Made by a program: the position numbers and the translations under genes. A DNA stretch of 64,000 nt from Nitrospinota bacterium (GTDB lineage Bacteria > Nitrospinota_A > UBA7883 > JACRGQ01): positions 1-64,000 of the forward strand of contig JACRGR010000067.1 in assembly GCA_016212275.1 (NCBI GenBank). The letters are read 5' to 3'. How positions within the stretch are numbered: the stretch's first letter is position 1; each line of letters opens with the position of its first letter. Shown one piece after another: positions 1 to 64,000 of this stretch. The notes under the pieces were generated by a model. It made no database searches, was not told the origin of the DNA, and saw nothing but the letters and a program-made list of their open reading frames with translations.

Positions 1-140
1 TTACATGGCGGTGCTGGATATTGAGAAAAAATGGACTATGCCGATCAGGGATTGGGGGGTAATCTACAACCAGCTGACTATGCTGTTTGAAGGTCGGTTG
101 CCATAAAAATGGGAACTTACACAGTTGGCGTTACAGTCCC
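1..140 (+). mobile_element. Right end of an IS256-family insertion sequence
   Basis: The first codons of the window encode the extreme C-terminus of a transposase, and the DNA after its stop codon contains ACTTACACAG followed by GTTACAGTCCC near 114-140. That layout (short tail after the transposase stop, TTACACA-type motif, then the element end) is usual for right inverted repeats of IS256-family elements. The left part of the element lies outside the window, so the outer boundary at about 140 is an estimate and no target duplication can be checked. The element runs directly into the truncated ATPase gene that follows. Confidence 0.6.
2..106 (+). CDS. IS256-family transposase, C-terminal 34 residues only
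   Basis: This open frame enters from the left edge and ends at TAA 104-106. It encodes the sequence around KKWTMPIRDWGVIYNQL followed by FEGR near the end. A closing W...RDW....NQL..FEGR block is characteristic of mutator/IS256-type (DDE) transposases, where it forms the C-terminal tail after the catalytic domain. None of the catalytic DDE residues are in the window, so integrity cannot be judged. It lies in the same orientation as the truncated ATPase gene that begins 2 bases later. Confidence 0.7.
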   Translation, partial: YMAVLDIEKKWTMPIRDWGVIYNQLTMLFEGRLP

Positions 141-1512
141 TCGGGAAACTGAATACGATAAATTCTTATCGCTTAAACGAGATAAACATTTAACTTTGTC
201 GGACTACACCAATGTTTGGAAAGTAATCATTTATCTCTTACTGTCCCATCGAATCGGGGAAATGGAAAACAAAACCCCCCTGTATGACAAATTTATCAAA
301 TTCAAGAACCTTCAAAATGCCATTAACGAATACTACAAAAATGCCTTTTCACCAGAAATCATTCAAGCAATGGAGTTTGTCGACAAGTCTGCCATTAGCG
401 CAGAGGTCATTGCAAAGAACGTGAAGGGCAGTGCGGGCAAAGAGGAAACTGTTTCTTATTCCGAATCGCACTTCCAGACTAACTTATTTTACATCCAGAA
501 ACATTTTGAGGATGCACTCAAAGAGATAAAGCTCAAGGAAAACTATCTGCTATTTATTGACGGCATTGACATTAGACCATCCTTCGTTCCATACAACGAC
601 TACTTGGAATGCGTAAAAGGATTGGCAAATGCCATCTGGAGCGTCAATAACGATTTTTTCCCAACAATCAGGGACTCGAACAGGTTAAGGGTCGTTTTAC
701 TAATCCGCCCGGACATATTTGATTCCTTGGCCCTCCAAAATCAGAACAGCAAAGTTAGAGACAATTGCGTTCTGCTTGATTGGCGCACAACCTACCCAAA
801 TTACAGGGCTTCATCTATCTTTAAACTTGTTGACAACCTATTAGGTTGCCAACAAGAGAAAAAACCCGAAAAAATAGGCGATGCTTGGGATCACTACATG
901 CCTTGGGCTAGAAATAGCACGGAAGACACCAATAGAGGCCTTGATTCGTCATTTGTTTCTTTTCTAAGGTTTTCACTCCACCGACCAAGAGATATTATAA
1001 CTATGCTCAAAATCATGCGGGAGAACTTCCTTCAAGAGAGCCATTTGGAAACAGACGTGTTTTCGCAAAGCGATTTCGATAGCGCCCCATTTAGGAGCAA
1101 GTTTTCCGACTATTTACTTGGTGAGATAAAAGACCACCTATCCTTTTACTATTCGCCCGCGGATTATGAAATATTTCTAAAATTTTTCGAATTTCTTTAT
1201 GGCAAGAATTCTTTCACATACGGCGAATTCAAGAATGCGTACAATGAATACATAAACTACTTGACTGGTGAACAGATTTCCCGACCTCAATTCTTCGAAA
1301 GCGCAGGGGTATTCCTGCAATTCCTGTATGAACTAAATGTTATTTGCTGCATTCAAGAAACAATCGACAATCCACCACCGTTTTATTTTTGGTGCTTTAG
1401 AGAGAGGACTCTTTCGAATATTTCTCCAAAAATCAAAGAGAATGAAAAATACATGATTCACTATGGAATATCAAAGGCACTGAATACTGGCAAGCGGTTC
1501 AAGAAAAGGTAG
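109..1512 (+). pseudogene. 5'-truncated P-loop ATPase (Sll1717/FunZ-like family)
   Basis: The 467-residue product carries the block LLFIDGIDIRP (about residues 146-156), then CVKGLANAIW, LRVVLLIRPDIFDSL and LDWRTTYPNYR. I recognise this run as the conserved core of the P-loop Sll1717/FunZ-type ATPases, with the acidic strand acting as a Walker-B-like element. The Walker A loop expected near the N-terminus of this family is absent. The first 11 codons (109-140) come from the inverted repeat of the upstream IS256-like element, which supplies an in-frame ATG without a clear ribosome-binding site. I infer that the insertion removed the promoter, start and P-loop, leaving a probably non-functional remnant. 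The gene is visibly AT-richer than the following copper genes, consistent with a transferred accessory gene. A 14-codon open frame at 1521-1565 follows and may be a remnant of its former neighbour. The family's role is not established; a defence link would be speculation. Confidence 0.65.
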
Positions 1513-1629
1513 GAAAGACTATGTCATCCAAGCATTACTTGCCGGGTTCGAGATTCGGCTATTAGGGTGTCAAAAACCGGTCCCAATTATTGTGGCCTTG
1601 CAAAGCAATCCCCAAAAGGGTATTTTTCA

Positions 1630-1851
1630 TTATCGTTTTCCCTTCGTTATCCCCGTTACCGTGTATCCCGCGTCGGCCACCGCCTGTTTCAGCGCGTCGT
1701 CCGGCACGTCGCCGTCGAACTCCACATCCGCCTTCCTCTGCTCAAGGTGGACCGAGGCCGATGTCACGCCCGGAACGTCCAGCAATGCCTTCGTGACGTG
1801 CATCTTGCAGTGGTAACAGGTCATTCCGTGAATATCCAAAACTTTCTTCAT
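1630..1851 (-). CDS. copZ: Copper chaperone CopZ-like heavy-metal-associated protein
   Basis: A single HMA domain of 73 residues with the metal-binding loop GMTCYHC (Cys12 and Cys15 from the chosen start). It is expected to bind Cu(I) in the cytoplasm and pass it to the N-terminal HMA domains of the neighbouring P-type ATPase. The start is placed at the second of two adjacent ATG codons (1854 and 1851) because an AAGGAG ribosome-binding site sits 6 nt before it; an upstream in-frame ATG at 1896 lacks such a site. It lies about 50 bp downstream of copA on the same strand, so the two are probably cotranscribed. Histidine instead of alanine in the CxxC loop is within the family's range. Confidence 0.85.
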   Translation of the reverse strand: MKKVLDIHGMTCYHCKMHVTKALLDVPGVTSASVHLEQRKADVEFDGDVPDDALKQAVADAGYTVTGITKGKR

Positions 1852-1903
1852 CATTGCTCCTTTCGCAAATGGTGCGAATGAATTCGCACCTGCCACACCT
1901 TTA

Positions 1904-4336
1904 TCACGCGAATTTCCTCAGCCGCAAAGCGTTAAACACCACCGTTACCGAGCTGAAGCTCATCGCCCCCGCCGCCACCATCGGGCTGAGCAACGGCCCG
2001 CCGAACAGAACCAGCAGGCCCGCCGCGACGGGAATGCCGACTACATTATAGAAGAACGCCCAGAAAAGGTTCTGCTTGATATTTCCCAGCGTGGCGCGGC
2101 TCAGCCGCAACGCCTTTTCCACCCCGCGCAGATCGCCGCTCATCAACACGATGTCCGCCGACTCTATCGCCACGTCCGTCCCGGTTCCTATCGCTATCCC
2201 CAGGTCGGCGCGGGCCAGCGCGGGGGCGTCGTTCACGCCGTCCCCCACCATCGCCACGATCTTTCCCTCGCTTTGGAGCCTCTGCACCTCTTTGTCCTTA
2301 TCCCGCGGGAGCACTTGCGCCAGCACCCTGTCTATCCCCGCCTCTTTGGCGATGGCGTTTGCCGCCGCCAAACTGTCACCGGTGATCATCACCGTTTCCA
2401 GCCCCTCCGCTTTCAGCTTTGCTATCGCGTCCCGGCTGGTGGGCTTTATCGCGTCCGCCACGCCCATGACCGCGGACAGCTTTTTTTCCGCCGCCACATA
2501 CAGCGCCGTCCCGCCGCTGGAGGCGATCTCTTTTGCCGCCGTTTCACCCGCGGAAGTTTCAATCCCCATTTCATTCAGATACGCCGCGTTGCCGACCGCC
2601 ACCGCCGTCCCGTTGGAGAAACCTTGTATGCCGTATCCAGGTTTGGAGGTAATCCCCTCCCCCACCGCATACGGCACGGCGCGCGCGTCCGCTTCCGCCA
2701 GCACCGCTTTCGCAATCGGATGCTCCGAACCGGCCTCCACCGCCGCCGAAAGCGCCAGCACGGATTCTTCGGAATGCCCGTTGAACAGGTGGATGGATCG
2801 CACCCTCGGCTTTCCTTCCGTCACCGTCCCGGTCTTGTCGAACACCACGCAATCGATTTTCCCGGTGGTCTCCAGCGCCTGCGCGTTTTTTACAAGTATC
2901 CCCATATCCGCCCCACGCCCGGTGCCGACCATCACCGCCATCGGGGTTGCCAGCCCCAGCGCGCACGGGCAGGCGATGATGAGCACGGAAATGAAAATGG
3001 TCAGGGTAAACTCGAACGGCTGGCCGGAAAGGCGCCACGCCACGGCGGACACGAGAGCGATGACCATCACCGACGGGACGAAAATGCCGGAGATGCGGTC
3101 GGCCAACGCCGCTATGGGCGCCTTGGAGCCTTGCGCGTCCTCCACCAGAGTCACGATGCGGGCCAGCGCGGTATCGGCACCCACCCGCTCGGCGCGCATT
3201 TCGATGACCCCTTCGCCGTTCACCGAGCCGCCGATAAGCTCCGCCCCCGGTTTTTTGGGCACCGGCAGGCTCTCGCCCGTTATCATGGATTCGTCGGCGG
3301 TGCTCCCCCCTTTCAGCAGAACGCCGTCCACCGGTATCCTGCCGCCCGGTTTCACCAGCAGGATGTCGCCCGGATTCACATCCTCCGTGGCGATCTCGCG
3401 CGTGTTCCCGTTTTCCAGCAGAAACGCCTTTTCCGGGGCCAGCTTCAGCAGGGCGCGGATGGCGGACGACGTGCGTGTTTTCGCCCGCGCCTCCAGGAAT
3501 TTGCCAAACTGCACCAGCGCGATGATGAACCCGGCGGACTCGAAATACAGCCCGTGCGCGAAATGCGCGTCGCCCCCCGCGATGCGCGCCATGCCGTACA
3601 GCGAATACAACGCCGCCGCCGTTGCCCCCATCGCCACCAGCGTGTCCATGTTCGCCGAGCCGTGCAGAACCGCCCTGCCGCCGGAACTCCAGAACTTCCG
3701 TCCCGCGAATAGGATGGGCACGGTGAATATCAACTGCGCCACCGCGTACGCCATCGGCGCATGGTGCGGGGAAAGAAACTCCGGCACAGGCAGGCCAGCC
3801 ATCACCCCCATGGTCAGGTACGCCAGCGGCACGAGAGACCCCATTGCCAGCAATAGATTGAACAGCGGGGTTTGGATGAGCTGCAGTTCCTCCTTTTTTC
3901 CCACCTGCGAGACGGAAAGCGGCTGGTATCCCGCTTTTGTGATGGCATCTTTAAGGTCCGAAAGCCGCGTGGCGGTGTGGTCGAACGTCACCGTTGCCTT
4001 CTCGGTGGCGAGGTTCACGTTCGCGGAGAGGACTCCCGGCACCTTATTCAGGGCCTTTTCTATCCGGGCCGAGCAGGCGGCGCAGGTCATCCCGCCGATG
4101 GGAATGGCGACACTGCTTTTCTCCTCCGCCACGCCGTACCCGGCGTTTTTCACCGCCGTTTCTATATTCGCCTTGTCCAGCGCGGCGCCGGTGACCGCCA
4201 TCATTTCCGTCACGAGGTTCACCGAGACTGATTCCACTCCCGCCACTTTCCCCACCGAGCGCTCGATGGCGCGGGCGCATGCGGCGCAGGTCATACCGGT
4301 CACTTTCAACCTGAGTGGTTTGTTCTCCGTTTCCAT
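1904..4336 (-). CDS. copA: Copper-exporting P1B-type ATPase CopA
   Basis: An 810-residue heavy-metal P-type ATPase that pumps Cu(I) out of the cytoplasm across the inner membrane. Two N-terminal HMA domains carry GMTCAAC at residues 14-20 and 82-88. The actuator motif TGES is at 353-356, the transmembrane metal motif CPC at 456-458, the phosphorylation motif DKTGT at 500-504, the SEHP nucleotide-binding motif at 537-540 and GDGVND at 698-703. YN...P (763-769) and MxxSS (791-795) in the last membrane helices mark the Cu(I)-specific P1B-1 group. Length and domain order are those of a full CopA. It precedes copZ in a likely two-gene operon; no CueR-type operator was recognised upstream. The long plus-strand open frame opposite this gene is an antisense shadow of high-GC coding. 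Confidence 0.95.
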   Translation of the reverse strand: METENKPLRLKVTGMTCAACARAIERSVGKVAGVESVSVNLVTEMMAVTGAALDKANIETAVKNAGYGVAEEKSSVAIPIGGMTCAACSARIEKALNKVPGVLSANVNLATEKATVTFDHTATRLSDLKDAITKAGYQPLSVSQVGKKEELQLIQTPLFNLLLAMGSLVPLAYLTMGVMAGLPVPEFLSPHHAPMAYAVAQLIFTVPILFAGRKFWSSGGRAVLHGSANMDTLVAMGATAAALYSLYGMARIAGGDAHFAHGLYFESAGFIIALVQFGKFLEARAKTRTSSAIRALLKLAPEKAFLLENGNTREIATEDVNPGDILLVKPGGRIPVDGVLLKGGSTADESMITGESLPVPKKPGAELIGGSVNGEGVIEMRAERVGADTALARIVTLVEDAQGSKAPIAALADRISGIFVPSVMVIALVSAVAWRLSGQPFEFTLTIFISVLIIACPCALGLATPMAVMVGTGRGADMGILVKNAQALETTGKIDCVVFDKTGTVTEGKPRVRSIHLFNGHSEESVLALSAAVEAGSEHPIAKAVLAEADARAVPYAVGEGITSKPGYGIQGFSNGTAVAVGNAAYLNEMGIETSAGETAAKEIASSGGTALYVAAEKKLSAVMGVADAIKPTSRDAIAKLKAEGLETVMITGDSLAAANAIAKEAGIDRVLAQVLPRDKDKEVQRLQSEGKIVAMVGDGVNDAPALARADLGIAIGTGTDVAIESADIVLMSGDLRGVEKALRLSRATLGNIKQNLFWAFFYNVVGIPVAAGLLVLFGGPLLSPMVAAGAMSFSSVTVVFNALRLRKFA

Positions 4337-4387
4337 ATCCTCACCATATCCCCAAGCCCAGTCCGGGTCAACGGGGCCGGGAATGTT

Positions 4388-4460
4388 ATCCGCAGATTAC
4401 GCCGATGACACAGATGGGCCGTGGTTCTTTCCCCTCCGTGTCTCGGTGCCTCTGTGGCTA
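4388..4460. repeat. Dispersed CAGAT/CTCTGTGG-type intergenic repeat
   Basis: Intergenic sequence between divergent copA and the membrane-protein gene contains CGCAGATTACGCCGATGACA, then a CTCCGTGTCTCGGTGCC block and CTCTGTGGC. The vocabulary (cagatt, gccgat, ccgtg, ctctgtgg) matches the palindromic copy at 5008-5077 and a partial copy near 59983-60030. It has no coding potential that I can support. Confidence 0.4.
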
Positions 4461-4521
4461 CCCCTTCCTCTTCCGTTGTTTGTCAAAAGTCATGGCGGAG
4501 GATGCAGGTTTGGTATAGTTT

Positions 4522-4998
4522 ATGGGAATGGATACATTGATGAGCATCGTGATCTTCTTCCACGTCATCGCCGCCACCATGTTCGCCATGACCCTTATCA
4601 TCATGCAACTCGTGGTCAGCCCCGCGCTGGCAAAAATACCGGGCGGCCCCGAAAAGGAAGCGGCCTCGGCCGTCATCCAGAACCGCTGGCACCCGATAGT
4701 GGATACCGTCATTATCATTTTGGACATTACCGGGCTGATCCTGTTGCTCACCCGCTGGCACCTCATCGGCACCAACATCATCCTGCACGTCAAGGTGACG
4801 TTCGGCATCATCGCCCTTTTGTGCGCCAACCTGCTCCACTTTTACTACCGGGGATACAAGCGTAAACTGAAGGCGCAAGGGAATGTGGAACGGCTTGCGG
4901 CCATCAACCGCCTCACCGAGATATTAGAGAAAACTGCCTTAATTACAGGCGTTTTAGCGTTCATTTCGGGAATCACCTTCAACCACTCCCCTTTTTGA
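4522..4998 (+). CDS. Small integral membrane protein of unknown function, four predicted helices
   Basis: A 158-residue hydrophobic protein with predicted helices near residues 5-28, 58-80, 85-105 and 135-155. Histidines sit at the ends of helices (HVIAA near residue 14, ILHVKV near 89, LLHFYYR near 105), a pattern seen in CopD-like and other haem- or metal-binding small membrane proteins, but I do not recognise the exact family. It is divergent from copA across a 185-bp gap, so a copper link is only suggested by position. The start is uncertain: ATG 4522 and in-frame ATG 4528 both follow a TATAGT hexamer (4514-4519) so closely that a leaderless transcript beginning at the second ATG is possible. 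Confidence 0.7.
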   Translation: MGMDTLMSIVIFFHVIAATMFAMTLIIMQLVVSPALAKIPGGPEKEAASAVIQNRWHPIVDTVIIILDITGLILLLTRWHLIGTNIILHVKVTFGIIALLCANLLHFYYRGYKRKLKAQGNVERLAAINRLTEILEKTALITGVLAFISGITFNHSPF

Positions 4999-5007
4999 AT
5001 TAGGGAA

Positions 5008-5077
5008 CCACGGATAGACACCGATAAACACGGATGATGGGGCACTGCAATCGGTGTCCATCCGTGTGCATCCGTGG
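5008..5077. repeat. Palindromic CCACGGAT/ATCCGTGG intergenic repeat
   Basis: A 70-bp element with ends CCACGGAT (5008-5015) and ATCCGTGG (5070-5077). Inside, CACCGAT pairs with ATCGGTG and ACACGGAT pairs with ATCCGTGT, so the unit can fold into one long imperfect hairpin. It sits between the membrane-protein gene and the pilin cluster. Similar cacggat/ccgtgg dispersed repeats occur in many environmental bacterial genomes; function is unknown. Confidence 0.7.
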
Positions 5078-5148
5078 GTGAATTCATACCCCGCTATAGC
5101 AAAAGTCTTGAATGTTTTTGTCATAATGTGGCACAATATAAAATTGCA

Positions 5149-5592
5149 ATGGGAGATATAAGGGGCAACCGCGGGTTCACCACCATCGAGTTGATCATCG
5201 TTATCGTACTGATGGGGATTTTAGCCGTCGCGGTCATACCCAAGATGAATGTGGACAGCACCGCCGCACCCGCCACCGCCGATCTGGTGGCTTCCGACAT
5301 CCTCTACACACAGATGGCCGCCATGAGCCAGCACGTCCGGATGTCCATCACCATGACTTCCGGCTCGGCGACGTATAACTATGCGGTCAATGCCACCACC
5401 GGGCTTGGCGAGGCCCGCAACCTCGCGGACATAAAATCAACCGCCTCGATAAGCGTAGGCCAGGTACTGACGTTCAACACGCTCGGCGAGCCGGAACTGA
5501 TCACCGCCCCCATAACAATCACCATAACCGACGGCACAACCACGAAATCGCTCACCGTCCAGCCGTACACCGGAAAGGTGACCATTTTATGA
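5149..5592 (+). CDS. Prepilin-like protein (GspH/FimT type), first gene of the pilin cluster
   Basis: A 147-residue class III signal protein. The leader MGDIRGNRG is followed by FTTIELIIVIVLMGILAV, with Glu at mature position 5 and a hydrophobic helix, so a prepilin peptidase should cut after Gly and methylate Phe. The C-terminal domain is short and beta-rich with a Thr-rich end, like minor pseudopilins. I start it at ATG 5149 because only this leaves a normal leader length; the open frame extends upstream to 5074. No Shine-Dalgarno precedes 5149, and a TATAAA hexamer (5137-5142) lies 6 nt before it. The stop overlaps the next gene's ATG (ATGA at 5589), suggesting translational coupling. Likely a minor subunit of the secretion or pilus apparatus encoded downstream. 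Confidence 0.75.
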   Translation: MGDIRGNRGFTTIELIIVIVLMGILAVAVIPKMNVDSTAAPATADLVASDILYTQMAAMSQHVRMSITMTSGSATYNYAVNATTGLGEARNLADIKSTASISVGQVLTFNTLGEPELITAPITITITDGTTTKSLTVQPYTGKVTIL

Positions 5593-6122
5593 AGAGCTTT
5601 TTTGGTAGGACAGGAAATTTTGCCTGTCTTGGTGCGCGCAAGCGCGAAAGCAAGGGGGACCTTAACAATGACAGACAGGATTGTCTGTCCCACCAAAACG
5701 GGCATGGACAAAAAGGGTTCACGCTCCTCGAACTGATCATGATCCTTGTGGTCATCGCCATTGTCCTGCCGCTCGCGCTCATGCCCTTCACGGAGTCCGT
5801 GAAAGGGATCGGCAATCCCACGCTCGCCACCAACATCGCCGCCGAAGCGCGAAGCGCCATGGAAATCGAGCTCGCCGCGGTGGACGCGGCATTCCCCGCC
5901 ACGGCCACATACACCAAACCGACGGTCACCAAAACCGTGCTCGACGTTAGCTATTCCACCACCATCTCAGGCCAAGTGGGAAACATGGCGGCGGGCACCA
6001 CCACGTTCACCCAGGCCGCCGGCGGGAACTATGTGATAGTCACCGTCACCACCACCGCGACCAAGGGGGGTAGCACCGCCGGAACCTACACCTTTAACGC
6101 GATCAAGGCGAAGAACTTTTAG
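5589..6122 (+). CDS. Prepilin-like protein with an abnormally long leader containing a palindromic repeat
   Basis: A 177-residue prepilin. The processing site QKG^FTLLE is at residues 41-48, followed by the hydrophobic helix IMILVVIAIVLPLALM and a Thr/Ala-rich beta domain. Leaders of this class usually have 5-25 residues; here it is 43. Residues about 5-37 are encoded by a 98-bp palindromic repeat (5601-5698) of the kind otherwise found between genes. The ATG overlaps the stop of the upstream pilin gene (ATGA), which supports this start; no in-frame ATG, GTG or TTG occurs between the repeat and the processing site. The ATG at 5704 is one base out of frame. Probably still a minor pseudopilin if the peptidase tolerates the leader; a damaged gene is the alternative. 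Confidence 0.7.
   Translation: MKSFFGRTGNFACLGARKRESKGDLNNDRQDCLSHQNGHGQKGFTLLELIMILVVIAIVLPLALMPFTESVKGIGNPTLATNIAAEARSAMEIELAAVDAAFPATATYTKPTVTKTVLDVSYSTTISGQVGNMAAGTTTFTQAAGGNYVIVTVTTTATKGGSTAGTYTFNAIKAKNF
5601..5698. repeat. Palindromic GACAGG/CCTGTC repeat inside a prepilin leader
   Basis: The outer arms TTTGGTaGGACAG (5601-5613) and CTGTCCcACCAAA (5685-5697) are inverted. Nested hairpins GACAGG...CCTGTC (5609-5628) and GACAG...CTGTC near 5670-5688 make a double stem-loop unit. The repeat is entirely within the open frame of the prepilin gene starting at 5589. Related units occur at 7908, 16916, 51203 and 60964. Confidence 0.8.
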
Positions 6123-6124
6123 CC

Positions 6125-6637
6125 ATGAAAAACGAAAAAGGTTTTACGCTTATCGAGATTATCATGGTAATTTCGATACTAGGCGTTCTATCCCTCATCT
6201 CCTTCGCGTTCCTCGGCAGGACCGCCGATACCTACCAGATGGCGAGTTCACAGGGCAAAATGAACGGCGAACTGTGGGTGGCCACTGAGCGGATGGTGCG
6301 TGAACTGCAATATACCAACGCCTCCGGCAACATTACCGTCCCCGCATTGGGCGGCACCGGCAGTACCCTTACCTTCACTAAACCGGCCTGCGCCATTTGC
6401 CAGGATACATCTACCGCAGTCTCTTATACATTAACCGGCACCCAAATCCTGCGCACCACCGCAAAGATGGCCAACCAGGTCGTGGCTGACGGCATTAGCG
6501 CGTTCACCGTTGCCCGGACGGCACAAAACGTTGTAACCATTAGCATTACCAAGGCCGACAGCTTCAGCAACAGCATGACGATGACCGAAAGCGTGTACCC
6601 GCATCCGTCGGCAAATCTGAGCGAAGACATTAAGTAG
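6125..6637 (+). CDS. Prepilin-like protein (PilW/GspJ type)
   Basis: A 170-residue prepilin with a compact leader MKNEKG and mature start FTLIEIIMVISILGVLSLISF, including Glu5. The segment after the helix (MNGELWVATERMVRELQ) resembles the start of the globular domain in PilW/GspJ-type minor pseudopilins. A CAIC pair near residue 89 could form a local disulfide after export. It begins 3 bp after the preceding stop and belongs to the same three-gene pilin run. No clear ribosome-binding site is visible, so translation is probably coupled to the upstream gene. Expected location is the inner-membrane pseudopilus tip or minor pilus complex. Confidence 0.75.
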   Translation: MKNEKGFTLIEIIMVISILGVLSLISFAFLGRTADTYQMASSQGKMNGELWVATERMVRELQYTNASGNITVPALGGTGSTLTFTKPACAICQDTSTAVSYTLTGTQILRTTAKMANQVVADGISAFTVARTAQNVVTISITKADSFSNSMTMTESVYPHPSANLSEDIK

Positions 6638-6683
6638 AGAAATGTGGTATAGTTAATCACCACTATTTTAGAAAGGGGATAGC

Positions 6684-7847
6684 ATGAAGTTCACGGATCG
6701 AATAACTAACCAGAGAGGGGTAGCTTTGATCGCCGTCATCTTCATCCTCGTCGCTTTGGGCGGTCTTGGCGTGACCGTTTCGAAGCTCTCCCAAAACCAG
6801 GCAAAGCAGGCGTCCAGCGCTGTTGGCGTGCAGGATTCCTACTATGCCGCGCAAAGCGGGCTTGAATGGGCCTTCCAGCAGGTGACGGACAACACCGGCA
6901 CCGCGGGGTACACCGCGGCAACCGGCTATTCCGCGCTTGTGGGCAACCGCACTTTGCCGAACGGAGACACATTCACCATTGCTTACACCGCGCCAAATAT
7001 CTCTTCCACCGCGAAGAAAGGGAATGACGAACGCCAGCTGGTCTTGGCCAGCTTCGACACGCTCGTCCCGCAGGTTCCCGGTGGCGGGGGGGGCGGAGGG
7101 ACCGGGCCTAGCTCCACCTGTGCCACATCGCAAGGCGACGGGAAAGGGGTTGACCTCTTTACCCAGTATGTTGCCGCGGGAAACCGCATAGATGGCGTAA
7201 CCGGTGGGCAAAGCGGCATTACGCCGGACAATTTCTCGATACCCACCTTTCCTACCGCAACATATAATAACCAAACCTTCGGATCGACCACCTCGCTCAG
7301 CCCAAACACTCCGTCCGCAGATAATCCGGAGCTGTATTACGCCGACCTGCAGGTGAACAATAACGTGTCGCTTACCCTGAATGGACCGACCGGCGTGGGC
7401 AAGTACCTGACGGTGTATGTGAAGGGTGATTTCGACCTGAAGGGAAACTCCACCCTCAACATTAACGGAAACGTCCGGTTTGTTGTCGGCGTGAGTGGTA
7501 CGACCAAGGACATCAAGGTCAATGGCGCCACCGTCAACATTACCAACGGCGCGCTCTTCATGATGGCCTCCGGCGAATTCAAGGCGGAGAACAGCTTCAA
7601 GGTCAACTCCGGCGCCGGCTCGCTTTCGGATAACCTGCTGGTGATGACCCAGAAGGAAATAAAGTTCGAAAACAACGGTTCGGCCAAGGGCGGCTTCTAT
7701 TCCATGGATGAAGTGAAAATTGAAAACAACCCCACCATTACCGGCGCGATGGTCGGTAAAAGCAAGGTGGAGGCCGAGAATAACCCGACTATCACCTGGG
7801 ATAGCAACGCCGCTAAAAACGTCACCGGCAACATCAAGACCTGCTGA
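6684..7847 (+). CDS. PilX/GspK-like pseudopilin with C-terminal beta-helix-like domain (tandem copy 1)
   Basis: A 387-residue protein. The N-terminus NQRG^VALIAVIFILVALGGLGVTV is a prepilin-type helix without Glu5, as in PilX and GspK. DSYYAAQSGLEWA (about residues 52-64) is the conserved PilX N-terminal region. A glycine-rich linker (about 133-140) leads into repeated short beta-strands (LTVYVKGDFDL, STLNINGNVRF, GALFMMASGEFKAEN, KEIKFENNG), typical of the beta-helical DUF7305-like domain. Only two cysteines are present, one just after the linker and one as the final residue. AAGGGG precedes ATG 6684. A strong rho-independent terminator follows at 7865. I infer a surface or tip component assembled by the adjacent secretion/pilus machinery. 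Confidence 0.75.
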   Translation: MKFTDRITNQRGVALIAVIFILVALGGLGVTVSKLSQNQAKQASSAVGVQDSYYAAQSGLEWAFQQVTDNTGTAGYTAATGYSALVGNRTLPNGDTFTIAYTAPNISSTAKKGNDERQLVLASFDTLVPQVPGGGGGGGTGPSSTCATSQGDGKGVDLFTQYVAAGNRIDGVTGGQSGITPDNFSIPTFPTATYNNQTFGSTTSLSPNTPSADNPELYYADLQVNNNVSLTLNGPTGVGKYLTVYVKGDFDLKGNSTLNINGNVRFVVGVSGTTKDIKVNGATVNITNGALFMMASGEFKAENSFKVNSGAGSLSDNLLVMTQKEIKFENNGSAKGGFYSMDEVKIENNPTITGAMVGKSKVEAENNPTITWDSNAAKNVTGNIKTC

Positions 7848-7864
7848 CCTTTCAAGCTCTATAC

Positions 7865-7894
7865 GGGGATGGCGTTCACCGCCATCCCCTTTTT
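7865..7894 (+). terminator. Rho-independent terminator after tandem copy 1
   Basis: A perfect 10-bp stem GGGGATGGCG / CGCCATCCCC with a 5-nt loop is followed immediately by TTTTT, 18 bp after the upstream stop codon. The terminator after copy 2 has nearly the same stem. Confidence 0.85.
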
Positions 7895-7907
7895 CCTTCC
7901 CCTTTTC

Positions 7908-8009
7908 TTTGGTAGGTACAGGCACTTTTGCCTGTACATTAGCGAGGATTGCCAACCTTCTTGGGTGCTGACGCACCCAACGACAGGCAGGAGTGCCTGT
8001 CGCCACCAT
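7908..8009. repeat. Palindromic GGTAGG...ACAGGC / GCCTGT...CCACC repeat
   Basis: This intergenic unit opens with TTTGGTAGGTACAGGC and closes with GCCTGTCGCCACCA. Nested hairpins are GTACAGGC...GCCTGTAC, TTGGGTGC...GCACCCAA and GACAGGCA...TGCCTGTC. It has the same architecture as the repeat at 5601 and fills most of the 263-bp gap between tandem copies 1 and 2. Confidence 0.8.
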
Positions 8010-8110
8010 TCATGAATGCATCAGTGAAAAATCGGTCGCAAGGGAGTAGAATATTAATCAAGACCTGAAGGCAATTCGATCAACGTGGGTTCTTAACAAC
8101 GAGGTTTGCC

Positions 8111-9271
8111 ATGGACATCAGGCGGCACCTGAAAGGTCAAAAAGGCTTTGCGCTTCTCGCGGTGATCTTCATCCTCGTCGCCATGGCCGGCCTTGGCGTG
8201 ACCGTTTCGAAGCTTGTTCAAAACCAGGCACGGCAGGCATCCAGCGCGGTTGGCGTGCAGGATTCCTACTATGCCTCCCAGAGCGGGCTTGAATGGGCCG
8301 TGCAACAGGCTACGGACAACGGCTATACCGCGCCCTACTCGCAGATAGCGGGCGCACACACCTTGCCGAATGGCGATACCTTCACCATCGCTTACGACGC
8401 GTTGACCGACAAGCTCTCCTCAACGGCCAACAAGGGAAATGACCAGCGGATGCTGGTGCTTGCGGCATTTTCCACCATTCCGAGCGGTGGCGGCGGCGGA
8501 ACCGACCCGAACGAAAGTTGCTCCGTGGCGGCGGATGGCAACGTGACGGGAACGGATCTTTTTGCCACCCGCGTGGCTTCCGCCGATGAAATTGACGGCA
8601 GTATTCCGGGAAGCGCGGAAAACATTCACCCCAAGACGTTCTCCTCCATGCCCTCCTTTCCGGCAGGCGTGTCATATCCAAACCGTACTTACAGTGGCGG
8701 GACCACCTCGCTCACCAGTTCCACCCCCACCGTCAACAACCCCGAACTGTATTACAACGACCTGAAACTTGAGGACCACGGCACCATGAACGTCACCGGC
8801 CCCACCGGCGTGGGCAACTACCTGACGGTTTATGTGAAAGGGGATTTCAAAGTAAGGGACAGTTCCACGCTCAATGTCACTGGAAATGTGCGGTTCGTCG
8901 TTGGCACCAGCAGGAGGGACGACGAAAACGTCATAATGCAAGGCGCCACCGTGAACATCGCCACCGGCGGCAACCTGCTCCTCGTGGCTTCCGGCAGGTT
9001 CAAGGCGGAAAACAATTTCGCGGTGAATTCCGGCGCCGGCTCCAGCGCCAGCAACCTGCTCATCATGACGATGGGCGATATAAAATTCGAGAACAACGGC
9101 ACGATCAAAGGCGGCTTGTATTCACTGGATGATATTAAGATCGACAACAGCCCCACCATCACCGGCGCCATGGTCGCGGTGGACAAGATAGACAAAGAAC
9201 ATGCCAGTTCGGTCATCAACTACGACAACACCGCCGGACAAAGCGTTGTCAATAACATTAAGACCTGCTGA
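8111..9271 (+). CDS. PilX/GspK-like pseudopilin with C-terminal beta-helix-like domain (tandem copy 2)
   Basis: A 386-residue paralogue of the upstream gene. Leader QKG precedes FALLAVIFILVAMAGLGVTV, again without Glu5. The block around SSAVGVQDSYYASQSGLEWA is almost identical to copy 1, and the two genes share near-identical DNA there, pointing to recent duplication or gene conversion. The Gly-rich linker near residue 135 is followed by Cys, and the protein ends in KTC, so the two-cysteine pattern is kept. The C-terminal strands (YLTVYVKGDFKV, GNVRFVV, ASGRFKAENNF, GDIKFENNG) diverge moderately. GAGG lies 7 nt before ATG 8111. Its own terminator follows, so it may form a separate transcript from an upstream promoter that I could not identify. 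Confidence 0.75.
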   Translation: MDIRRHLKGQKGFALLAVIFILVAMAGLGVTVSKLVQNQARQASSAVGVQDSYYASQSGLEWAVQQATDNGYTAPYSQIAGAHTLPNGDTFTIAYDALTDKLSSTANKGNDQRMLVLAAFSTIPSGGGGGTDPNESCSVAADGNVTGTDLFATRVASADEIDGSIPGSAENIHPKTFSSMPSFPAGVSYPNRTYSGGTTSLTSSTPTVNNPELYYNDLKLEDHGTMNVTGPTGVGNYLTVYVKGDFKVRDSSTLNVTGNVRFVVGTSRRDDENVIMQGATVNIATGGNLLLVASGRFKAENNFAVNSGAGSSASNLLIMTMGDIKFENNGTIKGGLYSLDDIKIDNSPTITGAMVAVDKIDKEHASSVINYDNTAGQSVVNNIKTC

Positions 9272-9288
9272 CCCTCCCTTGAGTTTGG

Positions 9289-9321
9289 CCGGGATGGCGT
9301 TCTTCGCCATCCCGGTTCTTT
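9289..9321 (+). terminator. Rho-independent terminator after tandem copy 2
   Basis: An 11-bp stem CCGGGATGGCG / CGCCATCCCGG with a 5-nt loop is followed by TTCTTT. It lies 17 bp after the stop codon and shares the GGGATGGCG core with the terminator at 7865, consistent with duplication of gene plus terminator. Confidence 0.85.
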
Positions 9322-9412
9322 CTGCATCCCAATAATGGTAATATAAATACCAATGCGCCCATCCGGGCCAACAAAGAGTTTGAAGTTGTTGCCAATTATA
9401 CAAGGGGGGACA

Positions 9413-10543
9413 ATGAGGCATCCATTCTTCCTGAAAAAACGCCTGAACAACAAAGGCATCGTTTTCATTGCCATCCTTTTCATCCTTCTCGCGCTTGCCG
9501 CGCTCGGCATCGCCTACGTCAAGTTCACTACCAACGACCAGTCGTCGGCGGCCAAAGGGCTGGAAACGCAGGGAGCCTACTTCGCCGCCCAAAGCGGGGC
9601 CGAATGGGCCGTGCAACAGGCAAAGGACAACAACTACCAGACCCCGTACACGCAGATAACCACCCCGCCGCAACATGCGCTAAATAACGGCGAACAGTTC
9701 CTTCTGGCGTATGACCCTGCCAGCGACACACTCAGCGTCACCGGTAAAAAAGGGGGGGCCGAACGCGCCCTTACCGTTGCCCCTTTCACGCAGATGGTGG
9801 CGGGCGGCGGCCTGCCGAATACCCCCTGCCCCGTGGCGAACGGTCCCGCGGGCATCAGCTGGCTTTTCTCGCAATATGTCGCCTCCGCCGGAAAAAGCGT
9901 TACCGGCGTGGCCGGAACCACCGCCACTGGCATAACTCCCCAGGCGGTTGCCCTGCCCGCGTTCCCGCAAGGCACCTACAATAATTTAAAAGTGACTTCC
10001 GCCACCTCCCTCACCGGCACATCCCCCAACGCCAACACCCCCGCGCTGTACTACAAGGACATTACCGTCACCTCCGGCAACATCCTCACGCTACACGGCC
10101 CCACTGGCGTGGGCCACTACCTCACGCTGTATTTGGAGGGGGATTTGAAAGTGGAATCAAAAGCCGCCATCAGCATCACCGGCAATGTGCGTATAGTGGC
10201 GCAAAAGGACGTCAAGTTCTCCGACCAGTCCGGCGCCACTGTTGCCAGCGATGCCACCCTGCTCCTGATGGCCGGGAAGGACGTTTCCATCAAGCAAAAC
10301 GCGGGGATCAATTCCGGCGGGAATTCCTACAACATGCTCATACTGGCGAAAAAAGACATTAAAGTGGATTCAGGCTCCACCTACCGTGGCGGCCTTTTTG
10401 GCAATGCCGACGTGACCGTGGACCGCAACGCCACGGTGGCGGGGGCGATCGTCGCCGGAAAAGACGTTTCGGCGGCTGGATCGGAGATTCAGCACAACCC
10501 GGAAGCGGGAAAATCGGTGCTCGATTCCATCCCCGCCTGCTAG
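9413..10543 (+). CDS. PilX/GspK-like pseudopilin with C-terminal beta-helix-like domain (tandem copy 3)
   Basis: A 376-residue, more diverged member of the tandem family. It starts at ATG 9413 behind a GGGGGG ribosome-binding run; the open frame extends to 9353 without support. The N-terminal helix is KG^IVFIAILFILLALAALGIAYV, lacking Glu5. QGAYFAAQSGAEWAVQQA matches the PilX region of copies 1 and 2. The C-terminal half repeats beta-strand units (YLTLYLEGDLKVES, KDVKFSDQSG, KDIKVDSGSTYRGG). Two cysteines only: NTPC after the Gly-rich linker and the final residue. No terminator is visible before gspC, so this copy may be read through into the type II secretion operon. Confidence 0.75.
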   Translation: MRHPFFLKKRLNNKGIVFIAILFILLALAALGIAYVKFTTNDQSSAAKGLETQGAYFAAQSGAEWAVQQAKDNNYQTPYTQITTPPQHALNNGEQFLLAYDPASDTLSVTGKKGGAERALTVAPFTQMVAGGGLPNTPCPVANGPAGISWLFSQYVASAGKSVTGVAGTTATGITPQAVALPAFPQGTYNNLKVTSATSLTGTSPNANTPALYYKDITVTSGNILTLHGPTGVGHYLTLYLEGDLKVESKAAISITGNVRIVAQKDVKFSDQSGATVASDATLLLMAGKDVSIKQNAGINSGGNSYNMLILAKKDIKVDSGSTYRGGLFGNADVTVDRNATVAGAIVAGKDVSAAGSEIQHNPEAGKSVLDSIPAC

Positions 10544-10674
10544 CGGGCGCGGCCCGCCGCGAATGTCGCGTACAATCCCAATCAGAGGCTTGTCGCATTT
10601 CTCCGCGTTCCTGCCTCATTTCTTTCATTAAATAACCTGAAATTCCAAACACCTGTCCGTCAAACTAACTAGTG

Positions 10675-11562
10675 ATGAAATCCGCGATTTTATGGCCATT
10701 CAAGCAAGGCAAGGGTATCCTATTGTTAAACTTTGCGTTATTTTCAGGTCTCGCCTATTTCAGCCTTCTCTGGATAAGCCAGATATTTTCCGCCGCCACC
10801 CTGTCTGTCCCACCTTACACGCCACCAAAGCCCGATACCGCCGGCATGCAAATGCAAACACAGGCGGATTACTCCATACTCACCCGCAAGAACCTCTTTA
10901 ACCCGGGCGCCAGGTTTTCCCCGATGGCCACCGGGGAAATTGTCCCCTGCACCCTGCCGCTGAGACTGGTGGGGACGATAATCACGGAAAACAAAAAGAA
11001 CAATATCGCCATCATTGAAAACATCAACGACAAACAGCAAGACCTCTACCATATCAACGACCAGATAGCGGGGAGTGCCGTTATCGCGCAGGTGAGCCGG
11101 TTCGAGGTGATCCTGAACAACAACGGGCGACTGGAACGGCTGGCGATAGATTTCGGCGAGGGGGCGCTGGAGGCCATGCTCTCTTCACCCTCCCCCGCGA
11201 CGGGAAGGCCGGCAGGCGCCCAGGTGGCCATGCTCAACGAAGGTCAATACCTGATGGACCGGCGCTTTTTTGAATCGCAAAAGGCGAATATGAACGACAT
11301 GATGACTCAGATACGCGCCATCCCGAATATGGCCCCGGACGGCTCCATAAACGGGTTCCAGCTTTTCGAGATCGTGAAAGACAGCATGTACGACCGGATA
11401 GGACTCAAGAACCAGGATGTGCTCCAGCGCGTGAACGGCCAGCCGCTCAACTCGGTGGAAACAGGGCTGGACCTTTTCAACGCCTTAAAGAACGACAACC
11501 ACTTCGTCCTCGACGTCGTGCGGAACAAAGAACGGAAAACCATAAAAATCGACATTCAGTGA
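10675..11562 (+). CDS. gspC: Type II secretion inner-membrane protein GspC with PDZ domain
   Basis: A 295-residue protein with one N-terminal membrane helix (about residues 15-38), the periplasmic homology region (ILTRKNLFNPG, then LPLRLVGTII near 100) and a C-terminal PDZ domain (GFQLFEIVKDSMYDRIGLKNQDVLQRVNGQPL). GspC links the inner-membrane platform to the secretin GspD and helps choose substrates. The start could be GTG 10672 or ATG 10675; I chose ATG. It overlaps the gspD open frame by a few bases, though the preferred gspD start lies 8 bp downstream. First gene of the canonical gspC-N order. Confidence 0.85.
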   Translation: MKSAILWPFKQGKGILLLNFALFSGLAYFSLLWISQIFSAATLSVPPYTPPKPDTAGMQMQTQADYSILTRKNLFNPGARFSPMATGEIVPCTLPLRLVGTIITENKKNNIAIIENINDKQQDLYHINDQIAGSAVIAQVSRFEVILNNNGRLERLAIDFGEGALEAMLSSPSPATGRPAGAQVAMLNEGQYLMDRRFFESQKANMNDMMTQIRAIPNMAPDGSINGFQLFEIVKDSMYDRIGLKNQDVLQRVNGQPLNSVETGLDLFNALKNDNHFVLDVVRNKERKTIKIDIQ

Positions 11563-11570
11563 AGGGAACC

Positions 11571-13676
11571 ATGATTAAAAAACCTGCCCTGGCGCTTATC
11601 GCCACACTGCTCCTGTTCACCGCCTCCCCCGCCCGCTCCGCCGATGAAGGGACCATCTCGATGAACTTCGCGAACGCGGACATCACCATGGTGATCAAGT
11701 ACATCTCCGAAATGACCGGCAGGAACTTCGTGGTGAACGACAAAGTGCAGGGGAAAGTGACCATCCTTTCGCCCAAAAAGGTGACGCGCGACGAGGCGTA
11801 CAAGGTGTTCGAGTCCATACTCTCCGTGTACGGGTTTTCCGCCGTCCCCTCCGGCAACGTCGTCAAGATCGTTCCGGTGAACGACGCGCGCCAATTGGGC
11901 GGCACGATGGGCGCCCTGCTCACCGGAGAAATGCGCGACCAGATGATCACCCAGCTCATCCCGCTCAAGTTCGTAACCGCGGACAACATGGTGAACGCCC
12001 TGCGCCCGCTCATCCCGCCCACCAGCTACATCGCCTCGTACCAGCAATCGAACACGCTCATCATCGTGGACCTGGCCTCCAACCTCGAGAGGATCAACAC
12101 CATCATCGGCAAGCTGGACGTTGAGGGACGCGAGACCGGCATCACGGTGGCGCAATTGAAGCACGCTTCCGCACGCGACATCGCGGCGAAGATAACGAAC
12201 GTCACCGGGAAAGACCCGGCGCGGGGGGGCGCGGTGGACCCGAACGCGAACGTACTGCCGGACGACCGGCTGAACGCCATCATCATCGTGGGGAACGAAC
12301 TATACACCAACAAGGTGAAGAACATCATCGGGCAACTCGATATTGAGTCGCCGCCCGGCAGGCAGGAGATCAACGTGGTCTACCTGAGCAACGCGAACGC
12401 CGAAGACCTGGCGAAGGTGGTGAACCAGATACTCCAGGCGGAACAGAAAAAGACGCTCCAGGGGCCGCAGGCGCAGGAGGCGGTCTTCGTCACGGCGGAC
12501 AAGCCGACAAACGCCATCATCGTCACCGCGTCGCCGGAGCAATTCGTGAACGTCAAGCGCGTCATCGAGAAGCTGGACATCCCCCGCAGGCAAGTATTCG
12601 TTGAAGCGCTGATATTCGAGGTGCGCGAGGACAAGGCGAAAAAGTTCGGCGTCGAGTGGCGCACCACCTCCAACTTCAACCAAGGCGGCGTGCAGGGGAT
12701 CGGCGGAACGAACTTCGGCACCATCAACCAGGTGGCGGCGAACCCGATCACCGGCATGGCTGGCGCGGGAATGGTGGTGGGCGTGGTTGACGGCACGATA
12801 GACGTGGGAGGCACGCAGTACGCCAACGTGGGCGGCCTTATCTCCGCGCTCCAGACCGATACCGACGTGAACATCCTCTCCACCCCGAACATCCTGACCA
12901 CCGACAACGAGGAAGCCAAGATATTCGTGGGGCAAAACGTGCCGTTCCTGAAAAGCTCCGCCCAGACCACCGGGGGCACTCCGGTCGTGAATGTTGACCG
13001 GCAGGACATCGGCACCGTGATGAAGATCACGCCGCAGATAAACGAGAACAACCAGGTGCGCCTTAAAATTTACCAGGAAACATCGAGCATCAGCCCCACG
13101 CAACTCGACAAGGCGCAGGACATCATCACGTTCAAGCGCACCGCCGAGACCGTGGTGGTGGTGCGCGACAAGCAGAACATCATCATCGGCGGACTCATCA
13201 GCGAAAACCTGCAGGACGTGGAAAACAAGGTGCCGCTCCTCGGTTCCATCCCGCTTTTGGGCTGGCTGTTCAAGAGCAAATCCAAATCGGTGGTCAAAAC
13301 AAACCTGCTCATCTTCCTTACGCCGCACATCATCAACAATGTGGAAGACATGAAGCGGGTAACGGACTCGAAATTGGGAATGATGGATAAACTCAGCGGG
13401 CCGGAAATGAAAGAAAAAATAAAGGAACGCGCGCCCACACCCCCCGCCCCCGAACAAAAAAGCGAGGACAAGAAGCCGGAGATGGCCCAACCGCCCGCGC
13501 CGGAGCTTTCCGCCCCTGTTGAGAAACAACCGGAAATGGCGCCGCTCCCGGCGGAACCCGCTCCTCAAATCGAGCCGCCCCCGACGCCGCCGGCGAAACC
13601 GCAAAGCGGCGTTCCCCTGCCCGTCCGTCCGCGCAGTGTGAACGCCACGCAAAACGAGATAGTTCTCTTCAGGTAG
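11571..13676 (+). CDS. gspD: Type II secretion outer-membrane secretin GspD
   Basis: A 701-residue secretin that forms the outer-membrane channel. A signal peptide (about 1-23, ending PARSA) precedes the N0 domain (ISMNFANADITMVIKYISEM) and N1-N3 repeats (LIIVDLASNLERINTIIGKLD, AIIIVGNELYTNKVKNIIGQLD, AIIVTASPEQFVNVKRVIEKLD). The secretin core carries FVEALIFEVRED, VNILSTPNILTTDNEEAKIFVGQNVPF and VPLLGSIPLLGWLF. The tail after about residue 610 is Pro/Glu/Lys-rich, low-complexity and longer than usual. ATG 11571 is chosen because GAAGGGAACC precedes it; an in-frame ATG at 11559 would overlap gspC. Confidence 0.95.
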   Translation: MIKKPALALIATLLLFTASPARSADEGTISMNFANADITMVIKYISEMTGRNFVVNDKVQGKVTILSPKKVTRDEAYKVFESILSVYGFSAVPSGNVVKIVPVNDARQLGGTMGALLTGEMRDQMITQLIPLKFVTADNMVNALRPLIPPTSYIASYQQSNTLIIVDLASNLERINTIIGKLDVEGRETGITVAQLKHASARDIAAKITNVTGKDPARGGAVDPNANVLPDDRLNAIIIVGNELYTNKVKNIIGQLDIESPPGRQEINVVYLSNANAEDLAKVVNQILQAEQKKTLQGPQAQEAVFVTADKPTNAIIVTASPEQFVNVKRVIEKLDIPRRQVFVEALIFEVREDKAKKFGVEWRTTSNFNQGGVQGIGGTNFGTINQVAANPITGMAGAGMVVGVVDGTIDVGGTQYANVGGLISALQTDTDVNILSTPNILTTDNEEAKIFVGQNVPFLKSSAQTTGGTPVVNVDRQDIGTVMKITPQINENNQVRLKIYQETSSISPTQLDKAQDIITFKRTAETVVVVRDKQNIIIGGLISENLQDVENKVPLLGSIPLLGWLFKSKSKSVVKTNLLIFLTPHIINNVEDMKRVTDSKLGMMDKLSGPEMKEKIKERAPTPPAPEQKSEDKKPEMAQPPAPELSAPVEKQPEMAPLPAEPAPQIEPPPTPPAKPQSGVPLPVRPRSVNATQNEIVLFR

Positions 13677-13677
13677 C

Positions 13678-15246
13678 ATGAACGGACTGCGCGAACTGAG
13701 CGAAAAGCTGGAATACCGTTACACCGAGGCCGTGCCGCCCGTGGAAACCGCGGCGGAACTGGTGCGGCGCGTGCCGATAGCCTTCGCCCGCAAAAACGAG
13801 ATCGCCCCCGTGGCGGTGGAGGATGGGCGGCTCGTTGTGCTCACCTCGCGTCCGCTGGATCACCACGCCATCGCCGACTTGCGCGGGATGTTCGGCCTGC
13901 CCGTTTCCGTCACCGTGGCGGAACCGAAGGTGGTCACCGAGTTCATCAACCGCGCTTACGAGAACACGGCCGGTTCGGCGGAAGAGGTGCTGGGCGAAGT
14001 GGAACCGCAAAACCTCGAATCCATCGCCAGCGAACTGGAAGGGGCAACCGATATTCTCGATACGGACGAGGAAGCGCCCATCGTGCGCCTGCTGAATTCC
14101 ATGCTCCAACAGGCGATAAAGGAAAAGGCGAGCGACGTGCATATCGAAGTATTTTCCGATTCGCTCTCCGTGCGTATGCGGGTGGACGGCATTTTGTATT
14201 CCGTCCTCAAGCCGCCGCGGCGGATACACCCGCAACTTATTTCCCGCGTGAAGATCATGGCGGGAATGGACATCGCCGAAAAGCGGTTGCCGCAGGACGG
14301 GCGCATCTCCCTGCGCGCCGCCGGGCGCGAGATAGACGTGCGCGTTTCCACCATCCCCACCACGTTCGGCGAGCGGGTGGTCATGCGCCTGCTGGACAAA
14401 AGCCGGAACCTGCTCATGCTCGACCAGCTGGGCATGGACCCGGAGATGCTCAAGACGATCCGCCACGGCATCGAATTGCCGAACGGCATCATCCTCGTCA
14501 CCGGCCCCACCGGGAGCGGTAAAACGACCACGCTGTACGCCGCGCTGGCGCAGGTGGATACGGCGCGCAAAAACGTGATAACGGTCGAGGACCCGGTGGA
14601 GTACCAGATACGCGGCATCGGGCAGATGCAGGTGAACCCCGCCATCGGCCTGAACTTCGCCGACGGCCTGCGGTCCATCCTCCGGCAGGACCCGGACATC
14701 ATCATGATCGGCGAAATACGCGATCAGGAGACCGCGCGGATAGCGGTGCAGGCGTCGCTCACCGGGCACCTGGTCTTTTCCACGCTCCACACGAATGACA
14801 GCGCCGGAGCGCTCACCCGGCTGGTGGACATCGGCATCGAGCCGTTCCTCATCGCCTCGTCGCTCGTGGGGGTGCTGGCCCAGCGGTTGGTACGCACTCT
14901 ATGCCCGAAGTGCAAGCGGCTCTCCGCGATTGATCCGGAAGAGATAGCGCGGCTTGGCTCCGACGCACGCTCGGCGAACCTCCCCACCCGCCTGCACAAA
15001 GCCGCGGGGTGCGATGAGTGCATGAACTCCGGCTACCGGGGACGTAGCGGCATTTACGAATACCTGCAAGTAACGGATTCCATCCGGTCCCTCATCGTGA
15101 AAGGGGCCGACGCCAAGCGGATACGCCAACAAGGGGTGAGCGAGGGCATGAAAACCCTGCGTCAGGACGGACTGATGAGGGCCGCGCGCGGCCAAACCTC
15201 GCTGGACGAGGTGCTCCGCGTGACCGAAGAAGGCGAGGCGGTGTGA
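13678..15246 (+). CDS. gspE: Type II secretion assembly ATPase GspE
   Basis: A 522-residue cytoplasmic secretion ATPase that powers pseudopilus assembly. Walker A GPTGSGKTT is at 276-284, the Asp box region VEDPVEYQ at 303-310, Walker B IIMIGEIRD at 341-349 and the His box HLVFSTLHTND at 364-374. The zinc-binding CM domain has two CxxC pairs (Cys409/412 and Cys445/448), as in GspE and PilB. The N1E-like region occupies roughly the first 100 residues. The ATG lies 1 base after the gspD stop. The stop overlaps the start region of gspF (GTGATG). Confidence 0.95.
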   Translation: MNGLRELSEKLEYRYTEAVPPVETAAELVRRVPIAFARKNEIAPVAVEDGRLVVLTSRPLDHHAIADLRGMFGLPVSVTVAEPKVVTEFINRAYENTAGSAEEVLGEVEPQNLESIASELEGATDILDTDEEAPIVRLLNSMLQQAIKEKASDVHIEVFSDSLSVRMRVDGILYSVLKPPRRIHPQLISRVKIMAGMDIAEKRLPQDGRISLRAAGREIDVRVSTIPTTFGERVVMRLLDKSRNLLMLDQLGMDPEMLKTIRHGIELPNGIILVTGPTGSGKTTTLYAALAQVDTARKNVITVEDPVEYQIRGIGQMQVNPAIGLNFADGLRSILRQDPDIIMIGEIRDQETARIAVQASLTGHLVFSTLHTNDSAGALTRLVDIGIEPFLIASSLVGVLAQRLVRTLCPKCKRLSAIDPEEIARLGSDARSANLPTRLHKAAGCDECMNSGYRGRSGIYEYLQVTDSIRSLIVKGADAKRIRQQGVSEGMKTLRQDGLMRAARGQTSLDEVLRVTEEGEAV

Positions 15247-16460
15247 TGCTGTACGCGTTTGAAGGCGTGGATAGCGCGGGAAAGCCGGTAAGCGGCTCGA
15301 TAGACGCCGCGGGCGCGCGCGAGGCGCGCACCAAACTGCGGTCCGGCAATATCTTCGTCACGAGCCTCGCGGAAGAAGAAAAAGCCGAGAAGGCCGGGCG
15401 CCGGCTTTTTCCGTTCCTTGCCGGGCGTGTTTCCCAAAAGGAGATGACTTCATTCATGCGGCAGGTGGCTTCGCTCGTCTCAGCGGGCATACCGCTGATG
15501 GAAACGCTGGAGGCCGCCCAGAAGCAGTGCGAATCGGCGCACCTGAAGAAGGTGCTAAACGAGCTGAAGAACAATGTGCGGCAGGGGGAAACGCTGGCGG
15601 ACGCCATGCAAAAGGCCTCGGCCCAATTCGACCCGCTCACCGTGGCTATGGTGCGGGCGGGAGAGACCGGCGGGCATTTGGCCGACGTGCTGAACCAGGT
15701 GGCGGACCTGAAGGAGAACACCCTGCGCCGCGACAACGCCCTGCAAAGCGCGATGATATATCCGGTGGTCATGGCGGTCATCGGCATGGGGGTCATCATC
15801 TTCCTGCTGGGGTATGTGGTGCCGAAGATCACGGTCATCTTCGAGGATATGGGGCACACGCTCCCGCTGGCGACAAAGATACTCATTTTCGTCACTGGCA
15901 TTATCGTGGACTACTGGTTCGTGCTTGGCCTCCTGTTGGTGGGGGCGCTCACAGGGGCGGGCCGCTACATTAAAACGGAAAAAGGGAAAGCGAATCTCGA
16001 CCGCCTGCTCCTCCGTCCGCCGGTGGTGGGGCCCCTGCTACGCGCGGCCATCCTTGCCCGGTGGAGCCACGCCGCTTCGGCGCTTTTGCAGTCCGGCGTG
16101 CCGCTTTTGAAAACACTGCACCTTACCGCCGGTATCGCGCAGAATACGGTGTACGCCGAGGCCATCGAAAAGGCCGCCGCGCAAATACGCGAGGGCGCGG
16201 GCATCGCCGAATCGCTGGCCCCTTCCGCCCTCTTCCCGCCCGTGGCGCTCCAGATGGTGGCGGCGGGGGAAAAAAGCGGCCAATCGGCAAAACTGCTGAT
16301 GCAGGTGGCGCGCGACCAGGGGGCGGAACTGGAAAACCGCATCACGGTTCTCATGTCGCTCGTACAGCCCGCGTTGATCATTGTCATGGGGCTTATTGTC
16401 GGGTTTATAGTAATGGCGATACTTCTGCCGATCTTCGAGATCAGCCAACTTATAGGATGA
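15246..16460 (+). CDS. gspF: Type II secretion inner-membrane platform protein GspF
   Basis: A 404-residue polytopic protein with two repeated GspF/PilC domains. The first starts around FMRQVASLVSAGIPLMETLE and the second around WSHAASALLQSGVPLLKTL. Predicted membrane helices lie near residues 170-195, 215-237 and 372-400. It anchors the GspE ATPase and acts as the rotor-like platform for pseudopilin insertion. ATG 15246 overlaps the last base of the gspE stop; GTG 15243 is an alternative. Length and order are normal for the family. Confidence 0.95.
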   Translation: MLYAFEGVDSAGKPVSGSIDAAGAREARTKLRSGNIFVTSLAEEEKAEKAGRRLFPFLAGRVSQKEMTSFMRQVASLVSAGIPLMETLEAAQKQCESAHLKKVLNELKNNVRQGETLADAMQKASAQFDPLTVAMVRAGETGGHLADVLNQVADLKENTLRRDNALQSAMIYPVVMAVIGMGVIIFLLGYVVPKITVIFEDMGHTLPLATKILIFVTGIIVDYWFVLGLLLVGALTGAGRYIKTEKGKANLDRLLLRPPVVGPLLRAAILARWSHAASALLQSGVPLLKTLHLTAGIAQNTVYAEAIEKAAAQIREGAGIAESLAPSALFPPVALQMVAAGEKSGQSAKLLMQVARDQGAELENRITVLMSLVQPALIIVMGLIVGFIVMAILLPIFEISQLIG

Positions 16461-16473
16461 AAGGAGGCGCGTG

Positions 16474-16905
16474 ATGATTAGGAAAAACGAACGGGGTTTT
16501 ACGTTGATAGAAATAATGGTGGTGGTGGTGATATTGGCCCTATTGGCCGGCATCATCATCCCCAAGATCGTAAGCAGGCCGGAAGAGGCGCGCAGGGCCA
16601 AGGCCGCTATCCAGATCAAGGAAATGGAGGCCGCGCTCAGCCTCTTCAAGATCGACAACGGGTTCTACCCCTCCACTGAACAGGGGCTGGAAGCGCTGGT
16701 CACGAAACCGGCTTCCGGCGAAATACCGAAACACTGGAAAGAAGACGGCTACCTGAAAAAGGCGCCGAAAGACCCGTGGGACAGGGAATATGTGTACTTA
16801 AGCCCCGGCGAGCATGGCGACTTCGACCTGATCTCGTACGGGCCGGACGGTGAAGAAGGCGGCGAGGGAAGAAATGCCGACATCGAAAGCTGGAACATTG
16901 AATAA
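16474..16905 (+). CDS. gspG: Major pseudopilin GspG
   Basis: A 143-residue major pseudopilin. Leader MIRKNERG precedes FTLIEIMVVVVILALLAGIIIPKIV, including Glu5. The C-terminal domain shows the GspG signature: DNGFYPSTEQGLEALV, then LKKAPKDPWDREYVYLSPGEHGDFDLISYGPDG, which in known GspG proteins forms a calcium site with Asp residues in this loop. A strong GGAGG lies 6 nt before ATG 16474. The 3' end overlaps the likely gspH start at 16874 by about 30 bp. Confidence 0.95.
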   Translation: MIRKNERGFTLIEIMVVVVILALLAGIIIPKIVSRPEEARRAKAAIQIKEMEAALSLFKIDNGFYPSTEQGLEALVTKPASGEIPKHWKEDGYLKKAPKDPWDREYVYLSPGEHGDFDLISYGPDGEEGGEGRNADIESWNIE

Positions 16906-17473
16906 CCACTCTTACGGTGGGACAGGCGGTCTTGCCTGTGCTTGCCGCCATAGCCGGCAAGCACAGGAGGGGTTCACGCTCACCGAGGTGATCGTGGTGG
17001 TGTTCATCATCAGCCTGTTCGCCGCGTTCACCATCCCGCGGCTGGCGGACGTGGGAGAACTGAAGCTCAACAGGACCGCCGCGCACATCGGGCGCACCAT
17101 CACCTATCTCTACTCCGAGGCGGTGGCCCACCATCAGGTGGTGCGCCTGACCTTCGACCTTGCCAGCGGCAAATACTACCCCGCATCATTAAGCGCCAAG
17201 GGGGAATTCGAGCCGACCCGGTTCCCGCTCTTCGCCTCTGGCAAGATTAGCGAGGGCATTACCGTCAAACGGTTTGTGACAATGTTCGGCGGCTCCTTTT
17301 CCGGCACACAAGCGTATGTGCATCTTTTGCCGGAAGGGTTCGCCGAAAAGGCGCTCATTATTCTGGACGACGGCCACGGGCGGACGGTATCCCTCTTGGT
17401 GGATCCGCTCACGGGCCGGGTGAAAACCGAACGCGGGGAAGCGCATATCGAATTCGCGGAGCAGGGAGCATGA
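16874..17473 (+). CDS. gspH: Minor pseudopilin GspH with a repeat-derived leader extension
   Basis: A GspH-type minor pseudopilin. The processing site is EG^FTLTEVIVVVFIISLFAAFTI, Glu5 present, followed by a GspH/FimT beta domain (HIGRTITYLYSEAVAHHQVVRLTFDL). The leader is unusual: 33 residues from ATG 16874 (preceded by GAGGGAAG), or 25 from a TTG overlapping the gspG stop. Roughly 17 of these residues are encoded by a palindromic GACAGG/CCTGT repeat at 16916-16967, so the repeat is part of the gene. An upstream ATG at 16850 also keeps the frame. It overlaps gspI by 4 bp (ATGA). Confidence 0.85.
   Translation: MPTSKAGTLNNHSYGGTGGLACACRHSRQAQEGFTLTEVIVVVFIISLFAAFTIPRLADVGELKLNRTAAHIGRTITYLYSEAVAHHQVVRLTFDLASGKYYPASLSAKGEFEPTRFPLFASGKISEGITVKRFVTMFGGSFSGTQAYVHLLPEGFAEKALIILDDGHGRTVSLLVDPLTGRVKTERGEAHIEFAEQGA
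16916..16967. repeat. Palindromic GACAGG/CCTGT repeat inside the gspH leader
   Basis: GGTGGGACAGGC begins the unit, ACAGGC...GCCTGT forms a first hairpin, and CTGTGCTTGCCG (16936-16947) pairs perfectly with CGGCAAGCACAG (16955-16966) around a 7-nt loop. It belongs to the same family as the repeats at 5601 and 7908, and lies between the start region and the prepilin cleavage site of gspH. Confidence 0.8.
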
Positions 17474-17820
17474 AGGCAAACGACGGGTTCACGCTGATCG
17501 AGGTGGCGGTGAGTTTGGCCATCATCTCCATCTCGCTCGTAACGCTCCTGGCGGCCTTCAACCGCGCCTACGCCGCCTCCGCCGGAAACGCGGTGCTTAC
17601 CAATGCCACCATGCTGGCGCAGGAAAAACTCGCTTCGGCCACGATTGAGGAAACAGCGGCTGAAGAACCAAAATGGGAAGAGGATGTGCGCTTTCCGCGT
17701 TACCGGTTCAAGAAAACGGTGGAACAGACGCCGTTCCGGGATGTGACCAAGGTGTCGCTGGCGGTGGAATATGACAAGAAACCGGCAACCCGCATGGAAA
17801 CCTACCTGATAAAGCCATGA
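17470..17820 (+). CDS. gspI: Minor pseudopilin GspI
   Basis: A 116-residue minor pseudopilin with leader MKANDG and mature start FTLIEVAVSLAIISISLVTLL. The segment NATMLAQEKLASA is the conserved GspI region in which the alpha-helix passes into the small C-terminal domain. GspI is the core of the GspI-J-K tip complex that starts pseudopilus assembly. ATGA overlaps link it to gspH and gspJ on either side, so the three genes are translationally coupled. Confidence 0.9.
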   Translation: MKANDGFTLIEVAVSLAIISISLVTLLAAFNRAYAASAGNAVLTNATMLAQEKLASATIEETAAEEPKWEEDVRFPRYRFKKTVEQTPFRDVTKVSLAVEYDKKPATRMETYLIKP

Positions 17821-18434
17821 AAACCATACGAACAACGCATGGGTTCACGCTGATCGAAATACTGGTGGCGGTGTTCATTTTGGGCATCATCTTCAGCTTC
17901 ATTTTCGGCGCGCTCACCTCGTCCCTCGCCTCGGCGAAGGAGGCCACCGCGCGGATGGACATCGGGCATACCGGACGGTTCATAGCGGGAAAAATGGCGA
18001 GCGACATCGCCTCCGCCAGTTTGTTGCCGATGAGCGGCAAAGGCCGTTTGTGGGGCCGCCATTTCATGAAAAACGGCAAGCGGCGCGACGAAATTCATTT
18101 CACCGCCTTTTCGCGGACCTATTTCACGGGCCGGCCTCAAATAGATCAATCCGAGATCGGCTACTATTTCCGCATCGCCAAAAACGGCGAAGACGCCCTT
18201 ATGCGGCGCGAGGCGGACGTGATCGAGCGCCCCGTGGACCAAGGGGGCGAATCGCTGGAAATATCCCCCGCAGTTGAAGAACTCGCCATCCGCTACCAAC
18301 TGGACGACAAATGGGTGGACGAATGGGACTCGGAATCCGTGCAGGTACTCCCGAAAGCCGTTTCGGTGGAATGCACTCTCGCCGACGGCAAGCACAAATA
18401 TCTGTTCACCGCGATAGCGAGGCCCGCAATATGA
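17817..18434 (+). CDS. gspJ: Minor pseudopilin GspJ
   Basis: A 205-residue pseudopilin with leader MKTIRTTHG and mature start FTLIEILVAVFILGIIFSFIF, Glu5 present. The conserved GspJ region after the helix (ARMDIGHTGRFIAGKMASDIASA) and later DEIHFTAFSRTYFTG are visible. It partners GspI and GspK in the pseudopilus tip. Length fits the family. It overlaps both gspI and gspK by 4 bp. Confidence 0.9.
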   Translation: MKTIRTTHGFTLIEILVAVFILGIIFSFIFGALTSSLASAKEATARMDIGHTGRFIAGKMASDIASASLLPMSGKGRLWGRHFMKNGKRRDEIHFTAFSRTYFTGRPQIDQSEIGYYFRIAKNGEDALMRREADVIERPVDQGGESLEISPAVEELAIRYQLDDKWVDEWDSESVQVLPKAVSVECTLADGKHKYLFTAIARPAI

Positions 18435-19354
18435 TACGAAATCAGGAAGGCGCCGCGCTGGTGGTGACATTGCTGGTGGTTTCCATCATGACGATCACCG
18501 TCACCGAATTCCTGTACGCCACATGGGTGGACCGGAGCCTGACGGTGAATTTCAGCGACACCGCGAAATCATCCTATGCGTTGCGCGCGGGTGTGGAAGC
18601 GGGGCGCGCGATACTGCGCGAAGACTACCGCGAAGACGCCAAAAGAGGCCTGTTTGCGGATACCCTGCGCGACTTCTGGGCGCAACCCGCCCTGCCGATA
18701 CCGATCGACGACACTTACCTGTTCGTCTCCATCGCGGATGAATCGTCCAAGATTGACCTCAACCGGCTCATCACCCAGGGGGGATACCCGGACGAGAAAT
18801 GGATAAACACATTCCGCCGCCTCCTGCGCGATCTGGGAGAAGATGAGGATATCGCCACATATGTGCTCGATTGGATAGACGAGAACAGCGAGGGTCCCGC
18901 GGAAGACGGCTACTATCAATCGTCCTCCCTTCCCTACCGGTGCAAAAACGCCCGGCTGGACTCGGTGGAGGAACTCAAGCGTGTGCGCGGCATTACTCCC
19001 GCCGTGTTCGCCAAACTGAGGAAGTTCGTCACCATCCGCTCGGCGGGATGGGTGAACATAAACACCGCCGCGGCGGAAGTGCTGATGGCGCTGGATGACC
19101 GTATCTCGAAGGGAACCGCCGACGCGGTGATCAAGGCGCGCAACGAGATGCCCTTCAAGCGAAAAGAGGACATAAAGAACGTGGGCGGATTCGAGGATAT
19201 TTTCCCCCGTATCGGTTCCATGATAGACGTATCCAGCAATTCGTTTTCCATCGCCGCCACCATCACGGTGGGCGAGGTGAACCGCAAGGCGGAGGCGCTG
19301 GTCACGGAGCGCAACGCTGGCGGCGCCACCCTTCTCTATTACCGGGAGTACTGA
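18431..19354 (+). CDS. gspK: Minor pseudopilin GspK
   Basis: A 307-residue tip pseudopilin. The N-terminal segment NQEG^AALVVTLLVVSIMTITV lacks Glu5, the hallmark of GspK. The large globular domain includes SSKIDLNRLI, VLDWIDENSE and two helix-hairpin-helix-like stretches (RVRGITPAVFAKLRKFVTI and INTAAAEVLMALD), as in SAM-like GspK domains. I start it at ATG 18431, overlapping the gspJ stop; the open frame extends upstream to 18311 inside gspJ. GspK caps the pseudopilus and limits its length. Confidence 0.9.
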   Translation: MIRNQEGAALVVTLLVVSIMTITVTEFLYATWVDRSLTVNFSDTAKSSYALRAGVEAGRAILREDYREDAKRGLFADTLRDFWAQPALPIPIDDTYLFVSIADESSKIDLNRLITQGGYPDEKWINTFRRLLRDLGEDEDIATYVLDWIDENSEGPAEDGYYQSSSLPYRCKNARLDSVEELKRVRGITPAVFAKLRKFVTIRSAGWVNINTAAAEVLMALDDRISKGTADAVIKARNEMPFKRKEDIKNVGGFEDIFPRIGSMIDVSSNSFSIAATITVGEVNRKAEALVTERNAGGATLLYYREY

Positions 19355-20688
19355 TGGCGATTTACGGCGGCCTGCATATTTCCCCCCGATCCGTACGGGC
19401 GGTACTGCTCGGCGGCAAAAAAATGGAATGGGTGGATTCCTTCGCGGAACCATACCACGACATGGAATCGCTGAAAGCCGCGCTTGCCGCGTGTGCCGCG
19501 AAATTCGCCGGACACAACGCCGTTTGGGCAGTGGGGATCCCGCTTGGGGAATTTTCCGTACGGCACCTTTCCTTCCCGTTCGCCAACCGGCGCGCCATCG
19601 CGCAGGCCCTGCCGTTCGAGATGGAGACCTTCCTCCCCTACCCCGCCGCGGAAATGGAATCCTGTTTTATGACGGTGGCATCTTCCAAAGAAGAAACAAA
19701 AGTGTTGGCCTGCGCCATCCGGCACGAACGCCTGACGCATTATAAGGAACTCCTCAACGAAACCGGTTTGGCCGTAACCGCCATCCTTCCGGATTCGGCG
19801 GCCCTGCTCCATTTCCACCGGAATATCCTGCAAAAGGCCGCGCGGCTGGAGCCTGCCGCCACCGTCATCGCCGCGGTGGAAAACGGCGATATGTCGCTCT
19901 GTTTCACCGATGAGACCGGTTATTGCGACCTGTATGCGGCTCCCGCCGAGGCAAGTGAACTCAAACGCTTTGCCGCCGCCGTGGGGCGGGAGGCGGAGAA
20001 AACCTTTATCGGCGGCGAGGAGAAAGCCGGATTGATGAAGGATTGGGGTCCGGAAATGTGGAAACGGCAGGTGGATGCCGCGCTGGGTCCCGCGGTGGAC
20101 GCCGCGCGGCTGATGGTTCCCGTGGGCCTGGCATCGGCGGCTACCGCGCCGGGCGATCTGGCATTCCACGTTTCGGCGGGCGGCAAACTCCGCTCCGTGT
20201 TTTCGATCCGGTCCGCCGCCCTCGGCGCGGCATGCCTGTTGGCGCTGTCCGTCGGGTATCCGGTGCTCCGCAATTACGTTAAGCAACGGACCTACGACAA
20301 GATCAACGGCGAGATAAAGGCCATCTTCACCACCGCCGTTCCCGGCGCCAAACCGGTGAAACCAATGTTCCAGATGAAGCAGAAGCTCGCCGCGCTTGAG
20401 GAACGTATGCGCCGCGCCGGAATGGGCGGCGGCGGGCGGATGGACCTATTGTGGGTGCTCAAACGCATGTCTGAAAGCCTGCCGGAAGGGCTGACGATGG
20501 AAGTGGACGAAATCGTGTATGAAGAGGACGGCGTTACCGTAAGCGCGAAGACCGACAAGTTCGAATCGGTGAACCGGATCAAGGAACTGTATTCCATCGT
20601 CTCGCCGTTCAAGGCGGCGGAGGTGACGGAAAACAAGACTTCGCCGGACGGCAAACGGGTATCGTTCAAGTTGAGGATGCGATTATGA
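19354..20688 (+). CDS. gspL: Type II secretion protein GspL (actin-like cytoplasmic domain)
   Basis: A 444-residue platform protein. The N-terminal 270 or so residues are of the PilM/GspL actin-like type (GGLHISPRSVRAVLL at the start, then RHLSFPFANRRAIAQALPFEMETFLPYPA). One membrane helix lies near residues 288-308 (RSAALGAACLLALSVGYPV). A short periplasmic ferredoxin-like domain follows (LPEGLTMEVDEIVYEEDGVTVSAKT). GspL recruits GspE and pairs with GspM. ATG 19354 overlaps the last base of the gspK stop. A second gspL-like gene is at 53418-54815. Confidence 0.85.
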   Translation: MAIYGGLHISPRSVRAVLLGGKKMEWVDSFAEPYHDMESLKAALAACAAKFAGHNAVWAVGIPLGEFSVRHLSFPFANRRAIAQALPFEMETFLPYPAAEMESCFMTVASSKEETKVLACAIRHERLTHYKELLNETGLAVTAILPDSAALLHFHRNILQKAARLEPAATVIAAVENGDMSLCFTDETGYCDLYAAPAEASELKRFAAAVGREAEKTFIGGEEKAGLMKDWGPEMWKRQVDAALGPAVDAARLMVPVGLASAATAPGDLAFHVSAGGKLRSVFSIRSAALGAACLLALSVGYPVLRNYVKQRTYDKINGEIKAIFTTAVPGAKPVKPMFQMKQKLAALEERMRRAGMGGGGRMDLLWVLKRMSESLPEGLTMEVDEIVYEEDGVTVSAKTDKFESVNRIKELYSIVSPFKAAEVTENKTSPDGKRVSFKLRMRL

Positions 20689-21188
20689 TCCTTCCTTCCC
20701 AAAACCGGAGGAAGCTCGCGCTCTTCGCCGTAGCGGGCCTGTTGCTGGCGTGGGCGGCGGTCGGCGGCCTTTTTTTGCCGCTTCAGGAGGAATCGGCGAA
20801 GCTGGACCGCAAGATACGCGAAGCCCGGCGCGACTTACAGCAGATGAGGGAAATGGCGGACCGGCACATATCGCTTACCGCCTCGCTCCCCCAGGGGATG
20901 CGCACCGACTCCGCGGGGGCGCCGTTGCTGGCCGAGGCGGAAACCATTTCCCGCAGATTGGGAATCGAGAAAAACATCAAACAGATGTCCCCCGCCCCCT
21001 CCACGCGCGGACGCGGCGAGGAATTGACCGTCACCATTTCCAATATCCCTTACCCGGTATTGGTGGATTTCCTGCAAAGCTTGTATGAGTCGCCTTCCGC
21101 GATAAGCGTGCGCCGTGCGGCCATCAGCGCCTCGTTTGCCAACCGCGCGCAGGTGAACGCGGAGTTGGCTCTGGAAAAGGGGTTTTAA
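20685..21188 (+). CDS. gspM: Type II secretion protein GspM
   Basis: A 167-residue bitopic protein. A membrane helix at about residues 11-31 is followed by a coiled coil (EESAKLDRKIREARRDLQQM) and a periplasmic ferredoxin-like domain with LLAEAETISRRLGIEKNIKQM and VDFLQSLYESPSAISVRRAAIS. This matches GspM, which binds GspL in the inner-membrane platform. ATGA overlap with gspL indicates coupling; its TAA overlaps the gspN start. A second, more distant copy lies at 52825-53427. Confidence 0.85.
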   Translation: MILPSQNRRKLALFAVAGLLLAWAAVGGLFLPLQEESAKLDRKIREARRDLQQMREMADRHISLTASLPQGMRTDSAGAPLLAEAETISRRLGIEKNIKQMSPAPSTRGRGEELTVTISNIPYPVLVDFLQSLYESPSAISVRRAAISASFANRAQVNAELALEKGF

Positions 21189-22048
21189 TGCCGGGCATGA
21201 AAAAGGCCGCCCTGTGGGCCGTTGGAGCATTGACCGCCATCCTGATAGCGGGAATTATCCTCCCGCAAACCATCAACGAGGAGATCGTAAAATCAAAAAT
21301 AGCGGCGGTGGTGCGAACAAAGACCGGCGGCACCCTTGATATCGGCCAGGTTGAACTATCGCTCCCCTTCTCCATGACCTTGCATGACATGACATTCAAT
21401 GATGCGGATCGCATGAACACCTTGCGCCTTGAACGGCTGGAGCTGAAGATCATCTACTGGAAACTGCTTTTGCTCCGTCCCACCCTGCGCATCACCGCCG
21501 CAAGCGGGGGGGAGATGGCTTGCGACCTTTCAACCTCCCTTATGCTCAACCAATTGCATGGAGTGGTTTATTCGAGCGGATTCCAACTGGAAAGCGCGGT
21601 GGAAAGAACCGGCGGCTCCCCCCTGCCGTTCAGCGCGAAGCTGGACGGACATGCCGACTTTTCCCTGCCGCTCAGCGACCCCGCCGGAATAACCGGAACG
21701 GCCTCCCTGTTGCTGAACGGGATAAGCCTTGCCGGCTCGTCGTCGTGGGTGGCGCTCCTGAAAAGCCTTGTGCCCAAAACCGCCGCCTGCGCGCTGAAAG
21801 CGGAAGACGGCCGATTTTCCACCACCGAGTGCGCCATCGCCACCAAGATGGGGCAGATGGAACTGCGGGCGAAGGCGGAACTGGCGGAGCCGCTGGACGC
21901 TTCGCCATTGGAGGGGGCATTCGTTCTGCGCCCCACCGGCTCCTTGGCCGACACCGTGATGGCGCTCTACCCCAAATACCGGAAGCCGGACGGCGCGTAC
22001 TATTTCCCGATAAATGGGACACTCGGCGCGCCGGGAATTGACATATAA
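21188..22048 (+). CDS. gspN: Type II secretion protein GspN-like
   Basis: A 286-residue protein with one N-terminal membrane helix and a long beta-rich domain. The stretch TGGTLDIGQVELSLPFSMTLHDMTF and later LRLERLELKIIYWKLLLLRP match GspN/AsmA-like repeats. GspN is an accessory component found at the end of some gsp operons; its exact role is not settled. ATG 21188 overlaps the gspM stop; MKKA at 21197 is an alternative start. It is the last gene of the secretion operon, followed by a hairpin and then a kinase gene with its own ribosome-binding site. Confidence 0.75.
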   Translation: MPGMKKAALWAVGALTAILIAGIILPQTINEEIVKSKIAAVVRTKTGGTLDIGQVELSLPFSMTLHDMTFNDADRMNTLRLERLELKIIYWKLLLLRPTLRITAASGGEMACDLSTSLMLNQLHGVVYSSGFQLESAVERTGGSPLPFSAKLDGHADFSLPLSDPAGITGTASLLLNGISLAGSSSWVALLKSLVPKTAACALKAEDGRFSTTECAIATKMGQMELRAKAELAEPLDASPLEGAFVLRPTGSLADTVMALYPKYRKPDGAYYFPINGTLGAPGIDI

Positions 22049-22062
22049 TCATCAGTGCGAAA

Positions 22063-22080
22063 GGGGGCCTCTGCGCCCCC
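22063..22080 (+). terminator. GC-rich hairpin after gspN (weak terminator candidate)
   Basis: A GGGGGC / GCCCCC stem with a 6-nt loop lies 15 bp after the gspN stop. It lacks a T-run, so it may slow or attenuate transcription rather than end it. Confidence 0.35.
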
Positions 22081-22104
22081 CAAACAACACCCATAAAGGA
22101 TGGC

Positions 22105-23130
22105 ATGGGAAAAAAACTGATCGAAAAACTGCAAGATGCCCCTTTGTGGCACATCGTATGGGTTTCAGTGCTTGTCTCCGAACTTCTCACCGCGGTCCTC
22201 GTTTCGATAATGAGCCTTCTATTGCATGGCAAAATACGCCACGACTTCCTGCTGACCGGGGCGGTAACGGCCGGGTTCGTGTCGGCGGTGATCACCAGCC
22301 TTATCGTGATGTTCGTCACGCATATCCGGCAAAGCCAGGAGGAAACCCACGCGGTACGCCGGGAGGTGGAAACGCGCGGGAATATACTCACCAAGGCGCG
22401 CGATTATTTTACCGCCATCACCTCCCATGAACTCCGCACCCCTATGGCGAAACTCCAGCTTGCCCAAATTATGGCCGAGGAAATGGCCTCGCAAGCCCCA
22501 GCCGCGGATCAGCGCGAACGACTGCAACAGTTGCTGGCTGAACTGTATGCCGAAATGAACCGGATCGTCTCCGCCACCACCCTTCTCACCTCGCTCAATA
22601 CCCATACCCGCAAAAACCAGATGGTCCCATTATTTCTTTACCCCGTACTGCTGTATGGACTGAACACCGCCCGCGAAGCCATCAATAAAGCGGGCCGGAA
22701 TATCACGCTCACGCACGACCTGAAAGGCATCCCGGAGCAAACGGAAGTGATGGCCGAACGCGAACTGTTGTCGCGCGTGTTTGAGGAGATACTTTCCAAC
22801 GCGGTGAAATACACGCCGGACGGGGCCGCCATCGCCATAGCCGCAAGCCTTGAAAATGGAAACGCGGCAATCACCGTCGCCGACCGCGGCGTCGGCATCC
22901 CCCCGGAGAAAACGGAACAGGTGTTCGAACCGTTCTTCTCATTTGAAAACCCGGATTATCACTCCACCGGCCCATACAAATACATGGGGGGCGGCATCGG
23001 CCTGGGCTTCACCATCACGCGACTGATCATGGAACACCACGGCGGAAAGATAGAGATCGCCAGCCCCGGTGAAAACAAAGGAACGAAAGTCACGCTCACC
23101 TTCCCCGTGCTGGTGAAAACCGGCCAATGA
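22105..23130 (+). CDS. Membrane-bound sensor histidine kinase
   Basis: A 341-residue kinase. Two membrane helices (about 15-40 and 50-73) are separated by only a short loop, so there is no sizeable periplasmic sensor. The HisKA motif FTAITSHELRTP places the phospho-acceptor at His108. The ATPase domain shows the N box near Asn232, D260RGVGIP, FEPFF and GGGIGLGFTITRLIMEHHGG. AAGGATGGC precedes the ATG. No response regulator is adjacent; the next gene overlaps it by ATGA and is an amidohydrolase. Closely spaced helices suggest sensing in the membrane or cytoplasm, but the signal is unknown. Confidence 0.85.
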   Translation: MGKKLIEKLQDAPLWHIVWVSVLVSELLTAVLVSIMSLLLHGKIRHDFLLTGAVTAGFVSAVITSLIVMFVTHIRQSQEETHAVRREVETRGNILTKARDYFTAITSHELRTPMAKLQLAQIMAEEMASQAPAADQRERLQQLLAELYAEMNRIVSATTLLTSLNTHTRKNQMVPLFLYPVLLYGLNTAREAINKAGRNITLTHDLKGIPEQTEVMAERELLSRVFEEILSNAVKYTPDGAAIAIAASLENGNAAITVADRGVGIPPEKTEQVFEPFFSFENPDYHSTGPYKYMGGGIGLGFTITRLIMEHHGGKIEIASPGENKGTKVTLTFPVLVKTGQ

Positions 23131-24044
23131 ATATTACCGACGCCCACGTCCACCTGATCACCGCCGGTATGGCGGACAGCGCCTACCATCGCTACCTGAA
23201 ACTGTTCCCCGCCTTCCCGGATGCGGTGCGCCACAACGCGCAAAAGCTCTTCGGCGGGGGATTTCCCGAATACCTGGCACAAACGACCATCGAACAACAG
23301 GCGCGGGAATGGCTTTCACAAATGGACAAGCACGGGGTCAGCCGCGTGGTGTTTTTCCCTATCGCCGAGCGGTTGGAGGAAATGCGGGATTTCATCCGGC
23401 ATGCGCCTGGCCGTTTTTACGGATATGCATTCATCGAGGAACCCGCCGGTGAAACGGCTCCGGTCAGATTGAAAACCGCCGTGAACGAGTTCGGGCTTTG
23501 CGGCCTGAAGCTGTATCCCTCCATACAGATGTTCCACCCGGGCGACGCGGCCCTCTTCCCCCTTTATGAGGAAGCGCAATCACTGGGCATCCCGATCACT
23601 TTCCATTTCGGCATCTCGAACGCGCCTATCGCGGACTACCGGTTTGTGAACCCTATGGAAATACAGCTTCCGCTCAAACTTTTCCCGCGCCTGAACTTCA
23701 TCATCGCCCATTTCGGCGCCGGGTATTTCCGCGAGGCCTGCCTACTGGGATTCCACAACAAGAACATCCACCTTGATACCTCCGGCACGAACAACTGGCG
23801 TGAATACACGCCGGAAAAAATGCCGCTGGAAGAGGTGTTCCGGCGGGCGGTGGCAATTTATTCGGCGGAACGGATACTTTTCGGCACCGACAGCCTGTTA
23901 CGCCCCGGCGCGGGATACCGCGGCGCCATCAAGGAAGAGCAGATCGGGATAGTGCAACGGATAGGCATTTCGGAAAGCGAACAGGCGCTTGTAATGGGCG
24001 AAAACGCTGAACGCCTGCTTGCGCGGGACGGCTCAGCGCCTTGA
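23127..24044 (+). CDS. Amidohydrolase (TIM-barrel, amidohydrolase-2 type)
   Basis: A 305-residue metal-dependent hydrolase. DAHVHL at the start gives the HxH metal ligands, HFG and HFGAGY supply later histidines of the barrel (HFGIS near residue 158, IAHFGAGYF near 193), and FGTDS near the C-terminus is the family's metal Asp. The family includes decarboxylases and hydrolases of small carboxylic acids; the substrate cannot be named. It is translationally coupled to the histidine kinase upstream. Its 3' end overlaps the convergent gene on the opposite strand by 12 bp. Confidence 0.8.
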   Translation: MNITDAHVHLITAGMADSAYHRYLKLFPAFPDAVRHNAQKLFGGGFPEYLAQTTIEQQAREWLSQMDKHGVSRVVFFPIAERLEEMRDFIRHAPGRFYGYAFIEEPAGETAPVRLKTAVNEFGLCGLKLYPSIQMFHPGDAALFPLYEEAQSLGIPITFHFGISNAPIADYRFVNPMEIQLPLKLFPRLNFIIAHFGAGYFREACLLGFHNKNIHLDTSGTNNWREYTPEKMPLEEVFRRAVAIYSAERILFGTDSLLRPGAGYRGAIKEEQIGIVQRIGISESEQALVMGENAERLLARDGSAP

Positions 24045-24611
24045 TTTCTTCTTCGTTTTTTTCGTAGCCGGCTTCTTCGCCGCTTTTTTCTTGGGGGCGG
24101 GTTTCGGCTTTGCCGGCTTTGCCGATTTTGCCTTCTTTGGCTTGGCCGCGCGCGCGGGCTTCGCCTTTTTCTTCGCGGGTTTCTTTTTCTCCGGACGCGG
24201 TTGCTTGGGCGTGACCGTCGCGATGTCCACCCCCGGGGTGATCACACGGATGCTCCAGTTGTTGAACGAGGGATATAATTTTGTCAGCTGATAAAGTATC
24301 CGGGCGTTCTCGGTGTAAGTTTCGACCTCAAGCTTGAAATTTTCCATAAATCCGGATTTCACCTGAAGAAGCTTCGCGTTGCGAAGATGCTCGTTAAAAT
24401 CCTCCATCAGGTATCCGGAATAGCGGGAATACAAAATGAATTCGGAAGCGTGATCCTTAAGCTCCGCCTTATTGTAGCGGGGATTCTTAAGCTCAATCTT
24501 TACAAGCTTTTTCTTACTCACCGGTTTTATAGGTCTCCAATCAAGCCAAAATGCTACCATAAAACAAAGAAATACCGGTAATGATAATTTAAGATTTTTA
24601 AGAAAATTCAA
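24033..24611 (-). CDS. Membrane-anchored protein with a Lys/Ala/Pro-rich tail, unknown function
   Basis: A 192-residue protein that I do not recognise. A signal anchor (about residues 8-25) is followed by a short unclassified domain (about 40-125) rich in Tyr, Asn and Leu, ending in NWSIRVITPGVDIATVTP. The last 55 or so residues are almost only Lys, Ala, Pro and Arg in KKPAKKKAKP-type repeats, resembling histone H1 or DNA-binding tails. The globular half is coded by AT-rich DNA, the tail by GC-rich repetitive DNA. If the anchor is cleaved or points inward, the tail could bind DNA, polyanionic lipids or cell wall; this is inference. The very Phe-rich open frame on the other strand is its shadow. 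Confidence 0.6.
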   Translation of the reverse strand: MNFLKNLKLSLPVFLCFMVAFWLDWRPIKPVSKKKLVKIELKNPRYNKAELKDHASEFILYSRYSGYLMEDFNEHLRNAKLLQVKSGFMENFKLEVETYTENARILYQLTKLYPSFNNWSIRVITPGVDIATVTPKQPRPEKKKPAKKKAKPARAAKPKKAKSAKPAKPKPAPKKKAAKKPATKKTKKKSRR

Positions 24612-24615
24612 AAGG

Positions 24616-24638
24616 GGTGGCGACTCTCGTTCGCCACC
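24616..24638. repeat. Short GGTGGCGA/TCGCCACC inverted repeat
   Basis: An 8-bp perfect inverted repeat around a 7-nt loop lies just upstream of the tailed membrane-protein gene. It resembles the outer arms (GGTGGC / GCCACC) of the larger repeats at 51203 and 60964 and may be a minimal copy. Confidence 0.5.
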
Positions 24639-24696
24639 ACCCTACAGTACAGATACTCTATTTATTTTCAGCAGGTTACAGTCGAAAAGGCCGGAT

Positions 24697-25077
24697 TCAG
24701 CTCTTTTTTGCCAAAACCGCTTCAATAAAATATTCAACCGCTTCAATGTCCTTATCGCTCTTCTTGGCATAGATATCCCTGAGCTTTCCCATGGCCTCAG
24801 AAAGCTTTATGTTGCGCGCGCCGTATTTGGGGTTCTTCTCGCTCACCATCGGCAGGTCTTCGATCCTGTCGAAAGCGATGTTGCGGCCCGTCAACAGCCA
24901 ATCAAGTGAACACCCGCTGTAGCGCTGTATCTTGAGGAGGTTCTCATAGGTGGGAATTTTCCCCTTCTGCCAGTAATATTGGAAAAGCCCTTTTTCAATG
25001 CCAACCTTTTTCGACCAGGAATATGGCCGACTGTCTTTCATCAGGATCTTGAGCCTGTCTTTAAATGTTTGCGCCAT
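24697..25077 (-). CDS. Phage CI-type helix-turn-helix repressor
   Basis: A 126-residue regulator. The N-terminal 65 residues match the Bac_CI_repr / phage repressor HTH type (FKDRLKILMK, then WSKKVGIEKGLFQYYWQKGKIPTYENLLKI, then SGCSLDWLLTGR). Aromatic-rich recognition helix and SLDWLLTG are typical. There is no LexA-like protease domain; the C-terminal 55 residues are charged and may dimerise. It is transcribed away from thiL across a 425-bp AT-rich gap containing a long inverted repeat that may be its operator. No phage structural genes are nearby. Confidence 0.7.
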   Translation of the reverse strand: MAQTFKDRLKILMKDSRPYSWSKKVGIEKGLFQYYWQKGKIPTYENLLKIQRYSGCSLDWLLTGRNIAFDRIEDLPMVSEKNPKYGARNIKLSEAMGKLRDIYAKKSDKDIEAVEYFIEAVLAKKS

Positions 25078-25502
25078 CGGTACCTCTCTTTAGTTATTAT
25101 TTATGTGCCAAAAACTATTACCAGCCAATGACACCATAGTAAAACACCCTATTGATGAAAGCAAACATTTTTTTAATTCAAATAGCAACCGCAATTAGAA
25201 CTTTTTACAACTGATTGAATAAGTATTTATTATTAATACCCCCAAGCGGACAATCATAAATTAGTGCAATATTTTATTAATTCTATTTATATATCAATAT
25301 TGCACCAATTTAGTTAATGATTCACAATGACACTACCAAAAAAGAACTACATCGACCGTCAATTCCGACTGTAACGAATTCACGCAGAGAATCGTACCCC
25401 GAAAGTGGTATCCGCCTTTACAGGCTTCGAAAAATTCAAAATTTTACACGCGCGTGGTTTACAATAGCGAAAACCAACACAAAAGTTGAATAGAAGGCGG
25501 AG
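25078..25502. other. AT-rich intergenic region between repressor gene and thiL
   Basis: No coding sequence is supported in these 425 bp. The region is strongly AT-rich compared with its surroundings and holds a 16-bp-arm inverted repeat (25258-25311) described separately. Its right part (after about 25350) returns to mixed composition and should contain the thiL promoter; TACAAT at 25460-25465 is a -10 candidate without a convincing -35. No tRNA or attachment site was recognised. Confidence 0.6.
25258..25311. promoter_or_regulatory. Long inverted repeat, candidate operator of the CI-type repressor
   Basis: GTGCAATATT (25264-25273) and AATATTGCAC (25296-25305) are perfectly inverted with 22 bp between them. 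The symmetry extends outward as AAATTa / cAATTT, giving 16-bp arms with one mismatch. Spacing of about three helical turns between arm centres suits two repressor dimers or a looped pair. Binding by the adjacent repressor is inferred from position only. Confidence 0.5.
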
Positions 25503-26450
25503 ATGAAAGAATTTGAACTGATAGACCTGATAAAAAAATGGTTCGCCTTTAATAAAGGACATGAAAATTTAATACTTCCCATTGGCGACGATTGTTCTGT
25601 CATTATCCCTCCCAAGGGGTTTTGGGAAGTCACCACCGTGGACTCGCTGGTGGAAGGGAACCATTTTTCACTTCGCTATTTCTCTCCTTCGGAAATCGGA
25701 CAAAAAACCCTTCGCGTAAACCTTTCGGACCTGGCCTCCATGGGGGCGCGGGGTCCCTATTTCGCGTGGCTGGTACTTGCCATTCCGAAAAGCGTGACAG
25801 ACCGGACGCTGAAAGGGATCCTTGGCGGCATCCGGCGGGACTGTAAAAGATTTGGCGTGACCCTTGCCGGGGGTAACATCACCTCCTCGAACGAATTCCA
25901 GATACATCTCACCCTCACCGGATGGGTCAAGCCGCGGCAAGCTCTCACCCGATCAGGCGCCCGCGCGGGGGATGCCGTGTTCGTTACCGGTACCATAGGC
26001 GCCTCCACCCTTGCGTACCGCCAATTCAAGGAAGGAAAAACTCCCGATTCCCGCCTATTGAAACGGTGGGCGAATCCAATGCCCAAACTTGCAATAGGAC
26101 GGTTTTTGGCCGAACGCAAGATCGCCAGCGCCTGTAGCGACGTCAGCGACGGTATTTTCCAGGATATGCGGCACATCACCGAACAATCGGGCGTGGGAGC
26201 GGAGCTTTGGTGGGACGACCTTCCGATATTCCCCTACCTGAAAAAAATGAACCCCACTCCCTCCATGATCGGATTCGGCGAGGACTACGAACTGCTCTTC
26301 ACCGTTCCCCCAAAAAAGGTGTCCCTTTTGGCTCCCATCAACAAAGAGATCACCCGCATTGGCACAATCACCAAAAATGGATTCAAGGTGGTTGACAAAA
26401 GCGGAAAAAAGGTTGAGGTGGATAATATCGGCTACATTCATATAGCATAG
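25503..26450 (+). CDS. thiL: Thiamine-monophosphate kinase ThiL
   Basis: A 315-residue ThiL that phosphorylates thiamine monophosphate to the active cofactor thiamine diphosphate in the cytoplasm. The N-terminal metal/ATP motifs LPIGDDCSVI and TTVDSLVEGNHF, then LRVNLSDLASMGARGPYF, TLAGGNITSS and SACSDVSDGIFQDM are those of the AIR-synthase-like fold. FGEDYELLFTV near residue 260 is the ThiL C-terminal signature. AAGGCGGAG precedes the ATG. No other thiamine genes are in the window. Confidence 0.95.
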   Translation: MKEFELIDLIKKWFAFNKGHENLILPIGDDCSVIIPPKGFWEVTTVDSLVEGNHFSLRYFSPSEIGQKTLRVNLSDLASMGARGPYFAWLVLAIPKSVTDRTLKGILGGIRRDCKRFGVTLAGGNITSSNEFQIHLTLTGWVKPRQALTRSGARAGDAVFVTGTIGASTLAYRQFKEGKTPDSRLLKRWANPMPKLAIGRFLAERKIASACSDVSDGIFQDMRHITEQSGVGAELWWDDLPIFPYLKKMNPTPSMIGFGEDYELLFTVPPKKVSLLAPINKEITRIGTITKNGFKVVDKSGKKVEVDNIGYIHIA

Positions 26451-26531
26451 ATATATTTCCAGTTATTTCAATCTATTACCACTACATATCGGCATCCGAC
26501 GCTGATTATTAGCTATATATTGATTTGAGAC

Positions 26532-26560
26532 TTTACTTCCGGCAATTACCTCGATATACT
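26532..26560 (+). promoter_or_regulatory. Sigma-70-type promoter for smc
   Basis: TTTACT (26532-26537) and TATACT (26555-26560) are separated by 17 bp and lie 38 bp before the smc start, which also has a GGGGG ribosome-binding run. Match is 4/6 and 5/6 to consensus. Confidence 0.5.
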
Positions 26561-26598
26561 ACCCGCAAATTTGAGGAAGAGGAATTAGGGGGTAGTGC

Positions 26599-29500
26599 AT
26601 GTACTTCAAAAGCATTGAAATGGCCGGATTCAAATCGTTTGTGGATCCGACGAAGGTCACGTTCGGCAAAGGGCTTACCGGCATCGTCGGTCCCAACGGG
26701 TGTGGCAAGAGCAATATCTCCGACGCCATCCGCTGGGTGCTCGGCGAACAACGCCCCAAGCTGTTGCGGGGCGCGAAAATGGACGACTTCATCTTCAACG
26801 GGTCTTCGGGACGCAAACCGGGCGGACTGGCGGAAGTTTCCATCACCATTTCGGACATCGGCGGCATGGTCACCCGGCCCGAACTGGCGGCCTACGACGA
26901 GATAACCGTCACGCGCCGCCTGTACCGGAGCGGTGAGAGCGAGTACCTCATCAACAAAACGGTCTGCCGCCTGAAGGACGTGGTGGACCTGTTCCTGGAC
27001 ACCGGCATATCCACCCGCGCCTTCTCCATCATCGAGCAGGACCAGGTGCAAAGGATCGTCACCAGCAAACCGGAAGAGCGCCGCTTCATCATCGAGGAGG
27101 CCGCCGGGATCATGAAATACAAGCACCGCCGTCAGGACGCGCTCAATAAGCTGGAAAACTCGAAAACGAACCTTGAGCGCGTTTCCGACATCATCAATGA
27201 GTTGGAACGTCAGCGCAATTCGCTCAAGCGGCAGGCATCGAAGGCCGAGCGCTACAAAGGGCTGAAAACGGAAATGGCGCAACTGGTGCTCGCCACCAGC
27301 GCGGAAGAGTATAAAGGATTGAAATCCGCGGAATCCGCCATCGCGCAGGAACTCACCCGGCTTGAGGAGGCGCGCGCATCGCTTGAAGCGGAGGTGGGCG
27401 CCCGCAGGAACCGGACCGTCACCATGCAGGCGGGGATCAACGAATCGGCGGAAAAGATGGCGGCAATGAAAGACGAGGAATACCAGCTTGGGTCCGCCAT
27501 CGAGCGCAACCAGAACCGGATAAATATCTTCAATAGCCAGATCGAGGAATCGGTCCGCGCCGCAAGCCGGCTTGCGGGGGAGATCGTGGAAATTGACCGC
27601 AGGCTCGAATCATTGCATGCCGAGGTGGCGGAAAAGAATGAAACGCTGGAGCGGCTCAAAACCGCGGTAGGCGAAAAATCCGTTTCCCTCGAACAAAAAC
27701 GGCGGGAACTGGTGACCGCGCAATCCGGCATTGACGGCATGACAAAGGAGATAGCCTTCAGCGAACGGGAGATGGCCACCGCCGCGGGACGCGCGGCGTC
27801 CATCAGCGCTTCGTTGGCATCGCAAAACGCGAAGCTGGAAATGCTCGACGGGCGGGTTGCCCGCATCACGAAGGAGCAGGAAGAGGCGCAAATCGCGCTG
27901 GGCGCGGTGCGCGGCCAAAGGGATCAAAAGCAGAATGAACTTCTGCAAAACGAATCCGGATTCGGCGAACTGCAAACGCAAATGGCCGAACTGTCCCGGC
28001 AACGCGCCGAACTCCAGCGCCAAAAGTCGGACAAGGAAGAAACTTCCGCCGCTCTGAAAACGGAGATCGCGCAACAGACGGCGCGGCTCGATTCGCTGAG
28101 GGAAATAGACAGCGCCAACGAAGGGTATCAGGAGGGCATCCGGTCCCTGCTCCAACTCAAGTCGCAGAACGACGAAACCGCCGCCCGGCTGAAAGGGAGC
28201 CTGCTCGAAAGGATACGCGCCGACAAGCGGATCGAATCGGCGCTGGAAACGGTGCTGGGAGACAAACTCCAGGCCCTGCTGACCGATACGCCGCAAGACG
28301 CGGTATCCGCCATCGGGATACTGAAGAGCCGCAAACTGGGCCGCGGCACGCTGTTGCCGCTTTCGGGCGGGAACGGAACGACGGATGCCCCGCAAGTGAC
28401 CGGATTGCCCGGCGTGATCGGCCTTGCCTCCGACATGGTGCAGGCGGACGAGCAAACGCTCCCTCTGGTCCACAGGCTCCTTGCCGGGGTGGTGTTCGTG
28501 GATACCCTTGAAACGGCGGTGCGGCTGAACGGCGAAATGCGGATCACCTGCGTCACTCTCGAAGGGGACGTGGTGGACCGCTCCGGCGTGATGACCGGCG
28601 GCTCCGGCAAAGGCTCATCGGCGGGCATTCTCGAGCGCAAGCGCTCCATTGAAGAACTGGGCGGCGCGATAAGCGCGACGCGGCAAAAACTGGAAACGCT
28701 TTCAGGCGAGATGGCCGCCGTTGCGTCAAACCTGGCGCAAGCGGAATCCGGCATCGCGGAAACCGCCGCGAAGATCAAAGAAGCGGAAATGCGGATGGTG
28801 CATGGACGCAAGGACCTCGAATCGCTGGACGCGGAGATACGGCGGCAGGAAATGCGCCTGCAAACCTTCGCCACCGAGGTGGAATCCATCGCGCTGGATC
28901 AGGAAAGCATACGGGTCGAGTCGGCGCGTCAAGGGACGGAACTGGACGGGCTGAACCGGCAGAAAGCCGAACTGGAGACGGAAATACTCGCCGCCCGCGC
29001 CCGGCAGGAATCAGCGCGCGAAGACCTCAAGCGCCTGCAGGAAGCGGTTTCCGCCGTGGAGGTGGAACTGGCCTCGCAAAAAGGCGAACTGAACATGGCA
29101 CAGGCGGACAAGCAACGCCTGGAACAACAAATGGCCGAAAGCGTTTCCCGCACCGGAGCCATCCGCGCCGAGATGGAAGATGGGGTGAACCGGAAGAAAG
29201 AACTGGAAGCCTCCATCGTCGAACTGAAAGAAGAAACCCACGCGAACCTGGAAAAACGGCACTCAATCACGGGCCAGGTACACCGGCTTTCGGAAGAACT
29301 GGACGAAATGCGCTCCACGCTTCAAAAGGCCGAAGAAGAGGCGGCAAACGCCACGGCGGCATTCGAGCAGACGAAGGAGTCGCTCAACGAGGCGCGGATA
29401 AAAAGCTCCGAAACCGTTATCCGCCTGCAAACGCTTTCGGACCGCGCCTCGGAGAACGGGCTGGACATCTCCACGTTGGAGACCTTCGACACCACCCAAC

Positions 29501-30195
29501 TGAATATCGATGAATGCCAGCAACGCCTCCAGGAAATCCGCGATCAGGTCCACAAGATCGGCGATGTGAACCTGGAAGCGATTGAGGACTACCGGCAGGT
29601 GGAGGAGCGGCTGACGTTCCTGACCGCGCAGAGGGACGACCTGCTCAAGTCCATAGACGACATCAACAAGGTGATAGAAAAGATCAACCGCACCACCCGC
29701 CAACTGTTCGAGGACACGTTCGTGCAGGTGCGCCAGAACTTCCAGGAGATATTCACCCGGCTGTTCAACGGCGGCGAGGCGGACATGGTGCTGATGGACG
29801 AGGCCAATTCGCTGGACAGCGGCATAGACATCATCGCGCGCCCTCCCGGCAAGCGCAAACAGAGCCTCACGCTCATGAGCGCCGGCGAAAAATCCATGAC
29901 GGCGGTGGCGGTGCTCTTCTCCGTATTCAAGGTGAAACCCTCCCCTTTCTGCCTTCTGGACGAAGTGGACGCGCCGCTGGACGACGCGAACATCGGACGG
30001 TTCAAGGAGATGCTCAAGGAGTTCACGGTGAACACGCAGTTCCTCGTCATAACGCACAACCAGAAAACGATGGCGTTCGCCGACCGGTTGTACGGGATCA
30101 CGATGCAGGACCCCGGCGTTTCCACCGTGCTCAGCGTCGACCTGGTGGACACCGACGATTCCAGCCGCGAGCGGTTGCAGGTGGTCCACGGGTAG
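26599..30195 (+). CDS. smc: Chromosome segregation protein SMC
   Basis: A 1198-residue SMC ATPase. Walker A GPNGCGKSN is at residues 31-39; the C-terminal head has the signature LMSAGEKSMTAVAVLF and Walker B FCLLDEVDAPLDDAN. Two long coiled-coil arms (about 170-495 and 665-1010) flank a hinge (about 500-660, ending in the glycine-rich DRSGVMTGGSGKGSS). SMC dimers with ScpA and ScpB form the condensin that compacts and segregates the chromosome; scpA and scpB are present at the right edge of this window. Length and order are typical. Confidence 0.97.
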   Translation: MYFKSIEMAGFKSFVDPTKVTFGKGLTGIVGPNGCGKSNISDAIRWVLGEQRPKLLRGAKMDDFIFNGSSGRKPGGLAEVSITISDIGGMVTRPELAAYDEITVTRRLYRSGESEYLINKTVCRLKDVVDLFLDTGISTRAFSIIEQDQVQRIVTSKPEERRFIIEEAAGIMKYKHRRQDALNKLENSKTNLERVSDIINELERQRNSLKRQASKAERYKGLKTEMAQLVLATSAEEYKGLKSAESAIAQELTRLEEARASLEAEVGARRNRTVTMQAGINESAEKMAAMKDEEYQLGSAIERNQNRINIFNSQIEESVRAASRLAGEIVEIDRRLESLHAEVAEKNETLERLKTAVGEKSVSLEQKRRELVTAQSGIDGMTKEIAFSEREMATAAGRAASISASLASQNAKLEMLDGRVARITKEQEEAQIALGAVRGQRDQKQNELLQNESGFGELQTQMAELSRQRAELQRQKSDKEETSAALKTEIAQQTARLDSLREIDSANEGYQEGIRSLLQLKSQNDETAARLKGSLLERIRADKRIESALETVLGDKLQALLTDTPQDAVSAIGILKSRKLGRGTLLPLSGGNGTTDAPQVTGLPGVIGLASDMVQADEQTLPLVHRLLAGVVFVDTLETAVRLNGEMRITCVTLEGDVVDRSGVMTGGSGKGSSAGILERKRSIEELGGAISATRQKLETLSGEMAAVASNLAQAESGIAETAAKIKEAEMRMVHGRKDLESLDAEIRRQEMRLQTFATEVESIALDQESIRVESARQGTELDGLNRQKAELETEILAARARQESAREDLKRLQEAVSAVEVELASQKGELNMAQADKQRLEQQMAESVSRTGAIRAEMEDGVNRKKELEASIVELKEETHANLEKRHSITGQVHRLSEELDEMRSTLQKAEEEAANATAAFEQTKESLNEARIKSSETVIRLQTLSDRASENGLDISTLETFDTTQLNIDECQQRLQEIRDQVHKIGDVNLEAIEDYRQVEERLTFLTAQRDDLLKSIDDINKVIEKINRTTRQLFEDTFVQVRQNFQEIFTRLFNGGEADMVLMDEANSLDSGIDIIARPPGKRKQSLTLMSAGEKSMTAVAVLFSVFKVKPSPFCLLDEVDAPLDDANIGRFKEMLKEFTVNTQFLVITHNQKTMAFADRLYGITMQDPGVSTVLSVDLVDTDDSSRERLQVVHG

Positions 30196-30209
30196 ACGAT
30201 GAACGCCCG

Positions 30210-30662
30210 ATGGACGCGCCTGAAGGAATAACGATAACTCCGGCGGGCGGCGACGACCTGCCTGCCGTCACCGCACTGCTGGCGGAAAATAGCCTGCCAA
30301 CGGAGGATGTCGCGCGTCATATTGGCGGCTTCATCCTTGCCCGGAGCGTGGGAAAGATTGCCGGTTCAGCCGGGATTGAAATGTTCGCGGATGCCGCGCT
30401 CCTGCGCTCCGTGGCCGTGGCCACGCAATTCCGGAGAACGGGAATTGGAACGGCGCTTGTCGCGGCGATGGAGAACCGCGTACGCCATGATGGGATAAAG
30501 GAAGTGTACCTGCTCACCGAGACCGCGGAAATATTTTTCCGGTCAAGGGGATATCAAACGGTTGCGAGGGACTCGGCGCCGGAAACGATCCGCCGCACTC
30601 GTGAGTTCGCCACAATATGTCCTTCAACGGCGGTATGCATGAAAAAATATCTGGGAAAATGA
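30210..30662 (+). CDS. GNAT-family N-acetyltransferase (ArsN2-like)
   Basis: A 150-residue acetyltransferase. RSVAVATQFRRTGIGTALVAAME contains the acetyl-CoA-binding R/Q-x-x-G-x-G/A loop. The C-terminal part VYLLTETAEIFFRSRGYQTVARDSAPETIRRTREFATICPSTA resembles the ArsN2/YhbS-like group (FxxxGY, then T.EF...CP.SA). The substrate is unknown; ArsN2 proteins are linked with arsenical resistance, but no ars genes lie nearby. It starts 14 bp after smc and may be cotranscribed with it. Confidence 0.75.
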   Translation: MDAPEGITITPAGGDDLPAVTALLAENSLPTEDVARHIGGFILARSVGKIAGSAGIEMFADAALLRSVAVATQFRRTGIGTALVAAMENRVRHDGIKEVYLLTETAEIFFRSRGYQTVARDSAPETIRRTREFATICPSTAVCMKKYLGK

Positions 30663-30699
30663 AATCGTTTTTTCAAGAGAAATATTTTCTTCGCGTCCA

Positions 30700-30727
30700 T
30701 TGACAAAAAAAAACTTTTTGTTACCAT
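30700..30727 (+). promoter_or_regulatory. Sigma-70-type promoter for fis
   Basis: A perfect TTGACA (30700-30705), a 16-bp spacer containing an A-run then a T-run, and TACCAT (30722-30727). It leaves a leader of about 85 nt before fis, whose ATG is preceded by GGGAGG. Confidence 0.55.
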
Positions 30728-30819
30728 GACACTCACGATCAAGTGTGTTGTGAGGGGAGTTACTTGTTGCCTTTGTTCGATATTTATTTCGCGGCGCATT
30801 TCTTTTTGCGGGAGGCCGT

Positions 30820-31053
30820 ATGACGATTGACGACCTCCTGAAAAAATCGCTCCGGGAACATTTGGGCAAAATGAAGTCCATCGAGAACGGACAGCTCCAC
30901 GGCACCGTGATCGGGATCGTCGAGAAGTCATTGCTGAAAATCGTGATGGAGGAGACCGACGGGAACCAGTCGGACGCATCACGCATCCTGGGGATCAACC
31001 GTAACACGTTGCGCAAGAAGATCCGCGAATACAAGATTGTGAGTCATCCATGA
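30820..31053 (+). CDS. fis: Fis-family DNA-binding protein
   Basis: A 77-residue protein close in size to a stand-alone Fis. The C-terminal HTH is DASRILGINRNTLRKKI, the classical Fis-type motif also found at the end of NtrC proteins. The N-terminal helical region should mediate dimerisation. It would act as a nucleoid-associated or regulatory protein. GGGAGG precedes the ATG. Its stop overlaps the start of a 22-codon open frame. Confidence 0.8.
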   Translation: MTIDDLLKKSLREHLGKMKSIENGQLHGTVIGIVEKSLLKIVMEETDGNQSDASRILGINRNTLRKKIREYKIVSHP

Positions 31054-31118
31054 TGACGGGGGCCGCGAATGCGCGCATCCGGCTGGCGGTGTTGATCGCC
31101 TTCTTCCTGCTCGTTTAA
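31050..31118 (+). pseudogene. 22-codon membrane-segment stub downstream of fis
   Basis: The ATG at 31050 overlaps the fis stop (ATGATG). The frame encodes MMTGAANARIRLAVLIAFFLLV and then TAA. A positively charged start followed by a hydrophobic helix that ends at once looks like the beginning of a membrane protein (for example a sensor kinase) whose remainder has been lost. The stop codon abuts the 3' end of the convergent TPR gene. It could also be a genuine tiny membrane peptide. Confidence 0.35.
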
Positions 31119-32209
31119 GCCGCGGGCGGCTGGACTTTCGCCAGCATTTCCCGCGCCTCTTTCATAAAAGGATCGAGCTCCACGGCTTTCTTGAAAAACT
31201 CCACCGACTTGGGATCGTTCTGCCGCCGGTGCCACATCATGCCGATATTGAAGTACAGGCCGGCGTCTTCCTTGTCTATCGCCAACGCGTGGTTATATGT
31301 TTGTTCCGCCTCGTCGAACCGCCCCGCGCGGCTGAGCGCGATGCCGATGCGGTTGTAGATGTAGAGGAAATCGGGCGATTTGTCTTTCGCCATGTTGAAG
31401 TAGCTTAACGCCTCGTCTATCCGGTTCTTTTCAAGGAACAGGTTGCCGATGTCCATGATCATCTTCACATTGTTTTTTTCCATTGCCAAGGCTTTTTCAA
31501 ACTCTTCCACCGCACGCTTCTCGTCCCCCTTTTCAAAGAATGCCCGTCCCGTCAAAAACGGCGCCCGCGCGTCATCCGGCGCGATCTGATGCGCCTTTTC
31601 CAGCACTCGCAGGGCGGTATCGTAATCTTCCTGGTCTATCAGCGTTTCCCCCATTTTCAGGAAACCGTCCAGGAGCTTCGGATCTTCCTTCAATGCGAGA
31701 CGAAAGTTCTCCTTGGCGCCCGCGAGGTTGCCCGCAAGCAGGTTTTTACAACCATCGTTGTAAAAGTGCATTGCGCCGGCGAGCTGGCCTATTTGGCTCT
31801 TTTCCACCTTCCCTTCCTGCATGGTAGCCAGCAATTGTTTTTCCACCTCGTTCATGTTCACCGGCAGGTGGCAATAGCGCCCCATCAGATTGCGCTTCGC
31901 GTAGCTGTGCTGGTAAACTTCCGGTGAGCGGGAGAATACGAACAAAGGGGTATGCGGGAAGCGGTGGCTGTCGACCATCCGGTCGAATAACGCCTCATTC
32001 GCGTCGGAGTCCACCGTAATGAAAATAAAATGGAACGCCGACAGATCCATTTTGCTCCACGCATCGTCCGCGCCGCGCACGTCCACGATATTCGTCAGGT
32101 GTTTCGCGTGGAGCCACGCCTTGATGAGTTTCAGTTCGGGAGGATTGAACCCGACAAAAAGGAACCGCGCCTTTTCATGCTTGAGGTACAGTTTCTCTTC
32201 AGGGGTCAT
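31115..32209 (-). CDS. TPR-repeat protein with an N-terminal receiver-like domain
   Basis: A 364-residue protein. Residues about 12-130 have the strand-helix spacing of a response-regulator receiver (ARFLFVGFNPPELKLIKAWL; FHFIFITVDSDANEALFDRMV; TPLFVFSRS), but the phospho-acceptor position and the conserved Lys-Pro (here CHLPV) are not conserved, so it is probably a pseudo-receiver. From about residue 145 on there are six or so tetratricopeptide repeats (for example FLKMGETLIDQEDYDTALRVLEKAHQIAPDD). It likely acts as a cytoplasmic scaffold. It is divergent from rsmI with only 36 bp between the starts. Confidence 0.75.
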   Translation of the reverse strand: MTPEEKLYLKHEKARFLFVGFNPPELKLIKAWLHAKHLTNIVDVRGADDAWSKMDLSAFHFIFITVDSDANEALFDRMVDSHRFPHTPLFVFSRSPEVYQHSYAKRNLMGRYCHLPVNMNEVEKQLLATMQEGKVEKSQIGQLAGAMHFYNDGCKNLLAGNLAGAKENFRLALKEDPKLLDGFLKMGETLIDQEDYDTALRVLEKAHQIAPDDARAPFLTGRAFFEKGDEKRAVEEFEKALAMEKNNVKMIMDIGNLFLEKNRIDEALSYFNMAKDKSPDFLYIYNRIGIALSRAGRFDEAEQTYNHALAIDKEDAGLYFNIGMMWHRRQNDPKSVEFFKKAVELDPFMKEAREMLAKVQPPAA

Positions 32210-32245
32210 TTCTTTTTCCGCATCCGGGCATTATTATATCGGACG

Positions 32246-32989
32246 ATGACTGCCAATCAAATTCAGCCGCGCACCCTGTACCTGGTGGCCACCCCTATCG
32301 GGAACCTGGGGGACATCACCTACCGCGCCGTGGAGGTCCTGCGCCAATGCGAATGGATCGCCGCCGAAGACACGCGGACCAGCCGGGTGCTCCTGAACCA
32401 TTACGGCATAACCGGCAAAAACATGATCAGCTATTACGGCGCGCGCGAGGCGGAACGCGCACAGGAGCTTTTGCGGCATTTGAACGACGGCGCTTCCGTT
32501 GCGGTGATCACCGACGCGGGAACCCCCGGCATTTCCGACCCGGCGGTGAGAATCGTCAGGCTGGCCATCGCGCGCGGAATACCGGTCGTCCCCGTCCCCG
32601 GCCCCTCCGCCCTGCTGGCGGCGCTGTGCGCCTCCGGACTCGATACGGCATCTTTCGCGTTTGAAGGGTTTTTACCCATCAAGAGCGGCAAACGCCTGAC
32701 CAGCCTGAAACGCTATTGCGCCGAAGACCGCACCGTGATCCTGTACGAATCGCCCCACCGCATCGAGCGCCTGTTGGAGGAATTGGAGTCGCTCATCCCT
32801 GAACGCCGGATAGTGGTGGCACGGGAACTGACCAAGATGTTCGAGGAGTTCCTGCGCGGCACGCCCGCGGAGATTCGGGCGCGCATGATAGGCAAAAAAC
32901 TCAAGGGGGAGATGGTGGTGGTTATTCCGGGGATTTCGGCCCATCCGCTGGAGCTTCCTCCGCCTGATGCGGATGGCGGTTCACAATAA
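32246..32989 (+). CDS. rsmI: 16S rRNA 2'-O-ribose C1402 methyltransferase RsmI
   Basis: A 247-residue tetrapyrrole-methylase-fold enzyme that methylates the 2'-hydroxyl of C1402 in 16S rRNA. YLVATPIGNLGDITYRA, AAEDTRTSRVLL, VITDAGTPGISDPA, PVPGPSALLAAL and FEGFLP are the diagnostic RsmI blocks. I start at ATG 32246, where homology begins; the open frame continues upstream to 32030 antisense to the TPR gene. No Shine-Dalgarno is visible and TATTAT (32232-32237) lies 8 nt before the ATG, so the message may be leaderless. The 3' end overlaps grpE on the other strand by 68 bp. Confidence 0.93.
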   Translation: MTANQIQPRTLYLVATPIGNLGDITYRAVEVLRQCEWIAAEDTRTSRVLLNHYGITGKNMISYYGAREAERAQELLRHLNDGASVAVITDAGTPGISDPAVRIVRLAIARGIPVVPVPGPSALLAALCASGLDTASFAFEGFLPIKSGKRLTSLKRYCAEDRTVILYESPHRIERLLEELESLIPERRIVVARELTKMFEEFLRGTPAEIRARMIGKKLKGEMVVVIPGISAHPLELPPPDADGGSQ

Positions 32990-33494
32990 CCCCCGCGGGC
33001 CGTATCAACCGGTCATGCAACAGGTAGCCCGCCCGCCCTTCTGAAACCACCATATCATCCGGCTGGTTTATATCGCTTGTCACCAATAACGCCTCGTGCA
33101 ACGACGGATTGAATTTCGTTCCTTTGGCCTGTATCCTCTCAATGTTGAATTTCGCCAGCGTCTTCATCATGCCGTCCAGCACCATGGCCACCCCCTGACG
33201 CATCGGGTCGTCCTGCGCGGCGTGGTTGAGCGCCAGTTCCAGGTTGTCCAGCACCACGGCCAAGTCGCGCGCGAGCGGTAGCGCGGAGTATTTCAGTTCA
33301 TCCTGTTTTTGTTTTTCTATCCGCCGCCGGGCGTTCTCGAAGTCCGCGCGGGCGAGCAACAGTTCGTGTTTAAGTTTGGCCGCCTCGCCGTTCAGACGGG
33401 CGATCGTTTCCGAATGGGTTTCCACGGGAGGTTGTTCTTGCGGCGTTTCCCCGGTCGTGGCTCCAGAGGCGGTTGCGTCCTGTTCCTTGCTCAT
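32922..33494 (-). CDS. grpE: Nucleotide exchange factor GrpE
   Basis: A 190-residue co-chaperone that releases ADP from DnaK. An acidic, disordered N-terminus (about 1-30) precedes a long coiled coil (ETIARLNGEAAKLKHELLLARADFENARRR), then the four-helix and beta domains (LARDLAVVLDNLELAL; GTKFNPSLHEALLV; GYLLHDRLIRPAGVIV). The start at 33494 is chosen from homology and the ATGA overlap with hrcA. dnaK is not next to it. The 3' end runs 68 bp into the convergent rsmI gene. Confidence 0.93.
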   Translation of the reverse strand: MSKEQDATASGATTGETPQEQPPVETHSETIARLNGEAAKLKHELLLARADFENARRRIEKQKQDELKYSALPLARDLAVVLDNLELALNHAAQDDPMRQGVAMVLDGMMKTLAKFNIERIQAKGTKFNPSLHEALLVTSDINQPDDMVVSEGRAGYLLHDRLIRPAGVIVNRHPHQAEEAPADGPKSPE

Positions 33495-34552
33495 CCGTTC
33501 CCTTCCTTTATCCTGTTTCCCAACGCGGCGGAGAGATAGTCCAGAAGTCCCACCAGGTAAGGGTAATCCATCCTGCGCGGGCCGATGACGCCGATGGCGC
33601 CGTCCCGCGTTTCTCCGTAGCCGTAGGAACGCGCCACGAGGGCGCATCCGTTCAGCCCCGCTTCCTCGATCCCGGAACCGATTTCGATAGCCACTTGGCG
33701 TCCGTCCAAGCACTTATCCAATATCGCCAGCAGTTTTCTCTTATCGGCCAGCAGTTTGAGCAGTTTTTTCAGCTTGCCCGCGTCGTTACGGAATTCCGGA
33801 ACGTCAATCAGCGTGGGCGCGCCCTCCACCAAAACATCGGCCACCTCCTGACCCGAAACCAGCATTTCATTGATAGCCAGCGCGCGTGCCCGCATTTTTA
33901 ATACCCGCTCATTTCCCTCGGATATGTCGCGCAACAATGCCTGTCGTATCTGCGACAAGGTCCTCCGGGAGAATTTATGGTTCAGGAAATTGGCCAGTTC
34001 CACCAGTTCGTTTTCCGGAATCGCCTCGTCCAGTTCCACCACCATGTTTTGCGCGCGCCCTCCCGTGAGCACCAGCACCACCTGCACCCGCAGGGGGGCG
34101 ATGACGACAAAATGGAATTTCTCAATTACGCTGGCGGCCACGCGGGGAAACAGGATCACCCCCGCCTGATGCGAAAGTTCCACAAGGAGGAGCGACATCT
34201 TTTCCGCCAGGTTTTCCGCGCCGTCACTTCCCTTCTCAAGGAAATCGTCTATCTGTTTCCGTTGCCGCGCCGGCACCGGCCGTGCCTCCATCAATTCTTC
34301 GACGTAGTACCGGTAGCCCGTCTCGGTGGGCACGCGCCCGGCGGAACTATGCGGTTTCTCTATCAGCCCCTTGTCGTCCAGATCGGCCATGATATTGCGT
34401 ATCGTTGCCGGGCTTAAGTGCATGGCCGCAAGCCCATGGCGCGAAAGCGTACGCGACCCCACCGGCGCGGAATTGCCGAAATGGTTTTCCACCACCGCGC
34501 GGAGCACCTCGCGCTCCCGTTCACCGATCGTTTCTTTTAGTTCTTTTGCCAT
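33491..34552 (-). CDS. hrcA: Heat-inducible transcription repressor HrcA
   Basis: A 353-residue repressor of heat-shock operons that binds CIRCE elements and is kept folded by GroEL. The N-terminal winged helix is recognisable in REREVLRAVVENHFGNSAPVGSRTLSRH followed by LSPATIRNIMADLDDKGLIEKPHSSAGRVPTETGYRYYV. The C-terminal GAF-like part ends in GAIGVIGPRRMDYPYLVGLLDYLS. It overlaps grpE by 4 bp and the upstream amidohydrolase by 32 bp, so all three are one transcription unit. No CIRCE palindrome was seen before either upstream start. Confidence 0.95.
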   Translation of the reverse strand: MAKELKETIGEREREVLRAVVENHFGNSAPVGSRTLSRHGLAAMHLSPATIRNIMADLDDKGLIEKPHSSAGRVPTETGYRYYVEELMEARPVPARQRKQIDDFLEKGSDGAENLAEKMSLLLVELSHQAGVILFPRVAASVIEKFHFVVIAPLRVQVVLVLTGGRAQNMVVELDEAIPENELVELANFLNHKFSRRTLSQIRQALLRDISEGNERVLKMRARALAINEMLVSGQEVADVLVEGAPTLIDVPEFRNDAGKLKKLLKLLADKRKLLAILDKCLDGRQVAIEIGSGIEEAGLNGCALVARSYGYGETRDGAIGVIGPRRMDYPYLVGLLDYLSAALGNRIKEGNG

Positions 34553-35771
34553 TTCCTGTAATTTCCCACGGCAATACCGCCGTGCCCCCTATCATAACAA
34601 AATCCGGCCTCGTCGCGCTGAAGATGACCTCAACCGGATTTTCTCTTCCATCCCAGCGAAACGCGATGAGGTCCGCAAACTTTCCGGGGACGATACTTCC
34701 GCAATCCAACCCCAGCGCCAATGCCCCGTTGAGCGTCGCGGCCTCAATTATTTTCTCCCGGTCATGCGCGGGAAAATAAACGGCGGCGGAACGCATTTCG
34801 TCCAGCATGGAAAGCGCGCCGTTGCTCGCCAGCGAATCGGTCCCCAACGCCGGGCGCAAACCCATTTGAATCATACGGTCGAAGGGCATTACCCGTTCCC
34901 TGCCGAACCAGCGCGATGAGCCGGGACAGAATACCGGCGCCGCATGGCGTTTTTCCAGCAATTGCAGATCATTCTCATCCAGCAGGTTCAAATGGGCGGC
35001 CACCAGGCCATCAAGCGCGCCGTAGCTATCCAGCAACCGCACCGGCGACATTCCCTTGGCATTCGCCAGCGGAATACCGCGCTCCTCAAAGAACGCGCTC
35101 ATAGGACCCGCACCGTTCCGGATATATTCATCCTCCTCGGCGGATTCCGCCACATGGGAGGTCAATTTCAACGGCAACGCATGCGCCCCTTTCGCCAACA
35201 ATTTGAACAGCGCGCCGGATACCGTATGCGGAGCATGGGGAGAGATACCGGCCTTCAGGCCCATTTGGGAAAGCGTATCCACTTGTCCCATAACATTTTC
35301 GGCGATCGTTTGGGCTTCCGCCGGATCAGGCGCGATGGATTCGATGAAAACCACGCTTCGTATTTTCGCCGTCACGAACGGCTTGGCGAATTCCGGATCG
35401 CTTACAATGTCACCCACCGCGGTGGCGCCCGAAGCCAGCATTTCCGCAATTCCGGCGCGCATCCCCTCTTCCCGCTCCCGCGCCGGGACCGCCCGGCTGA
35501 ACGCGATCACCTGCCGTATCCAATCCACAAATCCGCTATCCGGATGGAATTTCTTCCGCGCTGAAGCGAATTGCAGGTGGCTGTGGGCATTCACGAATCC
35601 GGGCATGACGATATGGCCGGAGAGGTCAATAACGGGACCGGACGATGAGGACCCGAAATCCGCCGCCCCCCCCACGGCGCGTATCCGCCCGCCCTCGATG
35701 GCGATATGCCCGTTCGGAATCGGGGGAGAAGAAACGGGATACACCAATCCCGCTTTTATCAACATATCCAT
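34521..35771 (-). CDS. Amidohydrolase of the ATZ/TRZ deaminase group, possible aminodeoxyfutalosine deaminase
   Basis: A 416-residue metal-dependent hydrolase. GFVNAHSHLQF gives the first HxH, HAPHTV and TSHVAESAEE give further ligands, and LGTDSLASNGALSMLDEM is the conserved metal-Asp region. The CPGSSRWFGR block followed by ALGTDSLASN resembles amidohydrolases that deaminate aminodeoxyfutalosine in the alternative menaquinone pathway, but related enzymes act on adenosine derivatives or other purines, so the substrate is inferred. It overlaps hrcA by 32 bp. No other mqn genes are in the window. Confidence 0.7.
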   Translation of the reverse strand: MDMLIKAGLVYPVSSPPIPNGHIAIEGGRIRAVGGAADFGSSSSGPVIDLSGHIVMPGFVNAHSHLQFASARKKFHPDSGFVDWIRQVIAFSRAVPAREREEGMRAGIAEMLASGATAVGDIVSDPEFAKPFVTAKIRSVVFIESIAPDPAEAQTIAENVMGQVDTLSQMGLKAGISPHAPHTVSGALFKLLAKGAHALPLKLTSHVAESAEEDEYIRNGAGPMSAFFEERGIPLANAKGMSPVRLLDSYGALDGLVAAHLNLLDENDLQLLEKRHAAPVFCPGSSRWFGRERVMPFDRMIQMGLRPALGTDSLASNGALSMLDEMRSAAVYFPAHDREKIIEAATLNGALALGLDCGSIVPGKFADLIAFRWDGRENPVEVIFSATRPDFVMIGGTAVLPWEITGNGKRTKRNDR

Positions 35772-35810
35772 GAACGGTAATCTACCGCAGACGGCGGGAG
35801 GAACGGGAAA

Positions 35811-36260
35811 TTATTTGGAGGGGAATTCCTGGATGCGGGAACCGTCTTTCCCTTTTTTCACCACACCCAAAATGGCTTCCGGCTTCTTTGCGGAGGCGAA
35901 CGGGTCATATTGAGCGCCAAAGGTCATCCCCGTGCCGCCTTGGAAACGCACTTCAAACGGGATGCCGACCGGCTTATGCTCGTTGAACTCGAAGGTAAAA
36001 AGCCATTTGCCTATTCCATTGCCGGAGGGAGGAACGATCTCCTTCAGCGTCACCCCCGCGCCCTGTATCGGTAGCGGGCGCGCCCGCTCCGGCGCGGGTT
36101 GGCCCGTGGCGGTCAGCGTGCATTGCGCCTGGAACATGTTCCCGGCGGACGACACGGTGACGCATTCAACCGTGACGGGCGCCAACGGCTTCACCGCGCC
36201 AGCAACACCCGCAAGGGCGATCGAGGCGGCGAAGAAGGCTACTCCGAAGTTTTTGATGAT
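35811..36260 (-). CDS. Predicted secreted protein of unknown function, start codon unclear
   Basis: The product begins near IIKNFGVAFFAASIALAGVAGA, a clear Sec signal sequence, and continues as a beta-rich domain (APVTVECVTVSSAGNMFQAQCTLTATG, KWLFTFEFNEHKPVGIPFEVRFQGG). Two Cys near the mature N-terminus could pair. I do not recognise a family. The nearest ATG or GTG codons in this frame (36443, 36389, 36380) are deep inside fmdB and would bury the signal sequence behind 40 or more residues. Homology-style reasoning places the start at ATC codons 36260/36257 just after an AAGGGG ribosome-binding site, overlapping the fmdB end. A non-ATG start or a small sequence error would explain this. Confidence 0.55.
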   Translation of the reverse strand: MIKNFGVAFFAASIALAGVAGAVKPLAPVTVECVTVSSAGNMFQAQCTLTATGQPAPERARPLPIQGAGVTLKEIVPPSGNGIGKWLFTFEFNEHKPVGIPFEVRFQGGTGMTFGAQYDPFASAKKPEAILGVVKKGKDGSRIQEFPSK

Positions 36261-36472
36261 GTATCCCCTTCCGCTTTTTTCTCTCCACCGGACTTGGCGT
36301 ACCCGCCGGTCTTGTACCAGCCGCCCCCTTTCAGGTGGAAAGCGTTGCGCGAGATGATGCGCTTCATTTTCTTTTTGCACGAGGGACATTTGGGCGAGCG
36401 GGTCTCGGATATTCCGTGGGTGATCTCGGTGGTGTGCCCGCACTGTTCACAGTGGTACTCGTAAATCGGCAT
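36239..36472 (-). CDS. fmdB: FmdB-family zinc-ribbon protein
   Basis: A 77-residue putative regulatory protein. MPIYEYHCEQCG and SPKCPSCKKKMKR form a zinc ribbon with Cys8, Cys11, Cys29 and Cys32. The C-terminus (about 50-77) is Gly/Lys/Ser-rich and disordered, ending in TSSKTSE. The family was named after a regulator of the formamidase operon, but most members are of unknown role. It overlaps the following secreted-protein gene by about 20 bp. Confidence 0.85.
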   Translation of the reverse strand: MPIYEYHCEQCGHTTEITHGISETRSPKCPSCKKKMKRIISRNAFHLKGGGWYKTGGYAKSGGEKKAEGDTSSKTSE

Positions 36473-36524
36473 TGTGCAAAACTCCTAACTTGTTTTCCGC
36501 TTCTCTTTTAAGAATAGAACGGAT

Positions 36525-37442
36525 TTACAGAATGTCAAGCCACGCGGCGTACTTTTGGTTCTTCCCGCGGAGGGCGTCGAAAAACAGGTCGTGCAGTTTT
36601 TGTGTCACCGGCCCCACGGAGCCTTTCCCCACCGGGCGGTTGTCCACCTCGCGCACGGGCGTCACTTCCGCCGCCGTGCCGGTCAAAAACACTTCGTCGG
36701 CGATGTACAGTTCGTCCCGGGGGAAGAACTGCTCCACCAGGGGGATGCCCGCGTCCTCCGCCAGGCGCATGATGCTGTCGCGCGTGATCCCTTCCAGTAT
36801 CGAAACGGCGGGCGGGGTCTTTATCCGCCCGTTACGGATGACAAAGAGGTTCTCGCCGGAGCCTTCGGCCACGTTGCCGAACGGGTCCAGCAGTACCGCC
36901 TCGTCGTACCCGTTGCGCACCGCGTCCTGCTTTGCCAGCACGGAGTTGATGTAGATGCCCGTGGCCTTCGCCTTGCTCATCGTGATGTTCGGGTGGTGCC
37001 GCGTGAACGAGGAGATGCACACGCGGATCCCGTGTTGGGCCGCCTCGTCGCCAAGGTATTTTCCCCACGGCCACACCGCGATGGAAAGATGCACGCTCAA
37101 TCCCTTCGGGTTCAGCCCCCGGTTCTCCGTCCCCAAAAACGCGATGGGCCGGATATAGCACTCTTCAAGATTATTGGCCTTGATGGTCTCGCGCACCGCC
37201 TTCATCACCTCGTCCACGCTGTACGGTATGGCGTACCCCAGGATTTTGGCGGATGCGAACAGACGCTCGATGTGTTCGCGGTGGCGGAACACGGCGGAAC
37301 CTTTATTGGTCTTGTAACAGCGGATACCCTCGAACACGCCGGTGCCGTAATGCAGGGTGTGGGTGAGCACATGGACGTTCGCCTGGTCCCACGGAACCAG
37401 TTTTCCGTCCATCCATATAAAGTCGCTTTTCGGTGCCGTCAT
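36525..37442 (-). CDS. ilvE: Branched-chain amino acid aminotransferase IlvE
   Basis: A 305-residue fold-type IV PLP enzyme catalysing the last step of valine, leucine and isoleucine synthesis. [36 protein letters not shown] is the N-terminal signature; [15 protein letters not shown] contains the PLP lysine (about residue 154-156); [13 protein letters not shown] and [15 protein letters not shown] are the classical C-terminal blocks. Upstream, TTGACA (37481-37476) and TAAACT (37457-37452) with an 18-bp spacer form a good promoter, ending only 9 nt before the ATG and without a Shine-Dalgarno sequence. Confidence 0.95.
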
Positions 37443-37451
37443 AGATGGGTA

Positions 37452-37481
37452 AGTTTATCTTCCGCGTGCGGAGGTTGTCAA
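37452..37481 (-). promoter_or_regulatory. Sigma-70-type promoter for ilvE
   Basis: On the minus strand TTGACA (37481-37476) is followed after 18 bp by TAAACT (37457-37452). The predicted start point falls within a few bases of the ilvE ATG at 37442, suggesting a very short or absent 5' leader. Confidence 0.5.
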
Positions 37482-37497
37482 TCCGCGCTTTGCGCCG

Positions 37498-38631
37498 CTA
37501 CAAAAGGGCGAGGAGGATGCCCGCCGAAAGGATCCAGCCGATGGTCCCGGCGGCATTGGCCCCCGCCGCATAGGGGTATATGGACTGCTCGCCGCAGGCC
37601 TTCACCGCCGATGATGCCGCGTGCCCCATGGAAGGCAGGCAAGCCGCGCCGACCGCCGGATTGAAATGCCCACCGGAAACGCGATGAAAAACTTTTCCCA
37701 CCAGTACGCCGCACACGATGGCGGCCAGCACCGCCACAAGCCCGGCGAAGAACACCGCCAGCGCCTGCAACGAAAAAACATAATCCGAATCCAGCCGTAT
37801 CCCAACGGTAAGCCCCAAAAGCACGGCGGCGACGTCGGCCACGCGCGGCATTTTGACGTTCAGCCCTTTTATTTCTTTCAGCAGGTTTCCCAGCGCGAAC
37901 ATCCCCATCAGCGGAGCCGAAGCGGGAACGAATAATACGCTCAACGCCAATAGCCCCACCGGGAACGCCAGACGGGAGCGCAAAGAAACCGCCGGCACCG
38001 GTTCCATCTCCACATGCAGTTCGCCGCGCGGACACAGCAAACGCACCACCGGCCCCGCCAGCCGGTCCGACACCGCCATGTAGAGATAAGCGGAAAGCGT
38101 GACAACTTCCACCAGATGGTCTGCAAGCTTGGCCGATGCGTACGCCGCCAGCGCGCCATCCGCGCCGGTGGCAAGACCGACGGCGGCCGCCTCGTTCAGA
38201 TCAATGAATACCGCTTCCACCGGCAGGAATTTACAGGCCAACGCGCCAACAATGCCGGCCACCAGCCCCGTTTGCGCCGCCGCGCCGATGACCGCCAAAC
38301 GCGGGTGCGCGACCAGCGGCCCGAAATCGGTATGCCAGCCCAGCGCGAACACAAGCAGGAGCGGCAAAAGTCCGGTGTGGATGAACATGAAATAGAGGTA
38401 GTAGAAGATCGTTCCCGGCTCGGCAATGCCGGCGGACGGGAAATTGGCAAGCACCGTGCCAATTCCCGCCGGAATCAAGAACAGCGGCGCCCATCCGCGC
38501 AGGCCCAGCACGGACAACAAAATGCCCGCCAATGCCATCAATAGGTGCGCTGGTCCGGCGCTGACGATGCCGGATGACTGAAGAAGCGCGTCAGCCAGCG
38601 CGCCGACGGTTTGGCCGTTCACCGCGTCCAC
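37498..38631 (-). CDS. oadB: Na+-pumping decarboxylase beta subunit (OadB-like)
   Basis: A 377-residue polytopic membrane protein with about nine helices. LGWHTDFGPLVAHPRLAVIGAAAQ, VGLATGADGALAAYASAKLA and APLMGMFALGNLLKE correspond to the conserved blocks of the OadB/MmdB/GcdB family, which couples decarboxylation of carboxybiotin to Na+ export. The usual GGADGPT motif is changed to TGADGAL, so the subunit is diverged. It starts with GTG at 38631, 31 bp downstream of oadA. Order oadG-oadA-oadB on the minus strand indicates a complete pump apart from the biotin carrier. Confidence 0.8.
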   Translation of the reverse strand: MDAVNGQTVGALADALLQSSGIVSAGPAHLLMALAGILLSVLGLRGWAPLFLIPAGIGTVLANFPSAGIAEPGTIFYYLYFMFIHTGLLPLLLVFALGWHTDFGPLVAHPRLAVIGAAAQTGLVAGIVGALACKFLPVEAVFIDLNEAAAVGLATGADGALAAYASAKLADHLVEVVTLSAYLYMAVSDRLAGPVVRLLCPRGELHVEMEPVPAVSLRSRLAFPVGLLALSVLFVPASAPLMGMFALGNLLKEIKGLNVKMPRVADVAAVLLGLTVGIRLDSDYVFSLQALAVFFAGLVAVLAAIVCGVLVGKVFHRVSGGHFNPAVGAACLPSMGHAASSAVKACGEQSIYPYAAGANAAGTIGWILSAGILLALL

Positions 38632-38662
38632 GCGCTACGCCACCCGAACGGAAGGTACTTGA

Positions 38663-40198
38663 TCAACAATCGGAATAGCCGTTCACCGCCGCGCCGCCGT
38701 TGGCCGAATCCGGCGCGGGGACTTTCACGATAGGGTGTCCCTTCACATAGCCGTTTTCCACCACCACGTTGTAGGTCTTGCCGTTCACGGATATGTGATA
38801 GGTGGCGGGCATCGGGGGCGGCTGGTGCGGCTGAACCGGAGCGTCTTCGTCCGCGAATTCCGGCGCGGCTTTGCCCCGGTTCTCGAAATATTTTGGCGCG
38901 ACCTGCGGGAAAAGCGCGTACACCATGATGTCCTCGTCGCTCATGTCCGGGAACCGGGCCTTTAACTTGTCCATTTCCGGCTCCAGCACGTCGGCGGGCC
39001 TGCAGGTGATCGGCTGTTCGCCTTTGAGCACCCTCTTCTTCAATTCTTCGTTCACCTCGCCCGGCAGTTTGCCATAGCGCCCGCGGATGATCTCGCGCGT
39101 TTCGTTCGCTATCACTTTGTACCGCTCGCGCGTGACCACGTTCAGCACCGCCTGTATGCCCACGATCTGCGAAGTGGGAGTAACGAGCGGAGGGTAGCCC
39201 AGGTCTTCCCGCACGCGCGGTATTTCGTGCATTACCTCGTCCAGTTTGTCATACGCTTTTTGTTGTTTGAGCTGGCTTTCCAGGTTGGAGATCATCCCGC
39301 CGGGTATCTGCGACTTGAGGATGTCCACATCCACCCCGGTGAACGAGCTTTCGAATTTTTTGTATTTTTTGCGCACCTCGCCGAAATATTTGCCTATCTC
39401 GATGAGGTTTTCCAAATCCATGCCGGTATCGCGCTCCGTACCCTTGAGCATCGCCACGATGGTCTCGGTGGGCGGGTGCGCGGTTCCCTGCGATAGCGAC
39501 GATGTGGCGCAGTCCAGAATGTCCACCCCCGCCTGTATGGCGCGCAGGTAGGTCATGTTGCCAAACCCGCTGGTGCAGTGGCTGTGCAGATGGAGCGGAG
39601 CCTTCACCTTATTTTTTATCTCGCTGATAAGTTCGTAGGCCGCTTCGGGGGCCAGCAGGCCCGCCATGTCCTTTATGCAGATGGTGTCGGATCCCATCCG
39701 CTCCAGTTCCACCGCAAGGTCCACGAACATTTTCACGTTATGCACCGGGCTGGTGGTGTAGGAGATGGTCCCCTCCACATGCTTGCCCTCTTTTTTGACG
39801 GCTTTGATGGCCGTTTCAAGGTTGCGCACGTCGTTGAGCGCGTCGAAAATGCGGAACACGTCTATGCCGGCGCTGGCGGCCAGTTCCACGAAGCGGTAAA
39901 CAACGTCGTCGGCGTAATGGCGGTAGCCCAACAGGTTTTGCCCGCGCAATAGCATTTGGAAGCGCGTATTGGGCATCCGCTGGCGCAACTGCCGCACCCG
40001 CTCCCACGGGTCCTCGTTCAAAAAGCGGATACAAGAGTCGAATGTGGCGCCGCCCCACATCTCAACGGACCAATAGCCCGCCTTGTCCATCCGCTCGGCT
40101 ATCGGGAGCATGTCTTCGGTGCGCATCCGCGTGGCAAGGAGCGACTGGTGCGCGTCGCGCAAGGCTACTTCCGTTATCAGCACCTTTTGTCCGCTCAA
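38663..40198 (-). CDS. oadA: Carboxyltransferase subunit (OadA/PycB type) lacking a biotin domain
   Basis: A 511-residue carboxyltransferase. ITEVALRDAHQSLLATRMRTEDM, GYWSVEMWGGATFDSCIRFLNEDPWERVR and LHLHSHCTSGFGNMTYL form the metal-dependent TIM barrel that transfers CO2 between oxaloacetate or pyruvate and biotin. PTSQIVGIQAVLNV and the PYC_OADA domain follow. The protein ends shortly after TYHISVNGKTYNVVVENG, with no MKM biotin attachment motif, so a separate biotin carrier must serve it. The start is TTG 40198, overlapping the oadG stop (TTGA). Decarboxylase versus carboxylase direction is inferred from the neighbouring oadB and oadG. Confidence 0.9.
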   Translation of the reverse strand: MSGQKVLITEVALRDAHQSLLATRMRTEDMLPIAERMDKAGYWSVEMWGGATFDSCIRFLNEDPWERVRQLRQRMPNTRFQMLLRGQNLLGYRHYADDVVYRFVELAASAGIDVFRIFDALNDVRNLETAIKAVKKEGKHVEGTISYTTSPVHNVKMFVDLAVELERMGSDTICIKDMAGLLAPEAAYELISEIKNKVKAPLHLHSHCTSGFGNMTYLRAIQAGVDILDCATSSLSQGTAHPPTETIVAMLKGTERDTGMDLENLIEIGKYFGEVRKKYKKFESSFTGVDVDILKSQIPGGMISNLESQLKQQKAYDKLDEVMHEIPRVREDLGYPPLVTPTSQIVGIQAVLNVVTRERYKVIANETREIIRGRYGKLPGEVNEELKKRVLKGEQPITCRPADVLEPEMDKLKARFPDMSDEDIMVYALFPQVAPKYFENRGKAAPEFADEDAPVQPHQPPPMPATYHISVNGKTYNVVVENGYVKGHPIVKVPAPDSANGGAAVNGYSDC

Positions 40199-40395
40199 CG
40201 TTTTTTCCCCAAATGTTCGTGCATGGCCGCGGTTATCACGGCGAGTTCCTCATGCGTGGCGCCACCGCGCTCGCCCGCCATTTTCCCCGAAATAGCTTTA
40301 AAAAAGTACACGATCACGCCCCCCGCGGCAAGCGCAAAACCCGCCGCGACGGCGGCAAACACCGCCAGCCGGAATCCCATTGCAAAACTATCCAT
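40195..40395 (-). CDS. oadG: Na+-pumping decarboxylase gamma subunit (OadG-like)
   Basis: A 66-residue protein with one membrane helix (about residues 7-30, FRLAVFAAVAAGFALAAGGVIVYFF) and a short cytoplasmic tail with HEELAVITAAMHEHL, the usual OadG ending of acidic plus AAxxxH residues. OadG holds the alpha and beta subunits together. I start it at ATG 40395; the open frame reaches 40494. It is the first gene of the oadGAB unit and overlaps oadA by 4 bp. Confidence 0.7.
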   Translation of the reverse strand: MDSFAMGFRLAVFAAVAAGFALAAGGVIVYFFKAISGKMAGERGGATHEELAVITAAMHEHLGKKR

Positions 40396-40498
40396 CCGGG
40401 CGGCGATTCTAGCAGGTTGCCCGCCGCTCCTCAACCGCAATTTGTCACGCATGATGGGATAGCGCCCCTGAGTCCCGGATTTTAGTGGGCACATTTTT

Positions 40499-40529
40499 TT
40501 GCAATTTTTTTTCGCGCTGTTGTTATACT
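40499..40529 (+). promoter_or_regulatory. Promoter-like element for argA
   Basis: TTGCAA (40499-40504) and TATACT (40524-40529) with a 19-bp T-rich spacer lie 7 nt before the ATG. The spacing predicts a start point at or next to the ATG, with no ribosome-binding site in between. Confidence 0.4.
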
Positions 40530-40536
40530 TGCCCCA

Positions 40537-41034
40537 ATGAAAACACTCGACGGCGGAATCAGGATCCGCCCCGCGAAACTTTCGGACGCGAAGGACATCC
40601 TGCGCCTCATCCGGCTATGGGCGGAAAAAGGGAAACTCCTCCCCCGCTCGCTTAACGACATCTACGAGCGGATACGCGATTTCTTCGTGTACGAGTCGGA
40701 GGACGGGAAGCTGATCGGCGCCGTGTCGCTTGCCGTGGTGTGGGAAGACATGGCGGAAGTGCGCTCGCTGGTGGTGGAAGAAGGGCACGACGGGAAGGGC
40801 ATCGGCACCGCGCTGGTGCGGCACTGCATCGAGACGGCCCGCGGCATCGGCGTGAAACAGCTGTTCGCGTTGACCTATGTGCCAAAGTTCTTCGTGAAAC
40901 TGGGATTCAGCGAAATAGACAAGCAGACGCTCCCGCACAAGATATGGTCGGACTGCGTGCGGTGCCACAAATTCCCGGACTGCGACGAGTCCGCGGTGAT
41001 GACGTTATTGGACAACGGCAACCGCCCCGCATAG
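40537..41034 (+). CDS. argA: N-acetylglutamate synthase, short GNAT form (ArgA-type)
   Basis: A 165-residue GNAT acetyltransferase. IRPAKLSDAKDILRLIRLWAEKGKLLPRS, VRSLVVEEGHDGKGIGTALV (acetyl-CoA loop) and ALTYVPKFFVKLGFSEIDKQTLPHKIW with CVRCHKFPDCDESAV are characteristic of the stand-alone N-acetylglutamate synthases that start arginine synthesis in many non-enteric bacteria. The CxxC...C cluster near the end is conserved in this group. It lacks the kinase-like domain of classical ArgA. It is divergent from oadG; no other arg genes are seen here. Confidence 0.85.
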   Translation: MKTLDGGIRIRPAKLSDAKDILRLIRLWAEKGKLLPRSLNDIYERIRDFFVYESEDGKLIGAVSLAVVWEDMAEVRSLVVEEGHDGKGIGTALVRHCIETARGIGVKQLFALTYVPKFFVKLGFSEIDKQTLPHKIWSDCVRCHKFPDCDESAVMTLLDNGNRPA

Positions 41035-41088
41035 TCCCGCGACCAGGGTGGCGGGAACCGGCCATTCCCGGCGCTTCGATATATTCAA

Positions 41089-43776
41089 TCAGGAACGATT
41101 CTTATACTCTGTGAAATTTTCAATTAATTGCCGGAAGGCCGTCGGCCTGTACTTATTGAAGCTTTCCATGTCCACAAAAACGAAATCGAATTTTTTATCT
41201 TTCTGGACGCGGTTAATATCTTCGCACCATTGGCGTAACCGCTCCATTTTTAGAGGCACATCCAAATCTTCCTGACCCTTGGTCTCGACAATGAAAATCT
41301 CCTTTTCCGACGCCTTGACCAGAAAATCCGGGTGGTAGTTGGAAATGTCCCCATCCGCGTTCACGTAATCCAGCTTGAAATTCACCGCCAGATAATTCTT
41401 GGCGAACGAAATCACGTCGTCGCAGTCATCAAGGAAGCGCGCGAAAAGCAGTTCAAAATGGCTGTCGCCGATGATCTTATTGAATACGCTCTTGCGAGGG
41501 ATCAGATAACCTTGATTTTTGGGCGCAAATGGCCGGGTGTTCCGCAACTTGATCGTATCCCGGATCTCCGCATCCCCTTTTTGCCGTACGGTAAGGGCGT
41601 TGATGGCTTTTTTGAAGGTTTCCATTATGGTTTTCGAGGCCGCCAATTCCGATAAATTGCGCAGAGTATTCGGATCATCAAGCGCCACTTGCCGGTCAAA
41701 TAGCCGGTCTTGGATAAAGCTCTTGACCTTCCCGTAAAGCACGTCATACCCGCTCACCAAGCGCAGGTCTTTCATAATGGTCTGCGCGAAATAGCCCACA
41801 ACGCTCCGATAGTCCGCGGCACCCGCCGTTTCGAGAATGGTGCTATGCGTCACTTCGCCGGTGGTGATGTCCTTAAAAACGATCTCCCTCTGCTCCTCTT
41901 CGCTGAACTGCCGGTAAGGCGCCTTGGCGTGACCAAAAGCGCCCTCGTCCATATCGGCCAGGTTTTTGTATTCCCGGTAAACGCGCGGCGTCATCACCGG
42001 TATTTCAATGTCCAATGCCTCAATATTCTTTTTGGGGTTTTCCTTGTCTATCTCGACCACCAACGGCGCATTGGGTTGGGTGCCTTCGCCCATCGGCTTC
42101 CGCTCCAATACCACCCCCTCGGCCTGTATGGATTCCACGAACTCCATAAAGGCGTCGGTTCCCACTACGCTCACATACTCCTCCACGCCGCCCGGATACA
42201 TCTTGCGCAGGCCGCGCCCGAGGGTTTGTTCCGGCAGGATGTTGCTTTTGGAGGCATAGGGGCGCAAGCCCACGATGGTGGTGACGTTGCGCACGTCCCA
42301 TCCCTCCTTAAGCATCATCACGGAGATGATGGCTTTATACGGACTGTCCTTGCCGTCAATGCCGTTGGCCTCCTTGCGCAACAAATCCAGTTCGTCTTTG
42401 TTCTTGCCCGTGACCGATTCGGATATTTCCCCGTTGTTCTTGGTATGGATCACCAGCACGGTGCCCCGTAGATCCGGGTAGTTGCCCTCCAGATATTCCG
42501 CCACATCATCGCAGTTCCTGGTGTCGTCGGTCATTACGAACAGGATGGCCTTCTTCCCCAGCTTCTCGTGCTCCGCAAACGCCTTGCGCCATTCCACCAC
42601 CCCCAGGTTGATGTAATCGGCGTATTTCTCGGTGTACTTGGCGCTTTTATGTTCGATGAGTTTTGCCCGGCTTGGGGCATCGGGAAGCACCGGATGCTTA
42701 ACCACGTTTTGAGAGATAGCCTCGACAAGTGGATAATCCGCCACCGTCTGAACGAATATCGCCCCGTTGTTACGCTTGGGGGTCGCCGTTACGTCGATCT
42801 GAAGGGACAATGAATCCCCTTTAAGCCTTAGGCGATTATGAATATCCTCGATGACTTTGAACCAGGCCAGGCGAGGGTCGTGAATGTGATGCGCCTCGTC
42901 GTTCAAAACGACAAGCTCGTCTATATCACGCACGATCAGCCCAAGGTCAACCTTCGAGTCGGTGGTGGCCCCGGTGGGCCGCTTCCCAAGGAAATAATCC
43001 ATGGTGTCTTCATCGTCGGGGGATGGCGGAATATCCTCACCGGCATACACCCGGTGGATATTGGTCAAAAAGATGTTCCCTGTGGAGCGGGTTATCCGCA
43101 CGTCGTCCTGAATATGGAGGGTAAGCTGGAAATCGTCCCGCCAATTGCGCCCGTCAATGCCGTTGTCCGGCAATACCGGGTCGGCAAAAAATATGCGCTG
43201 GCCGCCGAAATCCTTGCGGATACGGTCAAGCACAATTATGTTGGGCGCGATGACAAGGAAATTGCGGGCCAGCGCCGAGCCCGGCTCATACAGCTTGTGG
43301 AAAAAGCTCCACGCCAGCACCAGGCTCATAACCTTTGTTTTGCCGGCGCCCGTCGCCATTTTCACCACAAACCGCCGCCATGTTTCGTCGAACATCCCCG
43401 TGGACACCGCGCCGGAATGGTCGAAACGCATCAGGTCGTACTTGTCTTTTACCCCCACCACGTCATACAGGTAGATGATGGTCTCCAAGGCTTCGCGTTG
43501 CGCGAAATAATACTGAAACTCGGCCATGGTTCCGTCCGCTTGCGGTAGCAGGTGGGGCGTATTGAACCACCAGTTAAGGAGGCTCCGGCTGGTATCCGTG
43601 GCCCCGGCATAACCCTTGTCCCGCCACTGCTTTACCTGTTTGCGCAGTTCCGGCACCAGCGGCGGCATGAGCTTTTCAAAGCTCGATTCCCGCAACGCCT
43701 CGTCCGCCGGAAACCATCGGATGGCGGGGTCGAGAATGGCGTGGGGCGAAGAGGGAAAATCCTTCTGTAGCGCCAT
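41089..43776 (-). CDS. res: Type III restriction enzyme, Res subunit
   Basis: An 895-residue SF2 helicase-nuclease. Walker A KMATGAGKTKVM is at about 139-150; LNDEAHHIHD is the DEAH-type Walker B; further helicase motifs include VTATPKRNNG and the arginine-rich EQTLGRGLRKM. The C-terminal nuclease shows HPDFLVKASEKEIFIVETKG, a PD-(D/E)xK pattern. With Mod it forms a complex that translocates and cuts between inversely oriented sites. Its ATG overlaps the hepT stop (TGATG), so translation depends on the toxin gene upstream. Length is in the normal range. Confidence 0.93.
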   Translation of the reverse strand: MALQKDFPSSPHAILDPAIRWFPADEALRESSFEKLMPPLVPELRKQVKQWRDKGYAGATDTSRSLLNWWFNTPHLLPQADGTMAEFQYYFAQREALETIIYLYDVVGVKDKYDLMRFDHSGAVSTGMFDETWRRFVVKMATGAGKTKVMSLVLAWSFFHKLYEPGSALARNFLVIAPNIIVLDRIRKDFGGQRIFFADPVLPDNGIDGRNWRDDFQLTLHIQDDVRITRSTGNIFLTNIHRVYAGEDIPPSPDDEDTMDYFLGKRPTGATTDSKVDLGLIVRDIDELVVLNDEAHHIHDPRLAWFKVIEDIHNRLRLKGDSLSLQIDVTATPKRNNGAIFVQTVADYPLVEAISQNVVKHPVLPDAPSRAKLIEHKSAKYTEKYADYINLGVVEWRKAFAEHEKLGKKAILFVMTDDTRNCDDVAEYLEGNYPDLRGTVLVIHTKNNGEISESVTGKNKDELDLLRKEANGIDGKDSPYKAIISVMMLKEGWDVRNVTTIVGLRPYASKSNILPEQTLGRGLRKMYPGGVEEYVSVVGTDAFMEFVESIQAEGVVLERKPMGEGTQPNAPLVVEIDKENPKKNIEALDIEIPVMTPRVYREYKNLADMDEGAFGHAKAPYRQFSEEEQREIVFKDITTGEVTHSTILETAGAADYRSVVGYFAQTIMKDLRLVSGYDVLYGKVKSFIQDRLFDRQVALDDPNTLRNLSELAASKTIMETFKKAINALTVRQKGDAEIRDTIKLRNTRPFAPKNQGYLIPRKSVFNKIIGDSHFELLFARFLDDCDDVISFAKNYLAVNFKLDYVNADGDISNYHPDFLVKASEKEIFIVETKGQEDLDVPLKMERLRQWCEDINRVQKDKKFDFVFVDMESFNKYRPTAFRQLIENFTEYKNRS

Positions 43777-44147
43777 CAGCGCAGATCCTCGATCATCCGC
43801 CGCACCGTCTTGATCAGAACGGGCACATCGGTTTGACAGATGCTAAAGACTTCCTCCACGTCAACTTCAAAATATCCATGCGCGATCACATCCCGTACGC
43901 CCTTCACACCGGCCCACTCAACCTCCGGGTAACCCGCCAGAAGTTTTCCCTCCGTCTTCCGGTCAATCCGCTTAAAGGCCTCGCCAACAGCGATAAGAAC
44001 CATGCAGATCCCGTCCAGACGTTCTTTACCTTGTTCGCTTTTCGTAAAATCCCCGGCGGAGCGGATATCGGCGCATCGCCTCGGGATCCGCTCCAGCGCC
44101 TCCAGCACGCTTTCCAGCCGCTCGCGCAACAAAGCCCGATCAGGCAT
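43776..44147 (-). CDS. hepT: HepT-like HEPN toxin
   Basis: A 123-residue HEPN-domain protein. RDVIAHGYF contains the RX4HXY motif, the ribonuclease site and, in studied HepT proteins, the tyrosine that MntA modifies by adding AMP. The rest is helical, as in the HepT/DUF86 family. ATG 44147 is chosen because it overlaps the end of mntA by 8 bp; the open frame goes up to 44210. It would cleave RNA when not modified by its partner. It is embedded between mod and res. Confidence 0.85.
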   Translation of the reverse strand: MPDRALLRERLESVLEALERIPRRCADIRSAGDFTKSEQGKERLDGICMVLIAVGEAFKRIDRKTEGKLLAGYPEVEWAGVKGVRDVIAHGYFEVDVEEVFSICQTDVPVLIKTVRRMIEDLR

Positions 44148-44439
44148 AACGCGCCTCCCGCAATATCCGTTTTTTGAGGCGTGGATCCATGCTCTCGCGC
44201 AACCGCACAACGTCCACGTGGCGGGCCAGCAACTCCTCCAGCTCCAGCCTCATCCGCGCCGCGTGGAACAGGTTGGGCGCATCGGTCTCGAATACGATGT
44301 CCACATCGCTTTCATCCCCGGCCTCATCGCGCGCGACCGAGCCGAATACGCCCAGCGAGGTAACGCCATAACGGTCGGCGAACTCCGCCTTGTGGCGGCG
44401 CAATGTCTCCAGTATCTCATCCCGCCGGGGGCCGCTCAT
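44140..44439 (-). CDS. mntA: MntA-like minimal nucleotidyltransferase antitoxin
   Basis: A 99-residue MNT-domain protein. GVFGSVARDEAGDESDVDIVF is an exact GSx10DxD nucleotidyltransferase motif, with GS near residues 33-34 and the DxD at 45-47. Such enzymes AMPylate the HepT tyrosine and silence the toxin. The ATG overlaps the mod stop by 4 bp (ATGA) and the 3' end overlaps hepT by 8 bp. It is therefore the second gene of the mod-mntA-hepT-res unit. Confidence 0.88.
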   Translation of the reverse strand: MSGPRRDEILETLRRHKAEFADRYGVTSLGVFGSVARDEAGDESDVDIVFETDAPNLFHAARMRLELEELLARHVDVVRLRESMDPRLKKRILREARYA

Positions 44440-46694
44440 ACCTTCACTTCCACGATCTTCATAGTATCATTGCCGAAAATATCCACCACCTTCACCGCGA
44501 TCTTCCGCCGCCCCGGCGCGCATTCGTGGAAAGCGCTGGTCAGCTCCAGCGAGCGGTCTTTCTTGGTGCGGAACGATTGCCATTCGTTCTCGAACACATA
44601 ATCCCCCGTCCAGACTTCCTCATACTCGCCGCTGGTGGCGTTCTTAAAGCGGACGATCTCCCTCTTGCTCTCGAAGTCGAAGTCCACCGACCAATAATCT
44701 ATCCAGTCCGTCCACTTCTTGGTCAGCCGCTCGCGGTGGATAACGCCGTCTTTGTCTTTGGTCACTTTTACGATCTGCCCCTTCTCCACCACTATCCTGC
44801 TGGCATTGTCCTTCAGGCCGGCTTCGGCGGCCGATACGGAGCCTTGGGAGTAGAACACCGAAAAGTCCGTCAGTTCGATCGCAACCCCCTTTTTCCGGGC
44901 GTGCGGCTTTAGCTCGATGAAGGAAACGTCGTGGAACACCACCTGGTTCTTCTCCACCGCCCGCTTGTCGAACACTTCCGCGGGGATGTATTTGGGGGCG
45001 ATGTCTATGCCCTTGGCTTTCGCCTCGTCCAGCAGGTTGGGGAACAGGCCCATCTCGAATTCAAAGCCCAGGATGTCCACCTTGGTGACGTGCTTCTTGC
45101 GGCACTCCAGTATGATCTCTTCCACGAAAAGGCGGGTAACGGGCATATTCACCGGCCCCACCACCACAAGGCGACCGGCCTTTTTGCCGTGAAAGGTCTG
45201 GAAGCCCTCGGTCTTCTCGGCCCGGTATGCGCGCAGGATTAGGTCGAGGAACGCGGATTCTTTTTCTTCCAGCTGTTTTTGTTGTTCCGTCTCCCGCAAG
45301 TTGGGATTAACGCCGAGGTATAATTGGCGCTCGTATTTGCCGAGGTTGAGTATCTCAAACGCCCGGTAGGTTTTGTCTTCGGCCTTCAATTCCCTCTGCA
45401 CTCCAATAAGTCTCTTGCGGGTGGTGTGTATGGCGAATTTCCCGAGGTCGCTGACGATCCACTTGCGCCCCAGCTTTTCCGCCACGGCGGCGGTGGTGCC
45501 GGAGCCGCAAAAGAAATCCGCCACAATATCACCTTCGTTAGAAGACGCTTTGATAATGCGTTCAAGCAATGCCTCCGGCTTTTGGGTGGGGTAGCCCGTG
45601 CCTTGAGTTGAGGATGCGCCGAGTCCAGTAACGTCATCCCATAGGGACTGAACAGAGACACCCGCACCGTCATCCAGATATTGTTTCTTCTGAGGAACGG
45701 TTCCTAGCGAAGTCTGAACAATCAGATTCTTGTCCATTAACTCTTTCATTGTAGCTTCGCTGTAACGCCAGTATCGCGTGACACCCATAACCTCATATTT
45801 TGGATTTCCTTTAGCCGCGCCACCCGGTCCAATCATACTAACGAGCCTGTATCTTTTCTCCGTGCCGGAATCGGAATATTTAAAGAATGAATCAATGTAT
45901 TCCTGAGAATAAGGAAGGAACACATTGTTGAAGACGTAGGCCGGAGATTTTGCATAGGCAAATATCGTATCTGTGTTTGCGCCCATGTACTTGCTACCTT
46001 GGCCAATGTTGCCTTTCACTGTGTGGGCGCGCTTCCATGTAATTTCATTGATAAAGCGGTCTATTCCAAAAACTTCGTTCAATGCAAGCCGGATATACGC
46101 ATTCACCCGCCAATCGCAATGGACATAAATACTGCCGTCCTCCGCCAGCAAATCGCGCATCAGCACCAGCCGCTCGTAGATCATGGCTATAAAAGAATCC
46201 GCCCCTTTGCCCCACGTGTCGCGGTAGGCCAGTTCCTCCATGATGTTCGGCTTTTTGGTGAAGGTGTCGCCGCCGATCTCGATATCCATCGAAAAATCCG
46301 CCCCCACGTCGAACGGCGGGTCAATATAGATGAGCTTGAGGCCGCCCTGCTTCTCGATTTCCTCCCTCAGCGGGCCGTTCTTCAGGCTGGAGAGTATCAG
46401 CTTGTTGTCGCCCCATATCAGCTTGTTCGTCCACCCTTTAAGCTGTCTGCCGGTGGCCGAATCGAACAGTCCCGGCTGTAATTTGACCTCTTTCTCGGAG
46501 CGCGGCTCGTCCACCTGCTCGATTATTTGGAAGGGGAGGACTATATTGCAGACCTCGCCGGTCTTGCCGTTCCAGACCAGTTCCACTTCCCGCTTTTCAT
46601 CGAACAGCAGAAAGCGGTATTTATCCGGCAACGGTTTTCCGGCCTCGATGAAGCGGAAGATCTCCTGTTTTTCCTGTTCGGTCAGCCGCGCCAT
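44436..46694 (-). CDS. mod: Type III DNA methyltransferase, Mod subunit (beta class)
   Basis: A 752-residue methyltransferase that methylates adenine in one strand and supplies sequence recognition to Res. Motif IV DPPF is at 125-128 and motif I FFCGSGTT at 394-401, so the order is that of beta-class N6-adenine enzymes. The stretch between them (about 205-368) should be the target recognition domain and is coded by DNA of clearly lower GC (about 45% by hand count over 45601-46080, versus about 58% in adjacent coding DNA). No simple-sequence repeat indicating phase variation was seen. It is first in a four-gene overlapping unit. Confidence 0.93.
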   Translation of the reverse strand: MARLTEQEKQEIFRFIEAGKPLPDKYRFLLFDEKREVELVWNGKTGEVCNIVLPFQIIEQVDEPRSEKEVKLQPGLFDSATGRQLKGWTNKLIWGDNKLILSSLKNGPLREEIEKQGGLKLIYIDPPFDVGADFSMDIEIGGDTFTKKPNIMEELAYRDTWGKGADSFIAMIYERLVLMRDLLAEDGSIYVHCDWRVNAYIRLALNEVFGIDRFINEITWKRAHTVKGNIGQGSKYMGANTDTIFAYAKSPAYVFNNVFLPYSQEYIDSFFKYSDSGTEKRYRLVSMIGPGGAAKGNPKYEVMGVTRYWRYSEATMKELMDKNLIVQTSLGTVPQKKQYLDDGAGVSVQSLWDDVTGLGASSTQGTGYPTQKPEALLERIIKASSNEGDIVADFFCGSGTTAAVAEKLGRKWIVSDLGKFAIHTTRKRLIGVQRELKAEDKTYRAFEILNLGKYERQLYLGVNPNLRETEQQKQLEEKESAFLDLILRAYRAEKTEGFQTFHGKKAGRLVVVGPVNMPVTRLFVEEIILECRKKHVTKVDILGFEFEMGLFPNLLDEAKAKGIDIAPKYIPAEVFDKRAVEKNQVVFHDVSFIELKPHARKKGVAIELTDFSVFYSQGSVSAAEAGLKDNASRIVVEKGQIVKVTKDKDGVIHRERLTKKWTDWIDYWSVDFDFESKREIVRFKNATSGEYEEVWTGDYVFENEWQSFRTKKDRSLELTSAFHECAPGRRKIAVKVVDIFGNDTMKIVEVKV

Positions 46695-46813
46695 CTATCC
46701 CCCCAACGCCATAAACCCATTCTGAAATATTGCATGGAATTTTAGCACATGCCGAAAGGCCAAGGTAATACGATTCCGCGCGGCGTACCGGCTTTGCCGG
46801 CGGACGCGCCCGG

Positions 46814-47725
46814 TCAGGAGTTGGCGGCCTGCTTTTTCAGGTAGGCGGTCACGCAATTGCGCCCGGAGGTCTTCGATTCGTACAGCGCGTCGTCCGCGCA
46901 TTTGATCAACTCGCGCGCGGTATCGCCGTCCGTGGGATACTCGGCCACCCCCACGCTCACGGTGATGCGGTATTCCTTCCCGTCGTGGATAAGCGGTTTG
47001 TCCTGCACGGCTTCCCGCATGCGGTTCATCAGCATCATGCTCGTCTCCTTGGACGTATCCGGAAGGATGACCACGAACTCCTCGCCGCCGTACCGCGCGC
47101 TGAAATCGGAATCGCGCAGGTGGTCCTTGAGGAATCTCCCCAGATGGATGAGCACCTGGTCGCCGACAAGGTGTCCGAACTTGTCGTTAAAATCCTTGAA
47201 AAAGTCTATGTCGAATATCGCCAAGCCGAAGTTCTTTTTGTACCGGTGGGAAAGCGATACCACCTCCGCCAGCTTTTTATCGAAGTACCGCCGGTTGCTC
47301 AGGCCCGTCAACGAATCGGTGTACGCCTCCAGCCGGTAGCGCGACGTGCGCTTGAGAATGGCGGTCACGCGCATCATCAGCTCGTTCGGGTCGAACGGTT
47401 TTGTGATGTAGTCGTCCGCGCCTCCTTCGAAGCCACTCAGCTTGTCCTGCATTCCCCCTTTGGCGGAAAGGAAGATGAACGGAATATTATCGCTCCGGCT
47501 GTTTTTGCGCACTTCGCTACAGAACTGGAAGCCGTCCATCTCCGGCATCATGATGTCGGAGATGATGAGATCCACGTCGTGCATCCGCACCGCGTCGAGC
47601 CCTTCTTTCCCGTTCATGGCGGTTACCACCTCGAACCCGGAACGTAACAGAATGGTGCGGATGAGATTCAGCATTTGGGGCGAATCTTCCACCACCAGTA
47701 TCCGCGAATTGTTCATCACGCTCAT
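46814..47725 (-). CDS. Response regulator with GGDEF output (diguanylate cyclase)
   Basis: A 303-residue PleD-like protein. The receiver has an acidic pair near residue 13, phospho-acceptor Asp57 (IISDIMMPEMDG) and Lys109 (ITKPF). The GGDEF domain carries GGEEF at 213-217 and the inhibitory RxxD site (RDSD, 204-207) five residues before it, so it should make c-di-GMP and be product-inhibited. I start at ATG 47725; the open frame reaches 47761 and another ATG is at 47716. It is divergent from nadC. No adjacent kinase identifies its input. Confidence 0.9.
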   Translation of the reverse strand: MSVMNNSRILVVEDSPQMLNLIRTILLRSGFEVVTAMNGKEGLDAVRMHDVDLIISDIMMPEMDGFQFCSEVRKNSRSDNIPFIFLSAKGGMQDKLSGFEGGADDYITKPFDPNELMMRVTAILKRTSRYRLEAYTDSLTGLSNRRYFDKKLAEVVSLSHRYKKNFGLAIFDIDFFKDFNDKFGHLVGDQVLIHLGRFLKDHLRDSDFSARYGGEEFVVILPDTSKETSMMLMNRMREAVQDKPLIHDGKEYRITVSVGVAEYPTDGDTARELIKCADDALYESKTSGRNCVTAYLKKQAANS

Positions 47726-47806
47726 GCCCTTGATTTTATACCAAGTTATTGACCAGACCAAAATTATTATTTACTTTTTCCACGTTATCCCGTAGCGTGC
47801 CGATTC

Positions 47807-48646
47807 ATGGACGCGAAAACACTTTTGACGAAGGTGCGACCCCACATCATTGCCGCTCTGAAAGAAGACTGCCCGGCGGGCGACATCACCACCGCCGCCA
47901 GCGTGGATAAACGCCAAAAAAGCAATGCATTCGTGGTGGCAAAACAGGCGATGACGCTGGCGGGCATTCCCGTTTTCAAGGAGGTTATGCGGACTGTGGA
48001 TTCCTCAATCACCGTTACCCTGCTGGCGAAGGACGGACAAACTGTCCCAAAGGGGAAAAAGATAATGGAGATACAGGGGCCGAGCGCGGCCATCCTGAAA
48101 GCCGAGCGGGTGGCGCTGAATTATTTGCAAAGGATGTGCGGCATCGCCACACTCACCGCCGCCCACGTCCGCCACACGCGCGGGACGAAGGCGAAAATAC
48201 TGGATACCCGAAAGACCACCCCTACCCTCCGGCTCTTGGAAAAATACGCGGTGACATGCGGCGGCGGGCACAACCACCGGTTCGGGCTTTCCGATGCGCC
48301 GCTCATCAAGGAAAACCATATCCGGGCGGCGGGCGGCATAGCCAACGCCGTACGGCGGGTGAAAAAAGCGTGCAAGAAACCGTTGGTGCTGGAAGTGACC
48401 AACCGCGCGGAAGTTCTGGAGGGACTTGAGGCCGGAGCCGAAATTCTTCTTCTGGACAACATGACCCCGGCGCAAGTGAAAACGACGGTGAAACTGATAG
48501 GGGGAAAAGCGCTGGTGGAAGTTTCCGGCGGCGTGAACCTGAAAACCGTGGGCGCGTTCGCCCGCGCAGGCGCCGACCGCATATCGGTGGGGGCGCTCAC
48601 GCACTCCGCGCCGTCCGCCGACCTTTCACTCCTTTTCGAGAAGTAG
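47807..48646 (+). CDS. nadC: Nicotinate-nucleotide pyrophosphorylase (quinolinate phosphoribosyltransferase)
   Basis: A 279-residue enzyme converting quinolinate and PRPP to nicotinate mononucleotide in de novo NAD synthesis. LKEDCPAGDITTAAS, RMCGIATLTAAHV, ILDTRKTTPTLRLLEKYAV, CGGGHNHRFGLSDAPLIKENHI and ILLLDNM are the family blocks, with the phosphoribosyl-binding residues in place. nadA and nadB are not in the window. A TTGACC...TACTTT pair (47749-47777) is a weak promoter candidate. The last 21 bp overlap the convergent DUF115 gene. Confidence 0.95.
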   Translation: MDAKTLLTKVRPHIIAALKEDCPAGDITTAASVDKRQKSNAFVVAKQAMTLAGIPVFKEVMRTVDSSITVTLLAKDGQTVPKGKKIMEIQGPSAAILKAERVALNYLQRMCGIATLTAAHVRHTRGTKAKILDTRKTTPTLRLLEKYAVTCGGGHNHRFGLSDAPLIKENHIRAAGGIANAVRRVKKACKKPLVLEVTNRAEVLEGLEAGAEILLLDNMTPAQVKTTVKLIGGKALVEVSGGVNLKTVGAFARAGADRISVGALTHSAPSADLSLLFEK

Positions 48647-50062
48647 CTTTTTCAACTCCGCTTCCAATTCCGGCGCGGGCCGCTCTTCAGGCAAGGATAA
48701 TTCCGGCACATTGCCCACCCCGAATATCCGTTCCGCTTCACCTTGCGAAAAAATATCGGTGCATCCGCGTATGGCCGCCCCTTCGGAGTTCACATTGTAA
48801 AAAGCGGTGGCCGGATGCCGGGCTATGATCTCTTCCGCGCTCCGCAAGTAGCCGAAAAGGTTTGCGTGCGTGACCCCGCTAGCCCCGCGCGCCGTGGGGA
48901 TCCTCAGGAGGTCGGCGCGCGCCGTGAAATTTCCCGCCGCATCCTCCCCTTCCGCTCCGCCGAACGGTTCGGAAACAAACCCCGCCATCGTCCGGCGATT
49001 GTACGGCAACCCTTTATTGAACGCGAAATCCTGCCCCACCAGTCCGATCGGATCCGCCCCCGCCCGCGCCAGAAAATCCAGCGCAACGCAGGAAACGGAA
49101 CCGCCCGCGTTCGTTGAACCCCGGTCGGCCAGCAGTTCCCGCGTCTTTTGCGAGAACGCGTGCCCTTCTTTCAATATTATCAGCCGCCGCCCGGCGAATC
49201 GGGCCACCACCGAAGGATGAGTCGAGGGCATGAACAAAAGCGGCGCCGATGAATCGAAGAGGTGGCTCGCGGAATCCGGTTGGGGATCCACCGATACCAC
49301 CATGTCGCAGGCTATACCGTTCGCGTTTAAGACTTCGGCGGATGTGTCCACGGCGAGAACGAACGCCCTCCCCTTCAACCGGTCGAGGAAAGCCAGGTTG
49401 CGGTCGAGCGACGGTCCGGCCCCAACCAGCACGGCGGGCGCGCCCCGCAACGCGCCGAACAACGCGGAAGCGCCAGGGCTGGACGCGATGGCGGAAAGAT
49501 TCGCCATAATGTTTTCGTGTTCCTGATCACCGAAACTCCCGCCGAATCTCCGGTCGGTGCGGAGCATTTCAAACGTGCGTTTGAGTTCCGAAAAGGATTC
49601 CGGCAGGAGCCGGAACGACGCGGGATGGATGACCACCTGCCACTGGGTATCGGACAAGATGGACGAAAGTTTTTGGCAGATGTCCGCATCTCCCGCGCCG
49701 GTGACAAGCGTGAAGCGCGCATCGTCAAGCACGTTGGAAAGGTCGCGGCCGTGGGATGCCGCGCTTAACAACTCCCGGTTCGCCTCGATGACCGCCACCT
49801 TCCCGTTGGGGGGAAGCAGTTTCAGCAACGCCTCGATGTGGTAGCCAAGCCCGAACCCGTACACCAGCAGGTTCGGGTTTTTCTCCACATCCACCGCGCG
49901 GGCGAACTTCTCCCCTTCCGCGACCGGGTCAACATTCGACGCGGCGAGAACACCGTTTATCCTCACGGTGGGAACGCCGCTTTTGGCCCGCTCTGTTGGC
50001 GGGGACGGCGGTAGGTCTTTTAGAAGTTCGGCGTACCGTCTGCTGGCTGAATTATCGTCCAT
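48626..50062 (-). CDS. DUF115 (MptE-like / motility accessory factor) protein
   Basis: A 478-residue protein. The central block PAVLVGAGPSLDRNLAFLDRLKGRAFVLAVDTSAEVLNANGIACDMVVSVDP is the DUF115 / 6-hydroxymethylpterin-pyrophosphokinase-MptE-like signature, also found in Maf proteins that modify flagellin with sugars. STNAGGSVSCVALDFLARAGADPIGLVGQDFAF is the second conserved region. An N-terminal Rossmann-like part (YGFGLGYHIEALLK, VAVIEANRELL) precedes it. No flagellar or pseudaminic acid genes lie nearby, so whether it modifies flagellin, another surface protein or a pterin cannot be told. Confidence 0.8.
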   Translation of the reverse strand: MDDNSASRRYAELLKDLPPSPPTERAKSGVPTVRINGVLAASNVDPVAEGEKFARAVDVEKNPNLLVYGFGLGYHIEALLKLLPPNGKVAVIEANRELLSAASHGRDLSNVLDDARFTLVTGAGDADICQKLSSILSDTQWQVVIHPASFRLLPESFSELKRTFEMLRTDRRFGGSFGDQEHENIMANLSAIASSPGASALFGALRGAPAVLVGAGPSLDRNLAFLDRLKGRAFVLAVDTSAEVLNANGIACDMVVSVDPQPDSASHLFDSSAPLLFMPSTHPSVVARFAGRRLIILKEGHAFSQKTRELLADRGSTNAGGSVSCVALDFLARAGADPIGLVGQDFAFNKGLPYNRRTMAGFVSEPFGGAEGEDAAGNFTARADLLRIPTARGASGVTHANLFGYLRSAEEIIARHPATAFYNVNSEGAAIRGCTDIFSQGEAERIFGVGNVPELSLPEERPAPELEAELKKLLLEKE

Positions 50063-50097
50063 CTACCGGGCGATTGTGCCATGCCCGGCCTGCGTGG

Positions 50098-51195
50098 TCA
50101 ATGCATCAGCGGGGCAGTGGTGAGTGTGAGCACCGCGATCTCGGAGGTGGAGAACAGTCGCATGGGCGGACCCCAAGTGCCGGTGCCGCAAGTAGTGTGA
50201 ATGTATGCGCCGTTAAACGAATACAACCCATAGGGGTGTTTGAAAACGAATTGGACGATAATATCCAGCGGCGGTATCTGTCCCGCATGCGTATGGCCGG
50301 ACAACTGCAAGAACACGCTGGCCTCGGCCGCCGCGTCGAAATCGGTGGGGCGGTGTTTCAGCAGTACCACCGGCGGGCCGCCGGGGGTGATAATTTTGTG
50401 GAGAAGGTTTTCATAATCGGCCATCACGCTTTCATCTTCGTCATCAATTCCCACCAGTGTGATGCCTCCCACTTCCGTTTTTTCATTTCGTAGCACATGG
50501 ATGCCGGTGGCGCGCATGAGCGCATACATATTTTCGATGCACGCGTAGTGGTCGTGATTGCCGGGAATGGCGTACACGCCGTGAACGGCTTTCAGCCGTT
50601 TAAGGCTTTCGACGAACTTCCCGGTCCCATCCATACCCTCGTCAATATTGTCCCCGGTTATCACTATCAGGTCGGCGTTTTGGGCGTTCACGGCATCCAC
50701 AATGCCATCCAGCCATTCCACGCTCCGCAGACGCGTGAGATGAAGGTCGGACACCTGCACGATCTTGAACGACGGCACGGTGAGCCGAGGCGTGGGCAGG
50801 GTCAACTGTTTTACCCGCACCGGGCCGGCGGCATTGAACACCGAATACGTCCCCGCGAGCAATGAAAGCGCCACCACCACCGCCGTTACCGGTTTTACGA
50901 ATTGGGGAAAAAGGAGATCCGCCGGCAGTTTCATCATCATCGCGGCGAAAAGGATGGCGATGAACCCGAACCAGATGTTCCCCGGGCGCAACAGGTGGAA
51001 CGAAGGGGGAAACACCCGGTAAAACATCCCGGCGAAAAAGGTGAGCGACCCCGCCGCCATCAGAACGCGAAGGAAAAGCGCCTCGCGCGCCCCAAGCGAT
51101 AGCCCGGATGCAACGCGCAGATAGATGAACCAGTGCATCCCGAAATACACCAGCGAAAAGACCGAGAGGAATATCGCAAATCGTATGAGGTTCAT
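50098..51195 (-). CDS. Membrane-anchored metallophosphoesterase (YkuE/YaeI type)
   Basis: A 365-residue phosphoesterase. Four predicted N-terminal helices (about 5-130) anchor it in the membrane. The calcineurin-like motifs are VSDLHL, VITGDNIDEG, IPGNHDH, KHRP and LSGHTHAGQ, giving a complete dinuclear metal site. Such enzymes act on lipid or nucleotide phosphodiesters; the substrate is unknown. I start at ATG 51195, because the upstream extension to 51255 runs into a palindromic repeat. Confidence 0.85.
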   Translation of the reverse strand: MNLIRFAIFLSVFSLVYFGMHWFIYLRVASGLSLGAREALFLRVLMAAGSLTFFAGMFYRVFPPSFHLLRPGNIWFGFIAILFAAMMMKLPADLLFPQFVKPVTAVVVALSLLAGTYSVFNAAGPVRVKQLTLPTPRLTVPSFKIVQVSDLHLTRLRSVEWLDGIVDAVNAQNADLIVITGDNIDEGMDGTGKFVESLKRLKAVHGVYAIPGNHDHYACIENMYALMRATGIHVLRNEKTEVGGITLVGIDDEDESVMADYENLLHKIITPGGPPVVLLKHRPTDFDAAAEASVFLQLSGHTHAGQIPPLDIIVQFVFKHPYGLYSFNGAYIHTTCGTGTWGPPMRLFSTSEIAVLTLTTAPLMH

Positions 51196-51202
51196 TATTC
51201 TA

Positions 51203-51314
51203 TTGGTGGCACGGGCACTCCTGCCCGTGGCGCGTCCGAAGGACGTGCATTCCATAATAAGCTATTTCTTGCGCCCTCCGGGCACAACGCGGACAGGAGT
51301 GTCCGCGCCACCAA
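51203..51314. repeat. Palindromic TTGGTGGC/GCCACCAA repeat
   Basis: A 112-bp intergenic unit with perfectly inverted ends TTGGTGGC (51203-51210) and GCCACCAA (51307-51314). Nested hairpins are CACGGGCA...TGCCCGTG, GCACGTCC-type and GCGGACA...TGTCCGC. It has the same architecture as the repeats at 7908 and 60964 and lies between nusA and the phosphoesterase gene. Confidence 0.8.
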
Positions 51315-51338
51315 GACGGTTTTACCACCTGCTACCTC

Positions 51339-52367
51339 TTACACAATATTTATGGTCCAGCGGGTGAGGCGCGTGGCCAGCCGGATATTCAGCCCTTTTT
51401 TTCCCACGGCCACCGCCTGTTGGTCCGGCTCCAGTTCCACCCATGCTTCCTTCTTCTCCAGGTTGCACTTCACCGATTTCACCTTGGCCGGTTTCAGCGC
51501 CTCGGTTATCAGTTTTTCGGGATCGTCCGACCACGCGATGAGATCGATATTCTCCCCTTTGAGTTCCTTGATGATGTTCTTCACCCGCGCGCCGCCCGGT
51601 CCGATGCAGGTGCCCACCGGGTCAACCGCGGGGTTTGTGGTCATCACGGCGACCTTGGAGCGCCCCGCCGTATCGCGCGCCAGGGCGCGCACCACCACCA
51701 CTCCATCCGCCACTTCGGGCACCTCGCGCGCGATGAGATGTTTCAAAAGAAGCGGGTGGGTGCGGGATACCGTGTACGCCGGCCCATCGCCCCCCGGCTC
51801 GGCGCCGATGACGATGACCTTCACCACTTCATCCTTTTCGAAGCTCTCGCGGAACGCCTGCTCGGTGCGCGGGAGCACGGCCAGCATTTCGCCGCATTTC
51901 AGCAGGTAGTCGTCGTGTTCGTTCTTTCCCAACACGGTGCCCACCACCAGCTTGCCCGAATCGCGCTGAAGCTCCATCGCGCGGTTCTCCATTTCCAGTT
52001 CCTTCAGGCTTTTTTGCATCACCTTGCGCGTGGCGGTGGCCGCCATGCGGCCAAGCTCCGGAAGCGGGTACGGCACATACACATCGGCGCCGGGAAACAC
52101 GTTTTTATCCACCGCGCGCGCCTCGTCCATCGCTATTTCCAGATCGGTATCCACCGCCACCTGCCGCGCCGTTTTCACCTGCCATAGAGAAAATTCGCCG
52201 CTTTCGGGCACGAACCGCGCCCGCAGGTTCGGGAGCCGTGTTTTTTTCTGCGCGGCGATAAGAATGCCGGATTCGATGGCGCCGATCATGACCTCCGGGG
52301 AAACGCCGCGCTCTTTCGCCGCTTCGGCGATCATTTCGCTCAGTGACTGCCCATCCATGTCCTTCAT
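51339..52367 (-). CDS. nusA: Transcription elongation/termination factor NusA
   Basis: A 342-residue NusA. The N-terminal RNA polymerase-binding domain (about 1-115, ending LGRMAATATRKVMQKSLKE) is followed by S1 (VVGTVLGKNEHDDYLLKCG), KH1 (TNPAVDPVGTCIGPGGARVKNIIKELKGENIDLI) and KH2 (ELEPDQQAVAVGKKGLNIRLATRL). It stops right after KH2, without the acidic repeats of enteric NusA, as in many other phyla. ATGA overlap joins it to rimP. infB, usually next, is not downstream; a repeat and a convergent-side gene follow. Confidence 0.95.
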   Translation of the reverse strand: MKDMDGQSLSEMIAEAAKERGVSPEVMIGAIESGILIAAQKKTRLPNLRARFVPESGEFSLWQVKTARQVAVDTDLEIAMDEARAVDKNVFPGADVYVPYPLPELGRMAATATRKVMQKSLKELEMENRAMELQRDSGKLVVGTVLGKNEHDDYLLKCGEMLAVLPRTEQAFRESFEKDEVVKVIVIGAEPGGDGPAYTVSRTHPLLLKHLIAREVPEVADGVVVVRALARDTAGRSKVAVMTTNPAVDPVGTCIGPGGARVKNIIKELKGENIDLIAWSDDPEKLITEALKPAKVKSVKCNLEKKEAWVELEPDQQAVAVGKKGLNIRLATRLTRWTINIV

Positions 52368-52828
52368 GGTTTCAGGTCCAGCTTTGCGCGCGACACGTCT
52401 TTGAACTCGAACTCCACGGCGGCTCCCTTCTCCGGAACCAGGCGGAACTTGCCGCCGCCCGGCGATTCAATGAGGCCCGCGGTTTCGAGCGGACCGCCGG
52501 TAAATCCCTTTTTGAAAGCCACCTTCGCCCATGATCCGGCGCTTTTCACGAAATGTTCCTCCTTCGTCAGCCTGCGGGTAAGCCCCGGCGAAGAGACCTC
52601 CAGAGTGTATGAGCCGGGGAACGGATCATCCACGTCCAGCATCGCGGACAACGTGTGACTCACCGATTCGCAGTGCGTCACGTTCACCCCTCCGGGGCGG
52701 TCAATGTATACACGCAGGAGCGAATTGCGCGGGCGCACCGTCACCTCCATGTCGTACAGCGTCAGCCCTTCCTGCTCCAGCACGGGCGCGAGCATTTGCA
52801 TTAGTTTTCCATTGATGTCTTCGTTCAC
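52364..52828 (-). CDS. rimP: Ribosome maturation factor RimP
   Basis: A 154-residue protein for 30S subunit assembly. LAPVLEQEGLTLYDMEVTVRPRNSLLRVYIDRPGGVNVTHCESVSHTLSAMLDVDDPFPGSYTLEVSSPGLTRRL is the conserved RimP core, with the SSPGL.RPL-type motif. The C-terminal SH3-like domain is present. It sits in the usual rimP-nusA order and overlaps both neighbours by 4 bp, with a gspM-like gene immediately upstream. Confidence 0.95.
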   Translation of the reverse strand: MNEDINGKLMQMLAPVLEQEGLTLYDMEVTVRPRNSLLRVYIDRPGGVNVTHCESVSHTLSAMLDVDDPFPGSYTLEVSSPGLTRRLTKEEHFVKSAGSWAKVAFKKGFTGGPLETAGLIESPGGGKFRLVPEKGAAVEFEFKDVSRAKLDLKP

Positions 52829-53427
52829 TGCATCTCCTTGGCATTCGGCACAAACCGCAAGCCGGTGACGGTCATCCGCACCGACAGCACTTCCTCCTGT
52901 TGATCCCCATACTCCTCCTTTTGCGCGGCGATCTTCACCTCGCGGATGAGCAGTTTCTTCTGGTCGTTCTGTATCTCGCGCAAAAAAGCGGAGAGCGCCG
53001 TCAGCGGCGCGTTGAACAAAACACTCACGTTGATGGAACGGAACCCCGCCCCCGGTTCCACTTTCTCCGTTTTTGAGGACGAGATGGCGATGCCGGACGC
53101 CTGCGCCTTAGCCCGCACCAGTTCGGTCATTTGCGCCGCGGAGAGCGCGTCGGTCTCGTTTATGAACACGGAATCCATAAGCTGTTTGTACGAGGCATCG
53201 TACCGGGCGCTCTCGGCGGTGATGTTGCTTGTCCCCGCCACCGCCGCCTTGTAGCGCGCCACATGTTCCGCCGTCCGCGCTATCTCCGCATCCATGCCAC
53301 GCCACCCGTAGTACAGCGGCTCCACCACGAAAAAGTAGAGCACGATCGCCAGCGAGGCCGCCGCCCCGGCATAGACCACCTTCCGGTCGCGTTCCGAAAG
53401 CCGCTCCAGCGCCTTCATCATTCGCAC
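52825..53427 (-). CDS. GspM/PilO-like inner-membrane protein (second copy)
   Basis: A 200-residue bitopic protein. LSERDRKVVYAGAAASLAIVLYFFVVEPLYYGW is a GspM-type N-terminus (cytoplasmic RER/RDR stretch, one helix). A helical stalk and a ferredoxin-like periplasmic domain follow (LVRAKAQASGIAISSS; VSVLFNAPLTALSAFLREIQN). It is a diverged paralogue of the 20685-21188 gene. It overlaps the gspL-like gene by 10 bp and rimP by 4 bp, so it is read in one operon with translation factors. Confidence 0.75.
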   Translation of the reverse strand: MRMMKALERLSERDRKVVYAGAAASLAIVLYFFVVEPLYYGWRGMDAEIARTAEHVARYKAAVAGTSNITAESARYDASYKQLMDSVFINETDALSAAQMTELVRAKAQASGIAISSSKTEKVEPGAGFRSINVSVLFNAPLTALSAFLREIQNDQKKLLIREVKIAAQKEEYGDQQEEVLSVRMTVTGLRFVPNAKEMQ

Positions 53428-54815
53428 TCCATCCCCGCCTTGAACCGCTCACCTTTCGCGGTGGACTGCACGGCTCCCAGCATGTGGGCATTTTTGAATT
53501 CCGGCGACCCTTCCAGCGGGCCAAGCACGGAAGAAGCTTCCGAAGAAAGGCCGCCCATCATCACCTTGCAGTCGCGGAACTCCATCTCGTTAAGATAGGT
53601 GTTTTTGGGCAATACGGAGGTAAGCCCTTCCAGCATGGCAAGCGTGAACGATTTTTGCGACGAGAAGCGGTTGAACTCGTCGAAAAGGGATTCGTATTCC
53701 CCCATGTGTACCGCGACGTTTTCGTCCTTAAGCGCCTCTTTTTTAAGGCTTGCCAGTTCCGCCTTCAGGCCGCGCAACGCATTCCAGCGTACCGCAAAAG
53801 CCGAAGCGGCCCAAAGCACCAGCAGGCCCGCCACCACGCCCGCCGCAATTTTCAGCAAACGTTTTGCCGCGTAATTCCGCAAGCGCCGCTGTTTGGGGGG
53901 AATGAAATTGAACGATGCTCCTTTTTTGTACAATCCGGCGGCGCTTGCCAGACGTGCGGTGTGCGCCAAGACCTCTTCCCCCTCCCCCGCTTCGGGTAGC
54001 AGGGAAACCCGCGCCGAAGTGAACCCCGGCTTTACCGAGACACGGTCCGCCACGGCCTGACGCAGGTTGCCCCCGCACGCGATGCGAATATCGCCGAAAA
54101 ACCCTTCCGGCGTTTCGATCCCGCCCACCAGCCGGATGTGATCCACTTCGCCGGCGATCTGGGATGCGATATTTCCCGCCGCCCCGTCTGCCAGAAAGCC
54201 GCCGGTGAAAAACTGTTTCTGTTCAATGCGCGGCTTGAACCGCACGAAGCGGGAATACACCAGCAGAGGCCCTTCCAAAAGGCTGATCTCGAACCCTTCG
54301 GGCTGGATGTCGGCCAGCGCGCGTTTTTCCCTCTCCTCGCCCGGCATGAAGGCCAAGCTGGAAACGGATACCACATCGGCCAAAATCCCCGCCTGTTCCG
54401 CCGCGGTAAAATATGCGTCGAAGTCGGATTTTTTCAGCCCCGCCACGGTCACGGAAAAGGCCGAAGCGGTCTGTTCGGACGGAAAGAAGTCCCACACCAG
54501 TTGTTCGGGCGGCATGGGGAAATGACGCGGGGCCTCGAACGCCAGCATTTGCGCCAGCATAGCGGGGTTTTTCGCTGGAACGGTAAGCGGCGAAACATGG
54601 AAAAGGGAGCGCGGCAAAAGCAGTACCACCGCATAGGGATTCACGGAAAGACCATCGAGGTTCTCTTTGATCTTAATCGCTGTTCCACTTGCGGCGTCCA
54701 AAAAAGAGCCATGGACGGTGGCCGACCCCTTTGGGATACCATTCCGCATGTCTTCGGAAAAAACCGCCACTGAGCAGTAACTCTCTTTAACATCCACAAC
54801 CGCAATGTCACGCAT
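53418..54815 (-). CDS. GspL/PilM-PilN-like protein (second copy)
   Basis: A 465-residue protein. The first 310 or so residues have the PilM/GspL actin-like arrangement (IAVVDVKESYCSVAVFS; SPLTVPAKNPAMLAQMLAFEAPRHFPMPPEQLVWDF). A membrane helix (about 325-350) and a PilN-like coiled segment and periplasmic domain follow (LLEGLTSVLPKNTYLNEMEFRD). It is thus a GspL-like fusion of PilM and PilN functions. Together with the following gspM-like gene it forms a second platform pair, far from the main gsp operon. A TAGAAT hexamer lies 9 nt before the ATG. Confidence 0.75.
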   Translation of the reverse strand: MRDIAVVDVKESYCSVAVFSEDMRNGIPKGSATVHGSFLDAASGTAIKIKENLDGLSVNPYAVVLLLPRSLFHVSPLTVPAKNPAMLAQMLAFEAPRHFPMPPEQLVWDFFPSEQTASAFSVTVAGLKKSDFDAYFTAAEQAGILADVVSVSSLAFMPGEEREKRALADIQPEGFEISLLEGPLLVYSRFVRFKPRIEQKQFFTGGFLADGAAGNIASQIAGEVDHIRLVGGIETPEGFFGDIRIACGGNLRQAVADRVSVKPGFTSARVSLLPEAGEGEEVLAHTARLASAAGLYKKGASFNFIPPKQRRLRNYAAKRLLKIAAGVVAGLLVLWAASAFAVRWNALRGLKAELASLKKEALKDENVAVHMGEYESLFDEFNRFSSQKSFTLAMLEGLTSVLPKNTYLNEMEFRDCKVMMGGLSSEASSVLGPLEGSPEFKNAHMLGAVQSTAKGERFKAGMECE

Positions 54816-54937
54816 ATCGGCGGCATTCTAACATGCCCTACGCAAAAAAAATAAGGATGGAATTTTATTCCAAGGCTTGGGAGTGGAAAAGGGGCGTAGC
54901 ATCCCCCCCTTCCCGGGCGCAATCGGGAAAAGGATAC

Positions 54938-54954
54938 ATATCGAATACCGATAT
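54938..54954 (+). promoter_or_regulatory. Candidate HigA operator overlapping the higBA promoter
   Basis: ATATCG (54938-54943) and CGATAT (54949-54954) form a perfect inverted repeat around AATAC. It abuts TATGAT/TATATT hexamers (54954-54966) just before the higB start. Placement fits autorepression by the HigA antitoxin. Confidence 0.45.
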
Positions 54955-54970
54955 ATGATATATTATCCGG

Positions 54971-55261
54971 GTGATACGAAACTTTGGAGATAGGATCACG
55001 GCGGACATTTACGATGGCGAGGAAACCAGATATGCCCGGAAAATCCCCCATGAACTACATGGAAAGATTTGCAGGGTGCTGGATCAGATGAACGCGGCCC
55101 CCTCCCTTGAGGTGCTGAAGTCCCCGCCGGGCAATCGGCTCGAAAGACTAAAGGGGGACCTGAAGGAGTTTTGGAGTTTAAGGATAAATGACCAATGGCG
55201 CATCGTTTTCAAATGGGACAGAGGCGATGCCCATGAAGTTAGAATTACTGATTACCATTAG
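54971..55261 (+). CDS. higB: HigB-like (RelE superfamily) mRNA-cleaving toxin
   Basis: A 96-residue toxin. RYARKIPHELHGKICRVLDQMNAA and GNRLERLKGDLKEFWSLRINDQWRIVFKWDRGDAHEVRITDYH match the HigB/RelE type, with the usual L..L.G.....WS.RIN.QWRI.F core. Such toxins cleave ribosome-bound mRNA. The start codon is GTG 54971 with no ribosome-binding site. The antitoxin follows, the reverse of the common antitoxin-first order but normal for higBA. Confidence 0.9.
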   Translation: MIRNFGDRITADIYDGEETRYARKIPHELHGKICRVLDQMNAAPSLEVLKSPPGNRLERLKGDLKEFWSLRINDQWRIVFKWDRGDAHEVRITDYH

Positions 55262-55270
55262 GAGGAGTTG

Positions 55271-55564
55271 ATGATCCCCAAAAAAAGACCGCCCACCCAT
55301 CCGGGAGCGATGTTATTTCATGAGTTCCTGGAGCCGATGGGCATGACGCAAGTTGAGTTCGCCCGCCATCTTGGGTGGCCCTACGCGCGGTTAAACGAAA
55401 TCGTGAATGGCAAGCGCGGGGTAACCGCCGCTTCCGGCCTTTCGTTCGGAGAGGCATTAAAAACCGGCCCTGAATTTTGGCTAAACCTCCAACGCGACTG
55501 GGATCTTTGGCACGAGAAGAAAAAACACCGGGCTGTTATGCCTTTGGCAAAGGTGGGGATGTAG
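55271..55564 (+). CDS. higA: HigA-like antitoxin (HTH, addiction module)
   Basis: A 97-residue HTH protein. PPTHPGAMLFHEFLEPMGMTQVEFARHLGWPYARLNEIVNGKRGVTAASGLSF is the HigA/VapI-type XRE domain, and GPEFWLNLQRDWDLW is the family's C-terminal signature. It neutralises HigB and represses the operon. AGGAGTTG precedes ATG 55271; the preceding TTG is less likely. Confidence 0.92.
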   Translation: MIPKKRPPTHPGAMLFHEFLEPMGMTQVEFARHLGWPYARLNEIVNGKRGVTAASGLSFGEALKTGPEFWLNLQRDWDLWHEKKKHRAVMPLAKVGM

Positions 55565-55588
55565 TTGACCGGGATAAAACAAACCCAA

Positions 55589-55741
55589 ATGACCAGGAAC
55601 GCGCCAGTAAATCATTTCGAGCGTGCATACAGGACATGGCCGGTCCTGACGAAATACGCATCCGAAAAAAGGAGTATCACCTACGGAGAACTTGCAGGCC
55701 GGTTACATACCCATCCCAGAGCCATCAGGTTTGTCCATTGA
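55589..55741 (+). pseudogene. 50-codon fragment of an ITYGELA-type protein
   Basis: The frame begins at ATG 55589 and encodes NHFERAYRTWPVL, then ITYGELAGRLHTHPRAIRF and stops after FVH. I recall this pattern (aromatic-rich start, then ITYGELA, then HPRAIRFVL) as the N-terminus of larger proteins, some associated with HNH nucleases; the continuation is missing. It lies directly after higA and ends 13 bp before the convergent HD-GYP gene. Probably a truncated remnant; a real small protein is possible. Confidence 0.4.
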
Positions 55742-55753
55742 AAAACTGACGTC

Positions 55754-57262
55754 TTACTTGTACTTGGAGCGGATGGCGGCGATGGTGCCGTCCTTGAACA
55801 GCTTTTCAAACGCCTCCACCACCATCGGGTCGAAATGCTTGCCGGAGAATTTGAGGATGTACTCGATGGCATCTTCCTCGCTCCAGGCGTCCTTGTACAC
55901 CCGCTTGGTGGTCAGCGCGTCGAACACGTCCGCCACCGAGGTGATGCGCGCCGATACCGGAATGCCGTATTCCGCCAGCCCGTCTGGATAGCCGGTGCCG
56001 TCGAACTTTTCATGGTGCCAGCGGGCCACTTCGCGGGCCGGCTTGAAGAACGGGTTTTTGGAGAGTATCGCCTCGCCGTGGACGGTGTGGTCCTTCATCG
56101 CGGCGAACTCATCGTCCGTCAGCTTCCCTTCCTTTTTCAGGATGGCGTCCTTGATGGCTATCTTCCCCACGTCGTGCAATATGGAGGAGTAGCTGATCTC
56201 CTCCGCTTTCGTCTCGGAATAGTTCATCGCCAGCGTAAGCGCCTTGGTGTAGTCGGCGATGCGCCGGACGTGGTTGCCCGTGTCGGTATCGCGGAATTCG
56301 GAGGCCACCGCGAGCATCATGATCGCCTCCATGTTCGCCACGTTCAGCTCCTTCGTGCGGTACTCCACCATCTTTTCCAGCGATTCGTTGAAGCTGTGCA
56401 GGCGCGCGTTCACCACGTTCAGCTCGCTGTACAGTTGCCGCACGCGGATGTGGGCGCGCAGGCGGGCGAGGAACTCCTCGGTGGCGAACGGCTTGATCAC
56501 ATAGTCGTCCGCGCCGGAGTTCAAGAGCATGGCGATGTCCCCCTTGTCCGCCAGCGTGGAAACGATGAGGATCGGGACGAACGCCCATTCGTCGCTTCCG
56601 CGCACCAGGCGGCAGAGCTGGTGGCCGTCCATGTTCGGCATGTTGATGTCGCTCACGATGATGTCAATGTTCCGGTGTTTCTGGAGCTTGTTCCAGGCGT
56701 CCATGCCGTCGCGCGCCTCGACCACCGTGTGCCCCTGCTTGCGGAGTATTCCCACGATGATGGTGCGGATGGTGTCGCTGTCCTCCGCCACCAATATGGT
56801 CTGCGGCTCGGAGCGCTCCTTGATCTCGAAAAGTTTTTGCACCTTCGCCGAGAGCTTGCCGCGCGTGAACGGCGTGGCAAGGTAGTCCACCGCGCCGCAA
56901 GCGAACGCCTCTTTGCGCTCCTCCGCGGTATCGTTCTGCGTGACGAAGATCACCGGGATGCTCCGGGTGGAATAGTTGTTCTTCAGTTTCCGGCAGGTCT
57001 CAAGGCCGCTGAGCACCGGCAGGTCCACCTGCATGGTGATGATGTCCGGCTGTTCTTTTTCGGCAAGGGCCATCGCCTCTTCACCGTCCGAGGCGAGGAG
57101 AAGCTCGGCGTCCATCTCGGCAAATTCGCTCTGGAGCACCATGCGGGCGATCTTGTTGTCCTCAACGATCATGATCTTGTGCTTCAGCCTTCCCTGCACG
57201 CCCTCCCGCTTTGTCTCGGCAAGTCCAGGTTCGGTACTATCCGTTCTGTCCGTGATCGCCAT
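55754..57262 (-). CDS. Two-receiver HD-GYP response regulator (c-di-GMP phosphodiesterase)
   Basis: A 502-residue protein in the chosen start (numbering here counts from the upstream ATG 57280). Receiver 1 (about 35-150) has Gln84 where the phospho-acceptor Asp should be and Thr136 instead of the conserved Lys, so it cannot be phosphorylated normally. Receiver 2 (about 160-280) keeps Asp211 and Lys263-Pro. The HD-GYP domain has ILHDVGKI (His369-Asp370) and HHEKFDGTGYPDGL (GYP 430-432), complete for c-di-GMP hydrolysis. ATG 57262 is preferred because a TATAAT lies in the upstream extension. A 16-bp perfect palindrome overlaps that promoter. Confidence 0.9.
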   Translation of the reverse strand: MAITDRTDSTEPGLAETKREGVQGRLKHKIMIVEDNKIARMVLQSEFAEMDAELLLASDGEEAMALAEKEQPDIITMQVDLPVLSGLETCRKLKNNYSTRSIPVIFVTQNDTAEERKEAFACGAVDYLATPFTRGKLSAKVQKLFEIKERSEPQTILVAEDSDTIRTIIVGILRKQGHTVVEARDGMDAWNKLQKHRNIDIIVSDINMPNMDGHQLCRLVRGSDEWAFVPILIVSTLADKGDIAMLLNSGADDYVIKPFATEEFLARLRAHIRVRQLYSELNVVNARLHSFNESLEKMVEYRTKELNVANMEAIMMLAVASEFRDTDTGNHVRRIADYTKALTLAMNYSETKAEEISYSSILHDVGKIAIKDAILKKEGKLTDDEFAAMKDHTVHGEAILSKNPFFKPAREVARWHHEKFDGTGYPDGLAEYGIPVSARITSVADVFDALTTKRVYKDAWSEEDAIEYILKFSGKHFDPMVVEAFEKLFKDGTIAAIRSKYK

Positions 57263-57268
57263 CTTTCG

Positions 57269-57287
57269 ATTATACCTCATGAGGTAT
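57269..57287 (-). promoter_or_regulatory. Perfect 16-bp palindrome overlapping the -10 of the HD-GYP gene
   Basis: ATACCTCATGAGGTAT occupies 57272-57287 and is perfectly self-complementary. On the minus strand it merges with TATAAT (57274-57269), which lies 6 nt before the ATG at 57262. This is the expected position for a dimeric repressor or activator site; the binding protein is unknown. Confidence 0.5.
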
Positions 57288-57327
57288 CATTTCAGGACGT
57301 TACCCGCCGTTACACCCACGGCGGAGG

Positions 57328-58806
<1,479 letters not shown>

Positions 58807-58840
58807 CTTTTCCTAACTCCCAAATCTCGTGTGCAGTTTA

Positions 58841-59968
58841 TCACACTTTTTCAAATTCAAGCAAGAGGGAGTCAAGAAAAACAAGCCCTTTCGAGGTTAG
58901 TTGAAAACCGGAGTTGGAAATAGTGGCAAATCCGTGCTTTTCTATATTTTTCAATGCGCTATTGTATACTTCTTCGAAAATGATTTCAAACTTTGAATTT
59001 ATCTCTTCAAACTTCAGTGCCTTGTCCACCAGTCGCAAACGCATCAAAAGGAAGTCTATTATTTTATCTTTGTCGTCGGTCAGTATCTCAACTCCCGATT
59101 CGCCGCCAACCGTCACGTCACGAATGTAATCTTCTGGATCATCGGGATTGGCGTACCGCACCCCTTCGGTGAACGAATGGGCACCGCTCCCGAACCCCGC
59201 GAATTCGTCCCCCATCCAGTAGGCCAGGTTGTGGCGGCATTCTTTTCCCGGCTTGGCGAAATTGGAGATCTCATATTGACGGTATCCGGCCTTTTTCAAA
59301 AAATCCACCGTGGACTCGTACATGGCGAGTTGCTCGTCGTCGTCCGGCATCATCACCTTCCCTTTTTCCACCATTTCTTCCAGCGGGGTACCCTCTTCCA
59401 ATGTCAACTGGTACACGGAAAGGTGTTCGGGGGAAAGCGCCACCGCCTTTTCAAGGTCGGCGATAAGGTCGGCGGCGGATTGACCGGGAACGCCGAAGAT
59501 AAGGTCGAGCGAAATATTGGCAAACCCCGCCGAGCGGGCTTGCGCAATGGTATCCACCGCGTCGTTCGCGGTGTGGGGGCGCCCAAGCGTTTTCAACAGG
59601 CGGTCGTTGAAACTTTGTATGCCGATGCTCAGCCGGTTCATCCCCAGCTTTTTGGCGGTTTCCAGCATTTCGCGCGAGGCGCTGTGCGGATTTGCCTCGA
59701 TGGTCATTTCCGCCCCATCCGCCAGCCGGAATTTATTATTGAAAGCTCCCATCACGTTTTCCAGCAGTGACGCCGGAAGGTGCGACGGCGTGCCGCCCCC
59801 GATGTATAGGGTATCGGCGGTCATCGGGTGCGCGTGGCCGATCTCGGTCACCAGCGAGGAGATGTACGGCTCCATCAGGTGGTCCATTCCGGCGAACGAG
59901 GCGAAATCGCAATACACGCATTTCGAGCGGCAGAAGGGGATATGGATGTACACGGATGCGTTTGTCAT
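58841..59968 (-). CDS. hemW: Radical SAM coproporphyrinogen-oxidase-like haem chaperone HemW
   Basis: A 375-residue radical SAM protein. IHIPFCRSKCVYCDF gives Cys13, Cys17 and Cys20 for the 4Fe-4S cluster; YIGGGTPS, MTIEANPHS, LSIGIQSFNDRLLKTLGRPHTANDAV and ISLDLIFGVPGQS are typical HemN/HemW blocks. Lacking the N-terminal region of true HemN and of this length, it fits HemW, which handles haem rather than oxidising coproporphyrinogen. A HemN C-terminal domain is present. The group is often misannotated as HemN. Confidence 0.9.
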   Translation of the reverse strand: MTNASVYIHIPFCRSKCVYCDFASFAGMDHLMEPYISSLVTEIGHAHPMTADTLYIGGGTPSHLPASLLENVMGAFNNKFRLADGAEMTIEANPHSASREMLETAKKLGMNRLSIGIQSFNDRLLKTLGRPHTANDAVDTIAQARSAGFANISLDLIFGVPGQSAADLIADLEKAVALSPEHLSVYQLTLEEGTPLEEMVEKGKVMMPDDDEQLAMYESTVDFLKKAGYRQYEISNFAKPGKECRHNLAYWMGDEFAGFGSGAHSFTEGVRYANPDDPEDYIRDVTVGGESGVEILTDDKDKIIDFLLMRLRLVDKALKFEEINSKFEIIFEEVYNSALKNIEKHGFATISNSGFQLTSKGLVFLDSLLLEFEKV

Positions 59969-59982
59969 AGGGTGATATTACC

Positions 59983-60030
59983 CCACAGACAAGGGAAGCA
60001 TCCACAGATTTCGCCGATAACGCAGATGAC
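59983..60030. repeat. Partial CACAGA/CAGATT-type dispersed repeat
   Basis: The gap between hemW and the oppC-like gene contains CCACAGAC, then CCACAGATTTCGCCGATAAC and CGCAGATGACGC. It shares words with the 4388 and 5008 repeats (cacagatt, gccgat, cagatgac). No full palindrome is visible. Confidence 0.3.
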
Positions 60031-60086
60031 GCATTGGAAGTGGAACATATCCTGGTCAAGAGCAAAGAAACCGGAAACAGTCCGCG

Positions 60087-60941
60087 TTAGTTCAACCGGA
60101 TGTCCAGCGCGTCGCGCAGAGCCTCGCCCAGCAGGTTGTAACCGAGCACCGTTATCAAAATAGCCAAGCCGGGGAACAGGCTCAGCCACCACGCGAACTC
60201 GATATAGTTCTTCCCTTCGGTCAAAATGCTCCCCCAGCTTGGCGTGGGGGGTTGCACCCCGATGCCGAGGAACGAGAGCGCCGATTCCGTCAAAATCGCG
60301 CCCGCCACCCCCAGCGTGGCGCTCACCAGCACCGGCGCCATCGCGTTCGGCAGGATATGCTTGAAGATTATCTTGGCGTCGCTCTGCCCTATCGCCCGCG
60401 CCGCCACAACGAAATCCCTTTGCTTGAGCGAAAGGAACTCCGCGCGCACCAGCCGGGCCACCCCCATCCAGCCGGTGATGCCGATGACGATCATCACGTT
60501 CATTATGTCCGGTTCCAATATAGCGATGACCGCCAATATCAGGAAGAAAGTGGGAAACGTGAGCATGATGTCCACGAACCGCATCATCAGTTCGTCCACC
60601 CAGCCGCCGTAGTAGCCGCTGAGCGCCCCCACGATAACGCCGATGAGCGTGGCGATGCCGATGGAGACGAACCCGACCATGAGCGATATGCGCGCTCCGT
60701 ACACCATCCGGCTCAGCACGTCGCGCCCCAATTCGTCGGTCCCCAGCCAGTGGTGCGCGCTGGGCGCTTCCAGAATGACGTTCGTATCCACCACGCTAGG
60801 GTCGTACGGGGCAACCAGCGGCGCAAGCACGGCAACGGCGAAAAGGCCGAGCACCGCCGCCCCGCCCCACAGGGCGAAGGAATTGCGCGCCAGCCGTCTC
60901 AAGACGATGGCAAGGAGCGTTTTCTGCTTTTCAGCCGCCAT
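60087..60941 (-). CDS. oppC: Peptide/oligopeptide ABC transporter permease (OppC/DppC type)
   Basis: A 284-residue permease with six predicted helices. The N-terminal region with LAPLVAPYDPSVVD and HWLGTDELGRDVLSRMVYGARISLMVGF is the OppC signature; EFLSLKQRDFVVAARAIGQSDAKIIFKHILPNAMAPVLV is the EAA loop that contacts the ATPase. AAGGGAGATAC precedes ATG 60941; the open frame extends to 60965. The ATP-binding and solute-binding subunits are not in the window, so the transporter must be completed elsewhere. Confidence 0.9.
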   Translation of the reverse strand: MAAEKQKTLLAIVLRRLARNSFALWGGAAVLGLFAVAVLAPLVAPYDPSVVDTNVILEAPSAHHWLGTDELGRDVLSRMVYGARISLMVGFVSIGIATLIGVIVGALSGYYGGWVDELMMRFVDIMLTFPTFFLILAVIAILEPDIMNVMIVIGITGWMGVARLVRAEFLSLKQRDFVVAARAIGQSDAKIIFKHILPNAMAPVLVSATLGVAGAILTESALSFLGIGVQPPTPSWGSILTEGKNYIEFAWWLSLFPGLAILITVLGYNLLGEALRDALDIRLN

Positions 60942-60963
60942 GTATCTCCCTTGTCCCGGGAGC

Positions 60964-61028
60964 AACAGGTTTTAACCTGTTGTTTCGCCCAAAGGGCGAA
61001 ACGCGGACAAGAGTGTCCGCGCCACCAA
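60964..61028. repeat. Triple-hairpin repeat of the GGTGGC/GCCACC family
   Basis: Three consecutive hairpins: AACAGGTT / AACCTGTT (60964-60981), TTTCGCCC / GGGCGAAA (60983-61001) and GCGGACA / TGTCCGC (61003-61020), ending in GCCACCAAAG. The last part is nearly identical to the right end of the repeat at 51203. It lies between the oppB-like and oppC-like genes. Confidence 0.75.
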
Positions 61029-61039
61029 AGCCGGAGACG

Positions 61040-61981
61040 TTATTCATACCGTATCCGGGGATCGGCCACCGCGTAGCTCACGTCCGCCAGCAGGTTGCCG
61101 ATGAGCGTAAGCGCCGAGCCGATGACCAATATCCCCATCACCAGCGGATAATCGCGCGACATCACCGATTCGTAAAAAAGCTGTCCCATGCCGGGAATGG
61201 AAAAAATGGTCTCGAATATCACCGAGCCGCCGATGAGCGACGGCACGCTGAGCCCGATGATGGTGACGATGGGCAGGAGCGCGTTGCGGAGCGCGTGGCG
61301 GAACACCACCGTGGTTTCCGTACACCCCTTCGCCCGCGCGGTGGTCACATAATCCTGCCGCACCACTTCCAGCATGCTCTGCCGCGTGACGCGCGAGAGG
61401 AACGCAAGCGAGGTGAGCGACGAAAGCAGGACGGGCAAAACAAGGTGCCGCGCATAATCAACGAACTTTCCCCACGCGGTGAATTCCTCGAAATCGATCG
61501 AACGGATGCCGGAGATCGGGAGCCAGCCGAGTTGGACGCCGAAAAGGATCATCAGCAACAGCGACAGCCAAAATCCCGGCGTGGAAAACCCCAGAAAGAC
61601 GAACAGCGTGGTCGCCTTATCGAAGAACGAATGGGGCCGCACCGCGCTGAGGACCCCCAGCGGGATGGAGAGCGCGAAAATGATGAAAAGCGACGCCACG
61701 TTGATGAACACGGTTATCGGAAGGCGCTCCATGATCTTGTCCAGCACCGGACGGTTATCCGCCGAGAACGACGTGCCGAAATCCAGCGCCGCGAACCGCT
61801 TGAACCACAGGAAATACTGCACCGGGAGCGGCTCGTCGAGGTGGTACATCTCGCGCATTTTCTGCTTGGCCTGCGCGGATATTTTCGGGTTCAGGTCGGT
61901 CATGCGGTCCACCGGCTCGCCGGGAGCGAGGTGGATGACGGCGAACGTGATAATGGTGATGCCGATCATCACCGGCGCCAT
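61040..61981 (-). CDS. oppB: Peptide/oligopeptide ABC transporter permease (OppB/DppB type)
   Basis: A 313-residue permease. APGEPVDRM near the N-terminus, then FRHALRNALLPIVTIIGLSVPSLIGGSVIFETIFSIPGMGQLFYESVMSRDYPLVMG are the OppB signatures, and ADVSYAVADPRIRY is the family C-terminus. ATG 61981 removes part of the usual first helix; the frame stays open upstream through WLVKRLALM, where family members normally begin, but only CTG codons are available there. It pairs with the oppC-like gene downstream, separated by a palindromic repeat. Confidence 0.88.
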   Translation of the reverse strand: MAPVMIGITIITFAVIHLAPGEPVDRMTDLNPKISAQAKQKMREMYHLDEPLPVQYFLWFKRFAALDFGTSFSADNRPVLDKIMERLPITVFINVASLFIIFALSIPLGVLSAVRPHSFFDKATTLFVFLGFSTPGFWLSLLLMILFGVQLGWLPISGIRSIDFEEFTAWGKFVDYARHLVLPVLLSSLTSLAFLSRVTRQSMLEVVRQDYVTTARAKGCTETTVVFRHALRNALLPIVTIIGLSVPSLIGGSVIFETIFSIPGMGQLFYESVMSRDYPLVMGILVIGSALTLIGNLLADVSYAVADPRIRYE

Positions 61982-62015
61982 CAGCGCCAGCCGTTTGACA
62001 AGCCAGGCAACCAGT

Positions 62016-62345
62016 TCAGCTCCGCAACAGCTTGGTCCAGAGAACGTACCCGACGGCGCCGAGCGCCAGACCCATCATCAGGAGGAACGGCCCGATCTCG
62101 GAAATGTTCGAATTTCGCAGAACCACGCCGCCCACGCCGTACACCAGCGCCACCACCGTCCACCCCAGCGCGATGGTGGCGACATCCCGCGTTTTGGGAT
62201 AGGCGATAAGGGCGATGAACACCACGCCCACGGCGACAACCAGCGGATTGTGGAGGAGCGCCATGTACTGCCCGGTCTGGAAAAACGCGATCAATTGCTC
62301 GAAGTTGAACGTATCTATAAACTGCTTTAAATCAAAACCTTCCAT
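62016..62345 (-). CDS. Small membrane protein upstream of the Opp permeases, unknown function
   Basis: A 109-residue protein with three predicted helices (about 30-47, 57-78, 88-105). An amphipathic N-terminus (LKQFIDTFNFEQLIAFF) precedes them. I do not recognise a family. It ends 35 bp before the oppB-like gene on the same strand, so it probably belongs to the same transcription unit. ATG 62345 is preferred over the open frame start at 62357. Confidence 0.6.
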   Translation of the reverse strand: MEGFDLKQFIDTFNFEQLIAFFQTGQYMALLHNPLVVAVGVVFIALIAYPKTRDVATIALGWTVVALVYGVGGVVLRNSNISEIGPFLLMMGLALGAVGYVLWTKLLRS

Positions 62346-62371
62346 CACAACCCTCAAAGATTGGATTTATC

Positions 62372-62401
62372 CTAACACGACTGAAATTAAAAGTGTATAA
62401 T
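62372..62401 (+). promoter_or_regulatory. Promoter candidate for scpA
   Basis: CTAACA (62372-62377) and a perfect TATAAT (62396-62401) with an 18-bp spacer lie 30 bp before GTG 62432. The hexamer falls inside the longer open frame starting at 62393, which argues against that start. Confidence 0.45.
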
Positions 62402-62431
62402 GCCTTCCTTACAAATGTGGGGTTTTGTTCA

Positions 62432-63286
62432 GTGACGGAAGAATACAAGATAAAACTGGATGTTTTCGAGGGGCCGTTCGACCTCCTCCTGCACCTGATA
62501 AAGGAAGAGGAACTGAACATCTACGACATCCCGATAGCAAAGATCACCCAACAGTACTTCGAGTACATGGAGATGATGAAACAGTTGAATATGGACATCG
62601 CGGGGGAATTCCTCGTGATGGCCGCCACGCTGGTATACATCAAATCGAAGATGCTCCTCCCCTCCCCGCCCGCCGCGGAAGAAGACGGCGAGACCGGCGA
62701 AGACCCGCGCGAGGAACTGGTGCGCCGCCTGCTGGAATACAAAAAATTCAAGGACGCGGCCCACACCCTGCGCGAACGGGAATCGCAACAGCTCAACAGC
62801 TTCTCGCGCAACTTCGTTTCGGACTGGAACGAGGACGACGCGGACTACCTCAAGGAGGTCTCGGTATTCCAGCTTCTCGCGCTGTTCCGCAAGATACTCA
62901 AGGACAGCGGCGCGGAGCACCTGTACGAGGTGACGCTGGAGGACATCTCCGTCACCGAAAAGATGAACGAATTGATGGATCTGCTGGAGACCACCCCCCG
63001 GATGCAGTTCCAGGACCTTTTCACCAACACCCGCAACCGCATGGAGATCATCGGCACGTTTTTGGCCGTGCTGGAACTGATCAAGCAACAGATGATCCGC
63101 GTGTTCCAGGAGCACGAGTTCGAATCCATCTGGGTGCAAAAGAATATGGAAACGGACGAGCCTGCCGCGGAACTGCTGGAAGAGACGGCGGACGCGGCAA
63201 CGGAACCCGCGCCCGCCGCGCCAGCCGAGACGGCGCAAACACGGGAACCAACGGAACATCCGGAAAACGAGCCAGGAAAGGAGTAG
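62432..63286 (+). CDS. scpA: Segregation and condensation protein ScpA
   Basis: A 284-residue kleisin that bridges the SMC heads. EEYKIKLDVFEGPFDLLLHLIKEEELNIYDIPIAKITQQYFEYMEMMKQLNMDIAGEFLVMAATLVYIKSKMLLP is the hallmark ScpA N-terminus. The C-terminal winged helix (DLFTNTRNRMEIIGTFLAVLELIKQQMIRVFQEHEFESIWVQ) binds the SMC head. The tail after about residue 240 is Ala/Glu/Pro-rich. GTG 62432 is chosen over GTG 62393, because a TATAAT promoter element lies between them. scpB follows after 4 bp. Confidence 0.95.
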   Translation: MTEEYKIKLDVFEGPFDLLLHLIKEEELNIYDIPIAKITQQYFEYMEMMKQLNMDIAGEFLVMAATLVYIKSKMLLPSPPAAEEDGETGEDPREELVRRLLEYKKFKDAAHTLRERESQQLNSFSRNFVSDWNEDDADYLKEVSVFQLLALFRKILKDSGAEHLYEVTLEDISVTEKMNELMDLLETTPRMQFQDLFTNTRNRMEIIGTFLAVLELIKQQMIRVFQEHEFESIWVQKNMETDEPAAELLEETADAATEPAPAAPAETAQTREPTEHPENEPGKE

Positions 63287-63290
63287 CAAT

Positions 63291-64000
63291 TTGGAACGCG
63301 CAAATGCCCTGATAATGCTGGAGGCGGTGCTATTCGTTTCCGATTCGCCGGTGCCGCTGGAAGACCTCCACGCCGTGCTGGAAGCGTTCAACAGGGACGA
63401 GATACGGCTGATGGTGGACGAACTCAACCAGAAATTCGAGGGGCACGGCCTGCAGGTGGTGGAGATCGCCGAAGGCTACCAGATGCGCACCCGCCCGGAG
63501 TGTGGCGAGTATATAAAGAAATTCCACAAGCTCAACCGCTCCACCAAGCTCTCGCAGGCGGCGCTGGAAACGCTCTCCATCATCGCCTACCGCCAGCCGA
63601 TAACCCGGCAGGAAGTGGAAGACATCCGCGGGGTGGACTGCGGCGGCGTGCTGAAAAACCTATTGGACAAAAGCCTGGTCAAATCGCTGGGGCGCAAAAA
63701 AGTCCCCGGCAAGCCGGTGACGTTCGGCACCACCAAAAAATTCCTGGAATACTTCGGGCTGGTGAAGCTGAGCGACCTGCCGACATTGAAAGACCTGCCG
63801 GGCGACGAGGCGGCGGTGCTTCAGGAAGCGCTGAACTTCGGCGACAAGCAGGAACTGGAATCCACCGACGACATGGAACCGCCGCAGGAGTCCGACACCG
63901 ACGACATAATGAAACCCCCCGGCGACGAGGGAGAGGAAACCGGCGAGGAAATGGAAGAACCGGTACACGCGGGGGACGACGGCGAGGACGAAGATGGGGA
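63291..64000 (+). CDS. scpB: Segregation and condensation protein ScpB, cut by the window edge
   Basis: The frame opens at TTG 63291, preceded by AGGAG at a spacing of 7 nt, and stays open to the window end (236 codons so far). ALIMLEAVLFVSDSPVPLEDL, GYQMRTRPECGEYIKKFHKL, TKLSQAALETLSIIAYRQPITRQEVEDIRGVDCGGVLKNLLDKSLVKSLGRKKVPGKPVTFGTTKKFLEYFGL are the two winged-helix domains of ScpB. From about residue 180 the sequence becomes a very acidic tail (Asp/Glu/Pro/Gly), longer than in most ScpB proteins. ScpB binds ScpA and completes the SMC condensin encoded by smc at 26599. Confidence 0.95.
   Translation, partial: MERANALIMLEAVLFVSDSPVPLEDLHAVLEAFNRDEIRLMVDELNQKFEGHGLQVVEIAEGYQMRTRPECGEYIKKFHKLNRSTKLSQAALETLSIIAYRQPITRQEVEDIRGVDCGGVLKNLLDKSLVKSLGRKKVPGKPVTFGTTKKFLEYFGLVKLSDLPTLKDLPGDEAAVLQEALNFGDKQELESTDDMEPPQESDTDDIMKPPGDEGEETGEEMEEPVHAGDDGEDEDG

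Follow-up and report, generated by a model that had tools for sequence, protein, structure and literature searches.

Introduction

REPs are usually described as extragenic. The GTAG REP dimers (REPINs) and their RAYTs are the closest described system, sharing with the elements reported here a GTRG foot, a short hairpin, an arrangement in inverted pairs and tens of dispersed copies (PMC3733652; PMC3116915); GTRG and GTGG variants of the GTAG foot have been described (PMC3733652). As here, GTAG repeats flank RAYT genes, and intragenic examples have been reported (Di Nocera 2013, PMC3733652; Bertels and Rainey 2011, PMC3116915), although many of those at N termini were judged to be extragenic and to appear otherwise through wrongly assigned starts (PMC3733652). 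The family described here differs in that it was seen in one Nitrospinales family and that the first hairpin of its unit is followed by another, which is variable. Its intragenic copies lie in leaders predicted to be removed by a peptidase, whereas those on record are noteworthy for lying in DNA repair and other proteins.

Two further systems bear comparison. Rickettsia palindromic elements (RPEs) are, like the elements here, mobile palindromes found in frame in host proteins (PMC10969869; PMC3733652), but the RPEs that resemble REPs bear a CGTC tag and no transposase dedicated to them is known, while our element is GTRG-tagged and RAYT-associated. The long-leader prepilins (type IVb and some type IVa) likewise have an unusually long hydrophilic leader (PMC10191384); in the case reported here, by contrast, a repeat that inserted in a minor prepilin makes the leader long, and the orthologs in relatives have short ones.

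The sequence analysed (the window) is a 64,000-nucleotide stretch from a Nitrospinota bacterium, of which the study genome is a single MAG, 83% complete and 2.19 Mb in size; the relatives compared with it belong to the same family and none is congeneric. We conclude that, very probably, a REPIN inserted in frame in the leader of a prepilin gene that kept its ancestral ATG, that a single REP independently entered the leader of the pseudopilin gene at the GspH position, and that both mature proteins should be unchanged. A partial search of the literature found neither a report of REPs in prepilin leaders nor a description of this RAYT-associated Nitrospinales REP family.

Results and discussion

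A REPIN lies in frame in the leader of a prepilin gene

The first case lies in a cluster of prepilin genes:

5149..5592, + strand: upstream prepilin gene with a leader of 9 residues; the likely ribosome-binding site of the gene that follows lies in the stretch for its conserved PYTGKVT tail
5572..5581, + strand: putative Shine-Dalgarno-like GGAAAGGTGA, within the upstream gene, 7 nt 5' of ATG 5589, similar in relatives
5589..6122, + strand: prepilin gene with REPIN, 177 aa; residues 40-60 score above the N_methyl cut-off
5589..5717, + strand: its 43-residue leader, net charge +4, QKG then FTLLE
5600..5698, + strand: REPIN, an inverted pair of REP units within the reading frame (sequence and covariance model)
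5602..5650, + strand: left REP unit (covariance model, 50.1 bits)
5648..5696, - strand: right REP unit (covariance model, 43.9 bits)
6125..6637, + strand: third prepilin, ordinary short leader (MKNEKG)

The initial annotation had described a 98-bp inverted repeat of intergenic type, translated as residues 5-37 of the prepilin. The repeat and its in-frame reading hold and the element can now be identified as a RAYT-associated REPIN, but direct reading of its boundaries, TTTTGGTAGGACAGG...CTGTCCCACCAAAA, gives a length of 99 bp and a span of codons 4/5-37. Two other statements, that a 43-residue leader precedes QKG^FTLLE and that the start overlaps the upstream stop (ATGA), were borne out: the first 43 codons end in ...NGHGQKG^FTLLE, and the upstream TGA occupies 5590-5592. 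The leader contains 8 K/R and 4 D/E.

The REPIN consists of a 49-nt unit present twice in inverted orientation, each copy with a GGTRG foot, a GACAG..CTGTC hairpin and a second hairpin. Its arms form one long hairpin, with an RNA fold of -47.7 kcal/mol compared with -33.7 +/- 3.8 for shuffled sequences (z -3.67). Neither stem has a further match within the window with up to 3 mismatches allowed (expected 0.00), so the structure is not a product of chance; copies related to it occur elsewhere in the genome. A scan of the genome contigs with the prepilin as query gave no matches.

Another palindromic repeat (CCACGGAT..ACACGGATG) is found 5' of the first prepilin, at 5010-5085 of the window. On the other side of the cluster, at 6684-10543, three DUF7305 genes stand in tandem, and the first two are separated by a second REPIN:

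7909..8009, + strand: REPIN, intergenic, between tandem DUF7305 genes

The repeat belongs to a dispersed, RAYT-associated family

Searched with a covariance model of the unit, the 2.19-Mb genome gave 61 matches at E<=1, of which 38 reach E<=0.01. With the same model, nine of ten other genomes of the family gave 2-85 matches and the tenth none; outside the family there was a single weak match in each of two genomes. The GGTRG foot is present in 19/19 aligned units, together with the GACAG..CTGTC hairpin and, in most, the second, variable hairpin. In the first stem 95.2% of cells are paired, compared with 24-47% in slid controls, and a single pair shows five double changes, a result drawn from 19 units and one covarying pair. 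Inverted doublets of units occur on C48, C26, C56 and C54. Tens of dispersed copies, hairpin, GTRG foot, inverted doublets and flanking of RAYT genes are the features of a GTAG-type REP/REPIN family; the CGTC tag and lack of a transposase that define the Rickettsia elements are not those of this family, which has a GTRG foot and flanks RAYTs. An Rfam search returned nothing relevant.

The Y1_Tnp proteins of the relatives, 160-177 aa long, match NCBIfam NF047646 (REP-associated tyrosine transposase), those of L141, L131 and L148 above the cut-off and that of L132 just below it. REP units lie on both sides of five RAYT genes in three relatives (two in L131, and those in L132, L138 and L141), with 3-5 units per gene inside 300 bp where 0.01-0.04 would be expected; a single unit accompanies the RAYT of L133. 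The G001 and G007 RAYTs lack flanking REP units, and no model match flanks those of L135, L136, L146, L148, L149 and L150. The only RAYT found in the study genome (L112; G000 C10:24025-24512, - strand), which was detected with a protein query after the PF01797 search, has a single frameshift that splits it and four flanking REP units.

The PF01797 search of the same genome matched only a degenerate Y1_Tnp-like protein of 122 aa, which we rejected as a RAYT since by eye it has no HUH pair and no tyrosine at the expected place. This conserved protein of about 122 aa (L043:6142-6510, - strand), encoded near a bactofilin-like gene in the study genome, has counterparts in L137, L140, L142, L144 and L147, and is perhaps a domesticated transposase domain.

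Orthologs in relatives share the start and have short leaders

In six relatives of the same family the ortholog lies directly 3' of the same upstream gene and its start overlaps the stop of that gene (ATGA or GTGA). The leaders of these orthologs have 5-12 residues and are free of the repeat. The PYTGKVT-type tail of the upstream gene is kept in all six, and in most of them it contains a Shine-Dalgarno-like stretch. The closest homologue, L212 (the G004 contig), has VK-QKGFTLIE at the place of MK-[38 residues]-QKGFTLLE in the window, and this correspondence identifies the long leader as an in-frame insertion and not a misread start.

A single REP unit in a second leader

About 11 kb from the first, a second REP-bearing leader, absent from the initial annotation, is found among the type II secretion genes:

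10672..18434, + strand: type II secretion genes gspC, D, E, F, G, H-position, I, J
16471..16905, + strand: gspG, major pseudopilin (TIGR01710, 181.8 bits, cut-off 88.85)
16898..17473, + strand: GspH-position minor pseudopilin, putative TTG start over the gspG stop (TTGAATAA, same in L212)
16898..16972, + strand: its leader, LNNHSYGGTGGLACACRHSRQAQEG, 25 residues (6 in L212)
16914..16962, + strand: single REP unit, in frame within this leader (covariance model, 37.1 bits, E 1.5e-4)

The gene is named from its operon position alone, its score against the GspH equivalog TIGR01708 being 24 bits with a cut-off of 80. At this locus L212 has the leader L(TTG)NKKNG and the window L(TTG)NNHSY[REP]..QEG. 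The overlap with the gspG stop points to TTG as the probable start; in-frame starts further upstream (ATG 16874 and GTG 16850) both lie within gspG, and there is no in-frame ATG, GTG or TTG between the REP unit and the cleavage site. Both REP-bearing genes have the type IV prepilin signature (a leader-final G, then F, a hydrophobic stretch and E5) and score above the N_methyl (PF07963) cut-off, and a prepilin peptidase gene (PF01478) is present in the genome.

Could the hairpins have been recruited for regulation?

The two REPs begin 7 and about 10 nt past the upstream stops. In E. coli, ribosomes reportedly stall at REPs that lie within 15 nt of a stop (Liang 2015, cited in PMC12306157), and both of ours fall inside that range. 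The initial annotation had raised regulation of translation by the hairpins. It might be that they tune translation of the upstream gene, of the minor pseudopilin or of both, and were retained for this reason, a reading to which the strong folds at the REP-bearing leaders and the occurrence of two cases in one genome would lend weight. We nevertheless regard it as unlikely, since the same junctions exist in relatives without REPs, so that the REP is not needed there, and the E. coli REP sequences differ from these. A broader version, in which REPs of packed pilin and secretion operons land repeatedly in cleaved prepilin leaders and their hairpins there determine in what proportions the minor pseudopilins are made, seems to us equally doubtful.

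Where translation of the prepilin starts

The fate of most REPs near N termini in several other species, which were judged extragenic (PMC3733652), raises the question of whether the leader REPIN might be untranslated, with translation beginning at an in-frame codon outside the standard set, for example CTG 5685. Inspection of the sequence shows no ATG, GTG or TTG in that frame from the end of the REPIN to the cleavage site, and the conserved overlapping start and the Shine-Dalgarno-like site both lie upstream of the element; we consider an untranslated REPIN very unlikely, and from the sequence the wrong-start explanation of the leader REPs is unlikely.

The same region contains an ATG at 5704, close to the cleavage site but out of frame and followed by a stop after 10 codons. 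It is preceded by nothing that clearly resembles a Shine-Dalgarno sequence, and its use would require an extra base: ATGGACAAAAAGGG stands immediately 5' of the cleavage site, and one more A would give MDKKGFTLLE. The gene could on this basis be broken, its true start (MDKKG-) one base out of frame and the long open reading frame a coincidence, but this is still less probable. The stretch after the REPIN, CAAAAAGG, is the identical string in the identical frame in L212, which reads it as QKG after its own overlapping start, and no missing base is therefore required. Furthermore, the relatives show MNQKG or MNQRG in that frame, all those bearing the ortholog have the overlapping start, and the mature part is intact over 134 codons. 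The initial annotation had taken the long leader to be genuine, which agrees with the overlapping starts and short, repeat-free leaders of the six relatives; a conserved downstream start accompanied by a frameshift, the finding that it named as contrary evidence, was sought in the relatives and not encountered, CAAAAAGG being in frame as in L212.

Finally, assemblers can be misled by dispersed repeats, but an artefact of the MAG assembly is hardly credible here, given that the flanking gene order is that of L212/G004, the reading frame is preserved, the leader copy of the REPIN is unique in sequence and the second case lies at a different junction.

Origin and consequences of the insertions

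In-frame insertion into the two leaders thus remains the preferred reading. The REPIN would be a non-autonomous mobile palindrome, presumably moved by a RAYT, that entered ahead of the conserved QKG^F site, no earlier than about codon 2, and added 38 codons relative to the nearest homologue. Given the frameshift in the sole RAYT found in the study genome, the family may no longer be mobile there. We infer that ribosomes still initiate at the ancestral ATG, the one that overlaps the upstream stop, and read through the REPIN. The REP-encoded residues are hydrophilic, net positive and stop-free, and should remain cytoplasmic with the rest of the leader; the prepilin peptidase should then remove the long leader and leave the mature protein unchanged. 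The single REP unit would have entered the GspH-position leader independently. Processing might still be affected, in that a leader of 43 residues is far above the family norm and could be cleaved poorly, and a strong hairpin near the start could reduce expression.

How often such insertions arise can be gauged from the 27 sites with a unit at E<=0.01. Two of the 27, both of them prepilin leaders, are convincingly intragenic, a call made in one incomplete genome by a codon-score heuristic with inspection (a gene without a better downstream start). Other apparently intragenic REPs, at C26 11352, C20 301, C56 5104 and C4 12830, were set aside as apparent N-terminal over-extensions with a possible downstream start. 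REP-bearing leaders were absent from the 75 prepilins examined in six relatives, genomes that differ widely in their number of REPs. If insertions are assumed to be spread across noncoding DNA, about 0.05 REP sites are expected in 14 leaders, with P(>=2) about 1e-3 and P(>=1) about 0.05. The recurrence in leaders is only suggestive because the first case was preselected and the second alone is a fresh observation.

The distribution suggests that a removable leader is among the few positions in a packed operon where an insert is harmless. Selection has most likely purged REPs from the mature parts of genes in gap-free operons, while a cleaved leader would tolerate one; in an operon without intergenic space it would be a rare place for a REP to persist. 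The two insertions offer a clean natural example of an intragenic mobile repeat that would be costless to the mature protein, REP-lengthened leaders provide a simple test of the class III leader length tolerated by prepilin peptidase, and the work adds a RAYT-associated REP family in Nitrospinales.

One further gene adjoining a REPIN was observed in the study genome, on C56 (G000; L044, about 5200-5260). It is a SurA-like gene with the signal peptide VSLWLFLTFFTPAYA, located just 3' of the REPIN, and its apparent start is a GTG within a different dispersed repeat (of the CCACAGAGRCACGGAGGCAC type).

Follow-up and report, generated by a model that had tools for sequence, protein, structure and literature searches.

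Filament tips set what a bacterium touches, binds and takes up, and few tip subunits of non-model bacteria have been explained structurally. In type IV filaments, the tip complex is described as capped by a subunit without Glu5 (PMC10191384, available sections). Capping pilins of the GspK/PilK/PilX type are encoded by the last gene after the minor pilins, lack Glu5 and carry a large non-pilin insertion or extension. A comparable protein is ComZ of Thermus thermophilus (6QVI), which, in the accessible portion of its description, combines a pilin-like N-terminal domain with an ice-binding-type beta-solenoid, is encoded next to pilA1-pilA2-pilA3 and is proposed to be a tip pilin (PMC6561018). The coils of this solenoid fold are reported in the order b1-b6-b5-b4-b3-b2 (PMC7966756; PMC5673226, available text), which places the first coil beside the last, and in domain B of IBPv (residues 230-445) C244 is disulfide-bonded to C443 (PMC5673226; PDB 5UYT). 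Here, we compare with these systems three tandem proteins, X1, X2 and X3, encoded in a 64,000-nucleotide stretch of contig JACRGR010000067.1 of a Nitrospinota bacterium (hereafter the window; its genome is G000).

Gene order and family assignment

From N- to C-terminus, X1, X2 and X3 each comprise a prepilin-like start, a head resembling a pilin, a linker and a DUF7305 domain, and their genes lie between a cassette of minor pilins and a type II secretion operon, as follows.

5074..5592, forward strand: minor pilin 1 (H-like), with Glu5 (FTTIE); N_methyl above and GspH below cut-off
5589..6122, forward strand: minor pilin 2, with Glu5 (FTLLE); N_methyl above cut-off
6125..6637, forward strand: minor pilin 3 (J-like), with Glu5 (FTLIE); N_methyl above cut-off, GspJ match weak
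6684..7847, forward strand: X1, putative K-type tip pilin with DUF7305 beta-solenoid, 387 aa
7119..7121, forward strand: codon of the X1 junction cysteine, Cys146 (translation)
7842..7844, forward strand: codon of the X1 terminal cysteine, Cys387 (translation)
7865..7889, forward strand: terminator-like hairpin 3' of X1, 10 pairs followed by TTTTT; -21.3 kcal/mol, z -4.95
8111..9271, forward strand: X2, putative K-type tip pilin with DUF7305 beta-solenoid, 386 aa
8519..8521, forward strand: codon of the X2 junction cysteine, Cys137 (translation)
9266..9268, forward strand: codon of the X2 terminal cysteine, Cys386 (translation)
9287..9317, forward strand: hairpin 3' of X2, stem nearly the same as that of the X1 hairpin; -26.6 kcal/mol, z -4.89
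9413..10543, forward strand: X3, putative K-type tip pilin with DUF7305 beta-solenoid, 376 aa; alternative start 9353
9827..9829, forward strand: codon of the X3 junction cysteine, Cys139 (translation)
10538..10540, forward strand: codon of the X3 terminal cysteine, Cys376 (translation)
10672..22048, forward strand: type II secretion operon from gspC to a gspN-like gene, with its own G, H, I, J and K pseudopilins

GspC, GspD, GspG and GspK of the downstream operon, in which gspC starts at 10672, were identified by HMM; its remaining genes are presumably those that sequence and gene order suggest. Pairwise nucleotide identities of 65, 53 and 52% among X1, X2 and X3 mark them as tandem paralogues. 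The solenoids of X1 and X2 are less alike (54% identity) than their pilin heads (77%), as would follow from diversification of the exposed domain. Strong and nearly identical hairpins follow X1 and X2, and terminator-like sites of the X1 hairpin type number 11 against 10.0 expected in shuffles.

Two further features of the locus were observed. A small membrane protein with a CopD-type look (by eye) is encoded upstream of the cassette at 4522-4998, and similar small membrane genes precede the cassette in the related genomes G004 (L021, 4996-5475) and G007 (L024, 5129-5710). A palindrome-like 20-mer lies in the gap between X1 and X2 (7982-8001), with a second copy differing by 3 mismatches (0.01 expected) at 5670-5689, in the 5' part of the reading frame of the second pilin; it is possibly a REP-like element.

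The preliminary description called the three proteins PilX-like, a loose term, since PilX_N (PF14341) remains below its 25.5-bit cut-off (X1, 15.5 bits, E 0.018; X2, 11.4 bits, E 0.33; X3, no match), whereas DUF7305 (PF23981) exceeds its curated cut-off of 27 bits in all three (34.7, 41.9 and 41.7 bits for X1-X3). The GspK equivalog NF037980 (cut-off 130 bits) scores 22.3 and 21.5 bits, in the N-terminal helix region only, and does not match X3. A literature search for DUF7305 gave no match.

Position of the two cysteines

As had been noticed at the outset, the translations contain exactly two cysteines per protein (X1, 146 and 387; X2, 137 and 386; X3, 139 and 376), the second of which is the last residue (KTC in X1 and X2, PAC in X3); beginning X3 at the earlier ATG at 9353 instead of 9413 adds no cysteine. 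The glycine-rich linker said to precede the first cysteine is clear in X1 and X2, but is short in X3, where it consists only of GGG. The 20 other genes of the window contain 40 cysteines in 6899 residues, or about 2.2 expected per 385 aa, so that a count of two is unremarkable by itself, and the unusual feature of X1-X3 is where their cysteines are, not how many there are. Because the three proteins are paralogues, the pattern in the window counts once, and independent evidence comes from homologues.

Predicted fold of the C-terminal domain

AlphaFold2 models were built with only the three proteins of the window, giving a mean pLDDT of 68.5 and a pTM of 0.60 for X2, and 75.1 and 0.78, respectively, for the X3 domain alone. 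The fold call rests on VIA-align, by which residues 146-374 of X2 matched ice-binding proteins with a best Z of 15.1 (161 aligned, rmsd 2.8); the 25 best rows, with Z of 13.7-15.1, contained nothing but ice-binding and antifreeze proteins. Over both domains, the X2 model matched ComZ 6QVI with a Z of 11.3 (260 aligned, rmsd 11.0). For the X3 domain, the best Z against ice-binding proteins was 14.3, and tapirin 6N2B was tied (Z 13.3). Tapirins are adhesins for cellulose that are associated with type IV pili. In agreement with the fold call, the ice-binding protein 4NU3 was matched weakly by sequence (E 0.012). Foldseek against the PDB and a search of a viral structure library each returned no match at E <=0.001. 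In this domain, the models of X2 and X3 contain only short helices; the long alpha-helix that genuine ice-binding proteins possess is missing. The C-terminal domain, previously described as beta-helix-like, is hence borne out by the X2 and X3 models and their VIA-align matches as a predicted beta-solenoid resembling those of ice-binding proteins and ComZ.

Conservation of the cysteine pair

Homologues of the X proteins occur in 8 of the 24 genomes of the window's phylum, its own genome counted. Nine solenoid-bearing proteins were considered (three in G000, one each in G004-G008 and one in G010), leaving out an N-terminal fragment in G010 and a G009 protein that has no solenoid, and all nine keep both cysteines, with ten residues beyond the terminal one in the G010 protein. 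The G009 homologue stops at 163 aa, once the pilin domain is complete, and contains no cysteine at all, while the G008 homologue (L025, 2426-4204) carries about 190 extra residues between pilin head and solenoid, and its first cysteine stays beside the solenoid despite the insert. These two cases indicate that the cysteine pair travels with the solenoid rather than with the pilin. By eye, the G008 insert resembles two fibronectin-III-type repeats. The homologues in G004-G007 (L021-L024) have seven cysteines, two CC pairs among them; since this number is odd, at least one must be unpaired or paired elsewhere, and one may be free or bonded to another protein.

A domain profile search of a second phylum detected relatives in 16 of 77 genomes. 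Fifteen of the 17 loci there were long enough to be aligned with the nine proteins above (24 in total), L093 and L099 being excluded as too short. The junction cysteine occupies one column in 24 of 24 proteins and the terminal cysteine one column in 23 of 24, the exception (G406b) having its cysteine one column off. Every other cysteine column is lineage-restricted, and the proteins of the second phylum have further conserved cysteines besides the pair. No more than nine columns reach conservation in 22 or more of the 24 proteins, and the cysteine pair accounts for two of these. The preliminary description had proposed co-conservation as a check, and none of the 24 aligned complete solenoid-bearing homologues has only one of the two. 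This pattern is more than the shared descent of three tandem copies. When the alignment was repeated with cysteines masked, the terminal cysteine fell within columns 891-893 in 22 of 24 proteins, which makes its homology across phyla firm; the junction cysteine was scattered and out of register between phyla because the linker is unalignable. It should be noted that the homology of the junction cysteine across phyla is positional and rests on an alignment that uses the cysteine itself.

The pair was also considered as a hallmark of DUF7305 as a whole, and this was rejected. Among 28 distant DUF7305 loci inspected, the 19 whose tail past the domain is complete and no longer than 50 residues were counted, and one (L075) has a tail cysteine; the other nine, with longer or open tails, were left uncounted. 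Neither X2 nor an alignment of X1-X3 detected relatives in genome contigs, and tblastn of X3 detected none in plasmids. A description of the cysteine pair was not found among the papers listed by searches on minor pilins with disulfides and on pilins with ice-binding proteins, which led to ComZ.

Probable tip position and partner pilins

Mature position 5 is Ala in X1-X3; Glu5 is absent from all 14 X proteins inspected and present in all 28 partner pilins inspected in the two phyla (that of G010 pilin 2 was read by eye). Judged from sequence, this combination of X proteins without Glu5 and upstream pilins with it is the signature of a GspK/PilK capping subunit. Together with the ComZ-like architecture, it points to the tip position that had been suggested for these proteins.

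Partner pilins stand upstream of X in every locus read in the window's phylum, with three in G000, G006, G008 and G009, two seen in G004, G007 and G010, and one in G005, where the contig ends. In the four loci read in the second phylum, the cassette precedes PilM/N/O/P-like, secretin-like and ExeA-type ATPase genes (by eye). PilT is present, and gspC adjoins the cassette in G000 and G008 only; candidates for the machine served are a type II secretion system and a type IV pilus. In the model that we propose, X1-X3 would be alternative minor pilins in the GspK/PilK/PilX position, forming the cap at a type IV filament's tip jointly with the three Glu5-bearing minor pilins whose genes lie directly upstream. 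The solenoid, held after a flexible linker, would be exposed at the tip as an adhesive or receptor module.

PilY1 was not found in G000, a genome that is 82.8% complete, and this absence may reflect incompleteness, as PilP is also missing. The notion that the solenoid replaces PilY1 was rejected, since PilY1 is matched in all ten other genomes of the window's family.

A proposed disulfide clasp and its alternatives

The two cysteines of the window proteins lie just before and just after the stretch that matches the ice-binding solenoid. The preliminary description envisaged a disulfide closing the domain into a cap; because both cysteines fall in low-confidence regions of the X2 model (pLDDT < 50), we infer this closed cap, with backing by analogy from the IBPv disulfide in the same fold. 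A disulfide-forming system, which had been sought as DsbA/DsbB, is present in G000 as a VKOR-thioredoxin fusion (contig C71, L082; motifs CILC and CSHC) that is likely the periplasmic disulfide catalyst replacing DsbB/DsbA. VKOR occurs in 20 of the 24 genomes of the phylum, and was not detected in G008.

In the reading that we prefer, one intramolecular disulfide would connect the cysteine in front of the solenoid to the one that follows its last coil; the VKOR-thioredoxin fusion would introduce it in the periplasm, and the ends of the solenoid would be tied together. As the first and last coils are adjacent in this fold, such a bond would act as a clasp, keeping the domain from unzipping from its ends under pulling or during passage through the secretin. 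The two conserved cysteines are probably bonded and hold the domain shut, and we consider it reasonably likely, with moderate confidence, that X1-X3 are three alternative tip subunits of K type, each with a disulfide between the two ends of its solenoid that keeps this exposed domain closed. In this best reading, the bond, the location at the tip and the mechanical role are what we infer. The two-cysteine observation of the preliminary description is correct, and its interpretation, which is partly supported and in which the bond is putative, is preferable to the other readings.

Alternatively, the terminal cysteine could be bonded to another protein, such as a partner minor pilin, a PilY1-type tip protein or a second X, and form a covalent tip complex. 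Minor pilins 1-3 of the window have two cysteines each, the relatives that bear the cassette have PilY1, and the cysteine number in G004-G007 is odd, all of which would suit this arrangement. We nevertheless regard it as unlikely, since the two cysteines are present or absent together, as expected of partners in one bond, the cysteine counts of the partner pilins vary (none in G009 pilin 2 and in G315 pilins 1 and 3), and G000 has no detected PilY1.

An equally improbable alternative is an enlarged pilin D-region disulfide, in which the solenoid would sit inside the C-terminal loop of the pilin and the tail would be tied to the pilin head. The terminal cysteine is the end of the chain, as it is in many pilin D-loops, but the first cysteine is on the solenoid side of the linker, where the long G008 insert leaves it unmoved, and the pilin-only protein of G009 has none. 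That the cysteines are inherited ballast or a metal site and form no disulfide is less probable still, for although evidence for the bond is indirect and the X2 model is poorly defined at both cysteines, the pair is retained across two phyla in an alignment with so few conserved columns, and a VKOR-thioredoxin oxidase is encoded.

A broader reading of the clasped solenoid, which we offer only tentatively and regard as doubtful, is that these proteins represent a filament tip lineage in at least two phyla, in which a covalently cyclised beta-solenoid would serve as an exchangeable adhesive cap. Here, one filament would have three alternative tips, and the disulfide would be a bypass that spares the solenoid from pulling force. 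With three putative tip subunits in tandem, it may be asked whether a single filament can exchange its tip. In addition, the uncharacterised DUF7305 gains a predicted fold and a likely position, and a disulfide across the solenoid ends, as in an ice-binding protein, is suggested for pilus tips too.

Comparison with known systems

X1-X3 exceed the DUF7305 cut-off, and differ from 18 of the 19 distant short-tail members of that family, which have no terminal cysteine. They share with the GspK/PilK/PilX capping pilins their place after the minor pilins, the lack of Glu5 and a large non-pilin insert or extension, and differ from them in having a predicted beta-solenoid as head domain and in occurring as three tandem copies, with an ordinary gspK in the downstream operon. 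IBPv domain B, which is 12% identical in the aligned part, resembles them in its adjacent first and last coils and in having one cysteine near its start and one at its C-terminal end; unlike them, it is described in the available text as ice-binding, without a pilin domain and with a long alpha-helix along the solenoid. ComZ was absent from the matches of the sequence profile search. The portion of the ComZ paper available to us (PMC6561018) does not mention a disulfide, whereas the X proteins have the cysteine pair, and the ComZ solenoid is described there as inserted between strands of the pilin, whereas that of X appears to follow the pilin domain and linker, a domain order that suggests a C-terminal fusion of the solenoid. 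With its pilin-like N-terminal domain and its predicted solenoid of ice-binding type, the architecture of X is close to that of ComZ.
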